This document shows, one piece after another, positions 1 to 64,000 of a DNA stretch of 64,000 nucleotides (positions are counted from its first letter, which is position 1; every line of letters starts with the position of its first letter). The notes beneath the pieces were generated by a model, which ran no database searches, had not been told where the DNA came from, and saw nothing but the letters and a program-made list of their open reading frames with translations. Source of the stretch: Saccharomycodes ludwigii (Eukaryota; Ascomycota; Saccharomycetes; Saccharomycodales; Saccharomycodaceae); contig NC_060201.1 in NCBI RefSeq assembly GCF_020623625.1, positions 2,284,664 to 2,348,663 on the forward strand. The letters run 5' to 3'. A program made the translations under genes and the position numbers.

Positions 1-2
1 AT

Positions 3-1856
3 GAGCCACTTTTCAGTTTAATTGGACACTCAAAAAATGTATGTGCTCTTTCTTCTTATAGTTCTGATGACGGAGATGATTACATAATTAGTGGTAGTTG
101 GGATCAAACTGCGATTGTTTGGCAAAATGGAGAACCTTTGTACAGATTGGTTGGCCACGAGGCCTCTGTTTGGGATGCTAAATTTATCAACAAACATAAA
201 TTTATAACTTGTTCTGCTGACAAAACAGTCAAGATTTGGGAAAATGATAAATGTGTATCGACTTTTACACACTTGCACACTGATGTAATTAGGTCAATTG
301 ATGTACTTGGCGACCATTTTATAACAAGTTCCAATGATGGTACCATTAAATACTGCGATTTTGATGGGAAGATTTTGAAGGAATTTTTGGGTCATGAAAG
401 CTTTGTATATCAAGCAATTTTTGCTCAGGATAAAAAAATAATCAGTTGTGGGGAAGATAGGTCCATTCGTATATGGGATTTGGAAACAGGTAACATACTA
501 CAGGTCATTACGGTACCCTCGATTTCTGTTTGGTCCGTTGTCCAGTTAAACAATGGCGACATTGTAGCCGGAAGCAGTGATCACCTAATAAGAGTTTTTA
601 CCCAAGAAAAATCAAGGTTTGCTTCAGATTTAGAACTTGAAAAATTTAGATCATCCGTTGAAAACTCAGCAATAAATTCAAAGACATTAGGCATAGATGA
701 AACAAAATTGTCACCGTACGAAGTTTTACAATTTCCCGGAAAAAAAGAGGGGCAAGTAGTTGCAGTTAAAACACCCACCGGTGCAATTGAGGCACACCAA
801 TATTCAAGTGGAGTTTGGGGTAAGATTGGAGATGTTGTTGGGTCATCTGGAAACGAGTCAAAAGTTGAGTTTGAAGGTCAAACATATGATTATGTTTTTG
901 ATGTTGACGTTGAAGAGGGTAAACCGCCATTAAAGTTACCATGTAATGCGAATGATAATCCCTATGATGTTGCAGAACAATTTTTAGCAAAATATGATTT
1001 GCCAGCTTCTTTTAAAGATCAAGTTGTTAGATTTATCATTAAAAACACTGGTGGTGTAGATTTAAGCACCAAAGAAAATAAGGTAAAAGTGAGTAATATT
1101 TTGCCATCGAAGGAAAATTTTCTTTCCTTGGACAATTTTAATGTTGATAAACTGTATAGTGGTATTTGCAAATTAAATTCTAACGAGGAAAATAATTTTG
1201 AGGAACCAACTTTAAATGAATTGAGGATTGCATTGGAAAATCCCGCTACGAATGTTGACTTTTTATGGACTAACGCTGCCATTATTAGGGCTAATTGGAA
1301 GCAGAAGGTTCCTGCATATGATATCCTGAGGATAATTGTACCTTATTTGCCCAGTCCTGATAATTTAACTGAATTCATCACTGAAGGTCTAACTAGTGAA
1401 AGTTTGGTAGTAAAAATGTTAACAGTAAGATCTTTAGTGAATATATTTCAAAATAGTGACTGGGGATTAGAGTTAATGTCTTCACCAAGTATTTACGAAT
1501 CTATTTTTTCTGTTATTGATTCTGAATACAGTGAAAATTTTAGACAAAAACCACAAATGGCTATAGCTATTTCTAGTTTAGTTTACAATTATACTGTTTT
1601 GATTTTAAGGGAGAACAAGTACGAATTAATTCCTACCATTGCTGACGTTTTAAATAATAAATATGGTAGTAGTCATTTAGTTTTAGATTCTGAGGAGGCG
1701 TCTTATAGATTATTGATTGCATTTGGTAACTTAGCCACGATAGAGCATTCTTTGCTACAATACTATTCCAGTATTAGTTGGATTAAAGACGTTAAAGCAA
1801 GATATGGTACCGAAAAGCGATTTTCATATGTATTTGATGATTTAAGTTCTATGTAA
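3..1856 (+). CDS. DOA1: Doa1/Ufd3, ubiquitin-binding Cdc48 adaptor (5' end cut by window)
   Basis: The frame is open from the first complete codon at position 3, so the start lies outside the window; 617 residues are present against about 715 in S. cerevisiae Doa1, so roughly 100 N-terminal residues are missing. Visible order: WD40 blades (for example GSWDQTAIVW, CSADKTVKIW, CGEDRSIRIWD), then a PFU ubiquitin-binding domain (around GAIEAHQYSSGVWGKIGD), then the C-terminal PUL domain with its helical armadillo-like fold. In yeast Doa1 binds ubiquitin through the propeller and PFU and Cdc48 through PUL, and is needed to keep ubiquitin levels up and for sorting of ubiquitinated cargo. YRA2 follows 304 bases downstream on the same strand, the same neighbour order and direction as in S. 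cerevisiae, which supports orthology. No frame defects seen. Confidence 0.95.
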   Translation, partial: EPLFSLIGHSKNVCALSSYSSDDGDDYIISGSWDQTAIVWQNGEPLYRLVGHEASVWDAKFINKHKFITCSADKTVKIWENDKCVSTFTHLHTDVIRSIDVLGDHFITSSNDGTIKYCDFDGKILKEFLGHESFVYQAIFAQDKKIISCGEDRSIRIWDLETGNILQVITVPSISVWSVVQLNNGDIVAGSSDHLIRVFTQEKSRFASDLELEKFRSSVENSAINSKTLGIDETKLSPYEVLQFPGKKEGQVVAVKTPTGAIEAHQYSSGVWGKIGDVVGSSGNESKVEFEGQTYDYVFDVDVEEGKPPLKLPCNANDNPYDVAEQFLAKYDLPASFKDQVVRFIIKNTGGVDLSTKENKVKVSNILPSKENFLSLDNFNVDKLYSGICKLNSNEENNFEEPTLNELRIALENPATNVDFLWTNAAIIRANWKQKVPAYDILRIIVPYLPSPDNLTEFITEGLTSESLVVKMLTVRSLVNIFQNSDWGLELMSSPSIYESIFSVIDSEYSENFRQKPQMAIAISSLVYNYTVLILRENKYELIPTIADVLNNKYGSSHLVLDSEEASYRLLIAFGNLATIEHSLLQYYSSISWIKDVKARYGTEKRFSYVFDDLSSM

Positions 1857-2160
1857 TATAAGTTTATTTGCGTATTTGTTTATGGGTATTAAACTTTTGT
1901 ATTTTACAAGTATATATGTATGTATTTACGTTTTGTACTTTGTTTAAAGTTTCTATTTTTTTTTTTTTTTTTTTTTTTTGTTTGCGAAAGGGAAAAAAAT
2001 AATATACATAAAAATTAAAAAAAACTTCCCAATTTGTAACTTTCACTCTTCTTTATTCCTTTATTCATTACTTTTTAACAAAAGAAAAAAAAAAAAAAAA
2101 AAAAAATGAAAACCAATAATTTTAACAATATCAACAACAAGAACTAAAAATAACACCAAC
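1857..2160. other. DOA1-YRA2 intergenic region
   Basis: This holds the 3' end of DOA1 and the promoter of YRA2. It contains long A/T homopolymers (a T tract near 1959-1979 and an A tract near 2087-2106) but no further gene. The T tract could act in DOA1 3'-end formation and the A tract just upstream of the YRA2 start is typical of a nucleosome-poor yeast promoter; both roles are inferred. Confidence 0.6.
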
Positions 2161-3118
2161 ATGTCGGTTGAAGAATCTTTAGACCAGATTATCAATAGTA
2201 CCAATCAAGAGCAACAAGAAAAAGAATATACTCAGGTATGTAATAACCAGTAACTGCGTTTTTTCTTTAACATCATATTCCTAATGCAAATATTTCCCTT
2301 CAATTTCAACTTACATATCGATAATAAGATTAATATACAGTAAAATGTTACTAACAGACTTATACACAAATATTTATTATTTTTCGATACCTTTTTTTCT
2401 TTTTTTTTTTTTTTTTTTTTTTTTTCTTTTTTTAAGTTAAAATTCAAATGAAAAATTTTTAAAATGAAAAGACAAACAGAAAACAAAAAAAAAAAAAAGA
2501 TCAATAATAATAGATTATAATGTTATATCCAACATAAAGGAACCTGCACGCAAAGTTACGTATTATCGTCGCCGTGATTTGAGAGAGGGGCTAGGAAAGA
2601 GATTGGGCTTACCTGATATGCACAGAGATGCGAGAGACTACGATCCTAATACATATAGATTAAGGGTAGGGGATAATAATGAAACTAAAGCAGCTAAAAA
2701 GAAGCTACGTATTAAAAATATTCCATTATCTACATCTGATTTTTTAATTGAAGATTTAATAAAAGATATTGTGCCGGAGACGAAGTATCAAGCTTCATTT
2801 TTTGATCATAAGGATGAAAGAACTGCGATAATCACCTTTGATGATGAAAGTGTCATGCAAGAATTAGTAGATCGATTAAATGGTAAAGAATTGGAGGGTA
2901 AGGCTATTATTGTCGAAATATTTGAAAAAGAAGCAAGAAGAACGGTTTCTAATCGTTTTTCCTCGTCTAGAGGTAGAATAAATAAAAGTTTTGGTCCAAG
3001 AGGACCTAGGGGAAGAGGCAATCGCAATTCACGTGGTCGTGGTTATAACACTAGTATCAACTCTAGGGCTAATCAGAACCAGTTAGATAGGGAATTGGAT
3101 GAATATATGAATAGTTAA
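2161..3118 (+). CDS. YRA2: Yra2-like mRNA-export RNA-binding protein, two exons
   Basis: Exon 1 (2161-2235, 25 codons, beginning MSVEESLDQIINS) resembles the N-terminal UAP56/Sub2-binding motif of Yra proteins. Exon 2 (2480-3118) holds KVTYYRRRDLREGLGKRLGL, very close to a stretch of S. cerevisiae Yra2, followed by an RRM-like fold (KKLRIKNIPLS, then ERTAIITFDDE), an Arg/Gly-rich segment (SRGRGYN) and a second terminal motif (LDRELDEYMNS). Yra2 is a nuclear REF-family RNA-binding protein that works with Yra1 and Sub2 in mRNA export. The exon join was deduced: of the acceptor AGs after the branch site, only CAG at 2477-2479 keeps the frame from exon 1. This places a lysine-rich run, coded by poly-A, at the start of exon 2, so an error in the A-tract length would change the join. 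The gene identity is firm, the exact exon 2 start less so. Confidence 0.85.
2236..2479 (+). other. Spliceosomal intron in YRA2
   Basis: The donor is GTATGT at 2236-2241, directly after codon 25 (CAG). A perfect yeast branch site, TACTAAC, lies at 2349-2355, and the acceptor is CAG at 2477-2479, giving 244 nt. The branch-to-acceptor distance of about 124 nt is long and includes T- and A-rich tracts. Other AGs (2436, 2471, 2499, 2513) lead to early stops in the frame set by exon 1. Confidence 0.75.
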
Positions 3119-3802
3119 ATTGTACACCACATGAGGTTTTATGAATAAATAAGTATTTCGTATATATATGTATGTGTGTATAGAGATTATATTAAATATT
3201 TAAACGTTTTATTTTTATTTTGACCGAACGCCCTCAAGAAACAACGTGGTTAACAAGCTGTGGTTTTGAAAGTGGCATATCATGCAGCATCTTTAATAAA
3301 ATTTTATACCTAGGAATAAAATTATAACAGAAACTATTGAAAATCTATTATGAGCAAAAAAAAAAAAAAAAAAAATTACAATGCTTTAATGTTACCCTTA
3401 GAACTTCTACTAAAGTTCATCCAAAAATACATGACACAATAATTGGACCTACTAAAATTCTAATATACATATAAATATAAAATACTTGATCTTTACCAAA
3501 TCCATGCACATATCGACAAATTTCATTATAATTTACCATATTTACATAAAATAAAGGGGAAAAAAAATTTTCGAAGGAATAGTGGATATATAATGAATAA
3601 AAACAAATAACTAAATAAGAAAAAAAATTTACTTACAGATCAGAATATGAATTAATGTAGTACTAACACAAAAAGGGAGAAACAATTTTTTTTTTCTCTC
3701 AAATATACTGGAAAAACAAAAAACAAAATATAACATAATGCAAGTCTATTTCTCATTTTCTTCCCCCCTCCCTTGTCTTTCACTTTATTTTCTTTACTCT
3801 AT
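3119..3802. other. Convergent intergenic region, YRA2 / MIR1
   Basis: These are the 3' ends of two genes facing each other. The segment is AT-rich with several homopolymers (A tract near 3356-3375) and TATATATGTATGTGTGTA-like polyadenylation-type sequence around 3163-3180. No coding or RNA gene is visible. Confidence 0.6.
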
Positions 3803-4729
3803 TTAATGACCCTTACCAGCAATTTCTACAGATGGTGCACAGCCGATGGCAGATTTAATAGACCCGTAGAGACCAAATTGTAAGGAGGTCAAGGTACCAA
3901 CCATAACCAAACGAGCTGGCAAACCGGTAAAAGAGCCAAAGAAACCCAATTGCTTGGCCAAATGAACTAACAAACCCATGGTAGATTGACCTGGAGCTTT
4001 CTTAGTTTTGTTAACCTTGGATAATAATGTATCAGCAGGTTGAGAAACAACAGCAGCAGCAAAACCAGCAGTCAAACCAGAAGCCAAAGTCATTAAAGTA
4101 TTAGTGACTTTAGACAAGTTTTCTTTTGGACCGGTAAAACCATAGTAAAATTCAGAAGCACGTTCAAAGACTAAAAACTTGGCAATGTTATATGGAATCT
4201 GCTTAAACAAGATAGGAGTGAAACCGGAATAGAAAGAGCCGACACCCTCTTCTTTCAATATTCTACTGAAACCGCCAACTAAACCATTAGCAAAAGTTGG
4301 TTGAGAAACTAATCTAATTCTGGTAGCTTCCAATGGACACAAAGCAATATCAGCAATAAATTCAGCCATGGCAGCAGAACCAATGTAAATTGAGTTCTTA
4401 TAGTTACAAGAGGTTTCATAACCTAAATGGTCAATGAATAATTTTTTAAAGATTTCGTAACCACCAAATTTACAAGCACCTTGGATAGAGTAACCTAAAA
4501 CAGTTGGACCAAAACCAGTTAACAAAGCACCAGCGCCCTCTTCAGCAACAATCTTCTTAACAGTGGCAACCATACCTTTGTTATAAACAGTTGGTTCCAA
4601 TTGGATTCTAGTTTTGACAACATCAACTGGAGTCAAAGCACCATGGGTGGAGCCTGTAGCGAAAACACCGGCCAAACAAAACTTGGCATAATCAGTGAAT
4701 GTATATTCAGGAACTTTGTAATCGGACAT
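3803..4729 (-). CDS. MIR1: Mitochondrial phosphate carrier
   Basis: The product has 308 residues, the usual size (S. cerevisiae Mir1 is 311). It has three mitochondrial-carrier repeats with signature motifs PVDVVK, PLEATR and PADTLL, and long stretches matching Mir1 ([76 protein letters not shown]). Mir1 imports inorganic phosphate with a proton across the inner mitochondrial membrane and so feeds ATP synthase. The start is the only good ATG before the first repeat. A TATA-like TATATAA lies on the minus strand near 4780-4787, about 50 bases upstream. The gene diverges from the first OYE gene across 2.1 kb. Confidence 0.97.
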
Positions 4730-5569
4730 TTTTTATTTTTATTTTTGTTGTTTTGAGGGTTAAACTAGGAATTAGCTGGGTTATATATCTTGAAACAAGC
4801 GGAGTAGAGTTTGTTTTGTTTTTTTTTTTTTTTTTTTTTTTATTATAACGATTACTTGTTTTAGAAGAAAAGGAAACTGTAACTATAAATTAATAAATCA
4901 AGAAGTGATAGAGTATAGAGAAATTAAATAACTGAGTAGCTCTCGCATGCATCTTCCAAGGAAGAAGAAAAGAAGAAATAATCAGAAATCAATTTGGGAA
5001 AAGAGTTACAAAATACTTTTATATATATGAAAGGAAAAAAAAAAAAAAAAAAAAGAAAAACTTTTTTTATAAAAAAAAAAAAAAAAAAAAGAAAAAAAGA
5101 AAAAAAGTACACAAATATTTTTGCTGCGGCAGTTTCTAGGAGATATGGGACCAAAATAGTAAATAATATAGATCTCTTAAATTACGTGTGTTGTAAGCAA
5201 TAGCAAGAAAGTTGATTAGCCTTTTACAGTTGAACAGCTGGTTGAAGTTTTTACTAGCAATTTAGAAGCGATATGTCAAAATATCGGTTATATTTATGTA
5301 TTATGTCGATATATCCCTCTTTTAAAAATAAAATCAAAATAACTTTAATAATAATGAAAAAGAGAAACGAAAAAGTTACATTTTTGCCCTCTTTTTTTTC
5401 TTTTATTACTATCTGGGTGTTTTTCATATACAAAAAAACCTGGGTTTTTTTTGTAATTTATTTATTTTCTTTTTTTTTCTGTGAATTTTTTGCAATTTAT
5501 TTTTCTTTTTCAAATCAATTTGATTGGCTGAAATATTTCACTATGAGCGGCACACATAATAACCCCAAC

Positions 5570-5607
<38 letters not shown>

Positions 5608-6136
5608 TGGGAGGTGGAGAGCAAGATGTGCTTTTATTGTATGCCGCAGCAAAATACCGAGAAATGGAAAAAGAGTCGCTTTTCGGTGGGTATCCGGGTT
5701 ACATTAGTATTTAATGCACTGCATAATTCCGATTAAAAAGTAATATTACTTACCCTCCCCCTCCAACTAATATATATATATATATGGATTTTGGTGATAG
5801 TTAAACAATTCTGTCTGTGAATTATGCTATTATTTTTAACATAAGGAATAGTTTCATAATTACCAACTAGCTAAACAAGCTACCCTACGATGAACGAAAT
5901 ATTAGTAGAATTGTTAATGCAATCGAGGATGAATCTAATAACTTAGAACTTGAATGGGATAGGAAAAAAAAACAGACAAATATAGTTTCAAAGATTTTTT
6001 GTACCCCTTAAGTGTTTATAAACAAAGATGCATTTTTTATTTTATTTTATTTTATTTTATTTTATTTTATAAACAATAGCCCTCGTCTTCATATTTATAA
6101 GAGGAAATTTAGATATAAAGAAAACAAGTAAACGGG

Positions 6137-6143
6137 TTAGTAA
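6137..6143. promoter_or_regulatory. AP-1 (Yap1-type) site TTAGTAA upstream of OYE copy A
   Basis: TTAGTAA is the complement of TTACTAA, the preferred Yap1 element in yeasts. It sits about 670 bases upstream of the OYE copy A start. Old Yellow Enzyme genes are known Yap1 targets in yeast, so a role in oxidative-stress induction is plausible; binding is inferred from the motif only. Confidence 0.4.
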
Positions 6144-6405
6144 CACATATTATATTTGCTAAGAACTTTAACTTTCTTTAAACGTATACGACATGTATGC
6201 AAATTTTTAGTGGATGCCCTGGTGCTTTTTTATACTACATTGTTTTCTATAACAGTAATTTATACGAATGTCCTCTGACGTTATAACGAATAAACATATT
6301 CACAGATCTTAAAAACAGATTTTGGCGAAGAAATAAAAAATTATGCCTTTAAGATGATTATATCCAAATAAATATTGAAGCGACTAAACAGTAATTAGCT
6401 TCTGC

Positions 6406-6412
6406 TTACTAA
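6406..6412. promoter_or_regulatory. AP-1 (Yap1-type) site TTACTAA upstream of OYE copy A
   Basis: TTACTAA sits inside the near-palindrome GCTTACTAAGC, about 400 bases upstream of the ATG. Together with the TTAGTAA at 6137-6143 it makes two AP-1-like elements in the same promoter. Confidence 0.45.
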
Positions 6413-6759
6413 GCAAACGTTTATTTATTTTATTTTTTTTTTTTTTTTGAATATTTTTTTTTGACAAAATATAATCAAGAAATTCAAAACAAAAGAACAG
6501 ATATTTTTTTTTAAAAAAAAAATCTCGTGATATACGTGTACAAGTAAAAACAGATATTTCTCTCTTCTTCTATTTAATTTTACAACTACTTCTATTCTTC
6601 TAGTCTGTACGAAAACAAATTATATATATATATAAATAAGTGGATTGGAAAAAAAAAAAAAAAAAAAAAAAGAAATAAAAACATTTTTTTTAGATATTAT
6701 CTAAAGAGACGGGAAGATAGTGTTAATTGAATAAAGTTCCGATCTCATAAACGAAGTAA

Positions 6760-8007
<1,248 letters not shown>

Positions 8008-9084
8008 GATTAGTACAGTATATATATATATATATATATATATATGTTTATAATATGTTTTAATGACTTTGGTTAGGAAAGATTTTTTTTTTAAACATTT
8101 TTTATTTGTTTCTTATGTTGCCTCTATATCTTGGGTTGTGGGCTAATTTCTTTAATAGCCATTGGAACAGTTCATTTCCCCGGGTATTTAATTAGTGTTG
8201 AAGTGTTATTTCCCTCAATGAGTATTTCTGTGCCAATTACTGTGCTCAGCAATATGAAATATTTACATTCTCTTTGTTTAAAACTTTTATCATATACGTT
8301 TTTTTTCTTGTTCTTCTATATCTTTCTAAATTAATAGACATGCAATACATGTAGATTTTGAATATTGACAAGGTAATGTTTTGTTAAGAAAGGCTGAAAA
8401 GTAATCCCTTATATATACTTTTATATATACTTTTATATTTTCACAATGATCGAATTTAATCTTTTATTATTATCGATGCACTCCAGTATCTTATACTTAA
8501 AGATTTTTTCCAAACAATAATATTATCGAATGAAATTAAATGCATATGGAAGGATGAATTTAACCATTTACATCATTTATATTAAAGTGCATCCACCTCC
8601 CTTTAGTCCTACTCGCTTTTATTTCCTGAAGTAATATTATACTGTTCATATTTTCAGAGTTTATAGTTAATACGTGATTGCATGTGATTTAGGTCAGGGC
8701 ATATTCCCGTCGTACAAAATACAAATTTGCTACAAGACCATTTTATATATATATATATATATATATGATCAACGACCGCACAATACAAAACTAGAAAGTA
8801 TACTCTTATGACAATAAGTGAAGAGCCCTAATACAAAAGTTCCGGTAGAAAAAAAAAATAACAGTCCGAGTGTCAGTGATAATCCGGGTAACTAACTGTT
8901 TCAACAAGTTGCGCCGCATTTACATGTGATCTACACTATATACGACAAACGCATGTCTTAACGACAACTTGAACATATAAGATCGTGTATTTTTTTTTTT
9001 TTTTTTTTTTTTCTATACATTTTTTTTTTTAAATATGGTAGAAAATAAACATAGTAAAAAAATAAAAATAAAATAATAATCCAC
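8008..9084. other. Convergent intergenic region OYE copy A / TENA gene
   Basis: It begins with a (TA)n run shared with OYE copy B, then 1 kb of AT-rich sequence with no gene. A Reb1-type motif (CCGGGTAAC, complement of GTTACCCGG) is seen near 8885-8893, and a second (TA)n run near 8744-8765. The purpose of a Reb1-like site between convergent genes is not known; it could be a transcription roadblock (inference). Confidence 0.45.
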
Positions 9085-9753
9085 TCAGAATTTAAAAGTA
9101 TAACAGGATTCGAAAAACTTATATTCCAAATCAATGGTTTGTTCGAATATTTTTTCGATATCAGCAAAGTTTTTTGAAACATTTATTTTATCAACTTGAG
9201 CCTGTAAAAAATATGTCCATTCTTCAAAGTGCTCACCACTGTGCAAATTAATCCATTCTTTGTATTTCCAATGCAAATCAGAAGGAATCAACTTTTGCTC
9301 TTCAGCAATTTGAGCCCACCTTAAATAGCAAAATTCAGAACACCATAAGAATGTAATTAGTTGTTCATAGGTAATGGAATGGTCAGTAGTCAAATTCTTT
9401 AGAAAATCCAAATATACACCAACCTCAGGCAAAACCTCAGGTATTTTAGTGTTCTTAGTATCAATAGATGATTCTAATAACTTCAAAACTTGCTCAAAAT
9501 AACCGTGTTCAGCATTAGCCAAAAAACCTACTTGCTTGGCTAATCTCATCATGACATCATTTTCAGGTGCCAACATTGTAGTTTTCAAAATTGTTCTTAA
9601 CCCCACATGGAAAAATTTCAAATCCTGTTCTAAATAAATGTATAAGGTTTTATCTGGTAAAGTACCATTACACAATTCCTTGGTTAGCGGGTGGTTGATT
9701 GTTTTGTCAAATTTTTCTTGATACTTTTTAATCAATTTATCAGTAACAGACAT
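9085..9753 (-). CDS. TENA/THI-4 family protein (Pet18-like, thiamin-related)
   Basis: The product has 222 residues, a stand-alone TenA-type helical domain. TenA enzymes hydrolyse or salvage pyrimidine parts of thiamin; in yeasts the family occurs as the C-terminal domain of Thi20-type proteins and as stand-alone Pet18. Visible marks: Asp44 in YLEQDLKFF, in the position of the TenA pyrimidine-binding Asp (the following family Tyr is Phe here); Tyr114; Cys138 in FLWCSEFCY, at the TenA nucleophile Cys; a C-terminal acidic segment with Glu210. The nucleophile is therefore kept, but activity is not proven. The gene lies between the two direct-repeat OYE copies. The ATG at 9753 begins the usual N-terminal helix, with an A/T-rich leader. 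Confidence 0.85.
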   Translation of the reverse strand: MSVTDKLIKKYQEKFDKTINHPLTKELCNGTLPDKTLYIYLEQDLKFFHVGLRTILKTTMLAPENDVMMRLAKQVGFLANAEHGYFEQVLKLLESSIDTKNTKIPEVLPEVGVYLDFLKNLTTDHSITYEQLITFLWCSEFCYLRWAQIAEEQKLIPSDLHWKYKEWINLHSGEHFEEWTYFLQAQVDKINVSKNFADIEKIFEQTIDLEYKFFESCYTFKF

Positions 9754-12957
<3,204 letters not shown>

Positions 12958-13103
12958 GATTAGTACAGTATATATATATATATATATATATATTGATTAT
13001 GCTTGCATGTATTGGCTTGAAGTATAACATGTTTAAAGTTTTATATGTAAGAGGAGGGAAGAGGGGGTTTTTTTTTTGTTATTATCCATAAAACTGTTTA
13101 CAA

Positions 13104-13143
<40 letters not shown>

Positions 13144-13322
13144 TGCAAGATTTTGTTAAAAAACAACTTTTTCCTTTGGATACACCATTATATATATATA
13201 TGTGTGCTAAATAAGTAAACTGAAAAGTAAATATTTACGAACGTATAACAATAATAATCCAATTAGTATTACATTAATGAATAATGTTTTTTTTGATATA
13301 TATGCTATTATCTAACTATAAA
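12958..13322. other. Convergent intergenic region OYE copy B / hexokinase-like gene
   Basis: It holds the (TA)n trailer shared with OYE copy A and a T tract of about 35 bases near 13108-13142. No gene is seen. Confidence 0.6.
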
Positions 13323-14858
13323 TCAAAAACATGATATGGAAGCACCGTATATACTACTATTTTCTAGAAATATAAATTCAACTTTTGGTAGATTTAATCT
13401 TTTACAATAAAAATTAAGATATCCTTCAACTTTACCTTTATACCCAGGAAAGTATTTTAGCATAGACCCAACAACAGATATGTACACTGTCTCACGTGCT
13501 GATGTTGCTGATGTTGTTGCCTCTGCTAGTTGCAGCAATGCAATGATATACATAGCTAAGATAAGGGAGGCTCGTTTAATAACCACATCAATAATATCCT
13601 TAACAAGTTCATATTTGTCGGGTTTCAAGCCAGACACTTGGTTGACGTCGATATACAACTTAGCGAAAAATTCGGCATCGCAGCAATATTTTCCCTTTGT
13701 AAATAAAGAAGGTATCACAAATGAGCATTCGGCAAATACTTTAGCAATCGTTAATCTTATAATTTCCGGAATATAACGTCCAGCAGTCAATAGCTCTAAA
13801 GGTTGGAAAACACCATACTGATCAGTAGTCAAATGTGGGGGTAAGTATTGTTCGTAGTTTAAATTCCAAAACGCGCACATTTGCTTATCAATATCAGTAA
13901 CATATTTTTGTAAATTGTAACCGAAAAAAGATGATTCAGCATTAACCAAAACCTTATCGCTAGGACTATTAACCGATAATGGTAGCCTTTTGTGTTGACC
14001 AAAAAGAGAATTGTTAATTGCAAAGCAACTATTCAAACCAGTTCCTAAAACCAAAGCCAATTTAGACTTTACTAAATAGGCACCAGTAACAAAAACAGCA
14101 ATGGAATCATTTACAATGGATCCAACATCAATATCCAATCCTTCCTCTCTGAAATTATTCTCAAAAATATCTTTTAAATCACCACCAAAATATTCCTGAC
14201 AAACTTCAAAGCCTTTACCCAAGTCAGATATTTCCCCTCTGTTAGAAGCATCCTTTTGAACCATGGGGAAACTCCACGTAATACCAACTTTGAATTTTCC
14301 ATTATTATTAGAAAGATCAACTTTGTGTTTAATCTTTAGAGTTTGCAAAAACCCTTTAAACTTTGAAATTATCCATTTTAACCAATCCTTATCGATAACT
14401 TTATTATCGTCAGCAATGCACCAGGACTCTGACAAAATACAATTGATTTGATAATTAAAAGAAAGTTCCACCATGGAAATTCTTAATGTGGAACCCCCAA
14501 TGTCAATAACAAAACAAGTACCATTAACTTCTTGATTAGGGACTACATTGAAAAAAGGTCTCATGGAATTATATGATTTATAAATAGCATCAAACATGTC
14601 TTCCTTAAATTCTAAAACAATTTCATCAAAGTTCTGCTGTAACTCAGCTATATGAAAATATTTATTTAAGTAATAAGTTAGGGCATTCTTGTTGGGTATA
14701 TGATTAAATTCAGTAAGTAATTTCAAAGGTTCATATTCTTTATCCTCTGCTTCAACAATGGAATTGGAGGAAACAACTATCAAGTCCGACTTCGAGTCAT
14801 TTAGGAAATTTCCTTTGTCTTCGATGATGTCGTTAAACAGTACTTCATAAGTTCCCAT
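13323..14858 (-). CDS. Divergent hexokinase-family sugar kinase (GlcNAc-kinase / YLR446W-like)
   Basis: The product has 511 residues, a little longer than yeast hexokinases (about 485-500). It shows the hexokinase landmarks in order: phosphate loop DIGGSTLRIS (residues 119-128, where glucokinases have GGTNLRV), sugar-binding WSFPMVQ (195-201), catalytic Asp251 in VNDSIAVF, ATP loop LGTGLNSCF (271-279) and the adenosine segment VVGSMLKYF near the C-terminus. The family phosphorylates a hexose at the 6-OH with ATP. Divergence of the first loop and overall look bring it nearer to Nag5-type N-acetylglucosamine kinases or S. cerevisiae YLR446W than to Hxk2/Glk1; substrate cannot be settled from the sequence. 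The ATG at 14858 is preceded by A-rich leader. It diverges from the UNC93-like gene over 2.7 kb. Confidence 0.85.
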   Translation of the reverse strand: MGTYEVLFNDIIEDKGNFLNDSKSDLIVVSSNSIVEAEDKEYEPLKLLTEFNHIPNKNALTYYLNKYFHIAELQQNFDEIVLEFKEDMFDAIYKSYNSMRPFFNVVPNQEVNGTCFVIDIGGSTLRISMVELSFNYQINCILSESWCIADDNKVIDKDWLKWIISKFKGFLQTLKIKHKVDLSNNNGKFKVGITWSFPMVQKDASNRGEISDLGKGFEVCQEYFGGDLKDIFENNFREEGLDIDVGSIVNDSIAVFVTGAYLVKSKLALVLGTGLNSCFAINNSLFGQHKRLPLSVNSPSDKVLVNAESSFFGYNLQKYVTDIDKQMCAFWNLNYEQYLPPHLTTDQYGVFQPLELLTAGRYIPEIIRLTIAKVFAECSFVIPSLFTKGKYCCDAEFFAKLYIDVNQVSGLKPDKYELVKDIIDVVIKRASLILAMYIIALLQLAEATTSATSARETVYISVVGSMLKYFPGYKGKVEGYLNFYCKRLNLPKVEFIFLENSSIYGASISCF

Positions 14859-15370
14859 TGATCGTAATGAAAAAAAAAAAATTGTTTTTTTCTTTTTTTT
14901 CTTCTTCTTCTTCTTCTTTTTGTTAATGATTCTGGTGTTTCAGAACAAACTTTAAAAACTTAAATATTTTTGTGTATTTTGTTAAGAAGAGTAAAATTTA
15001 ATAATATCCACACATACACACACACAAACATATACATATATATATATATATATATATATGTATGTTGAAAACCAATATTAATAATAAAAATAACAGTAGA
15101 CAAAAATAATAAGCTTATTCTAATATATGATTATATTGAAATTAATGAACTTATTATTTACTATATAAGGTAGCTATTTAACACCTCTAACATAGTCACC
15201 ATTTTTATTAAAAAAAGATTAACTTGGTGTTATGCAACTTAATATTTTATTGTCATAACTCTATGATACAACATTAACAAGAGCAAATATATTTCAAATA
15301 AAATTAGCGATAGAAGGAACTTTAGATATTAACTAAAAACGGTTGCTATCAAAAATTCATGGCCAGTAAA

Positions 15371-15405
<35 letters not shown>

Positions 15406-17328
15406 ATTTTTGATTTTTGAACGCAGTGTAAAATATTGGTATACCACATGTTATTATGCTAATCTTGCTTAATATCATATGTTGCAATTTGTTTTCCGTT
15501 ACTTTTTTTTTTTGGTAACGAACAGAAAAAAACTTGCCCAAAGATTTAGTTACAAAAAAAAATACTACATTGTCTCAAAACAAATCTTTAAAAATATTCA
15601 TACAGATATTGTTACATTTTTAAGTAATAGCATTGTAATAACTATGTGAAAATATAAATACGAAGCAAAAAAAAAAAAAAAGTAACAACAAGGTATCCAT
15701 GAATGAGCTTATTCTTCTCAAGCAGAAGAAAACTAATTTCTTATCAAAAAAAATTTATTTGATCTTAGATATCTTTTTATTTTTAATGAGATATAAGATG
15801 GTAACATACGAACTTTTCTTTTTCCTCGTAATAAGCGTAGCTAGAGTATCGGATAATTCCAAGCGCTAATAAATTATCTAAATATAGATGCCAAAATCGG
15901 TACGATTGATACAATAATACTTCGGTATTCACTAAACGGACATTTTACCAGTGTTCGGACTTAGTACGAGTCTACGAGTGGAAAACTTAATAAGTTACTA
16001 AAAATATATATACAGGTGACAAATAAAAGAAAAAAATGGAACAGGCTGTAGAGAAAATATTTCGTTGCTAATGGATACAAGTATGACAATAATTTTGCTG
16101 GAATTTGTTACCAATAGTTTTAGCTCTTTGTTAAGCACCAGCCGTTAACATTATGAAAAGTAACAGATTAGTTATTAGTTATACTAATGCGATTAGATAT
16201 AGCTAATTTCATTACTTTTTTCACTTTTTAAGTTACAAATGGTTATTGTTAAACAACTATTACTCATGATAAAGATATTAAGAGCAAATTATTTGGACCC
16301 AAATAAAGTTTATTGTAGTTATGTTTTTAAAAAAGAGAAAGACTAAATATTTTGGAAAAATTGCAGATTCCACGAGCACCATAACCAACATCTTACCTTT
16401 TTTTTTTATCTGACATAATATTAAGGAAATTTTGCTAATACTATATTTTATTATACATTACTACCAATACACCAAGTTTAATACCTAAGTAATTATAAAA
16501 GAGAACTTTTACATGATTAGATTAGATTAATTCTATGATGTGATTCTTATTTTTACCTGATAAGATGACCAATATTGGAACAAACTTTAGATTTTATCAG
16601 CCATTTTTTTTTATGCATTAGTTGTTTTCTTTTTGAACATATACTAAAACAACTTTCTAGTAAATTTTTCTTTAAAAAAAAAAAGATCTTAATAGTCCAT
16701 GGGTTTCTATTTTTTTTTTTTTTTAGATACAACCTTTTACTTTTCACACTTGATGGATAAATCGAATACAATTTAGCTACTAAAGATATTGTTCATAATA
16801 ATGAAGATGTTGCAAAATTCCTGTTTTGCAAATGCGACCCATTCAATGCGATTTTTTTTTTAAGATAAAGGTATTTGCTAAAAAGATTAAATTAAACATT
16901 TTAAAATTTTGTTTTTAGATTTTGTTGATTGGAAGTAAAACGGAGAAGTGCTTACATTTTGAATTGGGAGTTAAGCAACTGTAGTATTATTTTTTTTTTT
17001 GGCCATAAAAAAAATTAATTCTTGGAAGATCCTATAGCCGTTTGTTTCGTAAGGGGGGACTTGAACAAATAATATGCTTTTAAGAAGAAAATCAAGAAAA
17101 AAAAAAAAAATACACAGCCATAGAAACATCCACGAACGGTTGAAATAAAAAACTTTTTTTTTTTCATAGCTTTACAGTAACAGACTTTGGAAACGTAACT
17201 GTAAGTTTATGTTACACGATGATTATATATATCTGGAAACATACTTAAATCAAAGTAACACAAACTAATCGCATATAATATCTTTATGTTACATATTCGT
17301 TATCTAAAAAAGGAAGCGAATTGATATC

Positions 17329-17360
<32 letters not shown>

Positions 17361-17579
17361 AAAAAAACAAAAAAAAAAAACAAAGCATTGAATTTGACTG
17401 AACATATCATCTTGTAAATATAGTAATATACAAACCATACATCTAATTCCACATACCAGAATATATATTTATATATATATATATATACAGGACGATAAAG
17501 CTAAAATGAAATCAAAATGATCAATCGAAAGTTTAAATTTCCTTTTCTATTCATTTAATATTAATTACAACAAATAAAA
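14859..17579. other. Divergent intergenic region, hexokinase-like / UNC93-like genes
   Basis: A 2.7-kb AT-rich stretch with no supported gene. It holds a TTC microsatellite near 14899-14917, a CA/TA microsatellite near 15008-15060, a T tract of about 30 near 15373-15402, A tracts near 17330-17354, and a TATA-like run near 17464-17487 about 100 bases before the next ATG. Short open frames here (for example on both strands around 16560-16770) are homopolymer-driven. Confidence 0.5.
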
Positions 17580-19205
17580 ATGCAAATCAAAAAGAAATCA
17601 AGATCTCAATTGTACTCAATGTCTGAAAATCAAGACCAAAATTCTACAAAGATAGAATTCCCAAGTAAAGAAGAAAGTTCTACAAAAATAGAATTTCCTA
17701 GTAAAGAAGAAAATAAAACCGCTATAGTGCTAGATGAATATGCAGATTCTGCCAGTACACATAGCTATCATGGCACTGCCTGGTACGATAAAAAATTAAT
17801 ACCTGGCATCCCTAGTTATTCATCTGGTCTTATTCAAGTGGTTTTATTATCTTTTGTCGCATTTCTATGCCCAGGATGTTTCAATGCTTTGTCCGGTTTA
17901 GGTGGTGCTGGTTTAAGTAGTGCAACATTGGCTAATAAAGCTAACATTGCTTTAAACTCAACTTTCTCTGTTGTTGGGTTTTTTTCTGGTACTTTTGTTA
18001 ACACATTTGGTGTAAAACCATCGTTGATTTTTGGTGGATCTGGTTATTGTATTTATGTCTTAGCTTTTTTATTACACAAAGTTTGTAACAAAAGCGATGC
18101 CCAAATTACTGCTGTGAATGGTTTTATTGTGTTTGCAGGTGCTTGGTTAGGTGTTTGCGCTGGTATGTTTTGGTGTGCACAAGGTGCTATTATGATGTCC
18201 TACCCAACAGAAAAGGCAAAGGGAAGGTATGTTTTCATGTTCTGGACTATTTTCAATTTGGGTGCCGTTATTGGTAGTTGTGTTCCCTTAGGCCAAAATA
18301 TGCACAACGAAAATGGGAGTTCTGTTGGTACTGGTACTTATGTTGCCTTTTTGGTATTGACTGCCTGTGGATTCATTTTAGCAATTTTTCTACTACCTAT
18401 CAAGAAAGTAAAGAGAAAAGATGGTTCCAAGATTATTACTCCAAAAAACCCCAAAATAAAAGAGGAAATGTCTGAATTATTCAAAGTTATGAAAAGGGAG
18501 CCTTGGATAGTGGGTCTCTTCCCCTTATTTTTTTCTTCTAACTGGTTCTACACTTACGAACAGTCAGACTTCAACACAACCAATTTTAACATCAGAACTA
18601 GAGCCTTGAATTCTTTATTATTTTGGTTAATGCAAATGTTTGGTGCCATGGTCATTGGGTGTCTATTAGATTTCAAAAAATTGTCAAGAAAAAGAAGAGC
18701 TTTGTATGGTTGGGCAGTTGTTTTTGGTGCTACCCACATTATTTGGGGATGTGGTTATATTTTTGCTAAAGATCACTATAGAGGGGCTGTTGTTTTAAAT
18801 CCTATTGATTTTACTGAAAGAAGATATATTGGTCCAATGTTTTTGTATATGTTTTATGGGTTTTTTGATGCATTATGGCAATGTTATTCATATTGGATTA
18901 TGGGTGCCTTAACAAACTCTTCAAGAAAATGTGCTATCTACACTGGTTATTACAAAGGTTTACAAAGTGCAGGCGCTGCTATTTCTTGGGCTATTGACAA
19001 TATGAACAAGCCATATCAGACAATGTTTGGTACTTCATGGGGATTATTAGCTGGCTCTATGGTTATCGCATTCCCAGTTTTATTTTATAAGGTTGAAGAA
19101 ACTACCGATATTAACAAAGATTTAGTCGGTATAAGCGCTGATTCTCCAACATATGATGATGTTTCTGAATATCAAACGCATGTTTCAGTGATTGATGAAG
19201 CTTAA
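17580..19205 (+). CDS. UNC93-like (DUF895) MFS membrane protein
   Basis: The product has 541 residues with about a dozen hydrophobic segments between residues 85 and 515, in the layout of the fungal UNC93-like branch of the major facilitator superfamily. Typical stretches include PGCFNALSGLGGAG, the ion-channel-regulator-type AGMFWCAQGAIMMSYP, the loop after TM6 rich in Lys, and FYTYEQSDFNTTNFNIRTR. The family is poorly characterised; transport substrate is unknown. The N-terminus (about 75 residues) is hydrophilic and contains a 12-residue tandem duplication (STKIEFPSKEE twice). Two ATGs are possible, at 17580 and at codon 14 (17619); the first gives a basic leader, the second begins MSENQD, a more usual yeast start. 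No signal peptide is seen. Confidence 0.9.
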   Translation: MQIKKKSRSQLYSMSENQDQNSTKIEFPSKEESSTKIEFPSKEENKTAIVLDEYADSASTHSYHGTAWYDKKLIPGIPSYSSGLIQVVLLSFVAFLCPGCFNALSGLGGAGLSSATLANKANIALNSTFSVVGFFSGTFVNTFGVKPSLIFGGSGYCIYVLAFLLHKVCNKSDAQITAVNGFIVFAGAWLGVCAGMFWCAQGAIMMSYPTEKAKGRYVFMFWTIFNLGAVIGSCVPLGQNMHNENGSSVGTGTYVAFLVLTACGFILAIFLLPIKKVKRKDGSKIITPKNPKIKEEMSELFKVMKREPWIVGLFPLFFSSNWFYTYEQSDFNTTNFNIRTRALNSLLFWLMQMFGAMVIGCLLDFKKLSRKRRALYGWAVVFGATHIIWGCGYIFAKDHYRGAVVLNPIDFTERRYIGPMFLYMFYGFFDALWQCYSYWIMGALTNSSRKCAIYTGYYKGLQSAGAAISWAIDNMNKPYQTMFGTSWGLLAGSMVIAFPVLFYKVEETTDINKDLVGISADSPTYDDVSEYQTHVSVIDEA

Positions 19206-20948
19206 AATGTTAGAATACATCAATTAATTTTATTATTAAATTTTCTTTTGTTTTTTTTTTTTTTTATTTTTTATTTTTATTTGTATTTTTTATTCACTTA
19301 TTTATTTATAAAATTAATTACCTACCATAGCTACCAAAAATATAATATAATTTTTGTTGGAATATAGAATTAAATACATTTGTAGTAAATCTAGAAAATC
19401 TTTAATCACAGAAATGATATTAAACGAAATGATATTAGACAAAATGAGAGGCCATTTCGTCGGAAAGAAATCGTTACTAGGGGGCGCGAATGAATACTAT
19501 ATGGGAAAACAAATATTTTTTTTTTCTTTGGACGGATATGCTACATAGATTCGGATTAACTAGAAGGAATATTAGTGAACTGCATCCCTTTAGGCTAGAG
19601 ACCGTGGTAAAAAAAAAAAAAAAAAAAGCTTGCTATTATAATTTAAAATTAACACTCAATACCTTAGATTCAGTAGTTTATTCAACATCAACAGCAAATA
19701 AGGAACCAACACAGTCGATAATCAATATCAAAATGGATTAGTGGGATGCTAAAATTGTATAAGCCTTTCGTAATAACAATGCAGATATATTCATAACTAT
19801 TTTTCTTTATTATTAAAATCAAAAGCTTATATACAAATTTAAACTAAGTTTCAATTACTAAGGATTATTGTTGGTGTGTGATAAACGATAGCGATTAAAC
19901 TTTGAGCTAGAACTAGTTACACGTTTACTTAGTCCATAACTGTGGGATAAAGAATGGAGCTGAATTACTAATAAAGCTTTTATATATATATTATTATTAA
20001 ACGGAAAATGAGTTTTATTTCTTGTCCGATGTACAGCTGATATTGTCTAACAATTTTTTCCCCCCTGTATATTCATAAGTGTGTAAGATAGTTGTGTATT
20101 AGACATTCAGTTTTTTTTTTCTTTTTTCAGATAAAAAATGGGTCTTTCTATGGTTGTTCCATCTTTCGATGGTGATTTATTGTGATTATTTTTTAATGAT
20201 AAAATTTACCTAGTAATTATAATTATATTTATACATATAAAATAGTAACAATCAACTCCAATTCAACATCGTGTTTTTAGATATTTCCACTTATCAAATA
20301 TATACATATGTATATATATATTTTAATCCATTACATATAATCAATAAGTTTTTTCAAAGATGTCCAAGTTTCTTATAGATTAGTTAGCGGTAGAAATGAA
20401 AAGACCAACTTGTGCCAGTAAACACCTACATTAGTCTTATGCAAAGTTACTGAAAATAAAAACCATTTTCCATATCTTTTATTTTAACACTTAAAATTGT
20501 CTTTATATTATTATTATTATTATTTTACTAGTGCAATAAAGTACCCATATTTCTTTTTTTTTTTCTTTTAATAAAAAAAATTCCGTAAAAATATCATATA
20601 CAACTCCAAAAATTAACACTACTTTCAGCCTTACAAAGTGTATTCTTTGTTACTGTATTTCCCATAGCATTGGGTGATTCTTATTAATATTTATGATATC
20701 TTGGGCTCAAAAAATTAACTCTCGCCCCAAACCATTATTTTTTCACCCAAAATTATTTACTTGATATCTACAATGCTTACCACTTCTAAACTAAGATCTT
20801 TACGATTTTTTTTTTTTTTAATATCCAACAATCTTATAAAACATGCAAAGCATCATTTTTACTTTTTCAATTTTTATACATTAATTAATTCTAAAAAAAA
20901 AAATTAGATTACGTAAATAAATAAATAAAATACTAGCTAGGCTGATAT
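19206..20948. other. Intergenic region after the UNC93-like gene
   Basis: 1.7 kb of AT-rich sequence between convergent genes. Small open frames near 19354-19741 contain homopolymer runs and show no recognisable domain, so they are not called. No RNA gene is seen. Confidence 0.5.
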
Positions 20949-21386
20949 TTAAAATGAAATAAAATACAATAAAAATAATAAACATAGCATTTTTTTATAA
21001 TTATTTTTCAAGAGACCAGCACTGTTTTTCTTGGATTTATCAGCTGGATAGGATGAATAATAAGTTTGACCACAACCATAAGCGTTGTCCAATGGAAACA
21101 AATTATTGTTTTCGATATTTGGAGAAATACTAACAATTGATGTCTGAGTAGTAAAATTTGCGTTACAAATAAATTGAATAGATGTAGAATTTAATGGAAT
21201 AATAATAGCAGTAGAATTAGCTACATCGCTAACGTTGGAATGAAACATGGTAAAATACGAATATGACAAACCACAGTAATAGGCATTTTTTAAACCTCCA
21301 AAGCTCGCATTAGGATATTCATATATAGAAATATTATTTGTACCACAATCAAAAGTACCCCCATAATTTGTAATATTAGTAGACAT
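20949..21386 (-). CDS. Orphan small glycoprotein-like ORF with hydrophobic C-terminus
   Basis: The product has 145 residues and I do not recognise it. What is visible: at least seven N-glycosylation sequons (NIT, NIS, NAS, NVS, NST, NFT), four cysteines with YxCG-like spacing (FDCG, YYCG, FICN, YGCG), Ser/Thr/Asn/Tyr-rich composition, and a C-terminal hydrophobic tail (MLCLLFLLYFISF) after a short basic stretch, as in GPI-anchor signals or tail anchors. No N-terminal signal peptide is present, which is at odds with a secreted glycoprotein. An A-rich leader precedes the ATG. Options are a real small cell-wall protein with an unseen upstream exon, a tail-anchored protein, or the 3' remnant of a larger adhesin. 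The nearby flocculin cluster makes the last attractive. Confidence 0.45.
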   Translation of the reverse strand: MSTNITNYGGTFDCGTNNISIYEYPNASFGGLKNAYYCGLSYSYFTMFHSNVSDVANSTAIIIPLNSTSIQFICNANFTTQTSIVSISPNIENNNLFPLDNAYGCGQTYYSSYPADKSKKNSAGLLKNNYKKMLCLLFLLYFISF

Positions 21387-21793
21387 GGTTTTTTCTTTTA
21401 CTTCTTTTTTTCAATATATATCTCACAAAAAGAAATATTATCCTTGGTTTCCTTTCTCTATAAAGTTATTGTACTTCGGTAATAAGTGGCTATTGTAACA
21501 TGTGGATCAACTACATTAAAAATGTCTGTAAGTATCAAATAACTATATATTTTCCGTTTAAGTAAAAGAACCGTTATTTTTAACTTTGAAATTTAGCCGT
21601 TCATATACAAAAATTATAGAATAAGTTTCTTGGAAAAAATAAAAATTTGGTAACCTAAAAATTACTTAGTTATGGCTGCTTCTAATATTAGAATACAATG
21701 GGGAAATAATAATTGCTCGTTGTATACTATCAATGTTGCATTATTAAAAGTGTATATAAATATATTTGCTCGTTGTATATTACTAACGCCACA

Positions 21794-21827
<34 letters not shown>

Positions 21828-24800
21828 TACGTAATTTGAACTATTGAAATATACGCAGATCTATTTTGTTAAAGATCTTCAACTACTTATTCATAAAAAA
21901 GGGTTACGCAAACTAAAAAAAAAGAAAAAAAGAAAAAAAATTTTCGCTTTTATTATTTTCGTAGATTACGTAAAAGAAGTTAATATCTAGAATTGACTAA
22001 TTTCATCCGTAAATTATATCAAGCAATCCAGATAACGCAGCCCCATGTAGAAATACTGCAGAAAAAAGTGGCCTTTGCTCGGACTATTACAAATATCTCG
22101 GTAGAAAAAAAACTAACAGCACATCAACTTCAGATCACCATGGCCCATTTTTTTTTTTTTTTTTTTTTATTTGCAGTCTAAAATCAATACATAACGTTTT
22201 AAGATCTTCACCATATTTACAACAAAAACAAATAAGTTATTAATGCTTCACAGTTACTTAAAATTTTCGTAGCAAAAATATGTATCTATTAATAATATTA
22301 ATATCACAAAATGATTTTATCTCTAAAAATCATCGCTATTAAAAAAGTTACAACAATCAGGAACTATTTTTGATATAAACTGACAACTGGTTTTGAAACT
22401 TTAGATAGGGGTTCGTCATGTACCTGCTGAGTTTGTAGGTAAGGGTCAAGGGGTAAAAAACAATTATTAATGAGTTAATTAAGAAGAAATTAAACAGTAT
22501 CTTTAAGAAATGGACGTTTACCATTAGAATATACTTTTAGAAAACAACTTTCATATCGTTGGAGAATATTTATCTCAGGAATTTTTTTTTATTCAGAGAA
22601 ACGGCTTTATCCTTTTGAATTCTGTGATAGCATCGACTTTTGCGTTTTACAGTTAAATAACAAAAAAAAAAGTAGAAAAACTTTGATGGTTGTAACAATA
22701 TCCAGGTATTTGGTTTTTCAAGAAGTGCTATATAGTTAGAGATAACAATTGGTCATTGTTACAATTATTATTTTTGTATTAACTTCCCTGTAATCTCATC
22801 TAATTGTCCCTTATTTTTTTTCCAGCGTGATTCACACTATATTCATTAAAACTAAGCAATTTTTGAGCACGAATATTCTCGGCATGAATAAAGCATATTG
22901 ATGGAACATTTAATATAAGTGGAAATAGCCTCTTTTTGTTTTTCTGATTATGATGGATGTATCATCCAGAAAAAAAGAACTAAAGATAAACTTAATAATT
23001 AAGTTTGATGACAGTTTCTAATATTTATTCGCAATCTCATTAATGTTTTTATTATTCACATATGACCGAATATAAGGAAAAAAAGCTAAACTTTTTCTTA
23101 CTGGAGAACAGCATAAGCAGGAAGGTCATTCGTATGTTTTTTGGATTCTCATTTAGTAAAAATAGCAAACTGAATATTTGTAAAAAAAATTTTTTTTAAA
23201 TATTTTATTGGATTGCCCATTTGTTATTTTTTTGAGAATAATTTGGTATATGCATATTTTATTTGTCTTTTCTAAAATTGATTAGATACTTTTACAGTTC
23301 GGTGTGATAATATATGTCTTTTGTTTGTTCAATTTGATGGTACTTGTGGACCTTTAGTTTTTAAATGGACCATTTATATTTCATCTATCCTTGATGTTAT
23401 AAAGGTCTCCAATACAGAACAATTACAACCCAACATTCCATTAACAATATACTTTCCAAAAAAAAAAATAGTATTTATAACTTCAGATTATTTTTGTTGA
23501 AGGTTATTATTGATTATTTTTTTCAAACTCTAAGAATGCTTCTTAAATCTTTCAAATAAGATTTTGGGAATAAAATAGGGAATTTGGAAATAGACAAAAA
23601 CCAAAATGAAATGCTACGCAGTAAATTAGTTGTACTATATTAATAACGGATATAACATACAATAGTAAAAATGGCATATCAATATTGAAAATAAAGTAGC
23701 TCGTTTAGTTGTTTAAGTTATTTTACATTTATTTTTAAGTTTATTGTCTAGAATGGAAATGCATAGCAAGTTAAGTGGAAGATTTATGTTTTATTAATTT
23801 TCATTGAAAAAATTTGCTTGCTTTTCATATTACTCAGTTGACTATATTTTTTTTATTTATTTCATTTCATTTATTGCTATTTTTATCATTATCATTATTA
23901 TTTTTTAAAAGGAACTATTTTTTTTGCTGATTGTATTATTTACAGCGTTGCTATTTATATTTTAAGCTTTCTGCTGATTTCTCTAACAAAACTATACTTC
24001 TATTTTCTCGATTGGGTGAACTGAAACGTTAGGGCAACGTATTTATTGACTTTCATTGTACTACACCCTAAAGTAGCAAGTTTTAAATTAATATTAAGAT
24101 TCATTAATTTGAAATTCCATGCTGATATTAAAACCATATACCAACTTTGTTTGTTTACCATTTAGATTTAATTGTATTTTTAAAGAATCACATTTTTGTT
24201 TTTGCATAGCTTTGTTAATATTGATGTTATTATTAGTATGATTGTTTCTTTGGCATTTCGAGATTTTTTGGTTGAGTTTCATGTTACGTGATTTTTAACA
24301 TTCAATTTAGAAAAATAAAACAATGGAATTATTGTAATAAATTTACAATCCCAATTACGTAATTTAAAAAATTTTTCCCGAAAGAATGTGTATTATATTG
24401 ATGTATTTTTTAATTTGCGTCATTTGTGAAATTTGTTCTAAGAAATATTTTTATATCCACGATGAGAAAATTAGCGTCACACTGTGAGTAAGATTATGTT
24501 ATCCACCTATTCCCTTTTTTTTTTTGTTATTGATTTAAAGATAATGGAAAACGCTTTGTACATTAGTTACTATTTACTTCAAATTTTTTTTTCCAACAAA
24601 AGGTAATGGTGATAAGCACATAAACCATAACTGATAATCCCTATTTTAAATTAGAAATTTCATAAAGAGGAAAAAAAACATTATAAAGACAACTAAAAAT
24701 GGAAAAAAAAAACAGGCCATATTAATTGGATAAACAAACTCGAAGAATAATGTGGGTTTTTGCAAAAAAAAAAAAAGGTATTTCAAAAATAAATCTATAT

Positions 24801-25177
24801 GTCCGAAATGAAACATTATAACTTATTCTGCACTTATAAAAAACATTGTTTAACCAGCGATTTCAAAAAGAAAAACAGTATCCTTTCTTCTAAGAAAAGA
24901 AAACAAAATGATTAGAATACATTAAAATTATTGATAATTTAAAACCAAAACTTTCCTTCAAAAAAAAAAAATGGATATAAATAAAAAATTTTTGAAGGAA
25001 AACATTTCGAAAACTCCTTGGAATATTTAAATGTGTATTAATATAAGTTTGATTATGTTTTTTTTTGCTCTGGTAAGATTTTTTTATTTTGACACATAAT
25101 AATTTTCCTTATCAGAGTTTCAGTAATTTATAAAATTGAATGCTAATAAAGGGCTAAGCTTTTCATAATTAATTGAT
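21387..25177. other. 3.8-kb region upstream of flocculin 1
   Basis: AT-rich sequence with many homopolymers (T tract near 21798-21822) and no supported gene on either strand. Small open frames (for example 21993-22181, 24094-24282) have no features. FLO-type genes often have unusually long promoters, so part of this may be regulatory; I see no specific operator. Confidence 0.45.
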
Positions 25178-28100
25178 ATGATGCGTTTAATATATGAACG
25201 TGGGGTTTTAATACTGCTACTATGCTTATTACACTTACATAGGGCAATTGAGGTTAAAGCAGATTCCGATACAGAAGATGCTTGTAATCCACTTACAGAT
25301 GCAACTCCCGGTTTTAAAGTAAGATGGTACAATTATGCTCTTGGTGATACAAGTTCTTTTACAAGTTTAGATTATATGGCTTACGGATACTATCAAAAGT
25401 CTACAGCTTATTATACAATGGACGGCGTGGAAACAATTGAATTTGAATCAGGGTTTCCATGCCAATATAATAAAAGGAATTCTGCCGACTATTTTATTTG
25501 TTATTGTGATGCTGAAGGTTCATCTAGTGGAGGTTGGACTTGTCCATGTGCCGAGTCTCCATATAGCAGCTCATATACATGCTATAATAGTCAGGCAGTT
25601 TCAGTATCTTTACCATTAGTTTATGACTATGATACTACTTTTACTAATTTTACCATGGAACTTACCGGTTACTTTTTAGCACCAGAAACCGGTTCTTATA
25701 CTTTCACCCTTGGAAATGTTGATGATTCAGCTGGCCTTCTGTTTGGTGAAAACGCTTTTACATGTTGTGAACAAAATAATATTACTGCTGCTACAACTGA
25801 TTTCTTTATAAATGCCATTAAAGGATGGAATTCAGGACAGGATGCTACAACTTCAGGTACAATGAACTTAATAGGTGGGTTCTATTACCCACTAAGACTT
25901 GTGTTTTCAAATGCTATATCTTATGCAAGTTTAGATTTTTCAGTAACTTTACCTGATGGAAATACAATAACTGATTTTGAAAATTATGTTTTCACCTTTG
26001 ATGAAGAAGAATCTTATTGTCCTGCCTATTCAACCACAACAGTTCCATGGACCGGGACATATACATCGACTTTCACAACAAAAGTTACCACTGCTACAGG
26101 ATCCAATGGTCAAACTACAACTTCCAACGTTATTTATGTAGAGACACCTGGTATTGAAACCAACTCAACTATAATAACTGGATGGACTGGGACTTATATA
26201 TCTACATACACAACTAGCGTATATACCACTACTGGTAGCAATGGGGTACCAACTACATCTACAATTATTTATGTGGAAACACCAGATGTTGATGCTTCGA
26301 CAACAACTACAACAGGATGGACTGGATCGTATATTAGTACTTATTCCACCAGTATATACACAGTAACAGGAACAGATGGAAATCCAACCACATCTACTAT
26401 TATCTACGTCGAAACACCAGATGTTGATGCCTCAATAACTACTACAACAGGATGGACTGGATCATACACATCTACCTATTCCACAAGTATATTCACCACA
26501 ACTGGTAATGATGTAAATCCAACTACATCTACAATCATCTACGTCGAAACACCAGATGTTGATGCCTCAATAACTACTACAACAGGATGGACTGGATCAT
26601 ACACATCTACCTATTCCACAAGTATATTCACCACAACCGGTAATGATGGAAATCCAACTACATCTACTATTATCTACGTCGAAACACCAGATGTTGATGC
26701 TTCAACCACTGTGATTACAGGATGGACTGGATCATACACATCTACCTATTCTACAAGTATATTCACCACAACTGGTAATGATGGAAATCCAACTACATCT
26801 ACCATTATCTACGTCGAAACACCAGATGTTGATGCTTCAACCACTGTGATTACAGGATGGACTGGATCATACACATCTACCTATTCTACAAGTATATTCA
26901 CCACAACCGGTAACGATGGTAATCCAACTACATCTACTATTATCTACGTCGAAACACCAGATGTTGATGCTTCAACAACAACTACAACAGGGTGGACTGG
27001 ATCATACATTACTACCTACTCTACCAGTATTTTCACCGTAACAGGAACAGATGGAAATCCAACCACATCTACTATTATCTACGTTGAGACACCAGATGTT
27101 GATGCTTCAACAACGACTACAACAGGATGGACTGGATCATACATTACTACCTACTCTACCAGTATTTTCTCCGTAACAGGAACAGATGGGAATCCAACCA
27201 CATCTACTATTATCTACGTTGAAACACCAGATATCAATAGATTAAGTACAACCACTATTGGTTGGGGTGGTGGTTTTACTAGTACCTTTTCAACCGAGAG
27301 ATTTATCGTTACCGGCAGTAATGGTATTCCTATTACTTCTACAATTATATATGTGGAAACACCAACGTTTGGATATTTCAATACTTCATCTAGTTCCACT
27401 GGTTCTTTCAGCTCTGCTAAAATACCTGGAAGTACGACCGAAGAAATGGTATCCACAGTTGTAACTTTATCGTCTGGCGATATTTCGAAAAGTATTCCTA
27501 TTGTTTCAACCTTGTTTTCTAGTACAAGTAGTTCCTTCGATTTTTCTAGCAGTTCTGAAAGTTATGCCTCATCGAGTTCGATAACAACTATTGCAAATCC
27601 TACAACTTCATCGCCAATAAGTTCAAGCAGTTCTACTTATAACTCATATAGCATTCCTGCAAGCAGTACATCATCAAGTTACATTACTAGTAGTACAGAT
27701 GTTACAACTTCATCATTATTAAGCTTTAGTTGTTTGGCCTACAACTCATTTAGCAGTGATACTATTGAAAGTTCTACTTATATTCCATATAGCAGTACTG
27801 AAACTTATACATCATCGAGTACTATTACAAATAGTATTACAGCTAGTACAAAATCATTACCATTAAGTATGAGTAGTTCCATCTATAGCTCATATAGTAG
27901 TGATATTGTTACAAGTTCTTTATCGTTAGGTTTTAGTAGTTATACCGATAGCTCCTATAGCAGTAGTATTGCAAGTTCTATTCATATTGTCTCTAGTAGT
28001 ACTGAAAGCTACACACCATCTAGTCCCGTTATATCTATTAGTACGGCTAGTACAATATCATTACCATTAAGCATGATTAGTTCAGCCTACAGCTCATTTA

Positions 28101-30064
28101 GTGGTGATACTATTGAAAGTTCTACTTATATTACCTATAGCAGTACCGAAAGTTATACACCATCAAGTTCCATTGTTACTTCTAGTATAGTTGGTACAAA
28201 TTCATCACCATTAGTTTTGAGTAGCTCTACCTATTGCTCATCCTGCAATGCAGAAAGTTATGCACCATCAAGTTCAATTATAACTATTAGTACGGATGTT
28301 ACAAGTTCATTACCATTAATCACGAGTAGTTTGACCTACAGCTCATTTAGCAGTGATACTATTGAAAGTTCTACTTATGTTTCCTATAGTGGTAGTGAAG
28401 GTTATACATCAATGAGTTTGGTTACAAGCAGTGTAGATGCAACAAGTTCACCATAAAGTTTTAATAATTCCAGCTATATTTCCTATAGCAATACAGAAAG
28501 TTATATACCACCAAGTTCCATTGTTACTTCTAGTATGGTTAGTACAAATTCATCACCATTAGTTTTGAGTAGTTCTACCTATTGCTCATCCTGCAATACA
28601 GAGAGTTATACACCATCAAGTTCAATTATAACTATTAGTACAGATGTTACAAGTTCATTACCATTAATCACGAGTAGTTCGGCCTACAGTTCATCTAGTA
28701 GTGATACTATTGAGAGTTCTGCTTATATTTCCTATAACAGTACTGAAGGTTATACATCATCTAGTTTGATTATGAGTAGTACATACGCTACAAGTTCATT
28801 ACCATTAAGCTTTAGTAATTCTAGCAATATTTCCTATAGCAGTACGGAAGGTTATACATCATCTAGTTTGATTACAAGCAGTGCAGTTACTACAATTTCG
28901 TCACCATCAAGTTTGAGTAGTTCAACATACTGTTCATCTTGTAACAACGAAAGTTATACATCATCTAGTTTGATTATGAGTAGTACATACGCTACAAGTT
29001 CATTACCATTAAGCTTTAGTAATTTTAGCCATATTTCCTATAGCAGTACTGAAGGCTATACATCATCTAGTTTGATTACAAGCAGTGCAGTTACTACAAT
29101 TTCGTCACCATCAAGTTTGAGTAGTTCAACATACTGTTCATCTTGTAACACAGAAAGTTATACATCATCTAGTTTAATCATGAGCAGTACAAATGTTACG
29201 AAATCATTACCATTAAGTTTGACTAGTTCCACTTATAACACATTCACTAATAGTAAAGATGTACCAAGATCAAGTTCTGTTTTGAGTGGTAATATCGTTA
29301 CAAATTCATTGTCATTTACACCTAATAGTTTTACTTTCAGTGCTTCTTCTGCAATTCCAATCATTACGATTACAGTTACAAGTATTAGCACCGTTACAGA
29401 TTCTGCAACGACATATATTACTTATGTTACATATACTAGTACAGAATCTACTTTCGGTAAAAATAATGGGAATGATTATACTACTACTACTACTATTACA
29501 CCAAGTTTGTCAAGTAATAACATTCTTTCGAGTACTGATAGTGTTACGACAACAACTTTTAAAAATGGTGCAGTTACTTCTACTATTATTAATTCCAAGA
29601 ACACAAATGTCGAGACTAATAATACTAAGAGCAATGAGGGCACTACAATTATTGATAATGGCACTCCTGTGTACTCTGTTACAACCGAAACAAATAGCAT
29701 GGACTTTACCACTAAGACTACGCCTGCTACTATCGAAACGACTACAGATACTTTGAGCACTACTTCAAGTACCAGAGAATATACCGCTACCATTACTACC
29801 GATAATAACAACAATATTAGTGAAACCCAACACACATCCAAAACATCCGATACTGATAACATTGTTACAACGTTAACTACTGCTAATACCGATGCCACTA
29901 CTATCACACCAATTATTTCTACGCAACCAGTTACGACATCATCCAGTAGTGCAACTATTAACAGTAGTGCTTATTCATTTTCCATTTATACAGCTGGTGT
30001 TCGCAAAAACACACCATCTATATCATTAAGTGTTTTCTTTGTGATTTTTATTTCATTTTTTTAA
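25178..30064 (+). pseudogene. FLO1-type PA14 flocculin 1, interrupted by one in-frame TAA
   Basis: One reading frame of 1628 codons plus the final stop, broken only by TAA at 28454-28456. Order: hydrophobic signal peptide (MMRLIYERGVLILLLCLL), PA14 lectin domain (about residues 35-280) with the Ca-binding VDDSA motif and CC pair as in Flo1/Flo5 (LGNVDDSAGLLFG, FTCCEQ), nine 45-residue flocculin repeats with core WTG..TSTYSTSIFTTTG and YVETPDVDAS, a tenth with WGG, a long Ser/Thr-rich stalk with its own looser repeats, and a hydrophobic C-terminal tail (SLSVFFVIFISFF) like a GPI signal. Comparison with sister stalk repeats shows that TTA (Leu) became TAA by one substitution. Without readthrough the product ends at residue 1092 with no anchor and would be secreted. 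Flocculins bind mannose on neighbouring cells and cause clumping. Confidence 0.9.
26040..27370 (+). repeat. Flocculin repeat array of gene 1 (10 units of about 135 bp)
   Basis: Nine units with core WTG and one terminal unit with WGG, each 45 codons. Some neighbouring units are almost identical at the DNA level (for example the two with STTVITGWTG near 26700-26900), indicating recent unequal exchange. The array is much shorter than that of gene 2. Confidence 0.9.
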
Positions 30065-30672
30065 ACCAACTAGCCAATAGCTTTGCTCTACTTTTAAAAG
30101 GTTTGGTTTACATAGTTGCTTATGTTACTTTTATGTTTCGTTTAAGTTTACAAGACTGCTGCTATCATAATTATTTTATTTTATTTTTTTTTTTTTTTTT
30201 TTTTGGGTGAATTTTTAATTTTTTATGGTTATATTATTATTTCTTTTGGCACATCTTATCCTGTACATTATAACTAAGTTTTTTTATTTTTTATTTTTTC
30301 TTTCTCAAATTCATATACTTATTTTTATGTGAGCAATATTTTTAGTGTAATCTTTTATTTTTAATTAGTCTAATTTAATACTTGGCTTATTTTTATAAGT
30401 TAAAAACTCGTTTTTTTTCATTTTTTTTAATGGTTTACCGTTAATCACGTTTTGATTGGCATGTACATCAAGCCCTTTTTTAGGGTTTAGAAGTATTTTT
30501 TTTTTTTTGGTGTAAATGAAAAATGTGTTGCTAACAGAAACATAAATGCTCAATTTTTTTATTGTATAGAGCAAATATCAATTGCTTCTAACTGTACTAA
30601 TATCACAAAAAAAAAAAAAATATAGAATAAATAATTCTTTTCTATTAATTGGTTTTTTCTATAGAATTTAGA

Positions 30673-31012
30673 ATGTCTGGTGTTGAAAATAAAAATACAA
30701 TGCAAGGTAAAAGCTTTTCAAAGACATTTATGATGTATATTGTATGTAAAACTACAAATAAAAAAAAATAAAAATAAAAAAATCACCAACACAACTAATT
30801 CCTCATAGGATTAAAAATAATTCTGCTCTGAACGATACCCAAGCAAATGGATCATTTGAACGAGATTTGTTGGTGTATACAACCTGCTTACAAAATACAG
30901 TACTACTAGCAGCCTAGTTTAACTGTTACTCGAAGAAACAACTGTAGAACAATTCGTTCATTTAGAAATTACTTGTAATATACAAAATGGTTTGATGGGA
31001 AAAGCTTAAGCG
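30673..31012 (+). pseudogene. Possible decayed gene remnant (unrecognised)
   Basis: Short coding-like pieces in different frames lie close together: an ATG with MSGVENKNTMQ (30673 on), a piece reading ALNDTQANGSFERDLLVYTT (30810-30917, ends at TAG), and LLEETTVEQFVHLEITCNIQ (from 30926, ends at TAA 31010-31012). Their composition is protein-like and they would join only after frame corrections, or by an intron for the first gap (a GTAAAAG follows the first piece and CATAG precedes the second, but no TACTAAC is present). I cannot name the family. It could also be chance. Confidence 0.25.
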
Positions 31013-31728
31013 TTTTAAAAAAATTGAAAGGATTCAAAGAAATACAAGCAAGCAATATAATCTATGATTATACTACGCCATTGCTCTGGAATATAAAATT
31101 AATGACCCCATCATGATATTCTTGTTGTTATAATACAAATTCTTTAGTAAATAACTACTTGGTCAACATTTTTTTCTAAAAAAAATATGAGTATGTCTAA
31201 ATTGTTTAGCAGTGTTATAACTCTTGTTATTGTCCTTTTTTATTTCTATTTTTGGTCTTATTTTACTCATTAACATTCTAAGGAAGAAAAGCACATAAAA
31301 TAATTTGATAGAATGTTATTGTTAAAGGTCTAGACGAGAGAAAAGTGTTATAGTTCTTATGTTTACATTTGTTTTTTCTTTTTCTTTTTCTTTTTAATTT
31401 TTATTTTTTTAACTTGTTATTTTTGAGATTTGCAGTGTTATTTTTATTGGTTCTTTTTTTAATTTTTCTTAAATCCATAAAATAGAACCTAAAAAAACAA
31501 AAATGCGGTATTTCGATTTATTTCCCAGGAGAATGTGTATTATTTTATGTAACTTTTTCTTTTTCAGTATTAGCAAATCACATCGTAAATTTTGTACTTC
31601 TCTACATCAATAAAAAAAAAATATATATTCTTTGAGCAAATTTAACCATGAACAAACTTCGTAAACAGAATAATAAAAAGAATCTCGCTGCGGCCATGGC
31701 AGTAAAAAAAAAAATTGTTCGGGGGGGG

Positions 31729-31768
<40 letters not shown>

Positions 31769-32936
31769 GATTTCATTTTTTCAAAAATAAAAATTCTCTT
31801 TTCGGTATTCGGACTTGTTGAATATTGATTTACAATTATTCTTTTTTCCTAATCACTTTTCACGTAACTTTGTAAAGAAGCTTTTTGAGTAGAAGAAAAA
31901 GGGAAAAGAAAGAAATGATTGTTTTTAAGATTAAGAGAATGTGTATTATTATGCGTAGCTTTTTTATTCTTCGTTATTCTGTACTTTGACTTTTGACGCT
32001 ATTTTCTTTAAAACAAAAAGGGGGAAATCATGGATATACTACAAACATTCTCGTATATTTTCCAACCGTTTTATAAAAGATTGGTTAAAAATAAGATTAA
32101 ATCACAAAAAAGATTTTCTTTTATTTTTGTTTTACGTAATTTAATGCTAACAAAGGTTTACATTAAATACGATTCTTGACTTCACTGTGTTTCACTGTTC
32201 TTTTTATAAATAATAAAAAAAATACTATTAAAGAAAATTTAGTAAAAAATTAGGGAAAAGAGGAAAGGAAGAAAAAACATAAAGCAGAAAGCATCTATCT
32301 TGTTATTACATATAATATAATGACTTAGAAAAAAAATGCCATATGAATTTTTAATCCTATAACACATTCATAATAAACCTATGTTTCATTGCGATTTTTT
32401 TTTTTTTAATACACAGGTGGCTTGATTTACCTAATTCGTAAATTAACGAGTCTAAAAGTGACTTTATCTCATTTCATTCATTATAACCAACTACATTCGT
32501 ACTACCCGGTAATACACCAAATGTTTACAATTCAATTATAGCTGCAGCTTGAAAATTCAAAACAAAAGAATCCAAATAAATTATTAGAAATACAAGTTGA
32601 GTAGCTTTCTATCATTTTAATAGTAATACACATTTATCATAAACTAATGGCTGGAAAAAGTTAATATCCTGGGAATTGCGCAAAGCCGATATCGTGTATC
32701 ATATAATGTGGAAACTAAAGTGGATTAAACATTAAAAAGGGAGAGGTACAAGCTTATCGTTTAGAGTGTAAATCTACTACAAATCACATGGTGGCACGGC
32801 AACAAATCATATAAACTACCCCAACAGTTGTGAATTACTGAGATAATAAAACGGTATATATCTATATTATTAGTCAACAAGAACGTATCAAGTTGAAGAT
32901 TTGTTTTATATCTTAAGACCATTCTTCGTAATTTAA

Positions 32937-32948
32937 TTATATAAAAGG
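32937..32948 (+). promoter_or_regulatory. TATA box of methyltransferase-like gene
   Basis: TTATATAAAAGG contains a perfect TATAWAAR element, 142 bases upstream of the ATG at 33090, a usual yeast distance. Confidence 0.5.
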
Positions 32949-33089
32949 AGTAAGACCAAAAGATATCTACTGTGGATTATTGTTGATGAAATTTATCCTT
33001 TACTTCGAAACTTTAAACTTTTGTTAAAGAAAAAAAACTACATAGTTGTCACTATACTAACAAAACCCCAAGAAAAAAAATAAAAAAAA

Positions 33090-33946
33090 ATGTCTACATT
33101 TGCAGACCAAAAGTTTGATTCAAAACATTACAAGGATAATAGACCAACATACCCTGAATCTTTATATAACGCCATTCTTTCATATCATAAGGGTGAAAGA
33201 GAAACTGCAGTTGACGTTGGTTGTGGTACTGGTATTGGAACTTTCCCTTTATTGAAATACTTCCATCATGTTATTGGTACTGATCCTTCAAGTAAGATGT
33301 TAGAACCAGCTAACGAACTAAAAAAAGAATTTGAACAAAAAAACACTGACAAAACTATAAAATTTTTGTGTTGTAAAGCTGAAAACCTGAGCTCTGTTCT
33401 TCCACCAGATTCAGTTGATTTAATCACTTGTGCAGAAGCCATTCATTGGTTTGATACAGACAAGTTCTTTAAGGAAGCTTATAAAGTTTTGAAAACTAAT
33501 GGCACGTTGGCTATTTGGGCTTATGTCGAACCAAGGTTTCTTGATTATCCAAAGGCAAACGAAATTTATGAGAAATTTGTTTTTAACGATAATAGATATA
33601 TGGGCCTATGCTGGCAATAGCCTGGCAAAACTCTGTTAAAGTTTTTTGCAAAGATATTAAGTTACCAACTGATCTTTTCTCAGACGTGATTAAAATTGAC
33701 TATGTTCCAATGAAAAGTAACAAAAAGACTGCTTTCCAAATTGCTAGAGATGACTATACCATGGCTGATTTTAGAAAATATTTGTATAGTTGGAGTGCCT
33801 ACCACAATTGGCAACAAAAATATGGGGAAAAAGGGAAAAATATTGCTGATATGTTTGTTGGCGAGTTGAAAGAAGAATTTGGTTGGACTGATGATACTAA
33901 GTTAAGAGTTGAATGGGGGACTTTTTATATTTTGGCTAGAAAGTAA
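33090..33946 (+). pseudogene. TMT1: Trans-aconitate methyltransferase-like gene with a frameshift
   Basis: Two overlapping frames (33090-33620 and 33608-33946) together cover a full class I SAM methyltransferase of the yeast Tmt1 type (about 285 residues). The first piece has the N-terminal STFADQKFDSKHYKDNRPTY, SAM motif I VDVGCGTGIGTF, and EAIHWFDTDKFF with IWAYVEPRF as in Tmt1; the second has DDYTMADFRKYLYSWSAYHN and the terminal VEWGTFYILARK. The frames cross near 33601-33612, within ATGGGCCTATGC; one missing base there explains the break. Tmt1 methylates trans-aconitate and isopropylmalate. Either the gene is dead or one C is missing in the assembly. All other conserved parts are intact, so the lesion is recent if real. 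Confidence 0.85.
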
Positions 33947-36064
33947 AAGTGCTTTGTGATCTGTGTTTCAGATTTACGTTTATATTCATATCTTCTTCTT
34001 CTTTTTGTGTGTGTGTGTAATGAATTGATTTTAATATTTTATGAAAAAACAAAATGTACGTAAATATTGTCATTAGATTAGTTGACTATATTTTTAATTC
34101 AAACTAGCAACAATTAAATTCTAGTTAGCATTTTTGAGTCTAATATATTGAAAATAGTAATTCACTTGGTGATATCTGCAGTTAATTAAACATATTGTTT
34201 ACTAAGCAGAAAGGGGAAAGTTAATATCTTTACCATTCCACCTTGGTTAGTAAACTGGAAAAACAACAACACAACACTTTTAAAAATTTATCCTTCTCAG
34301 TAACTTTGTTGATAATGTTGTACCACTAAAAAATACTCCATTCATTTGTATCTAATTTCCCCCTCCCCCAGTCTGTTCACTTACTAACATGTGATCTGTA
34401 AATGTTTAATTTTTGTTAAGTTGGTGTTATAATTTTCATGATTTGGTACTTATTTTTAAATCAGCGTTTAGATATGATATATGTTATAAATTTTTTCCAA
34501 TTTAGCCAAAGACCATTTTATTTTTTGGATTTCTCTTAATGGTTATATAATAAAGTACTCTTTGATGTTTGCTTTGAAAATGAAGTAATAATTTATAACT
34601 TTTTTTTTTTTACGATTTACATTTTAAAAAAAAAGTTTTTTTTTTGCATTTTCTACGAAAACAATTTTTATTTTTTTTTTGAAGTGGCTGCAAAAACTTT
34701 TTTTTTTTTTCAGTTTGTCTTTTTTATTGGATTACTGCATCAACAACAAGACTTTAACGTTATTATTTAACAGAATGGTATAACCAACATGTAATGCATA
34801 TGCCAAGGACAAAACAAGGATAAAAATGGGTTGAAACATCTGCAATGACAACACTTGTGGGAACTTATAACTGCACCAGGCTACCATATAATTTGATCAA
34901 AAAACATATATTAGAAAAACCATACCCTTGTAACAACGGGTAGCGCACTTACTTCTAATAAATCACCTAACAGAAATAAACCAGGAACAAATAACAGATT
35001 TTAATGATAAAAGTAATGGTTAGTTTTTTTTACTATGCTTCACTTTTTTTTTTTATTCCAACTAGCACAATAGTAGATGTTGTAAAATCAAGTGGATATG
35101 TTAAATTAGGCTTAGATCAGATTTTTATTAATACTAATGATAATTTAAATTTTATTTTATTTAGCATCGAGCGACAAATAAACTAAAAATACTGAATTGT
35201 GTTACCTCATTTAAAATTGTAAAGTGGATAAAGTATTGAAAACTATAATTAGTGGTTTCCAATGTTATTTTTAAACGCATCCCTATCCTTGGACGTTTAA
35301 GAACTGCATTCTCCCTTTTAGTATGCTCAACAATTTGTTAAATGTGATAACCACTTTATTAAAAAAAACGATGTTACAAGATATCATAATTTGTATTCGG
35401 CTGTAAAAATAGAAAAGGGAAACAATAAGGAATTAGCAACTCTACACATGCCAATATCAACAACCAATCAATACTTGTAACAATAAAAAATAAAAAATTG
35501 GTTGACAATAAAGGATAAAATATGTCGATTAAACAAAAAGTAAAAATGGATATGAGAATTAATTAGTGGTTCTTGTTATAAAATAAAAATGATTTTGTCT
35601 GGTATAAGCAGACTTTACAATTTGTAATTTTTCGTTTAAAGCATACACAGGAGTTATATACCACAAACTTATCTCCTCCTTAAGTGAATGGACTTATATT
35701 GTTTTTCATAGTTTTAAATATTTCGTTCATTTGTTAATTGAAGGTTAAGATTATAATTAGATCGATGTTTATGTGAAAGAAAAGTTATTTTTGAGCCTAC
35801 AAAGAAAAAAGAATCAATTCAAAATTAAAAAAAGAAACCATAAAATAAAATAAAAAAAACTTTTTATTAAAAACAAAAACAGCTTAGTTTACAAAAACTT
35901 AGTTATTTTAAAAATATAAAATACGAGCTTTAAAATAGGAAGATAAAAAATATCAAATTTGGATGGAATAAAGACAAAAAAAAAAATGACGAACTTAAAA
36001 TTTTATAAAAAAAAATTTGATCTAAAGTAATTATATCATATTGATAAGAAGGTAAGCACGAGAC
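33947..36064. other. Gene-poor region between methyltransferase-like gene and flocculin fragment
   Basis: Two kilobases of AT-rich sequence with no supported gene. Its right end (about 35870-36064, minus strand) resembles the 3' flank of flocculin 2 (shared words such as TTTTAAGTTCGTC), so it belongs to the inverted duplication. Confidence 0.45.
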
Positions 36065-36565
36065 TTAGAAGAAATTAAAAAATAAAACAAATAAAGTGAA
36101 AAACATCTTGAAAGTGGGCATTCTATTTGAAACAGCGCCATCATGGGAAGTAGAAATTAATCCACTAGATGCTGGTTGAGATTGAATACTTTGAACTTCA
36201 ATAGCAGCTGTGCTAGAAACAGTTTCTGATTGGATAGTAGTAGTAATAACTTTCCTACCTGATGTGGTCTTGGTACCAGTGGTGTAAACAGAACCAGAAG
36301 AAATAGTCTCAACATATTCACTAGCATTGCCTGGAGAACCTGATCCGTTTTCATTATTATTGTTTGGAACAATAGTGGATGTAATAACAGATGTGATGGT
36401 ACTTCCAGATATTGTAAACACACTAGTCTTGGTAATAGTAACTGGGACAACTGGAAATAACAAGGGTTTCAGAACTAGTAACTTGAATCGACAGATACAT
36501 GGTTTTTATTGTGCTTTGGAATATTGGTATTACCATTGTATCAAACCACAATGGTGGAAGTTATA
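36065..36565 (-). pseudogene. Inverted C-terminal fragment of a flocculin
   Basis: The open part (36065-36463) encodes a C-terminus nearly the same as that of flocculin 2: TKTSV.T.SGSTITSVITS, IVPNNNNENGSGS, NASEYVETISSGSVYTT, a Ser/Thr stretch, IEVQSIQSQP and a GPI-type tail (FFTLFVLFFNFF). Compared with gene 2, the SGNGNSGNSINVV segment is missing. Upstream of 36463 the homology continues for about 100 bases but with the frame broken. There is no N-terminal domain. It is a broken copy in the opposite direction to both large flocculin genes, with homologous 3' flank, so it arose by inverted duplication of a gene end. Confidence 0.85.
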
Positions 36566-37022
36566 GTTTTTTAAAACTTAACAGTGTCAGTAGTTTTTAT
36601 AACATAATACGTCTATAATGTTTAAGTGTTAGTGATATATTCATAATCTTGACAAGAAAAATCTTTTTTATCAAATATATAAAAGCAATTGATGAAGTTA
36701 TTATCCAAACTTTCATTTTTTGTAGAGCTACTTTAAAGTGTAAACATCTCTTTGTTAACATCTTGGAAAATACACTTTTTAATTAATGGTAGGTTTAAAA
36801 ACTGAACTTTTTGTCTTTTGATACATCAGTTTTTTGTTTTAAATGAAAAAAAAAAAAAAAAAAAACATGGTGCTATTTTACTGAAAAAAATCTAATAGTA
36901 ATTTAATCTGATAATAAATCAGTCGAGTCATCAGAATTCCTTGTTGTAGGTTCTAACTGTATAATTTTAAAAATAAAAAAGCTAGGAGCAAATCACATCA
37001 TAAAATTGGTAAAACTTGATTA
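36566..37022. other. Spacer between flocculin fragment and old LTR
   Basis: AT-rich, no gene seen; an A tract at about 36847-36865. Confidence 0.45.
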
Positions 37023-37452
37023 TGCGGATGAAACCGGATCTAAACTGTTATTATTGGAATTGTAGGGATGGGTCATTCCTTGTAGATCAACCATGAAACT
37101 GTATATTCAACAAACATTATATATTTGATTATAGTATTTTTACCGAGTGATTTCTTATATTATTTATAATTATACAAAATATATGAGATGTATTTTATTT
37201 ATTATACTCTTAATCTTCATTTTTGTACTTACATATCTCTATTTTCTCTGTTTTTCAATTGATATTAATTTTGTAACTTGTCATTAAATGACTTCAGATA
37301 ATTTGAATTTTCGGTAATAATCAATCACAGATAAACATAGCTTCGATAGAGTTAACTATGTAAATTGTCGGGAATATATTTTTTAACACTTGAAATATCA
37401 TGATATTTAATTTGACTAATTTTTTACTCCCTATTGGAATTTGGTTCCAACA
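37023..37452 (-). repeat. Old Ty1/copia LTR (left of decayed element)
   Basis: About 430 bases related along their length to the 381-base LTRs of the complete element at 52-58 kb: on the minus strand it begins TGTTGGAACCAAATTCCAAT and its other end resembles the GATCAGGTTTCATCTGAACA terminus with changes. It is longer than the young LTR because of an extra inner segment shared with the LTR at 38958-39384, so it is a separate, older subfamily. It adjoins the pol fragment as a 3' LTR would. Confidence 0.8.
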
Positions 37453-38258
37453 TGCACCATTTGACCAACGATCAAACAATTCCACAAACTTTCCAATATC
37501 CTTTTTATCGGGATTGAACTTGGTTAAAACATCAGACTCATTGTTTTTTGATTCAACAAACACAAATCGGAATTTTAATTTTTCTTTTTCTTGTCTCATT
37601 CTATACGTTCTTATTCCACGGAACTTGTCTCGAAACTTTGAGACATTATAACTAGAACAGAGTAGTATAGCACTTTTGTTATCACATTTTACAATAATTT
37701 TTTCTTTCTTGTTTATCTTTCTGGTACCTGTCAACCAATTCTTTATTGTCATAATGCCTTTGACCATACTAAATATTTCAGCTTCGGTTGAACTAATGCA
37801 ACTTATAGTTGTCACTTCAGTCTTGGCTCCAACGATCAAGTTGTTCCATTAAATTGAGTAACCATACTGACTTTTATAGTCTTCAGCATTGCTATGACTA
37901 GCATCTGATACTAATTTCAACTCACCATTGGTAATATTTTCATATTTCCACATTAATTTGTAATTGCTTGTATTATACACATAACTTAATAATTTCTTAG
38001 CTGTTTTTTCAAAATCTCATGTGATGGATATAACCAGTATCGTGATAGAAAGTTTACCGTAAATATAATGTCGTACCTGTACTTCATAGCAACATAATTT
38101 AATAAGCCTATTGCTCTTTGCATAAATTTGTTTTTGGTTGAATAATTTGCGATAGTATCGATGATTTTTTCAGGAATCTTCAGATTTCTTATTATTGGTA
38201 ATTCATTAACATTGCTGTCAATATCAGCTACTAAATTGCTGATTTTGCCCTGCAAAAT
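37453..38258 (-). pseudogene. Decayed Ty1/copia pol fragment (end of RT and RNase H)
   Basis: The minus strand codes for pieces matching the C-terminal 260 or so residues of the complete Ty polyprotein: LQGKISNLVADIDS, KFMQRAIGLLNYVAMKYRYD, VTTISCISSTEAEIFSMVKG, KCDNKSAILLC, SKNNESDVLTKFNPDKK. Damage compared with the complete element: a frameshift near 38005 (after LYPSHEILK), a TAA replacing the Tyr codon before WNNL (near 37852), and loss of the native stop next to the LTR. Homology stops abruptly at about 38258. Gag, protease, integrase and most of RT are missing. Non-functional. Confidence 0.9.
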
Positions 38259-38957
38259 TATATTATTTTACGAACTTTCTTTAATTTTTGAAAAGCATCT
38301 GTAGGAATATAAAATGTTATTTTTTCCGCGTAATTATACAAAATTTCTTCCCCTCACTTTACTGTTGCAATCTATAGACTTGTTGAATAGATATATACAT
38401 GTGAAAGTTAATACGAGGATTTGTATTTATTGTTTTATAATTTTCCCTCATTGATGCAGATTTTATTCTCGTAAATAGTTAAAAAAATCTAATAACCTTT
38501 TTTTTTTTTTTTTTTTTTTAGGTAAAAAAAAACTGTTTATATATGTGGCTATTTGCTGAGTCCGAAATACAACGGGTTAACCTTGCGTGGCTTCTGAAAA
38601 AATATTTTAGTTACGAGCATCTACAAATTTTAGTCAATCATAAAAATGAATGATCTTAAAAATATTTTTTTTTCCCTTTTTTTCTGCAGGAAAATTAATT
38701 TATCTTTGCAGTGGTTGTAAAAAATTTAAATTATTTACTGTAGATCCTAAATTTTATATTATATAAATGAGTCACCTTATTTATATCATATAAAGATAGT
38801 ACAAAAACCTAAAAGCTCGAGTATATAGATGGATTTTCTTAAAATGCGTTCCTTTGTTTTTTTTATTCTTTTAAAATTTTCTTACAGAAAGAAAGACCCA
38901 AATTAATAATTTAAAAAATTATTTTACGAGGGGTTTTAAAAAAGAAAAAAAAAAAAG
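38259..38957. other. Unassigned inner part of decayed Ty region
   Basis: About 700 bases between the pol fragment and the second old LTR. I see no similarity to the complete element here and no gene. It may be foreign sequence captured when the element was rearranged. Confidence 0.4.
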
Positions 38958-39384
38958 TGTTCATATAAAACAAGATCTGAAGTGTTATTATTATCATTAT
39001 TGGAATTTTGGTGATGGGACATTCTTTGTAGATCAACCATGAAACTGGGTGTTTAAAAAACGTTATATATTTGATTATAGTATTTTTACTAAATGGTTTC
39101 GTATATTACTTACGACTAAATAATTATATAAAAAGTGTTTTTTTCATTACATTTTCAGCTTCGTTTTTTATGTTCTTTATAGAACACAATTTTTTTCTAC
39201 TCAATTAATATTGGTTTTATAACTTAACAGTAAATGACTTCAGCTAAGTTGTATTTTTGGTGATAATCAATCACCGATAAACATATTGCCGATATACTAT
39301 CGGAAATATATTTTCCAATACTTAAAATATAATTATACTTGATTTGGCTAATTTTTAATTCGCAATTGGAATTTGGTTCCAACA
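38958..39384 (-). repeat. Old Ty1/copia LTR directly upstream of flocculin 2
   Basis: About 427 bases, from TGTTCATAT to TTTGGTTCCAACA on the + strand, clearly the same long subfamily as 37023-37452 (shared inner words such as AATGACTTCAG and GATAATCAATCAC). It ends 75 bases before the flocculin 2 ATG. With the left LTR it may mark the two ends of one element, but no matching target-site duplication is seen (GATTA against AAACA). Confidence 0.8.
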
Positions 39385-40299
39385 AAAACATTTTTGCAAA
39401 TAAATATATTTTATTTTTATATAGTTAAAAAAAATTCCGAGCCTTTATAATTAGCAAAAATGATGTTCATTATTTACAAGCGAGCGATTTTATTGTTAAC
39501 ATTCTTTATATATCTATTTGCAAAAATAATTGATGCTCAAGAGTTACCCGATACAAATGATGCTTGTAGTCCAATTACAGATCCAATCAATGGATTTAAA
39601 GTGAGATGGTATAATTATACCTATAATGATGGTACCACCTTTAGTAACTTAGATTACATGGCATATGGATATTATCAAAACTCTGCACCATATCATTTTC
39701 AAAATGGTGTAAGTACTGTTACCTTTGCAACAGGATATCCATGTTATTACAATGAAAGTGATTTGGCCGATTATTTTATTTGTAAAACAGCTCATTATTT
39801 TTTAAATCCTGGAGTAAGCTATCCATGGACTTGTCCAGATGCAGATGCTCCATATAATAGCTACATTTGTTTCAATAGCGATATAGATGTTTCAACAATG
39901 CCATTAGTGTACGGTTATAATACGACTTTTACTAATTTCACAATGTAACTTACCGGTTATTTTTTAGCTCCAGAAACCGGTGATTATACTTTTACGCTAG
40001 GAAATGTTGATGATTCTGCTGGTGTTTTATTTGGGGATAATGCCTTTGGATGTTGTGAACAAAATGATATTACTGCTACTTCAACAGATTTTTTTCTTAA
40101 TGCTATAAGAGGTTGGTATTCAGGAGTAGATGGTGACAGTTCAAGTGAAAAGACGCTATTTGGTGGATTATATTATCCACTAAGAATTGTATTTACCAAT
40201 GCCTTAGGAAAAGCAAATATGAATTTCACAGTAACTTTACCGGATGGAACTGTAATGAGTGATTTTACAAATTACGTATTTACATTCGATGGAAAAGAA

Positions 40300-43200
40300 T
40301 CTTATTGCCCAGCCTATGAACACAATACTACTACCTACACGCCATGGACTGGTGCATTTACTTCTACCATTGGTACTAGTGTAACTACCAGTATTGGCTC
40401 AGACGGTATTCCAACTACATCTACCATTTACACCGTTGAAACTCCAGAAGTTGATGCTGTTACAACCACCTACATACCATGGACTGGTTTTGTTACATCT
40501 ACTATTGGTAATAGCATTATAACTACTACCGGTTCCGATGGTATTTCAACCACCTTTACCATTTATACAGTACAAACTCCAATGATTCCAGCTGATAGTA
40601 CTACATATGAAGCTTGGACTGGATCTGTTACTACTACTGTTGGTACTTCAATTTTTACTACTACTGGTACTGATGGAGTACCAACCACATCTACCATCTA
40701 CACAGTGCAAACGCCTACCAACAATGGTGTTACTACCACTAATGTACCATGGACTGGGTCTGTTACTTCCACTGTGGGTACTAGTGTATTTACCACTACC
40801 GGTACTGATGGATTGCCAACAACATCTACCATCTACACAGTGCAAACGCCTACCAATCGTAGGGATTCGACTACTAATGTACCATGGACTGGGTTTGTTA
40901 CTTCCACTGTAGGTACTAGTGTATTTACCACTACCGGTACTGATGATTTGCCAACCACATCTACCATCTACACAGTGCAAACGCCTACCAACAATGGTGT
41001 TACTACCACTAATGTACCATGGACTGGGTTTGTTACTTCCACTGTAGGTACCAGTGTATTTACCACTACCGGTACTGATGGATTGCCAACAACATCTACC
41101 ATCTACACAGCGCAAACGCCTATCAATCGTAGGGATTCGACTACTAATGTACCATGGACTGGGTTTGTTACTTCCACTGTGGGTACTAGTGTATTTACCG
41201 CTATCGGTACTGATGGATTGCCAACAACATCTACCATCTACACAGTGCAAACGCCTATCAATCGTAGGGATTCGACTACTAATGTACCATGGACTGGGTT
41301 TGTTACTTCCACTGTAGGTACTAGTGTATTTACCACTACCGGTACTGATGATTTGCCAACCACATCTACCATCTACACAGTGCAAACGCCTACCAACAAT
41401 GGTGTTACTACCACTAATGTACCATGGACTGGGTTTGTTACTTCCACTGTAGGTACCAGTGTATTTACCACTACCGGTACTGATGGATTGCCAACAACAT
41501 CTACCATCTACACAGTGCAAACGCCTATCAATCGTAGGGATTCGACTACTAATGTACCATGGACTGGGTTTGTTACTTCCACTGTAGGTACTAGTGTATT
41601 TACCACTACCGGTACTGATGGATTGCCAACAACATCTACCATCTACACAGTGCAAACGCCTACCAACAATGGTGTTACTACCACTAATGTACCATGGACT
41701 GGGTTTGTTACTTCCACTGTAGGTACCAGTGTATTTACCACTACCGGTACTGATGGATTGCCAACAACATCTACCATCTACACAGTGCAAACGCCTATCA
41801 ATCGTAGGGATTCGACTACTAATGTACCATGGACTGGGTTTGTTACTTCCACTGTAGGTACTAGTGTATTTACCACTACCGGTACTGATGATTTGCCAAC
41901 CACATCTACCATCTACACAGTGCAAACGCCTACCAACAATGGTGTTACTACCACTAATGTACCATGGACTGGGTTTGTTACTTCCACTGTAGGTACCAGT
42001 GTATTTACCACTACCGGTACTGATGGATTGCCAACAACATCTACCATCTACACAGTGCAAACGCCTACCAATCGTAGGGATTCGACTACTAATGTACCAT
42101 GGACTGGGTTTGTTACTTCCACTGTAGGTACTAGTGTATTTACCACTACCGGTACTGATGGATTGCCAACCACATCTACCATCTACACAGTGCAAACACC
42201 TACCAACAATGGTGTTACTACCACTAATGTACCATGGACTGGGTCTGTTACTTCCACTGTAGGTACTAGTGTATTTACCACTACCGGTACTGATGGATTG
42301 CCAACAACATCTACCATCTACACAGTGCAAACGCCTACCAACAATGGTGTTACTACCACTAATGTACCATGGACTGGGTTTGTTACTTCCACTGTAGGTA
42401 CCAGTGTATTTACCACTACCGGTACTGATGGATTGCCAACAACATCTACCATCTACACAGTGCAAACGCCTACCAATCGTAGGGATTCGACTACTAATGT
42501 ACCATGGACTGGGTTTGTTACTTCCACTGTGGGTACTAGTGTATTTACCACTACCGGTACTGATGGATTGCCAACAACATCTACCATCTACACAGTGCAA
42601 ACGCCTACCAACAATGGTGTTACTACCACTAATGTACCATGGACTGGGTTTGTTACTTCCACTGTAGGTACCAGTGTATTTACCACTACCGGTACTGATG
42701 GATTGCCAACAACATCTACCATCTACACAGTGCAAACGCCTATCAATCGTAGGGATTCGACTACTAATGTACCATGGACTGGGTTTGTTACTTCCACTGT
42801 AGGTACTAGTGTATTTACCACTACCGGTACTGATGGATTGCCAACCACATCTACCATCTACACAGTGCAAACACCTACCAACAATGGTGTTACTACCACT
42901 AATGTACCATGGACTGGGTCTGTTACTTCCACTGTAGGTACCAGTGTATTTACCACTACCGGTACTGATGGATTGCCAACAACATCTACCATCTACACAG
43001 TGCAAACGCCTATCAATCGTAGGGATTCGACTACTAATGTACCATGGACTGGGTTTGTTACTTCCACTGTGGGTACCAGTGTATTTACCACTACCGGTAC
43101 TGATGGATTGCCAACAACATCTACCATCTACACAGTGCAAACGCCTATCAATCGTAGGGATTCGACTACTAATGTACCATGGACTGGGTTTGTTACTTCC

Positions 43201-44755
43201 ACTGTGGGTACTAGTGTATTTACCACTACCGGTACTGATGGATTGCCAACAACATCTACCATCTACACAGTGCAAACACCTACCAACAATGGTGTTACTA
43301 CCACTAATGTACCATGGACTGGGTCTGTTACTTCCACTGTAGGTACCAGTGTATTTACCACTACCGGTACTGATGGATTGCCAACAACATCTACCATCTA
43401 CACAGTGCAAACGCCTACCAACAATGGTGTTACTACCACTAATGTACCATGGACTGGGTTTGTTACTTCCACTGTAGGTACCAGTGTATTTACCACTACC
43501 GGTACTGATGGATTGCCAACAACATCTACCATCTACACAGTGCAAACGCCTATCAATCGTAGGGATTCGACTACTAATGTACCATGGACTGGGTTTGTTA
43601 CTTCCACTGTAGGTACTAGTGTATTTACCACTACCGGTACTGATGGATTGCCAACAACATCTACCATCTACACAGTGCAAACGCCTACCAACAATGGTGT
43701 TACTACCACTAATGTACCATGGACTGGGTTTGTTACTTCCACTGTAGGTACCAGTGTATTTACCACTACCGGTACTGATGATTTGCCAACCACATCTACC
43801 ATCTACACAGTGCAAACGCCTACCAATCGTAGGGATTCGACTACTAATGTACCATGGACTGGGTTTGTTACTTCCACTGTAGGTACTAGTGTATTTACCA
43901 CTACCGGTACTGATGGATTGCCAACAACATCTACCATCTACACAGTGCAAACGCCTACCAACAATGGTGTTACTACCACTAATGTACCATGGACTGGGTT
44001 TGTTACTTCCACTGTAGGTACCAGTGTATTTACCACTACCGGTACTGATGGATTGCCAACAACATCTACCATCTACACAGTGCAAACGCCTATCAATCGT
44101 AGGGATTCGACTACTAATGTACCATGGACTGGGTTTGTTACTTCCACTGTGGGTACCAGTGTATTTACCACTACCGGTACTGATGGATTGCCAACAACAT
44201 CTACCATCTACACAGTGCAAACGCCTATCAATCGTAGGGATTCGACTACTAATGTACCATGGACTGGGTTTGTTACTTCCACTGTGGGTACTAGTGTATT
44301 TACCACTACCGGTACTGATGGATTGCCAACAACATCTACCATCTACACAGTGCAAACGCCTACCAACAATGGTGTTACTACCACTAATGTACCATGGACT
44401 GGGTTTGTTACTTCCACTGTAGGTACCAGTGTATTTACCACTACCGGTACTGATGGATTACCAACAACATCTACCATCTACACAGTGCAAACGCCCACCA
44501 ACAATGGTGTTATTACCACTAATGTACCATGGACTGGGTCTGTTACATCTGCTATTGGTACTAGTGTTATCACTACTACTGGTACTGATGGTAGACCATC
44601 CACTTCCACCATATACACAGTTGAAACACCAGCCAATTATGACATTAGTACTACATTCACATCTTGGGGTGGTGCTTACACTTCGACGTATTCCACTAAC
44701 ATTTTCACTGTTACTGGCTCTAATGGATTGTCTACCACTTCCACTATCATTTACG
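40300..44755 (+). repeat. 135-bp flocculin repeat array, 33 units, of gene 2
   Basis: The W-G core recurs with an exact 135-base period: the first TGG is at 40345, the last regular one at 44530 (31 periods later, so 32 units), and a degenerate WGG unit at 44665. Most inner units differ by only a few bases. Two linker types occur, TNNGVTTTNVPWTG and (I/T)NRRDSTTNVPWTG, often alternating, so much of the array also has a 270-base higher-order period. Confidence 0.95.
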
Positions 44756-45129
44756 TTGAAACACCAGGATTTGGTTATTTCAACACTACCAGTTCTAAAT
44801 CTTTACCATTGACTTGTATTCCAGATACCACTAATACTGGGCCATTTACAAACCCAAGCAAAGGTAGCTCCACTTCAAAAACCTTTACTAATCCAGCTCC
44901 AGGTACTACCTCTACTTCCGAAACTGTTTCTCCAGTTAATCCAACTACTGAGACACCTGGATTGCCTTCTAGTGTTACAAGAACTACTGTGATTGTTACA
45001 TCTGGCAGAACTATAACCTCGACTATTGTCACATGCGATGCTACTACCACCACTATTCCAAACAACAACAACAACAATAATGGTGGTTCTAACAATTCCG
45101 GTTCCGAAGTTTATTCTGTTAGTTCTGAG

Positions 45130-46010
45130 ACTTCCAATACACCAGTTACTGTTACTAAGACTAGTGTGTACACTACATCTGGTAGTACCATTACTGCTAC
45201 TATCACCTCCACTATTGTTCCAAATAACAACAACAACAACGGTGGATCTGGTAGTTCTGAAACTGGTAATACACCAGTCACTGTTACCAAGACTAGTGTA
45301 TTCACTACTTCGGGTAGTACCATTACTGCCACTATCACCTCTACTATTGTTCCAAATGACAACAACAACAACGGTGGATCTGGTAGTTCTGAGACTGCTA
45401 ATACACCAGTTACTGTTACTAAGACTAGTGTGTACACTACATCAGGTAGTACCATTACTGCCACTATCACCTCTACTATTGTTCCAAATAACAACAACAA
45501 CAATGGTGGATCTGGTAGTTCCGAAACTGCTAATACACCAGTTACTGTTACTAAGACTAGTGTGTACACTACATCTGGTAGCACCATTACTGCTACTATC
45601 ACCTCTACTATTGTTCCAAATAACAACAACAACAATGGTGGATCTGGTAGTTCCGAAACTGGTAATACACCAGTTACTGTTACCAAGACTAGTGTGTACA
45701 CTACATCTGGTAGCACAATTACTGCTACTATCACCTCTACTATTGTTCCAAACAACAATAATAACAATGGTGGATCTGGTAGTTCTGAGGCTGCTAATAC
45801 ACCAGTTACTGTTACTAAGACTAGTGTGTTTACCACATCTGGTAGTATCATTACTGCTACTATCACCTCTACTATCGTTCCAAACAACAACAACAACAAC
45901 AACGGTGGATCTGGTAGTTCCGAAACTGCTAATACACCAGTTACTGTTACCAAGACTAGCGTGTACACTACATCAGGTAGTACCATCACATCTGTTATTA
46001 CATCTACTAT
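45130..46010 (+). repeat. Second repeat block of flocculin 2 (VTVTKTSV..TSGSTITA units)
   Basis: Seven units of about 40-45 codons with core TPVTVTKTSVYTTSGSTITA, STIVPNN and GGSGSSE. Length differs between units mainly by the number of AAC/AAT asparagine codons. The block lies between the 135-bp array and the C-terminal tail. Confidence 0.9.
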
Positions 46011-46362
46011 TGTTCCAAACAATAATAATGAAAATGGATCAGGTTCTTCAGGCAATGCTAGTGAATATGTTGAGACTATTTCTTCTGGTTCTGTTTATAC
46101 CACTGTTACCAAGAGTGGCAATGGCAACTCTGGTAATTCCATCAATGTTGTTACCAAGACCACATCTGGTAGCAAAGTTATTACTACTACTATTCAATCA
46201 GAAACTGTTTCTAGTACAACTGGTATTGAAGTTCAAAGTATTCAATCTCAACCAGGATCTAGTGGATTAATTTCTATTTACCAAGCTGGTGCTGTTTCAA
46301 ACAGAATATCGACTTTCAAGATGTCCTTTACTTTATTTGTTTTATTTTTCAATTTATTTTAA

Positions 46363-49300
46363 ACTCACTTTTGTAAACAAATATTTGTTTCCAATCGTAT
46401 CTGATATGTTTAGTTTATTTTTTTTTAAGTTCGTCGGTTATTTTTTGAGTTCATAATGTTTTTTTGTCTTTATTTCATTCAACTTTGATATTGTCTGTTT
46501 TTTTGTATTATTTTATAGTTCGTTATTTTAATACCATTAAATCAATTTAGTTTTCATACTGTAAGTTGTTTTTATTTCTAATAAATTTTTTTTTTCTGAT
46601 TATTTATTGATAACATTGGAATATTATTTTCTTTCTTGTTTCTCATACTGAATTTTTATTTTAATTCTTCTTCTATCGCTGAGTTCAAAAGTGTAATAAT
46701 AATAGTGAAGAAAAGTGTCTTAAACTATAAAGAATAAGATAGATCTATTTTTTTGGAAGTAAATACTCGATCAATGAGATAATTTATGTTGTGTTTTTTG
46801 AACCAATAATTCCAAGCTTATAAGTCTGCCCAGATTCTATAAAATCGATGTTTATTTGTAACATGATTGGTGATCAAGTTTCCCTTCATATATATTATTC
46901 TTTAGTTAACAAGCTCTATTTTTTTATTATTCCATAAGTCAAGTGTTTGTTAATAATTAGTTCATATAAGTGCTTGCTTTATCACAATGTATAATTATAA
47001 GCTTATATCGAAAGACAAGTGTGAATATGCAGCAATATGCATTCCTTGTCAACAGAGTACTTGTTATATTTCATCAACTTTAGCGTATATTAAAAGAAAA
47101 AACATACAAGTCGAGATCTTGTAATATAGATAGAAATTTGGAAACAATATTGAATGGTATTTGATTCATTGTGTATGTTCAATTGAGATGTTGTGATTCA
47201 TTCATTTTAAGTTTGCTGCTATTTGGTGTTAATTAACAAAAATAAACTTTATTCTTTACATATAATGAATTGTAACACAATCCATAAAACAAAACAAACT
47301 TGTTATTGAAAACTAGTCTTAAGTTTATTCATTGGGTTTTATCAGATCTACTGTTCTTGTTGCAATATGTAATATTAAACCACTTAGTTTTTAATTCTTG
47401 TTGCTTCATATGTTATCTGAATGCTTGAAATTATTTATGGTCTTGATAGTTACAATGGCATAGTTTCTCTGGTGAATTTATAAAATATATTGGGTGAAAA
47501 CTTGGTGCATTTCTAACTCTCCATAACTCTTGAAATAACTGGTGTTCAAATGCAATTTCACTTTCTATATTTCATATTAGACAACATTTATTAAAGTTTT
47601 ATTGATAAAATAACATTGTGAATTTAGAGGATATTTTTGAGCGAACGAAAAAAAAAATTGTTTCTTTGGCTGCAAAAAAAAAAAAAAGATTTTTTTCGTA
47701 AAAAATGCTAAATATTTTTAAGCTGTGAATTACCAACAAAGTTAAAAAAAAACAGTTTGTTGATTATCAGAAATAACAAAACAAAACAAAACAAGTATTT
47801 TACACAATGTACAACAACTTACAAGAAATTAGAAAAGTTTTTGATCAAAAAACAGATATTCAGGTAGTATTTATAAAACATATCAAAATACGAAATCAGA
47901 TTTACACTTTTAAAGAATGTTTCAACTGGATATATACTGATTGGAGTGAAGAAAAACAACACTATAAAGGGGCTGTTTATTATTATTTTGTTATTCTAGT
48001 GGATAACCATTGCGTGTTTGTTGGAATCATAATGACTGTACTGGAGTGAAGGACCATATTGTTAATAATAAGCACACATCAATATTTACATGTCATCCAA
48101 AATATAAGTGGTGTATAACTGTTTAAGCATGATAAAAGTTTAAAAACAAAAGATACACTGAAAACACAAAAAGTGCCTATTTATTGAAGTATCAATTCAC
48201 AAATCAATCAAATAACAAATAAGGTTATACTGTGCGATCTGATATCTGAGTACTTTTGTTATATTTAGTTTTTCATTCCAACACTGTGGACATGTAAAGC
48301 ATTGGTATTACCACTTATACTTTTATTTCTAATTATTATTTTAAAAAGTGGGTTAGTAATAAGGCTTTTCTTTTTACTCTAATTTGATACTAGATCTAGA
48401 ACTGACAACACACATACTCGGTTTATATCTACTGAGTGTATACCAAACATTATTATATTTAAGAGTATTCAAAGATTCAATGATATTTATGAAGACCAGC
48501 TATTGCATACATAAAATCTAAATGTGCATGTCGATTTATATATTATATTCATCAAAAAAAGGTTTATTACAAAATGACATTATATGATTAGTGTGGAATT
48601 TGAAATTCTGATTTAGTTTGAAATGGACTTTTTTTTTTTTTCCCCCTAATTACAGGAGTAACACAAGTATTACTATGGAATATTGTATCAATATATTGGG
48701 AGATATGTTTACATGGACAAGTGAGTAGATAACAAGTTTATTTGTGATTTATTGTGTGACTAACATGAGTTGGTAAGAAATGGCTTGCTATTAGAAAGAG
48801 AAGGATATTTATTTTGATTAAAAGCAAGGACATTGCAAATAATATAATGAAACATATATTTTGTTACACTTTTAGGCACTTCACAGTACTGAATCTTAAT
48901 TAATAATTACAGTCTATTTTGTTTTATATGTTACCAATTCAATCATTTGAAATTAATAAGATCATCCAATTGTGGAAACGCAGTAGTGATCTTGTTACAT
49001 AGCAGTTGTTGAAAAACTTATACAAAACTGGGATGTGTATTTGTGATACCAATTCCCTTCATTTTCTTTTTGGCACCACGTACATTATTTTGTGAATAAT
49101 ATTTACAGGAAAATAAAAGAAGATTGTATTTGGAGCACGATTATTAATGCTATTGATCAATATTCTAAATGTAATTTCGTGGAATAACAGCAATCAATCC
49201 AAATCAGCAAGACACTTGACTACTACTTGGTTCTAGTTTTTAATGACATTTTGAACTGAGATCAAGGTAGATGATTTTTGTAAACAGATCAAGTGTAGTA

Positions 49301-51180
49301 ACATTTTATATTTGTTGGTAAAACAGGAACCTTGACGTATCTTTTTAGTATTTCCTGTAATTTTTACACACACATGCTTTATAAGCTAGACAGGGTCATT
49401 GTCACAACTTTTAAATTGTTACTGGAGATAACAATACTGATTTAGAGATTGTTTTTGAGAACTTATCACATGAAAAGAGGCAGAGAGTTTTGTTTCATAT
49501 CTCTTTACGAAACACATCATCATTAATACAAGTACAAATCAGAAATAATAGATCATTTAACTCCCATAGCTTTTGGCCAATCACAACATTCACATTTCTG
49601 TGTTTCAAACTGTAAGATATTTTATTATAACATCATAACATCTGAAATAAGGAAACAACAAAAGAAATACGTGCTATATAGAATAGTTTGTGAACAGCTG
49701 CTTTGATACGAGGAGGCATAAGTTACCACTTATTTGTTGATGCTATAAGAATAATCTCTTTTGTGATGGTTTGAACAGACAAGTAAAAAAATAAAACTTT
49801 AGGTGTTAAATAAGATCTAACAAAGCGTAGACCAATAATATGTAGTGTACAATCTATTTTACGCTCTTGGATTACAAATTCTTGGGTGAAATGTAAATCT
49901 TGCTTGGTAATATTTTTACCAACTTGAAAACTATCCGAACCTGTAGAGTAAATAATTGAGATTGGGGCATATTAGTGATCCAAAAACAATATAGTAATAT
50001 GGCAATATTTATATGATTGTTCAGTGGGCTAATAAAAGACTTTGAGACAATGTATTAAAAAAAAAAAGCTCCATATTATTAAAAAAAACCACATATTTTG
50101 TAATAATATACACAGCACTTAAGTGTATAGCCCAGTTTATTTGATATTTCGGTAGAACACTTTTCAGACTGTTCAAATGCAGTTAATTTTATTATTTTGA
50201 GTACAATTACTGTTATGCCAAAGCCATGAACAAATAACTTTTTTCCCCCTAAAGAGACTTGTATATATAACATAAACCTAGGTATAACTATGGTATTACT
50301 CCTATAGCATGAGGAATATAATTTTCTTTGTATTAATCTAAACACAAGCTAGAAACGTAAATTCCATTAAAAAACCTGTGAAAATTTCCATTGGTTAAAT
50401 GCTTGTATTATCAATTTATATTTCTACATTCTGATGCTGGAAGTAAATTTGGTGTGTGATATTGAGAATTGGAATCGATTTAATATGCATATGCTCACAA
50501 AATACAGAATACTCAGATCAACTATATGTTCACAAAATTGGCAGACCGCCATAAATCTCCATTAAAGAATTTGGAATTTGTTGCACAGGCACTTTGTATA
50601 TTTTTTTTTTTGTATAGGTTATTCGATATAAAAAGTATGTGTGTATGAATTAAAGTAATTGTGTAAAGGGTTTTTTTTTTTTTTTTTTTTTTCTGTTCAA
50701 ATGATTGATACTGTTTCTTTTTTGTAGTAGTAGTTGTAGTAGCAACTCGAAATGGAAGATGCGTTTATGCAAACAAAAAAAAAAAAATAAAAAAAAAGTA
50801 GTTACGTTGTCAATCACGTGCTCTAGATAAAAATAAAAAAAAAGGAGTAAATTGTTTATCGATAAGGTTGTATAGACATGGCAAAGTGTATATAGATTTG
50901 TGTTATTCTGATTAAATATTAAATTGGAACTGTAATTTATATAGACAAGACATACAGAATATAAGATTGTACAAAAGTTAAAAGTTGTTTCGCAGTGTTA
51001 TTGTAGTTTATCTTGGTTGTTGTTGTTGTTGTTGTTGAAAGTGGGGATGGAAAAGATTGAATGAAAGATTAGATTTTTTTTTTTTTAATTTTTTTTTGAG
51101 ATAAGATAAGAATGAAACTCGGGTTAAGCTTCGAATGGCAGTGATGGCATATCGGGATATATGTTATTTTCGGACTGCAT
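46363..51180. other. 4.8-kb gene-poor region after flocculin 2
   Basis: AT-rich, with one small unassigned ORF at 47807-48049. The first 200 bases are homologous to the 3' flank of the inverted flocculin fragment (35870-36064). A GTT microsatellite lies near 51016-51037. An ATCACGTG E-box is at about 50813-50820. No further gene or RNA is visible. Confidence 0.45.
47807..48049 (+). CDS. Small ORF of unknown function
   Basis: 80 codons, beginning MYNNLQEIRKVFDQK and containing KECFNWIYTDWSEEK. The composition is protein-like rather than homopolymer-coded, and an A/C-rich leader (AACAAAACAAAACAAG) precedes the ATG, as in yeast mRNA leaders. No domain is recognised. It may be real, a remnant of a longer gene, or chance. 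Confidence 0.25.
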   Translation: MYNNLQEIRKVFDQKTDIQVVFIKHIKIRNQIYTFKECFNWIYTDWSEEKQHYKGAVYYYFVILVDNHCVFVGIIMTVLE

Positions 51181-51216
51181 GATTATCACTTTTTCTGATG
51201 TTTTTTTTAGGGCTTT

Positions 51217-51322
51217 ATTTTTTGGATTATATGTTTTGGATTATATGTTTTGGATTATATGTTTTGGATTATATTTTTTGGATTATATGTTTTGGATTTT
51301 ATTTTTTGGATTTTATTTTTTT
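51217..51322. repeat. 14-bp minisatellite TGTTTTGGATTATA
   Basis: About seven and a half head-to-tail copies with small variants (TTTTTTGGATTTTA at the right end). The block is bounded on both sides by TTAGGGCTTT; a third TTAGGGCTT lies near 51423. Confidence 0.85.
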
Positions 51323-52138
51323 AGGGCTTTAAATGTTTGACCCTGACATCTGGACACTATTTTTTTGATCCTACACCTTAGCCTCTAATTGTTTGACTCT
51401 GTTTTTTTATGACTTTTACGTTTTAGGGCTTCACTTTTTTTAATAACAAATCGTATAAAATGAGTAAATTTGTTTATTTATTTTCAGTTATAAGATTTTA
51501 ACATTGTGCTTGTACAAAGCAAACCAGCACACAACTAATAACTACCATATTTACATAAACATATTACGATTTAAAATTTATAAAAAGTCAACCTTTCATT
51601 TTTTTTTAATTTTATTAATAAAATTTGTTGTTTAAATTTAATTTAATCCAACACCAAAAATATGTAGTTATAAGTAAGTTCGGAGTACAAAAATTCAAGC
51701 ATTTTCCTATTGCAGTAGCATTCAAAACCAATAAGACTCAAAACTGTTCGGATGAAACGTTTTTATAATTTGCATTAAAAAAAATAACAGTTTGGACTAG
51801 CAATTGCACAGGTGTTATGTGTGGGATAGATGCATTGTTATGAATACATTTTTTTTTTTTTTTTTTTTTTTTAATCAAGTGCATGTTAAATGTGTTAATG
51901 AATGGAGCCCTTGTAGTGAGTGTGCGATAGTTTAACAGGTATTTTTTTTTTGGCTGAATATGGTCAAATTCTTTGAAAAATGACGGAATGCTTGCGTCAA
52001 AAACGACCAAACGCGACCATTCGTCTCATACCATCAGAAAAAAAAAGTGACAAATATGACGCGTTTTGAATGTATGGGCTCATGTATTTTACACGCAAGT
52101 AATGCATTGTATGGTTTCACGAACTGAAATAAGAATCT
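51323..52138. other. Spacer left of the Ty region
   Basis: AT-rich with a T tract near 51849-51872. No gene seen; an open minus frame at 51738-52010 crosses the homopolymer and has no features. Confidence 0.45.
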
Positions 52139-52262
52139 TGTTCAGATGAAATCGGATCTGAAGCGTTATTATTATTATTGGAATTATAGTGATTTGGCAT
52201 TCTTTGTAAAGCAAAATATGAAACTGTGTGTTTAGTAAAGTTATATGCTTGATTATAATATT
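52139..52262 (-). repeat. Truncated old LTR abutting the complete Ty element
   Basis: 124 bases starting TGTTCAGATGAAATCGGATC that follow the LTR sequence, with many changes, to TTGATTATAATATT, where the complete element begins. The rest of this LTR is not found on the other side of the element. Confidence 0.75.
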
Positions 52263-52643
52263 TGTTCAGATGAAACCTGATCTGAAGTATTATTATTGTT
52301 GGAATTGTAGGGATGGGACATTCTTTGTAGATTAATTGTGAAACTGTTATGTTGTAGTAAATGTATATACTTGATTATAGTATTATTACTGAGTGTTCTC
52401 TTCTATTACTTATAATTATACAAAATATATAAGATATGTTTTATTTGTTCTATTTTCAATCTTCATTTTTTGTGTCCTTTATATATCATAAATTATATTT
52501 TCCAATTCGTTGTTCGCTCTATTTTTATTGTCACCTTAAATCCTGAAACGCGCCACCAAAATTTGACTGCGCCTCCTAAAATATGAAACATGTTTCAAAC
52601 TTAATTGCTTAATTTAATTCCCTATTGGAATTTGGTTCCAACA
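52263..52643 (-). repeat. 3' LTR of complete Ty element
   Basis: 381 bases; on the minus strand TGTTGGAACCAAATTCCAAT to GGTTTCATCTGAACA. It contains the promoter-like TATATAAAGGACAC (+ strand 52472-52485). About 99 percent identical to the 5' LTR. Confidence 0.95.
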
Positions 52644-52655
52644 TGCCCCATTTGA

Positions 52656-55600
52656 TCAACGATCAAACAATTCCATAAACTTTTCAATATTCTTTTTATC
52701 GGGGTTGAACTTGGTCAAAACATCAGACTCGTTGTTTTTTGATTCAACAAACACAAATCGGAATTTTAATTTTTCTTTTTCTTGTCTCATTCTATACGCT
52801 CTTATTCCATGGAACTTGTCTCGAAACTTTGAGACATTATACCTAGAACAAAGTAGTATAGCACTTTTGTTATCACATTTTACAATAATTTTTTCTTTCT
52901 TGTTTATCCTTCTGGTACCTGTCAACCAATTCTTTATTGTCACAATACCTTTGACCATACTAAATATTTCAGCTTCGGTTGAACTGATGCAACTTATAGT
53001 TGTCACTCCAGTCTTGGCTCCAACGATCAAGTTGTTCCAGTAAATTAAGTAACCATACTGACTTTTATAGTCTTCAGCATTGCTATGACTAGCATCTGAT
53101 ACTAATTTCAATTCACCATTGATAATATTTTCGTATTTCCACATTAATTTGTAATTGCTTGTATTATACACATAACTTAATAACTTCTTAGTTGTTTTCA
53201 AAATCTCGTCTGATGGATATAGCTGGTATCGTGATAGGAAGTTTACCGTGAACATAATATCGTATCTGTACTTCATAGCAACATAGTTTAATAAGCCTAT
53301 TGCTCTTTGCATAAATTTGTTTTTGGTTGCATAGTCTGTGATATTATCGATAATTTTGTCAGGAATCTTCAAATCTTTTACTATTGGTAATTCATTAACA
53401 CTGCTGTCAATATCAGCTACTAAGTTGCTGATCTTGCCCTGCAAATGCCCCATACACATTGACAAATGTGTACCAATCTTGTAATCTACTTGAATACCCA
53501 GAATATCATATTCTTCGCTACTACCATCGTTTATAACTTTTATTTCATAAAATTTGTTTAAGAATACTAAAACTTCCTTAAACATCGTATCATCGTTGGT
53601 TGTTATGATCATGTCATCAACAAACAAACCGATGATTATCATCTTGCTGTTCTCCTTTTTGATAAATATAGAAGACCAGTACTTTAGTAATTTAAAACCG
53701 TTGTCATTTAATTTTTTACATATCTCAACGTTCCATAAGTGACCGCTTTGTTTCAAGCCATATAAACTTTTCTTTAACTTCAAAACAGTATTTTTCTTTC
53801 TGTAAATACTTGGTGTGACAACATAGATATCTTCATCCAGTTTAGCATTCAAGTATGCTGCTTTGATATCTAGTTGGTATATCTTCAACTTATTGACAAA
53901 CGCTATATTCAAAATTAACATTAATCCATCATGTGATAGATTGGACGAACTCAAATCCCTATTAAATGTGGATTCGTCTTGCTCATCACCTCTTGCCACA
54001 ATCCGGCATTTATATTCACCGCTACGTTTCACATTGAACAAAATTAGTAATGGTACAATCTGTTTTTTATCAACAGTATCTACAGTTATCGTAGCATTCT
54101 TATCATAGGTGCCACTGTCTTCTAGGTTTTTCAATTCTTTTCGATACGCACTAATGTATTTATTTTTTATTTCTTTATTGGTGAGACCATATATCTCGTG
54201 CAAGTACAATGTGTCTCCAGTTGAATGTTTAACATCTGGAGTCACTTTAACACTTTTAACAGCACGGATAGCAACAACTTGTCTCAACATAACACGCTTT
54301 CTCTTATTAAATTTATTTGGGTGATCACTAATGTACTTAATGACCTCTTCCTCAGTCATTTTTCTTATCTTACCATCATCATTTATCTCCCAAGTATTGA
54401 TATTCACTTTGGCTGATTCTTCATCGGTATCATGCCCCATTTGATCATCACTTATGTCACTATCATCTTCTCGATCTCTTTTAGTGGCAGACCATTTGTC
54501 AGATAGGACTATACCTTCTGAGTTAGAATCAGAATTCTCATATTCTGGATCTTTTGCGTCATCAACGCTAGTTTCATTATCAGGATTTGTATCTTCTTGA
54601 TACTCTGAATCATTCACATCTTCAACACTAAATTCACTTTCAGAATCTGTACTAGATTCTTCTTCTGTACCACTTACAACATCAGTGCCAAACTTATTAT
54701 CAGAATTCACATTTTCCTCATTCTCTGTATTATTTCCAACATCAATGATAATTTCTGGTTCAGAATTTTCGTCACATTGACTATCATCAATTTTTTCTAC
54801 ACTATCATTGACAGTGGGAATTGGATTTATTGTTTCATTTGCAGTTACCTCATCATTATTATCCCTTTCATTAATGATAGGTACATATTCTTTTTTACTT
54901 AACTCTTCCTCAATTTGGTCATCATTTTCACTTTCCAACTCTGGAATAACTTCATTATTCTCTAATGATTCATCATTGTTTGCTAAATCTTCGATGAACC
55001 CGTCTATTGCAGTTTCTCTGCTTTGGTAATCGGTAAATGAATCGTATGCAATTTTAAAGCTTGAACTATCAATGACTCTTCTTAAGCTCTTAGCCCAGAC
55101 CTTGTATCCATACGAAGAGGTAGATGGTGATAAAATATAACCATCAATACCACGAGCACTTAGCTTATCATCTTCCTTTGAATGTAAAATGACATGTGTA
55201 CCAAATGGTAACAACTTAGCAATATCTAACTTGTCTACACCCAATAATTGTCGAGGTGACAATCCATGAGCATTGGACGCTGCGATAATACCATTTCTAA
55301 CATGACAACTATAACTAACCGCAAAAAACCACAATGACCTTGGTATGTTATCATTCAACATCAATGTCCTTGCATCATTCAACAGAGTGTAGTTCAATCT
55401 CTCAGCTACTCCATTAGCTTTAGAATCACCTTTGGTAGTAAATATTTGACGAATACCAAATTCTTGAAGATAATTTCTTACATCTTCATTTCTATATTCA
55501 TTCCCTTGATCAGAATGAATTACCTTGACAGTCTTTCCTAAATTCTTCTCAACATAAGGAATAAATTCTTGTAACACGTTCATAATAGCTTCAGCTGATT

Positions 55601-57347
55601 TGGACCTAAGTGGATAAACAAATCTAAACTTCGACTTCTCGTCAATAAATGTAATAAAACTGTTAGGATATCTAGGATTAATGTCTGGTACTGGACCAAA
55701 CAAATCAGAATGGAAATATTCTCCAGCATCATAGTGATCTTGATGACTGGCTCTGGATCCAATATAATGTTTCTTATACGTAGATTTGCCCTTCATACAG
55801 GAATCGCACTTGAAATCGTCAATACCAGTCCAATTAATATCATCATACTTGACACCAACTATAGAACCAATTTTTATACTTCTTTGTAAATCTTTCACAT
55901 TAATATGACCACACAACACATGGATGTGATATAAGTCAATCAATTTCTTGTTGCTTACATTCAATACATTCAATTTCTCAGGATAAACAATATACAATCC
56001 TGGGATATAAATCGAATCATCTTTCTCTACAACTTGACCTACCACATCTTTGGTATTAATATCATAGATACAGTTGTCTAATTCATTAACAACCAATCCA
56101 GCATTTTTTAAACTTGACCTACCAATCACCATTTGCTTGGTATCAACGGTTCCCAATGCCTCCAACTTGAACTCTTTGCCTCTAGATTTCAATATTAATA
56201 CACCAACATATGGCACATTAATTTTATTACCATTGAAATCTTCACAGAAGTGTTCAAAATTCTGCTTTGGATCATGTAACCATTCATTGGGAACAATTGT
56301 GGTCTCTGCACCAGTATCATACATAACATCTTTTATTTCATACTGATCGGTTTTTAAAACTTTCTTAACCAATCTAAGCCTAAGCGTACTCGACGGCGCA
56401 GTGTTTTCTCTCTCATTAACTAACTTAACTTCTTTAACTTTTTCTTCATTTTCTTTTTCTTTTTCCTTTTCTTTCAACTCAGGACAATCGGGTCTGATAT
56501 GTCCTTCTTGTTGACAATTATAGCAAACGGCAGGTTTATTGCTATTAACATTTTTAACAGAACCTTCATTGGATCCCTTATTGTAGGTACCATTTTTGTT
56601 ATCATAATTTTCCTTATTACGATAAACTTGTCTGGCAAACGGATCCTTATCAAATCTGCAGGCCATTGTAATTTCCTTTTCCTCTTCATCATAGAAGTTT
56701 GAGATAACTTCATAGATATCCTCAAAGTCAACATCTAACTTACCACGGTTTAGAAGCAAAATAATATCCTTAACCTTGTGATAACCCTTCTTCATGGAAG
56801 CAATAATTCTTCTCTTCATCTCGTATTCATTCATTTCACAATGGTGCTTCTTAGTTTTGGCTATCAGATTTCTTACATTGTTGATATACGTTGCCGCGCT
56901 AACACTACCATCATAATACAAGTTGGACCATTCACGAGTAATGTCCTTTATCTCTGATACATTTGTTTTGTCATGATTACCAGAGTCAATATCAATCAGA
57001 ATTTGCAAACCATCGCTTGAATCAAATCCCTCTGGAAAAAATTTTTTAAAATACAAAAAAAATTCACCTGCCATTTTTAACGTCTCTGGACCAAGGACGG
57101 ATTCAGCATCATTTTCAAGCAAACACCCTAAACCTTCACGTTTCATTCTAAATATAAACATTTTCATACCAGGAACGAAGTTACTCTTGTCCATACCCTT
57201 ATTATCAAAAGAGAGTATCAAATTATTGAACTTGTCGAGTACATCGTCCTTAGAAAGCATAACTGAATTCCCCCCAGTGTGAGTGCCATGTTCAGATGAA
57301 ACCTGATCTGAATTATTATTATTGTTGGAATTGTAGGGATGGGACAT
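52656..57347 (-). CDS. Ty1/copia Gag-Pol polyprotein, single frame
   Basis: 1563 residues without frameshift or stop. Gag ends in a CCHC zinc knuckle (CYNCQQEGHIRPDC, from residue 275) followed by a Lys/Glu run. Protease: DTGAETT with catalytic Asp344. Integrase: HHCC finger (HVLCGH ... CDSCMKGK) and D,D,E core (HSDLFGP, IHSDQGNEY, KANGVAERL). A long acidic linker follows (Asp/Glu/Asn/Ser-rich). RT: YQLDIKAAYLNA, KKSLYGLKQSGHLW and the catalytic FVDDM (about residues 1242-1246). RNase H: SSTEAEIF and KCDNKSA. All catalytic residues that I can check are present. The start is in the 5' LTR and the frame runs through the LTR end and primer-binding region. Most yeast Ty1-type elements separate Gag and Pol by +1 frameshifting; here they are fused, as in Ty5. 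Confidence 0.95.
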   Translation of the reverse strand: MSHPYNSNNNNNSDQVSSEHGTHTGGNSVMLSKDDVLDKFNNLILSFDNKGMDKSNFVPGMKMFIFRMKREGLGCLLENDAESVLGPETLKMAGEFFLYFKKFFPEGFDSSDGLQILIDIDSGNHDKTNVSEIKDITREWSNLYYDGSVSAATYINNVRNLIAKTKKHHCEMNEYEMKRRIIASMKKGYHKVKDIILLLNRGKLDVDFEDIYEVISNFYDEEEKEITMACRFDKDPFARQVYRNKENYDNKNGTYNKGSNEGSVKNVNSNKPAVCYNCQQEGHIRPDCPELKEKEKEKENEEKVKEVKLVNERENTAPSSTLRLRLVKKVLKTDQYEIKDVMYDTGAETTIVPNEWLHDPKQNFEHFCEDFNGNKINVPYVGVLILKSRGKEFKLEALGTVDTKQMVIGRSSLKNAGLVVNELDNCIYDINTKDVVGQVVEKDDSIYIPGLYIVYPEKLNVLNVSNKKLIDLYHIHVLCGHINVKDLQRSIKIGSIVGVKYDDINWTGIDDFKCDSCMKGKSTYKKHYIGSRASHQDHYDAGEYFHSDLFGPVPDINPRYPNSFITFIDEKSKFRFVYPLRSKSAEAIMNVLQEFIPYVEKNLGKTVKVIHSDQGNEYRNEDVRNYLQEFGIRQIFTTKGDSKANGVAERLNYTLLNDARTLMLNDNIPRSLWFFAVSYSCHVRNGIIAASNAHGLSPRQLLGVDKLDIAKLLPFGTHVILHSKEDDKLSARGIDGYILSPSTSSYGYKVWAKSLRRVIDSSSFKIAYDSFTDYQSRETAIDGFIEDLANNDESLENNEVIPELESENDDQIEEELSKKEYVPIINERDNNDEVTANETINPIPTVNDSVEKIDDSQCDENSEPEIIIDVGNNTENEENVNSDNKFGTDVVSGTEEESSTDSESEFSVEDVNDSEYQEDTNPDNETSVDDAKDPEYENSDSNSEGIVLSDKWSATKRDREDDSDISDDQMGHDTDEESAKVNINTWEINDDGKIRKMTEEEVIKYISDHPNKFNKRKRVMLRQVVAIRAVKSVKVTPDVKHSTGDTLYLHEIYGLTNKEIKNKYISAYRKELKNLEDSGTYDKNATITVDTVDKKQIVPLLILFNVKRSGEYKCRIVARGDEQDESTFNRDLSSSNLSHDGLMLILNIAFVNKLKIYQLDIKAAYLNAKLDEDIYVVTPSIYRKKNTVLKLKKSLYGLKQSGHLWNVEICKKLNDNGFKLLKYWSSIFIKKENSKMIIIGLFVDDMIITTNDDTMFKEVLVFLNKFYEIKVINDGSSEEYDILGIQVDYKIGTHLSMCMGHLQGKISNLVADIDSSVNELPIVKDLKIPDKIIDNITDYATKNKFMQRAIGLLNYVAMKYRYDIMFTVNFLSRYQLYPSDEILKTTKKLLSYVYNTSNYKLMWKYENIINGELKLVSDASHSNAEDYKSQYGYLIYWNNLIVGAKTGVTTISCISSTEAEIFSMVKGIVTIKNWLTGTRRINKKEKIIVKCDNKSAILLCSRYNVSKFRDKFHGIRAYRMRQEKEKLKFRFVFVESKNNESDVLTKFNPDKKNIEKFMELFDR

Positions 57348-57669
57348 TCTTTGTAGATTAATTGTGAAACTGTTATGTTGTAGTAAATGTATATACTTGA
57401 TTATAGTATTATTACTGAGTGTTCTCTTCTATTACTTATAATTATACAAAATATATAAGATGTATTTTATTTGTTCTATTTTCAATCTTCATTTTTTGTG
57501 TCCTTTATATATCATAAATTATATTTTCCAATTCGTTGTTCGCTCTATTTTTATTGTCACCTTAAATCCTGAATCGCGCCACCAAAATTTGACTGCGCCT
57601 CCTAAAATATGAAACATGTTTCAAACTTAATTGCTTAATTTAATTCCCTATTGGAATTTGGTTCCAACA
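57289..57669 (-). repeat. 5' LTR of complete Ty element
   Basis: 381 bases. It contains the likely promoter TATATAAAGGACAC (complement of 57498-57511), about 155 bases upstream of the Gag-Pol ATG, which itself lies inside this LTR at 57347, as the TYA start lies in the LTR of Ty1. Confidence 0.95.
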
Positions 57670-57794
57670 ATATCACTATATATTTTACCATCCTTTTCAA
57701 TGGTGATACGAGTGCCTTTACCGGCTATAGCTTGGGCAGGTTTTTCGTTAATTTTGCATTGGAAAACGTAGGACTTTTTATCAGTAGGAGTCAT
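57648..57794 (-). pseudogene. 5' coding fragment of an unidentified gene cut by the Ty element
   Basis: The minus strand reads 42 sensible codons from ATG at 57794 (MTPTDKKSYVFQCKINEKP..., then GKGTRITIEKDGKIY) up to the LTR border, then six codons of LTR and a TAG supplied by the LTR. The composition is that of a folded protein and GC content is higher than in the surroundings. I do not recognise it. Upstream, ATG at 57875 followed after 23 bases by GTAAGT (57852-57847) could be a tiny first exon, without a clear branch site. The remaining 3' part is not on the far side of the element. Confidence 0.5.
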
Positions 57795-59729
57795 TATTAT
57801 AAAACATGCTTTAAATTAATTACAAGAAAAAACATGTACTAGTGTTACTTACATCCCAATTGATGGTTTAGGCATTATTGGGAATAACTCTGTGTCTTAT
57901 AGTGTTTAGTTGCTATTTTATACATAATAATTAATTAAAAAAAAATAAAAAAAATAAAAAAAATAAAAAACAATTATGTAAATGGTTTATTGCTAAAGAT
58001 AAGATTTGTACTTAATTGTGATATATATTTTTTTTTATTTTATTTTTTTGCGCGTATAGAATTTAGGATAAAAAAAAGGAAAATAGAAATAAACGAGATG
58101 ACGAATATATCAGAATGTAACGCGTCGAGTCGCACATGATAAGAAATCGAGGCGTGTTTTGTCTCGGGCGAAGATTTAAAAAAAAAAAAAAAGGAAAAAA
58201 AAAAAATATAAACCAGAAATGAAAGCGAGTTGTCTTTTTTAACCACGTGATACATTTGATGTCAAAAAAAAAAAAAAAAAAAAAAAAAGCGAGCGCTTTA
58301 TATCAGTGTGAGTAATATTTTAATTGTACAAGGAGGTTGGATTGTAAATTGGATAAATAAATTGAACAAAAAAAAAAAAAGATAAATAAAAATAATTATA
58401 AAATTATATTACGACAGTTGTTACACATGTATGCACTAAATACAATCTATTTGGTAAAAAAATAAAAATAAATTATTTAATTAAAATTTATGTGAGTGAG
58501 TTATTGTTGGACACAGTGTATGATTATTTTTATTCAAGAACGTAACTTTTTTTTTTGGGCGAGTAGGATTTATTAAATTATTAATGGGGGTTATTTGTGT
58601 GTTAGAGCTGTAGCAGTGTTCCTTCTTCTTAGTTAGTTGTGTTTACCGCGCTGATCGGATTTGTTAAAAAAAAATAATATTTTTGTTTTTATTTCTCGTT
58701 TAGTAATTTATAGATTGGGAAAATAGGATCACGTGGATTATACAAAAAAAGAAATTTTGTTTCATTAAAAATTAATATTTACTTTTTGAAATTATTTATT
58801 AGGAGATACGCGCGATGGGATTAGATTGCTACTGCTGCACAATGAACATATAACAAGCAAACAAATACAATCAAGAAAATATACGACACAGTAATAAACG
58901 CGAAAAAAAATATTAATTGATCTCACAGAAAGCGACGCATTGAGAAGGCGTACAACTACCAAATAAAAAAAAAAAATTAAAAAAAAAGCGAGTTATTTAT
59001 ACGAGATTGGATTGGGCACCAAATATTTTCACGATGTAAAAGAAGCGGGTGGCAAATAAAGAAAAAGTTGTATTTCAATTAGCACATTACACAACTTGGT
59101 TACATTGATTATATTCATTATACAAAGTGTATAAGTAATAAGAAACAAGTAAAATACACAAAATAACAAGTAAATTAACATGAACCAAGAAGATTATTAG
59201 AGTTTACAACAATTTAAAATAAAAAAGACAGGGTTGATAGGTGGATTACATTATGGAGAGTGTTTGAAAGAAGAAGGAAAGATCACATTTTTTTTTATTT
59301 TTTTTTTTTAAATTTAGTCAGGATTTATTCGAACAAGTGAGTAAGTAAGTGATTGTAGTAGATATTTTGTTTTAGATTTTATTTTATTTGTTGTAATTAT
59401 TAGGATATTTGAGTTTTGAGTTGGGTTGTATTTGGTTGATCATGTTTAATGGTTTTCTGTGTGGGTGTGATTTCTTGAAAAAAATTTTTTTTCTTTTTTT
59501 CTTTTTTCTTTTTTTTTTTTTTTTTTTTTTTTTTTTCTGTTCGTCGATAATTTATGAAAATAATCATGTGACTGTTGTAGCTTAGTTCGTGTGTGTTCTT
59601 GCTTGATCACGTTGTGCTTTTTGCGCGGATCAGATTTGTTAAAAAAAAAATTTTTTTTTGTCGGATAACAAGTTATGTTTTTTTGCACGTGTAAGATTTG
59701 TTAAAAAAATAATTTTTTTTCTTTGGTTG
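57795..59729. other. AT-rich gene-free region right of the Ty element
   Basis: Contains many A/T tracts (58265-58288, 59504-59536) and three copies of a degenerate word, a G/C-rich start followed by GATTTGTTAAAAAAA (near 58652, 59623 and 59686). A CACGTG is present in CCACGTGAT (58243) and ATCACGTGG (58728). No gene is visible. Confidence 0.45.
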
Positions 59730-62700
59730 ATAAGTTATTAGAGTTGTTAAGAAATGATGAGTTGAGTTGTATGGATTATGCTTGGAATATAAATTTACAG
59801 GTTTATATTAGAGCTAGTGATTATCATTGATATGGCTGATTCTTTAATTAAAAGGCATATGATATGAGGAATGAATTGGATAATATACAAGATACAAGAA
59901 CACATTGGGTAAAAAAAACAAACAAAGAGACAAGGATATGATAATATTATTAGTGATAGTTATATTGAGAGGATAAGTGGAGTGTTTGACAAACAGGTTG
60001 GAGTTATAGTGGTGGATAATTGAGTTGAGTTGTGGAGAAAGTAGGATTTATTATTATTATTCTTTTTATTTTGTTAGGTGATGAGATATTTTGAAAGAGT
60101 TATTTTGATAGATGATATATTTAATAGATGCAATTATTATGAATGCTGGGATTAGAAATAGTATCAAAAGTATGATGGGATTAGAGTTAGGATTATAATT
60201 ATGATGGGAGTATTAGTATATTTATAGATATGAAGACGAGATTAGTATAATAGGATCAGAATTGAGATGGAATTACTAGAGTATTGGGATTATTTATTTA
60301 TTGAATTATAGATAGGGTGAGATTATTAGTTATATTATGATTACTACTGTACTTAGATTACAAGTGAGTTGTGAAGATTTATACATTTGAATTAGAAATG
60401 TATTTAGATGATAAGTGAGTTGGGATTGTGTATTGGGAGATGTGGGTATGTTAGGATTATGAATGAAATAAAAATTATATATTGGAGATATTTGGATTGA
60501 ATATGGTGAGGGATTCTAGATGGAGTATGATTAGAAGTATGTTTGAGTTATTGATATATTATTAGTATAATTGGAATTGGATTATAGATAGTGTGGAGTT
60601 ATTGGATATTGAGATTATAAAAACATATTGACCATGATACAAGGATTATTGATATATTTGGATAATTATTATACGGATAGTATAAGTATATTAGAATAGT
60701 TATTCTAATGAGATAATTATTAGATTTGGATTATGAATATATTTGAATAATTAGTATATTAATTTGACAAGTAGATTGGTATAACCATTGACATATATGG
60801 AATAGAAGTAGAGTTAGACAATAAAGATATTTGGAGGATAAGTATTGGATATGATTATAAATGTAGAATGAGACGACTAGGATATAGAGTATAAGAGTGG
60901 TGAGGCATGAGTATAAATGTTATTGAAATTATGAATATGAATATGAATATGAATGATTATTATAAATACAAATTGGGGATATGATTAGTAGAATGATTAT
61001 TAGAGTGAGACAATAAATATATATGGAGGATAATTATAGTGAGACATTCAGAGTATTATAGTTATGAGGATTTATTTTGATTATAAAGATGGATGGATGG
61101 TTATTATGACATTATTATAAATGTTATTAAGAATATGAATATTAATGAATCATTATTATACATATATATATGGAGGATTATTTGATTGAGGTTATCAATA
61201 TATATATATATATATGGTATGAGGATATGAATATAATAAATATATTATGATTATAAGATTAGTGGGATAATTATTATGAATGGATGGATGTTGATAAGTT
61301 ATTAGTTGATTTGAATCACTGATATATAGGGACTATGAGTGAATTGGGATAGTTATTTGATTGATAATAAAAGTATGTGGCTATAATTGATATATTTAGA
61401 TTATAAATATATATGGAATATAAATATAGCGAGAGGAATTATTATATGATGAGTGGTATAAGTATATATGAATTATAAATATAGTAGGAATAATTATTAT
61501 ATTATGAGTATAAGTATAATATGAATATAAATATAGTAGGAATAATTATTATATTATGTGTATAAGTATATTATAATTATGCGTTTATATTATAAATAAC
61601 CAAGTAATGTAAGTATATATGAATTATAAATATATATAGTATAGAAATATTATAATCAAAGTATAGTAAGATAATAAATATATGAGTTGTATAAGTATAT
61701 TATAATTATAATATATGTATTATTAGTATATGATAGTTATAAATATATAAGTAGTATATTATAATTATAAATATATAAGTAATATAAGTATATTATAGTT
61801 ATAAATATATAAGTGGTATAATTGAATAATTATTATATATAAGTAGTATAAGTATATTATAATCATAATATATAAGTAGTATAATTGAATAATTATTATA
61901 TATAAATTATAAATATAGTAGGGATAACTATTATAGATATAATATAAATAACTTTTTAAGATTATAAGTATAATAAGATATTTATAATATTGAAATTGGA
62001 AATATTATCGAGAGTATAAGTATGAATTAATAATTATGATGTATGGATAATAACAGTTGATTGATAAGTATTATATATAGGATATTATTACTATGATGAT
62101 ATTGGAAGAATATATATAGTATAAGAATATTATTGTGATTATGGATATTGGAAGAAGATTATAATTATAATGATATTATTATTATTGTTATAAATATATT
62201 ATGAATAATTATTATATAATGAGTATAAGAATACTATTGAGATTATAACTATAAGAGCAAGATATGTATTATATATGGATTAGAATTAGTATGTGAATTA
62301 TTATAAGGATATAGTTGTGAGTATAACTATAAGAGGAAGATGAGTATTATAATATTGTTGGTATTATTAATATGGAATTAAGATTATTAGTATAATGATA
62401 TTATTAATAGTATAGATATGAAATTAAGATTATTATTATAAAGATATTACTATTATTATGAACAAGAGAGTAAGATGATTATTATATATGGATTAGTATT
62501 ATAATAATAATATTGTTGGTATAATGAATATTGAAAGAAGATTATAATTATAAAAATATTATTATTATTATGAATATGAGGGTAAGATTATTATTGTATA
62601 TGGATTGCTATTATGAATGTGAGAGTAAGAGTATTATAAAGATATTGTTGGTATTATAACTAGAAGAAGGATATTATTATAATAATATTATTGGGGGTAA

Positions 62701-62898
62701 TTATGAATATGAGGGTAAGATTATTATTATATATGGATTGCTATTATAATTATAATGATAATATGGAATTAAGATGATAATTATATATGGATTACTGTCA
62801 TTATTAGAATATTATTGACATTATAAATATAAAAGTAAGATGATAATTATATATTGATTACTGTTATTATAAGAATATTGTTGGTGTTATGAATATAT
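59730..62898. repeat. C-depleted, G/A/T-only-like low-complexity tract
   Basis: Over more than 3 kb the + strand has very little C (I counted 14 C in 60001-60540, about 2.6 percent) while G is common. The sequence is built from recurring words such as GGATTA, TATTAT and AAGTATAT. Between about 62200 and 62900 a degenerate unit of roughly 100 bases can be followed (TATATGGATTACTGTTATTA, then GAATATTGTTGGTATTAT, then GAATATGAGGGTAAGAT). There is no coding potential on either strand. It looks like an old satellite or subtelomeric repeat. Confidence 0.7.
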
Positions 62899-63313
62899 TG
62901 GGAAAAATCGGGGTCACCGATTAAACCCGCCTTATTATTCAAGTTACTAGACATCTCAATATCTAATAGTTACTCTCTTATAATAATTGTTCGCTTCCCT
63001 CTTTATATAATTCCTAACTATATAATTATATAAAGAAATAATTTTAATTAATATATTCTTAATTCTTAGTTTTGTGTCCTTTATATACCTTGATTTCCCT
63101 GTTTCAATCAAGGTACACCAGTTCGGGTATATCGTCATAAATAGGGGCTTGAGTGTGTAATATGACGTCATCAAATTATTACCGATATAATTTCGGGATT
63201 ATTACCCCTAATTATTCGATAGTCCATATTAAACATTTATAATATTCCTTGCCGATAATCCATCGGGAAATAAACGGTTCAATTATTGGACAGACAATGT
63301 CAAATGTCCAACA
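62899..63313 (-). repeat. Solo-LTR-like insertion in the C-depleted tract
   Basis: About 415 bases of normal base balance within the C-poor tract. The minus strand begins TGTTGGACATTTGAC and ends CGATTTTTCCCA, i.e. TG...CA, and holds TATATAAAGGACACAAAA (complement near 63074-63090), the same core promoter as in the Ty LTRs at 52-58 kb, though the rest is different. It also includes TGACGTCA, a CRE-type palindrome (63162-63169). The five-base flanks (TATAT, ATAAT) do not match. Best read as a solo LTR of a second Ty1/copia family. Confidence 0.65.
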
Positions 63314-63716
63314 ATAATAATGTTGAGATTATAAATATATTAATTCATATATGTAGTATAATAATATTATTGTAGTTATTAATATGTTAGTTCATATATG
63401 TAGTACATATTTAATATAAAGATGATTAATGAGATTAGAAGTGGAAAATGATTGGGATTAGCAAGGTGGTATAAGTGGGAGTATATTTGGATGAATAATT
63501 GAGATGGAATTAGAAGATATTGGGGATAATTTGTACATTTTGATTATAATGGATGTGGGATAAATATATTGGTGAGAGTATAATGAGTTTGGATTAGAAA
63601 TATATGGACAGGGTTAAAAGAGATTGGGTGTGGGTATAAATATATATTGACGAGATTAGAAAGCATTTGTGGTAGAAATATATTGGGATAATTACGATAT
63701 GGTGAATATAAATATA
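63314..63716. repeat. Continuation of the C-depleted tract
   Basis: Same G/A/T-biased character as 59730-62898, which supports the view that the intervening LTR-like segment was inserted. No gene. Confidence 0.6.
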
Positions 63717-64000
63717 GTCGGATTAGCCATTACTCGGGTTATATGTATTCGGATAAATAATTGAGTCGGCTTACACGATACTCGGGTTATATACACTCGG
63801 ATAAATAAATTGGTCGGATGATGAAGTATTCGGGTTATAATATTCGGATAAATATTTGAGTCGGATGATGAAGTATTCGGGTTATAATATTCGGATAAAT
63901 AAATTGGTCGGATGATGAAGTATTCGGGTTATAATATTCGGATAAATAAATTGGTCGGATTATGAAGTATTCGGGTTATAATATTCGGATAAATAATTCA
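63717..64000. repeat. 47-48-bp tandem satellite, six units, running off the window
   Basis: Units start with GTCGGAT at 63717, 63765, 63813, 63860, 63907 and 63954. The last four are almost identical; the first two are diverged and one base longer. Each unit has three CGG triplets (GTCGGAT, ATTCGGGTTATA, ATTCGGATAAATA), two of them in direct order 11 bases apart. The right border is outside the window. Confidence 0.95.

Follow-up and report, generated by a model that had tools for sequence, protein, structure and literature searches.

A cytosine-poor 17-bp satellite lies in one orientation beside the telomere at 14 of 16 contig ends of Saccharomycodes ludwigii

Features and strand composition of the right end of contig C2

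The window, by which we mean the whole stretch of 64,000 nucleotides analyzed here, makes up the right end of contig C2 of Saccharomycodes ludwigii (positions 2284664-2348663); the contig ends at 2348663, which corresponds to position 64000 of the window. A DOA1-like protein is encoded on the other side of the window, at 138-1856; its closest named relative among the 120 matches listed of 1,333 comes from Hanseniaspora vineae (52% identity). The features of the right end are the following.

57666..57794, - strand: class-III aminotransferase gene, first codons only, cut off beside a copia-type element
57732..59210, + strand: subtelomeric flank common to the ends, with a mild skew (C, 9.9%; G, 16.4%), delimited by segmentation
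59211..59939, + strand: second flank, with a clear skew (A, 29.6%; C, 6.4%; G, 19.6%; T, 44.3%)
59940..62896, + strand: main part of a C-poor degenerate 17-bp satellite, its G-bearing strand running 5' to 3' toward the telomere
62897..63313, strand not given: 417-bp LTR-like insert of normal C content (composition break at 62909-63313)
63314..63718, + strand: distal part of the C-poor 17-bp satellite (C, 2.2%; G, 23.4%)
63627..63635, + strand: GGTGTGGGT, short word within the tract that resembles telomere sequence (weak)
63719..64000, + strand: tandem array of 47-bp units, each with TCGG three times, truncated where the contig ends

The borders of the insert (62897 and 63313) are exact to within a few bases. 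The word GGTGTGGGT had one match in the window with 0.25 expected, and 22 of 100 shuffles contained at least one. The aminotransferase remnant at 57666..57794, whose start codon was judged by eye, lies near the inner border of the block that is common to the ends, and homology to other ends restarts at 57665. At another end the aminotransferase is intact, as a 470-amino-acid open reading frame (ORF) in L032 (Pfam PF00202; E value, 5.7e-55).

How biased is the tract? By base count, the + strand of 60000-62900 is 2.17% C and 18.34% G, with 40.4% A and 39.1% T, in line with the original prediction of roughly 2 to 3% C and plentiful G. When all 3,987 bases of the interval 59730-63716 were counted, C amounted to 4.06% and G to 18.56%. 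The GC skew peaked at 0.78 in 1-kb windows, and 57 control windows taken from 1-57000 ranged from -0.281 to 0.242 (mean, -0.019; SD, 0.137), so the skew of the interval is not a normal one. A C-poor tract of more than 3 kb had been predicted; the skew is real, but the tract is interrupted at 62897-63313 by the 417-bp insert, which has 18.2% C (counted over 62909-63314). In the distal piece, 63315-63716, C is 2.24%.

Segmentation placed composition breaks at 57732, 59211, 61382, 62909, 63313, and 63719. These breaks show that the skew begins to the left of 59730, the border originally drawn; the satellite segment that we modeled begins at 59940. A and T are about equally common in the satellite; the absolute AT skew does not exceed 0.043 in any of the 19 bins closest to the array. 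T+G comes to ∼57% in 60000-62900, and the purine fraction is 0.55 to 0.59 in most tract bins and 0.65 in the 250 bp that adjoin the array. A coding role of the tract was rejected, as the absence of coding frames noted at the outset implied: no frame in 59730-63716 goes beyond a + strand ATG ORF of 30 codons and a - strand ATG ORF of 71 codons, the latter inside the insert. G-quadruplexes were also rejected, the + strand of 57001-64000 being without any motif.

The 17-bp repeat unit

The tract is a single, heavily degenerate 17-bp satellite with a unit of about NGGATTATAANTATATT, which in the outward direction has G but essentially no C. Autocorrelation in 59940-61000 revealed lags of 17, 34, 51, and 68 (z up to 9.1). 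In 61382-62908, lag 17 was accompanied by lags of 6, 46, 3, and 20, and the value for recurring 10-mers was 0.454 versus 0.162 in shuffles (z = 18.6; control z = 0.0). A degenerate unit of about 100 bases, as first proposed, gives way to one of 17 bp on the strength of the lags and of the profiles described below.

Cyclic period-17 profiles were trained separately on 59940-61000, on 61382-62908 (which takes in 12 bases of the insert), and on 63313-63718, with eight Markov resamples of each as the null. The first segment gave the unit GAGATTATAAATATATT with a log-likelihood ratio of 77.7 (null maximum, -7.4), and the second gave ATTATTATAATTATATT with a ratio of 126.5 (null maximum, -8.8). The distal segment gave AGGATTATAATGATATT, with a ratio of 18.2 that exceeds its null maximum of 11.7 by a modest margin. 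Seven other periods tried on 59940-61000 scored 15.7 or less. One observation speaks against the 17-bp unit, namely that in 61382-62908 a period of 23 scores on a par with 17 (128.4 versus 115.6, or 126.5 on separate training).

The three profiles recognized one another's segments with z values of 3.8 to 11.6. Cross-recognition between 59940-61000 and 61382-62908 reached z values of 11.6 and 9.1, and the distal profile recognized the two other segments at 9.2 and 10.1. No recognition by the three profiles was seen (z, -0.7 to 1.4) in the first flank (57732..59210; -0.4, 0.2, and -0.1), in the 729 bases of the second flank (59211..59939; -0.7, -0.2, and -0.2), or in a control stretch. Since profiles trained separately recognize each other and neither flank nor control, the whole tract can be described as a single satellite that is very degenerate; the expansion of a C-free satellite, one of the origins first suggested for it, is supported by this unit and by the cross-recognizing segments. 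Departures from the 17-bp unit numbered 476 to G and 63 to C, the count to G being inflated by register shifts and by old (ancestral) G variants.

The tract does not appear to descend from the neighboring 47-bp array. Their consensus words are similar, yet the best match of the array profile to the tract has an E value of 0.28, and we rejected this origin. The tract profiles in turn gave no clear recognition of the array (z, 0.7 to 1.6).

Distribution, orientation, and layout at the chromosome ends

The assembly of S. ludwigii NBRC 1722 comprises 12.5 Mb in 8 contigs, and passages of the genome paper give 7 chromosomes and 12.5 Mb (PMC8567612). These passages also describe subtelomeric repeats common to all scaffold ends and telomeric repeats at 9 of them (PMC8567612). 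A genome search with 60000-60700 as the query found the tract at 14 of the 16 contig ends. It lies on the + strand at right ends and on the - strand at left ends, so that the G-bearing strand runs 5' to 3' outward in 14 of 14 cases. The first flank (57732..59210) matches chromosome ends, too, and the array is present at the same 14 ends as the tract.

The only contig ends without the tract are C7 right and C8 right, which have ordinary composition and no similarity to the other 14. The last bases of C7 resemble, by eye, a flocculin-type coding repeat, and both ends look like internal breaks. With 7 chromosomes and 14 tract-bearing ends, C7 and C8 would be pieces of one chromosome. An Rfam search found no rRNA in the last 4 kb of either contig; the break is not rDNA within that distance.

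An end starts on its inner side with the shared flank, which is followed by the C-poor tract and then by the 47-bp TCGG array; a conserved junction leads from the array into the irregular TG telomere. The block is ∼6 kb long and lies just inside the array and telomere. Measured from the equivalent of 59940 to the array at 12 ends, inserts included, the tract is 3.1 to 5.3 kb long with 1.9 to 3.9% C; this range omits C2 left (10.1 kb, with a long insert of normal C) and C1 right (no array anchor). Identity to the window over 59730-61000 was 95.3 to 99.1% at the 11 other ends aligned; C1 right is less alike (83% over 60000-60700).

Our sample of the array consisted of 115 units from 13 ends with 40 to 54 bp between cuts, other lengths being dropped. 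The three TCGG in each of these units are almost invariant. Of the 14 ends, 11 show the conserved junction between array and telomere. The other three, namely C1 left, C8 left, and C2 right (the window), stop inside the array, and the telomere itself is missing from the assembled end of C2 right. Nine of the 14 ends continue for at least 40 bases past the junction word, with TG repeats at those inspected. The terminal repeat of a complete end is an irregular TG repeat and the tract lies inside it, so the tract is not a telomere repeat array. What was anticipated from the single window, a strand polarity like that of telomeres together with proximity to an end, is thus borne out by the 14 ends, their single orientation, and the TG repeats beyond the junction.

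Strong matches of tract and array were found near contig ends only. Thirteen weak interior matches of the tract make up ten stretches, all of them ATT/AAT-rich short repeats with ordinary C content around them; they are microsatellites and were rejected as interior copies, and as far as this search goes there are no tracts scattered in random orientation within the arms. The flank query also gives short interior matches in the genome. A word for the 17-bp unit, with one mismatch allowed, occurs at 148 places in the genome, and a reversed control pattern at 37. Of the first 100 of the 148 places, a hand count put 57 no more than 10 kb from an end, all of them pointing outward, and 43 in the interior. 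These data place the tract among distal subtelomeric elements: it occurs at many ends, lies just inside the telomere, is confined to the ends in its strong matches, and is alike from copy to copy.

The LTR-like insert at 62897..63313 has a distribution of its own. It is skipped, just before the distal part of the tract, in all 12 of the other ends aligned. Relatives occur elsewhere at C3 left, C2 left (two), C4 right, C4 left, and C1 right, with a partial one at C5 left. The C2 left element sits at another site, and we rejected the idea that it and the window insert are one insertion. No clear target duplication was seen at the window insert.

Origin of the strand asymmetry and comparison with known systems

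Is C being lost from the outward strand? The original prediction had offered long one-way mutation pressure as a cause. Under such pressure, C of the outward G-bearing strand would be deaminated more often, that strand being both the lagging-strand template of forks bound for the end and the one that resection leaves single stranded, and distance from the telomere would set the dose. Composition along the ends is consistent with such a dose. Pooled C/(C+G) falls gradually across flank and satellite, from ∼0.5 farther than 7 kb away to 0.05 beside the array, in a gradient that pools homologous ends (its bins are not independent), in which insertions raise C in some bins, and which uses 13 of the 14 ends (C1 right was omitted, its array anchor not being found). 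A purely local satellite does not explain this gradual fall. Nor does a satellite explain the second flank (59211-59939), which is not satellite DNA and is nevertheless skewed, with an excess of T. The ends of Encephalitozoon cuniculi, where an outward G+T excess is ascribed to replication in passages of the report (PMC4704409), offer a parallel.

We then compared the ends with one another, using 7, 11, 12, and 13 of the 14 ends in four regions, ungapped columns only, with partially matching ends dropped. The substitution counts are weak, since C is scarce (the tract has 54 C sites) and the polarity of changes was set by majority rule only. Over flank and tract together, C was lost no faster than G (all minor alleles, 16 of 183 sites versus 62 of 653; singletons, 3 of 183 versus 35 of 653), and the flanks by themselves were symmetric (C>T at 5 of 129 versus G>A at 12 of 268; T>C at 10 of 483 versus A>G at 11 of 553). 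In the tract, the counts of all minor alleles lean toward mutation pressure and against a satellite origin: C>T was the higher (7 of 54 versus 22 of 385 for G>A; P = 0.07) and T>C the rarer (6 of 589 versus 21 of 617 for A>G; P = 0.006). Tract singletons had no such imbalance (P = 1.0 and P = 0.34, respectively).

Other observations also argue against mutation pressure. A matches T in the satellite, which is what a C-free unit predicts and not what C-to-T decay predicts, and we rejected decay of ordinary DNA as the sole cause. In the array, which lies closer to the telomere, C is retained, and variants to C are about as frequent as variants to G (9 versus 8 allele types in the 115 units). At C1 right, an inner copy of the tract 6 to 9.5 kb from the end is equally C-poor (0.6 to 3.8% C), whereas the DNA nearer the end, at 4 to 6 kb, is not (11 to 15.6%); C-poverty travels with the sequence. 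Taken with the symmetric counts, the array variants and this inner copy suggest that, on balance, composition is a property of the sequence itself and not of its location. We consider one-way mutation pressure unlikely, and as a present cause it is not supported. The earlier interpretation as a whole is partly supported, in its polarity, end proximity, and satellite, and is not supported in the mutation pressure and the ∼100-base unit.

A repeat this degenerate should have admitted more C if it were simply a satellite, and the 63 departures to C against 476 to G weigh against that view. Does selection keep C off the outward strand? It could do so if a C-poor, G-bearing TERRA-like transcript toward the telomere needed to remain unfolded and to form DNA:RNA hybrids, or if a protein had to bind the exposed strand. 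Changes to C are fairly common among the ends (16, versus 26 to G) and rare in the long run; the departures from the unit are significantly more lopsided than the between-end changes (Fisher test, P = 3e-5), also when singletons are taken (6 to C versus 10 to G; P = 0.009). At a subgroup of human ends, positive GC skew past the TERRA start goes with such hybrids (PMC5286223), which fits. However, the long-run G count is the inflated one, the between-end and long-run sets share loci and are not independent, and the array, equally exposed, is not C-free. We rate selection a little below mutation pressure, as a rather doubtful account. A broader statement is that the ends carry kilobases held to a three-letter alphabet in the outward direction, in which C arises by mutation and is excluded in the long term, whether by selection or through some strand-specific process at the end; we put this forward as a tentative and improbable reading. 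On this reading, the repeat would have become almost unrecognizable through divergence and would nonetheless have taken up nearly no C.

The polarity of the tract also brings to mind a fossil telomere, in which 17-bp units made from an older telomerase template were left inside after a switch to TG repeats. An older template would account for a G strand free of C and for loose repeats of three letters. In keeping with this, the tract sits close to the telomere on its inner side and points outward, its short unit is degenerate and lacks C, and it contains the one weak telomere-like word. Yet the few G in each 17-bp unit would make a poor telomere, and we met no species with such a telomere in those parts of the telomere literature that came up in a general search, in passages that named neither Saccharomycodes nor Hanseniaspora. 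We regard this origin as very improbable.

We lean toward a C-free subtelomeric satellite that was spread by end-to-end recombination, in preference to one-way mutation pressure. The founding unit would have lacked C, and growth and diversification would have relied mainly on slippage and on duplicating and shuffling three-letter variants, processes that do not introduce C. Break-induced replication or gene conversion reaching the chromosome tip may then have carried copies of the block from one end to another. Copying as far as the tip would explain both the single orientation and the likeness of the copies, the two features from which alone we infer terminal recombination. The block may serve as a spare recombination substrate and as a spacer behind the telomere, by analogy with what has been proposed for TelKO of Naumovozyma castellii. 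The strictly kept TCGG array is a putative protein-binding border.

The tract provides 14 closely related and oriented reporters of strand fate beside the telomere. They could show whether replication, resection, or transcription at the ends leaves a strand-specific mark or whether the skew is inherited from C-free repeats. The mutation spectrum of S. ludwigii was measured, according to passages of the genome paper, with repeats left out (PMC8567612), and those passages make no mention of the skew. Among papers judged by title and the start of the abstract, we found none describing a cytosine-poor subtelomere or an end tract of Saccharomycodes. In our literature search on strand asymmetry, E. 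cuniculi was the nearest fungal case.

Strand-biased DNA inside telomeres is already known from TelKO, from the GC skew of E. cuniculi, and from the R element of Kluyveromyces lactis. The R element is distal subtelomeric, measures ∼1.5 to 2 kb, occurs at nearly all ends, and has a strong purine/pyrimidine strand bias. The present tract differs in that purines are ∼55 to 59% in most bins and its bias is a lack of C. Ends of Saccharomyces cerevisiae carry an X element, STR repeats, and an irregular TG telomere, and the S. ludwigii end resembles them in having an end element, then short repeats, and then an irregular TG telomere; the likeness is one of layout. The X element is far shorter and is not known to be C-free over kilobases. 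It contains Reb1 sites, TERRA starts there, and bound Reb1 limits TERRA (PMC9531808). By analogy, the TCGG array might play a Reb1-like, TERRA-limiting part.

TelKO sequences, in the passages that describe them, are 220 to 445 bp long with 75 to 82% T+G and occur as single copies with bits of telomere repeat; they are missing from 7 of 18 wild-type N. castellii ends and spread between ends in telomerase-negative strains (PMC12408736). On this description, the tract is like TelKO in being distal subtelomeric, just inside the telomere, and strand biased, with the G-bearing strand outward. It lacks the T+G-rich outward strand of TelKO (∼57% versus 75 to 82%), and it also differs in that it is 3 to 5 kb long, has A as common as T with only C lacking, is built of a 17-bp satellite, and occupies 14 of 16 ends. 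The E. cuniculi subtelomere has a long GC skew with an outward G+T excess in the region leading to rDNA, and it resembles the S. ludwigii end in the length of the skew and the outward excess of G; unlike here, no C-free satellite is described in the passages concerned (PMC4704409). What distinguishes the S. ludwigii tract is the unusual length and extremity of the bias, the lack of C alone with A about equal to T, the 17-bp satellite, and its presence at 14 of 16 ends.

Conserved positions of the 47-bp array

Across 115 units of the 47-bp array, taken from 13 contig ends, TTCGGATAAATA was nearly invariant (first T, 0.89; remaining positions, 0.99-1.0). The three TCGG motifs of each unit were likewise nearly invariant, with adjacent positions varying by up to half. 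This conservation pattern suggests a protein-binding constraint.

LTR-like copies at other contig ends

Among the end stretches compared, copies of the 417-bp LTR-like piece that interrupts the C-poor tract were found at the left end of contig C2 (stretches L030 and L044), the left ends of C3, C4 and C5, and the right ends of C1 and C4, with both orientations represented. The C2 left end has a long insert of normal C content with one copy at each of its borders. The tract sequences flanking this insert overlap by 5 bases (window 62567-62571), in what looks like a target duplication, and the insertion site is different from that of the 417-bp insert in the window.

Other genes and repeats in the window and at other contig ends

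The following features were annotated in the window and, for the last, in L032, a stretch from another contig end:

6808-8007 and 11758-12957: pair of nearly identical 399-aa genes, 5 kb apart
25178-28456: flocculin-type gene with Flocculin repeats (PF00624), GLEYA and PA14 domains
40219-46362: flocculin-type gene with Flocculin repeats (PF00624)
52656-57347, - strand: copia-type retrotransposon; 1563-aa open frame with RVT_2, integrase and zinc knuckle
L032 8067-9479: intact class-III aminotransferase gene, 470 aa, within the shared block

By eye, the 399-aa pair look like old yellow enzymes. Both flocculin-type genes are long, lie near the chromosome end and contain 135-bp coding repeats. 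A distinct frame (39460-39948) sits just upstream of the second, and its beginning resembles, by eye, the first. The right end of C7 (L051) terminates in what looks by eye like a flocculin-type coding repeat; the assembly is therefore probably broken there.

Between a flocculin gene and the copia-type element lies a C-free minisatellite (51216-51321, + strand; unit TATGTTTTGGATTA x 7.6), distinct from the subtelomeric tract. The element itself, flanked at either side by stretches similar by eye, lies immediately internal to the shared subtelomeric block, adjacent to a truncated aminotransferase gene. The left ends of C6 and C7 carry the same gene start as the L032 aminotransferase, which therefore belongs to a subtelomeric gene family.
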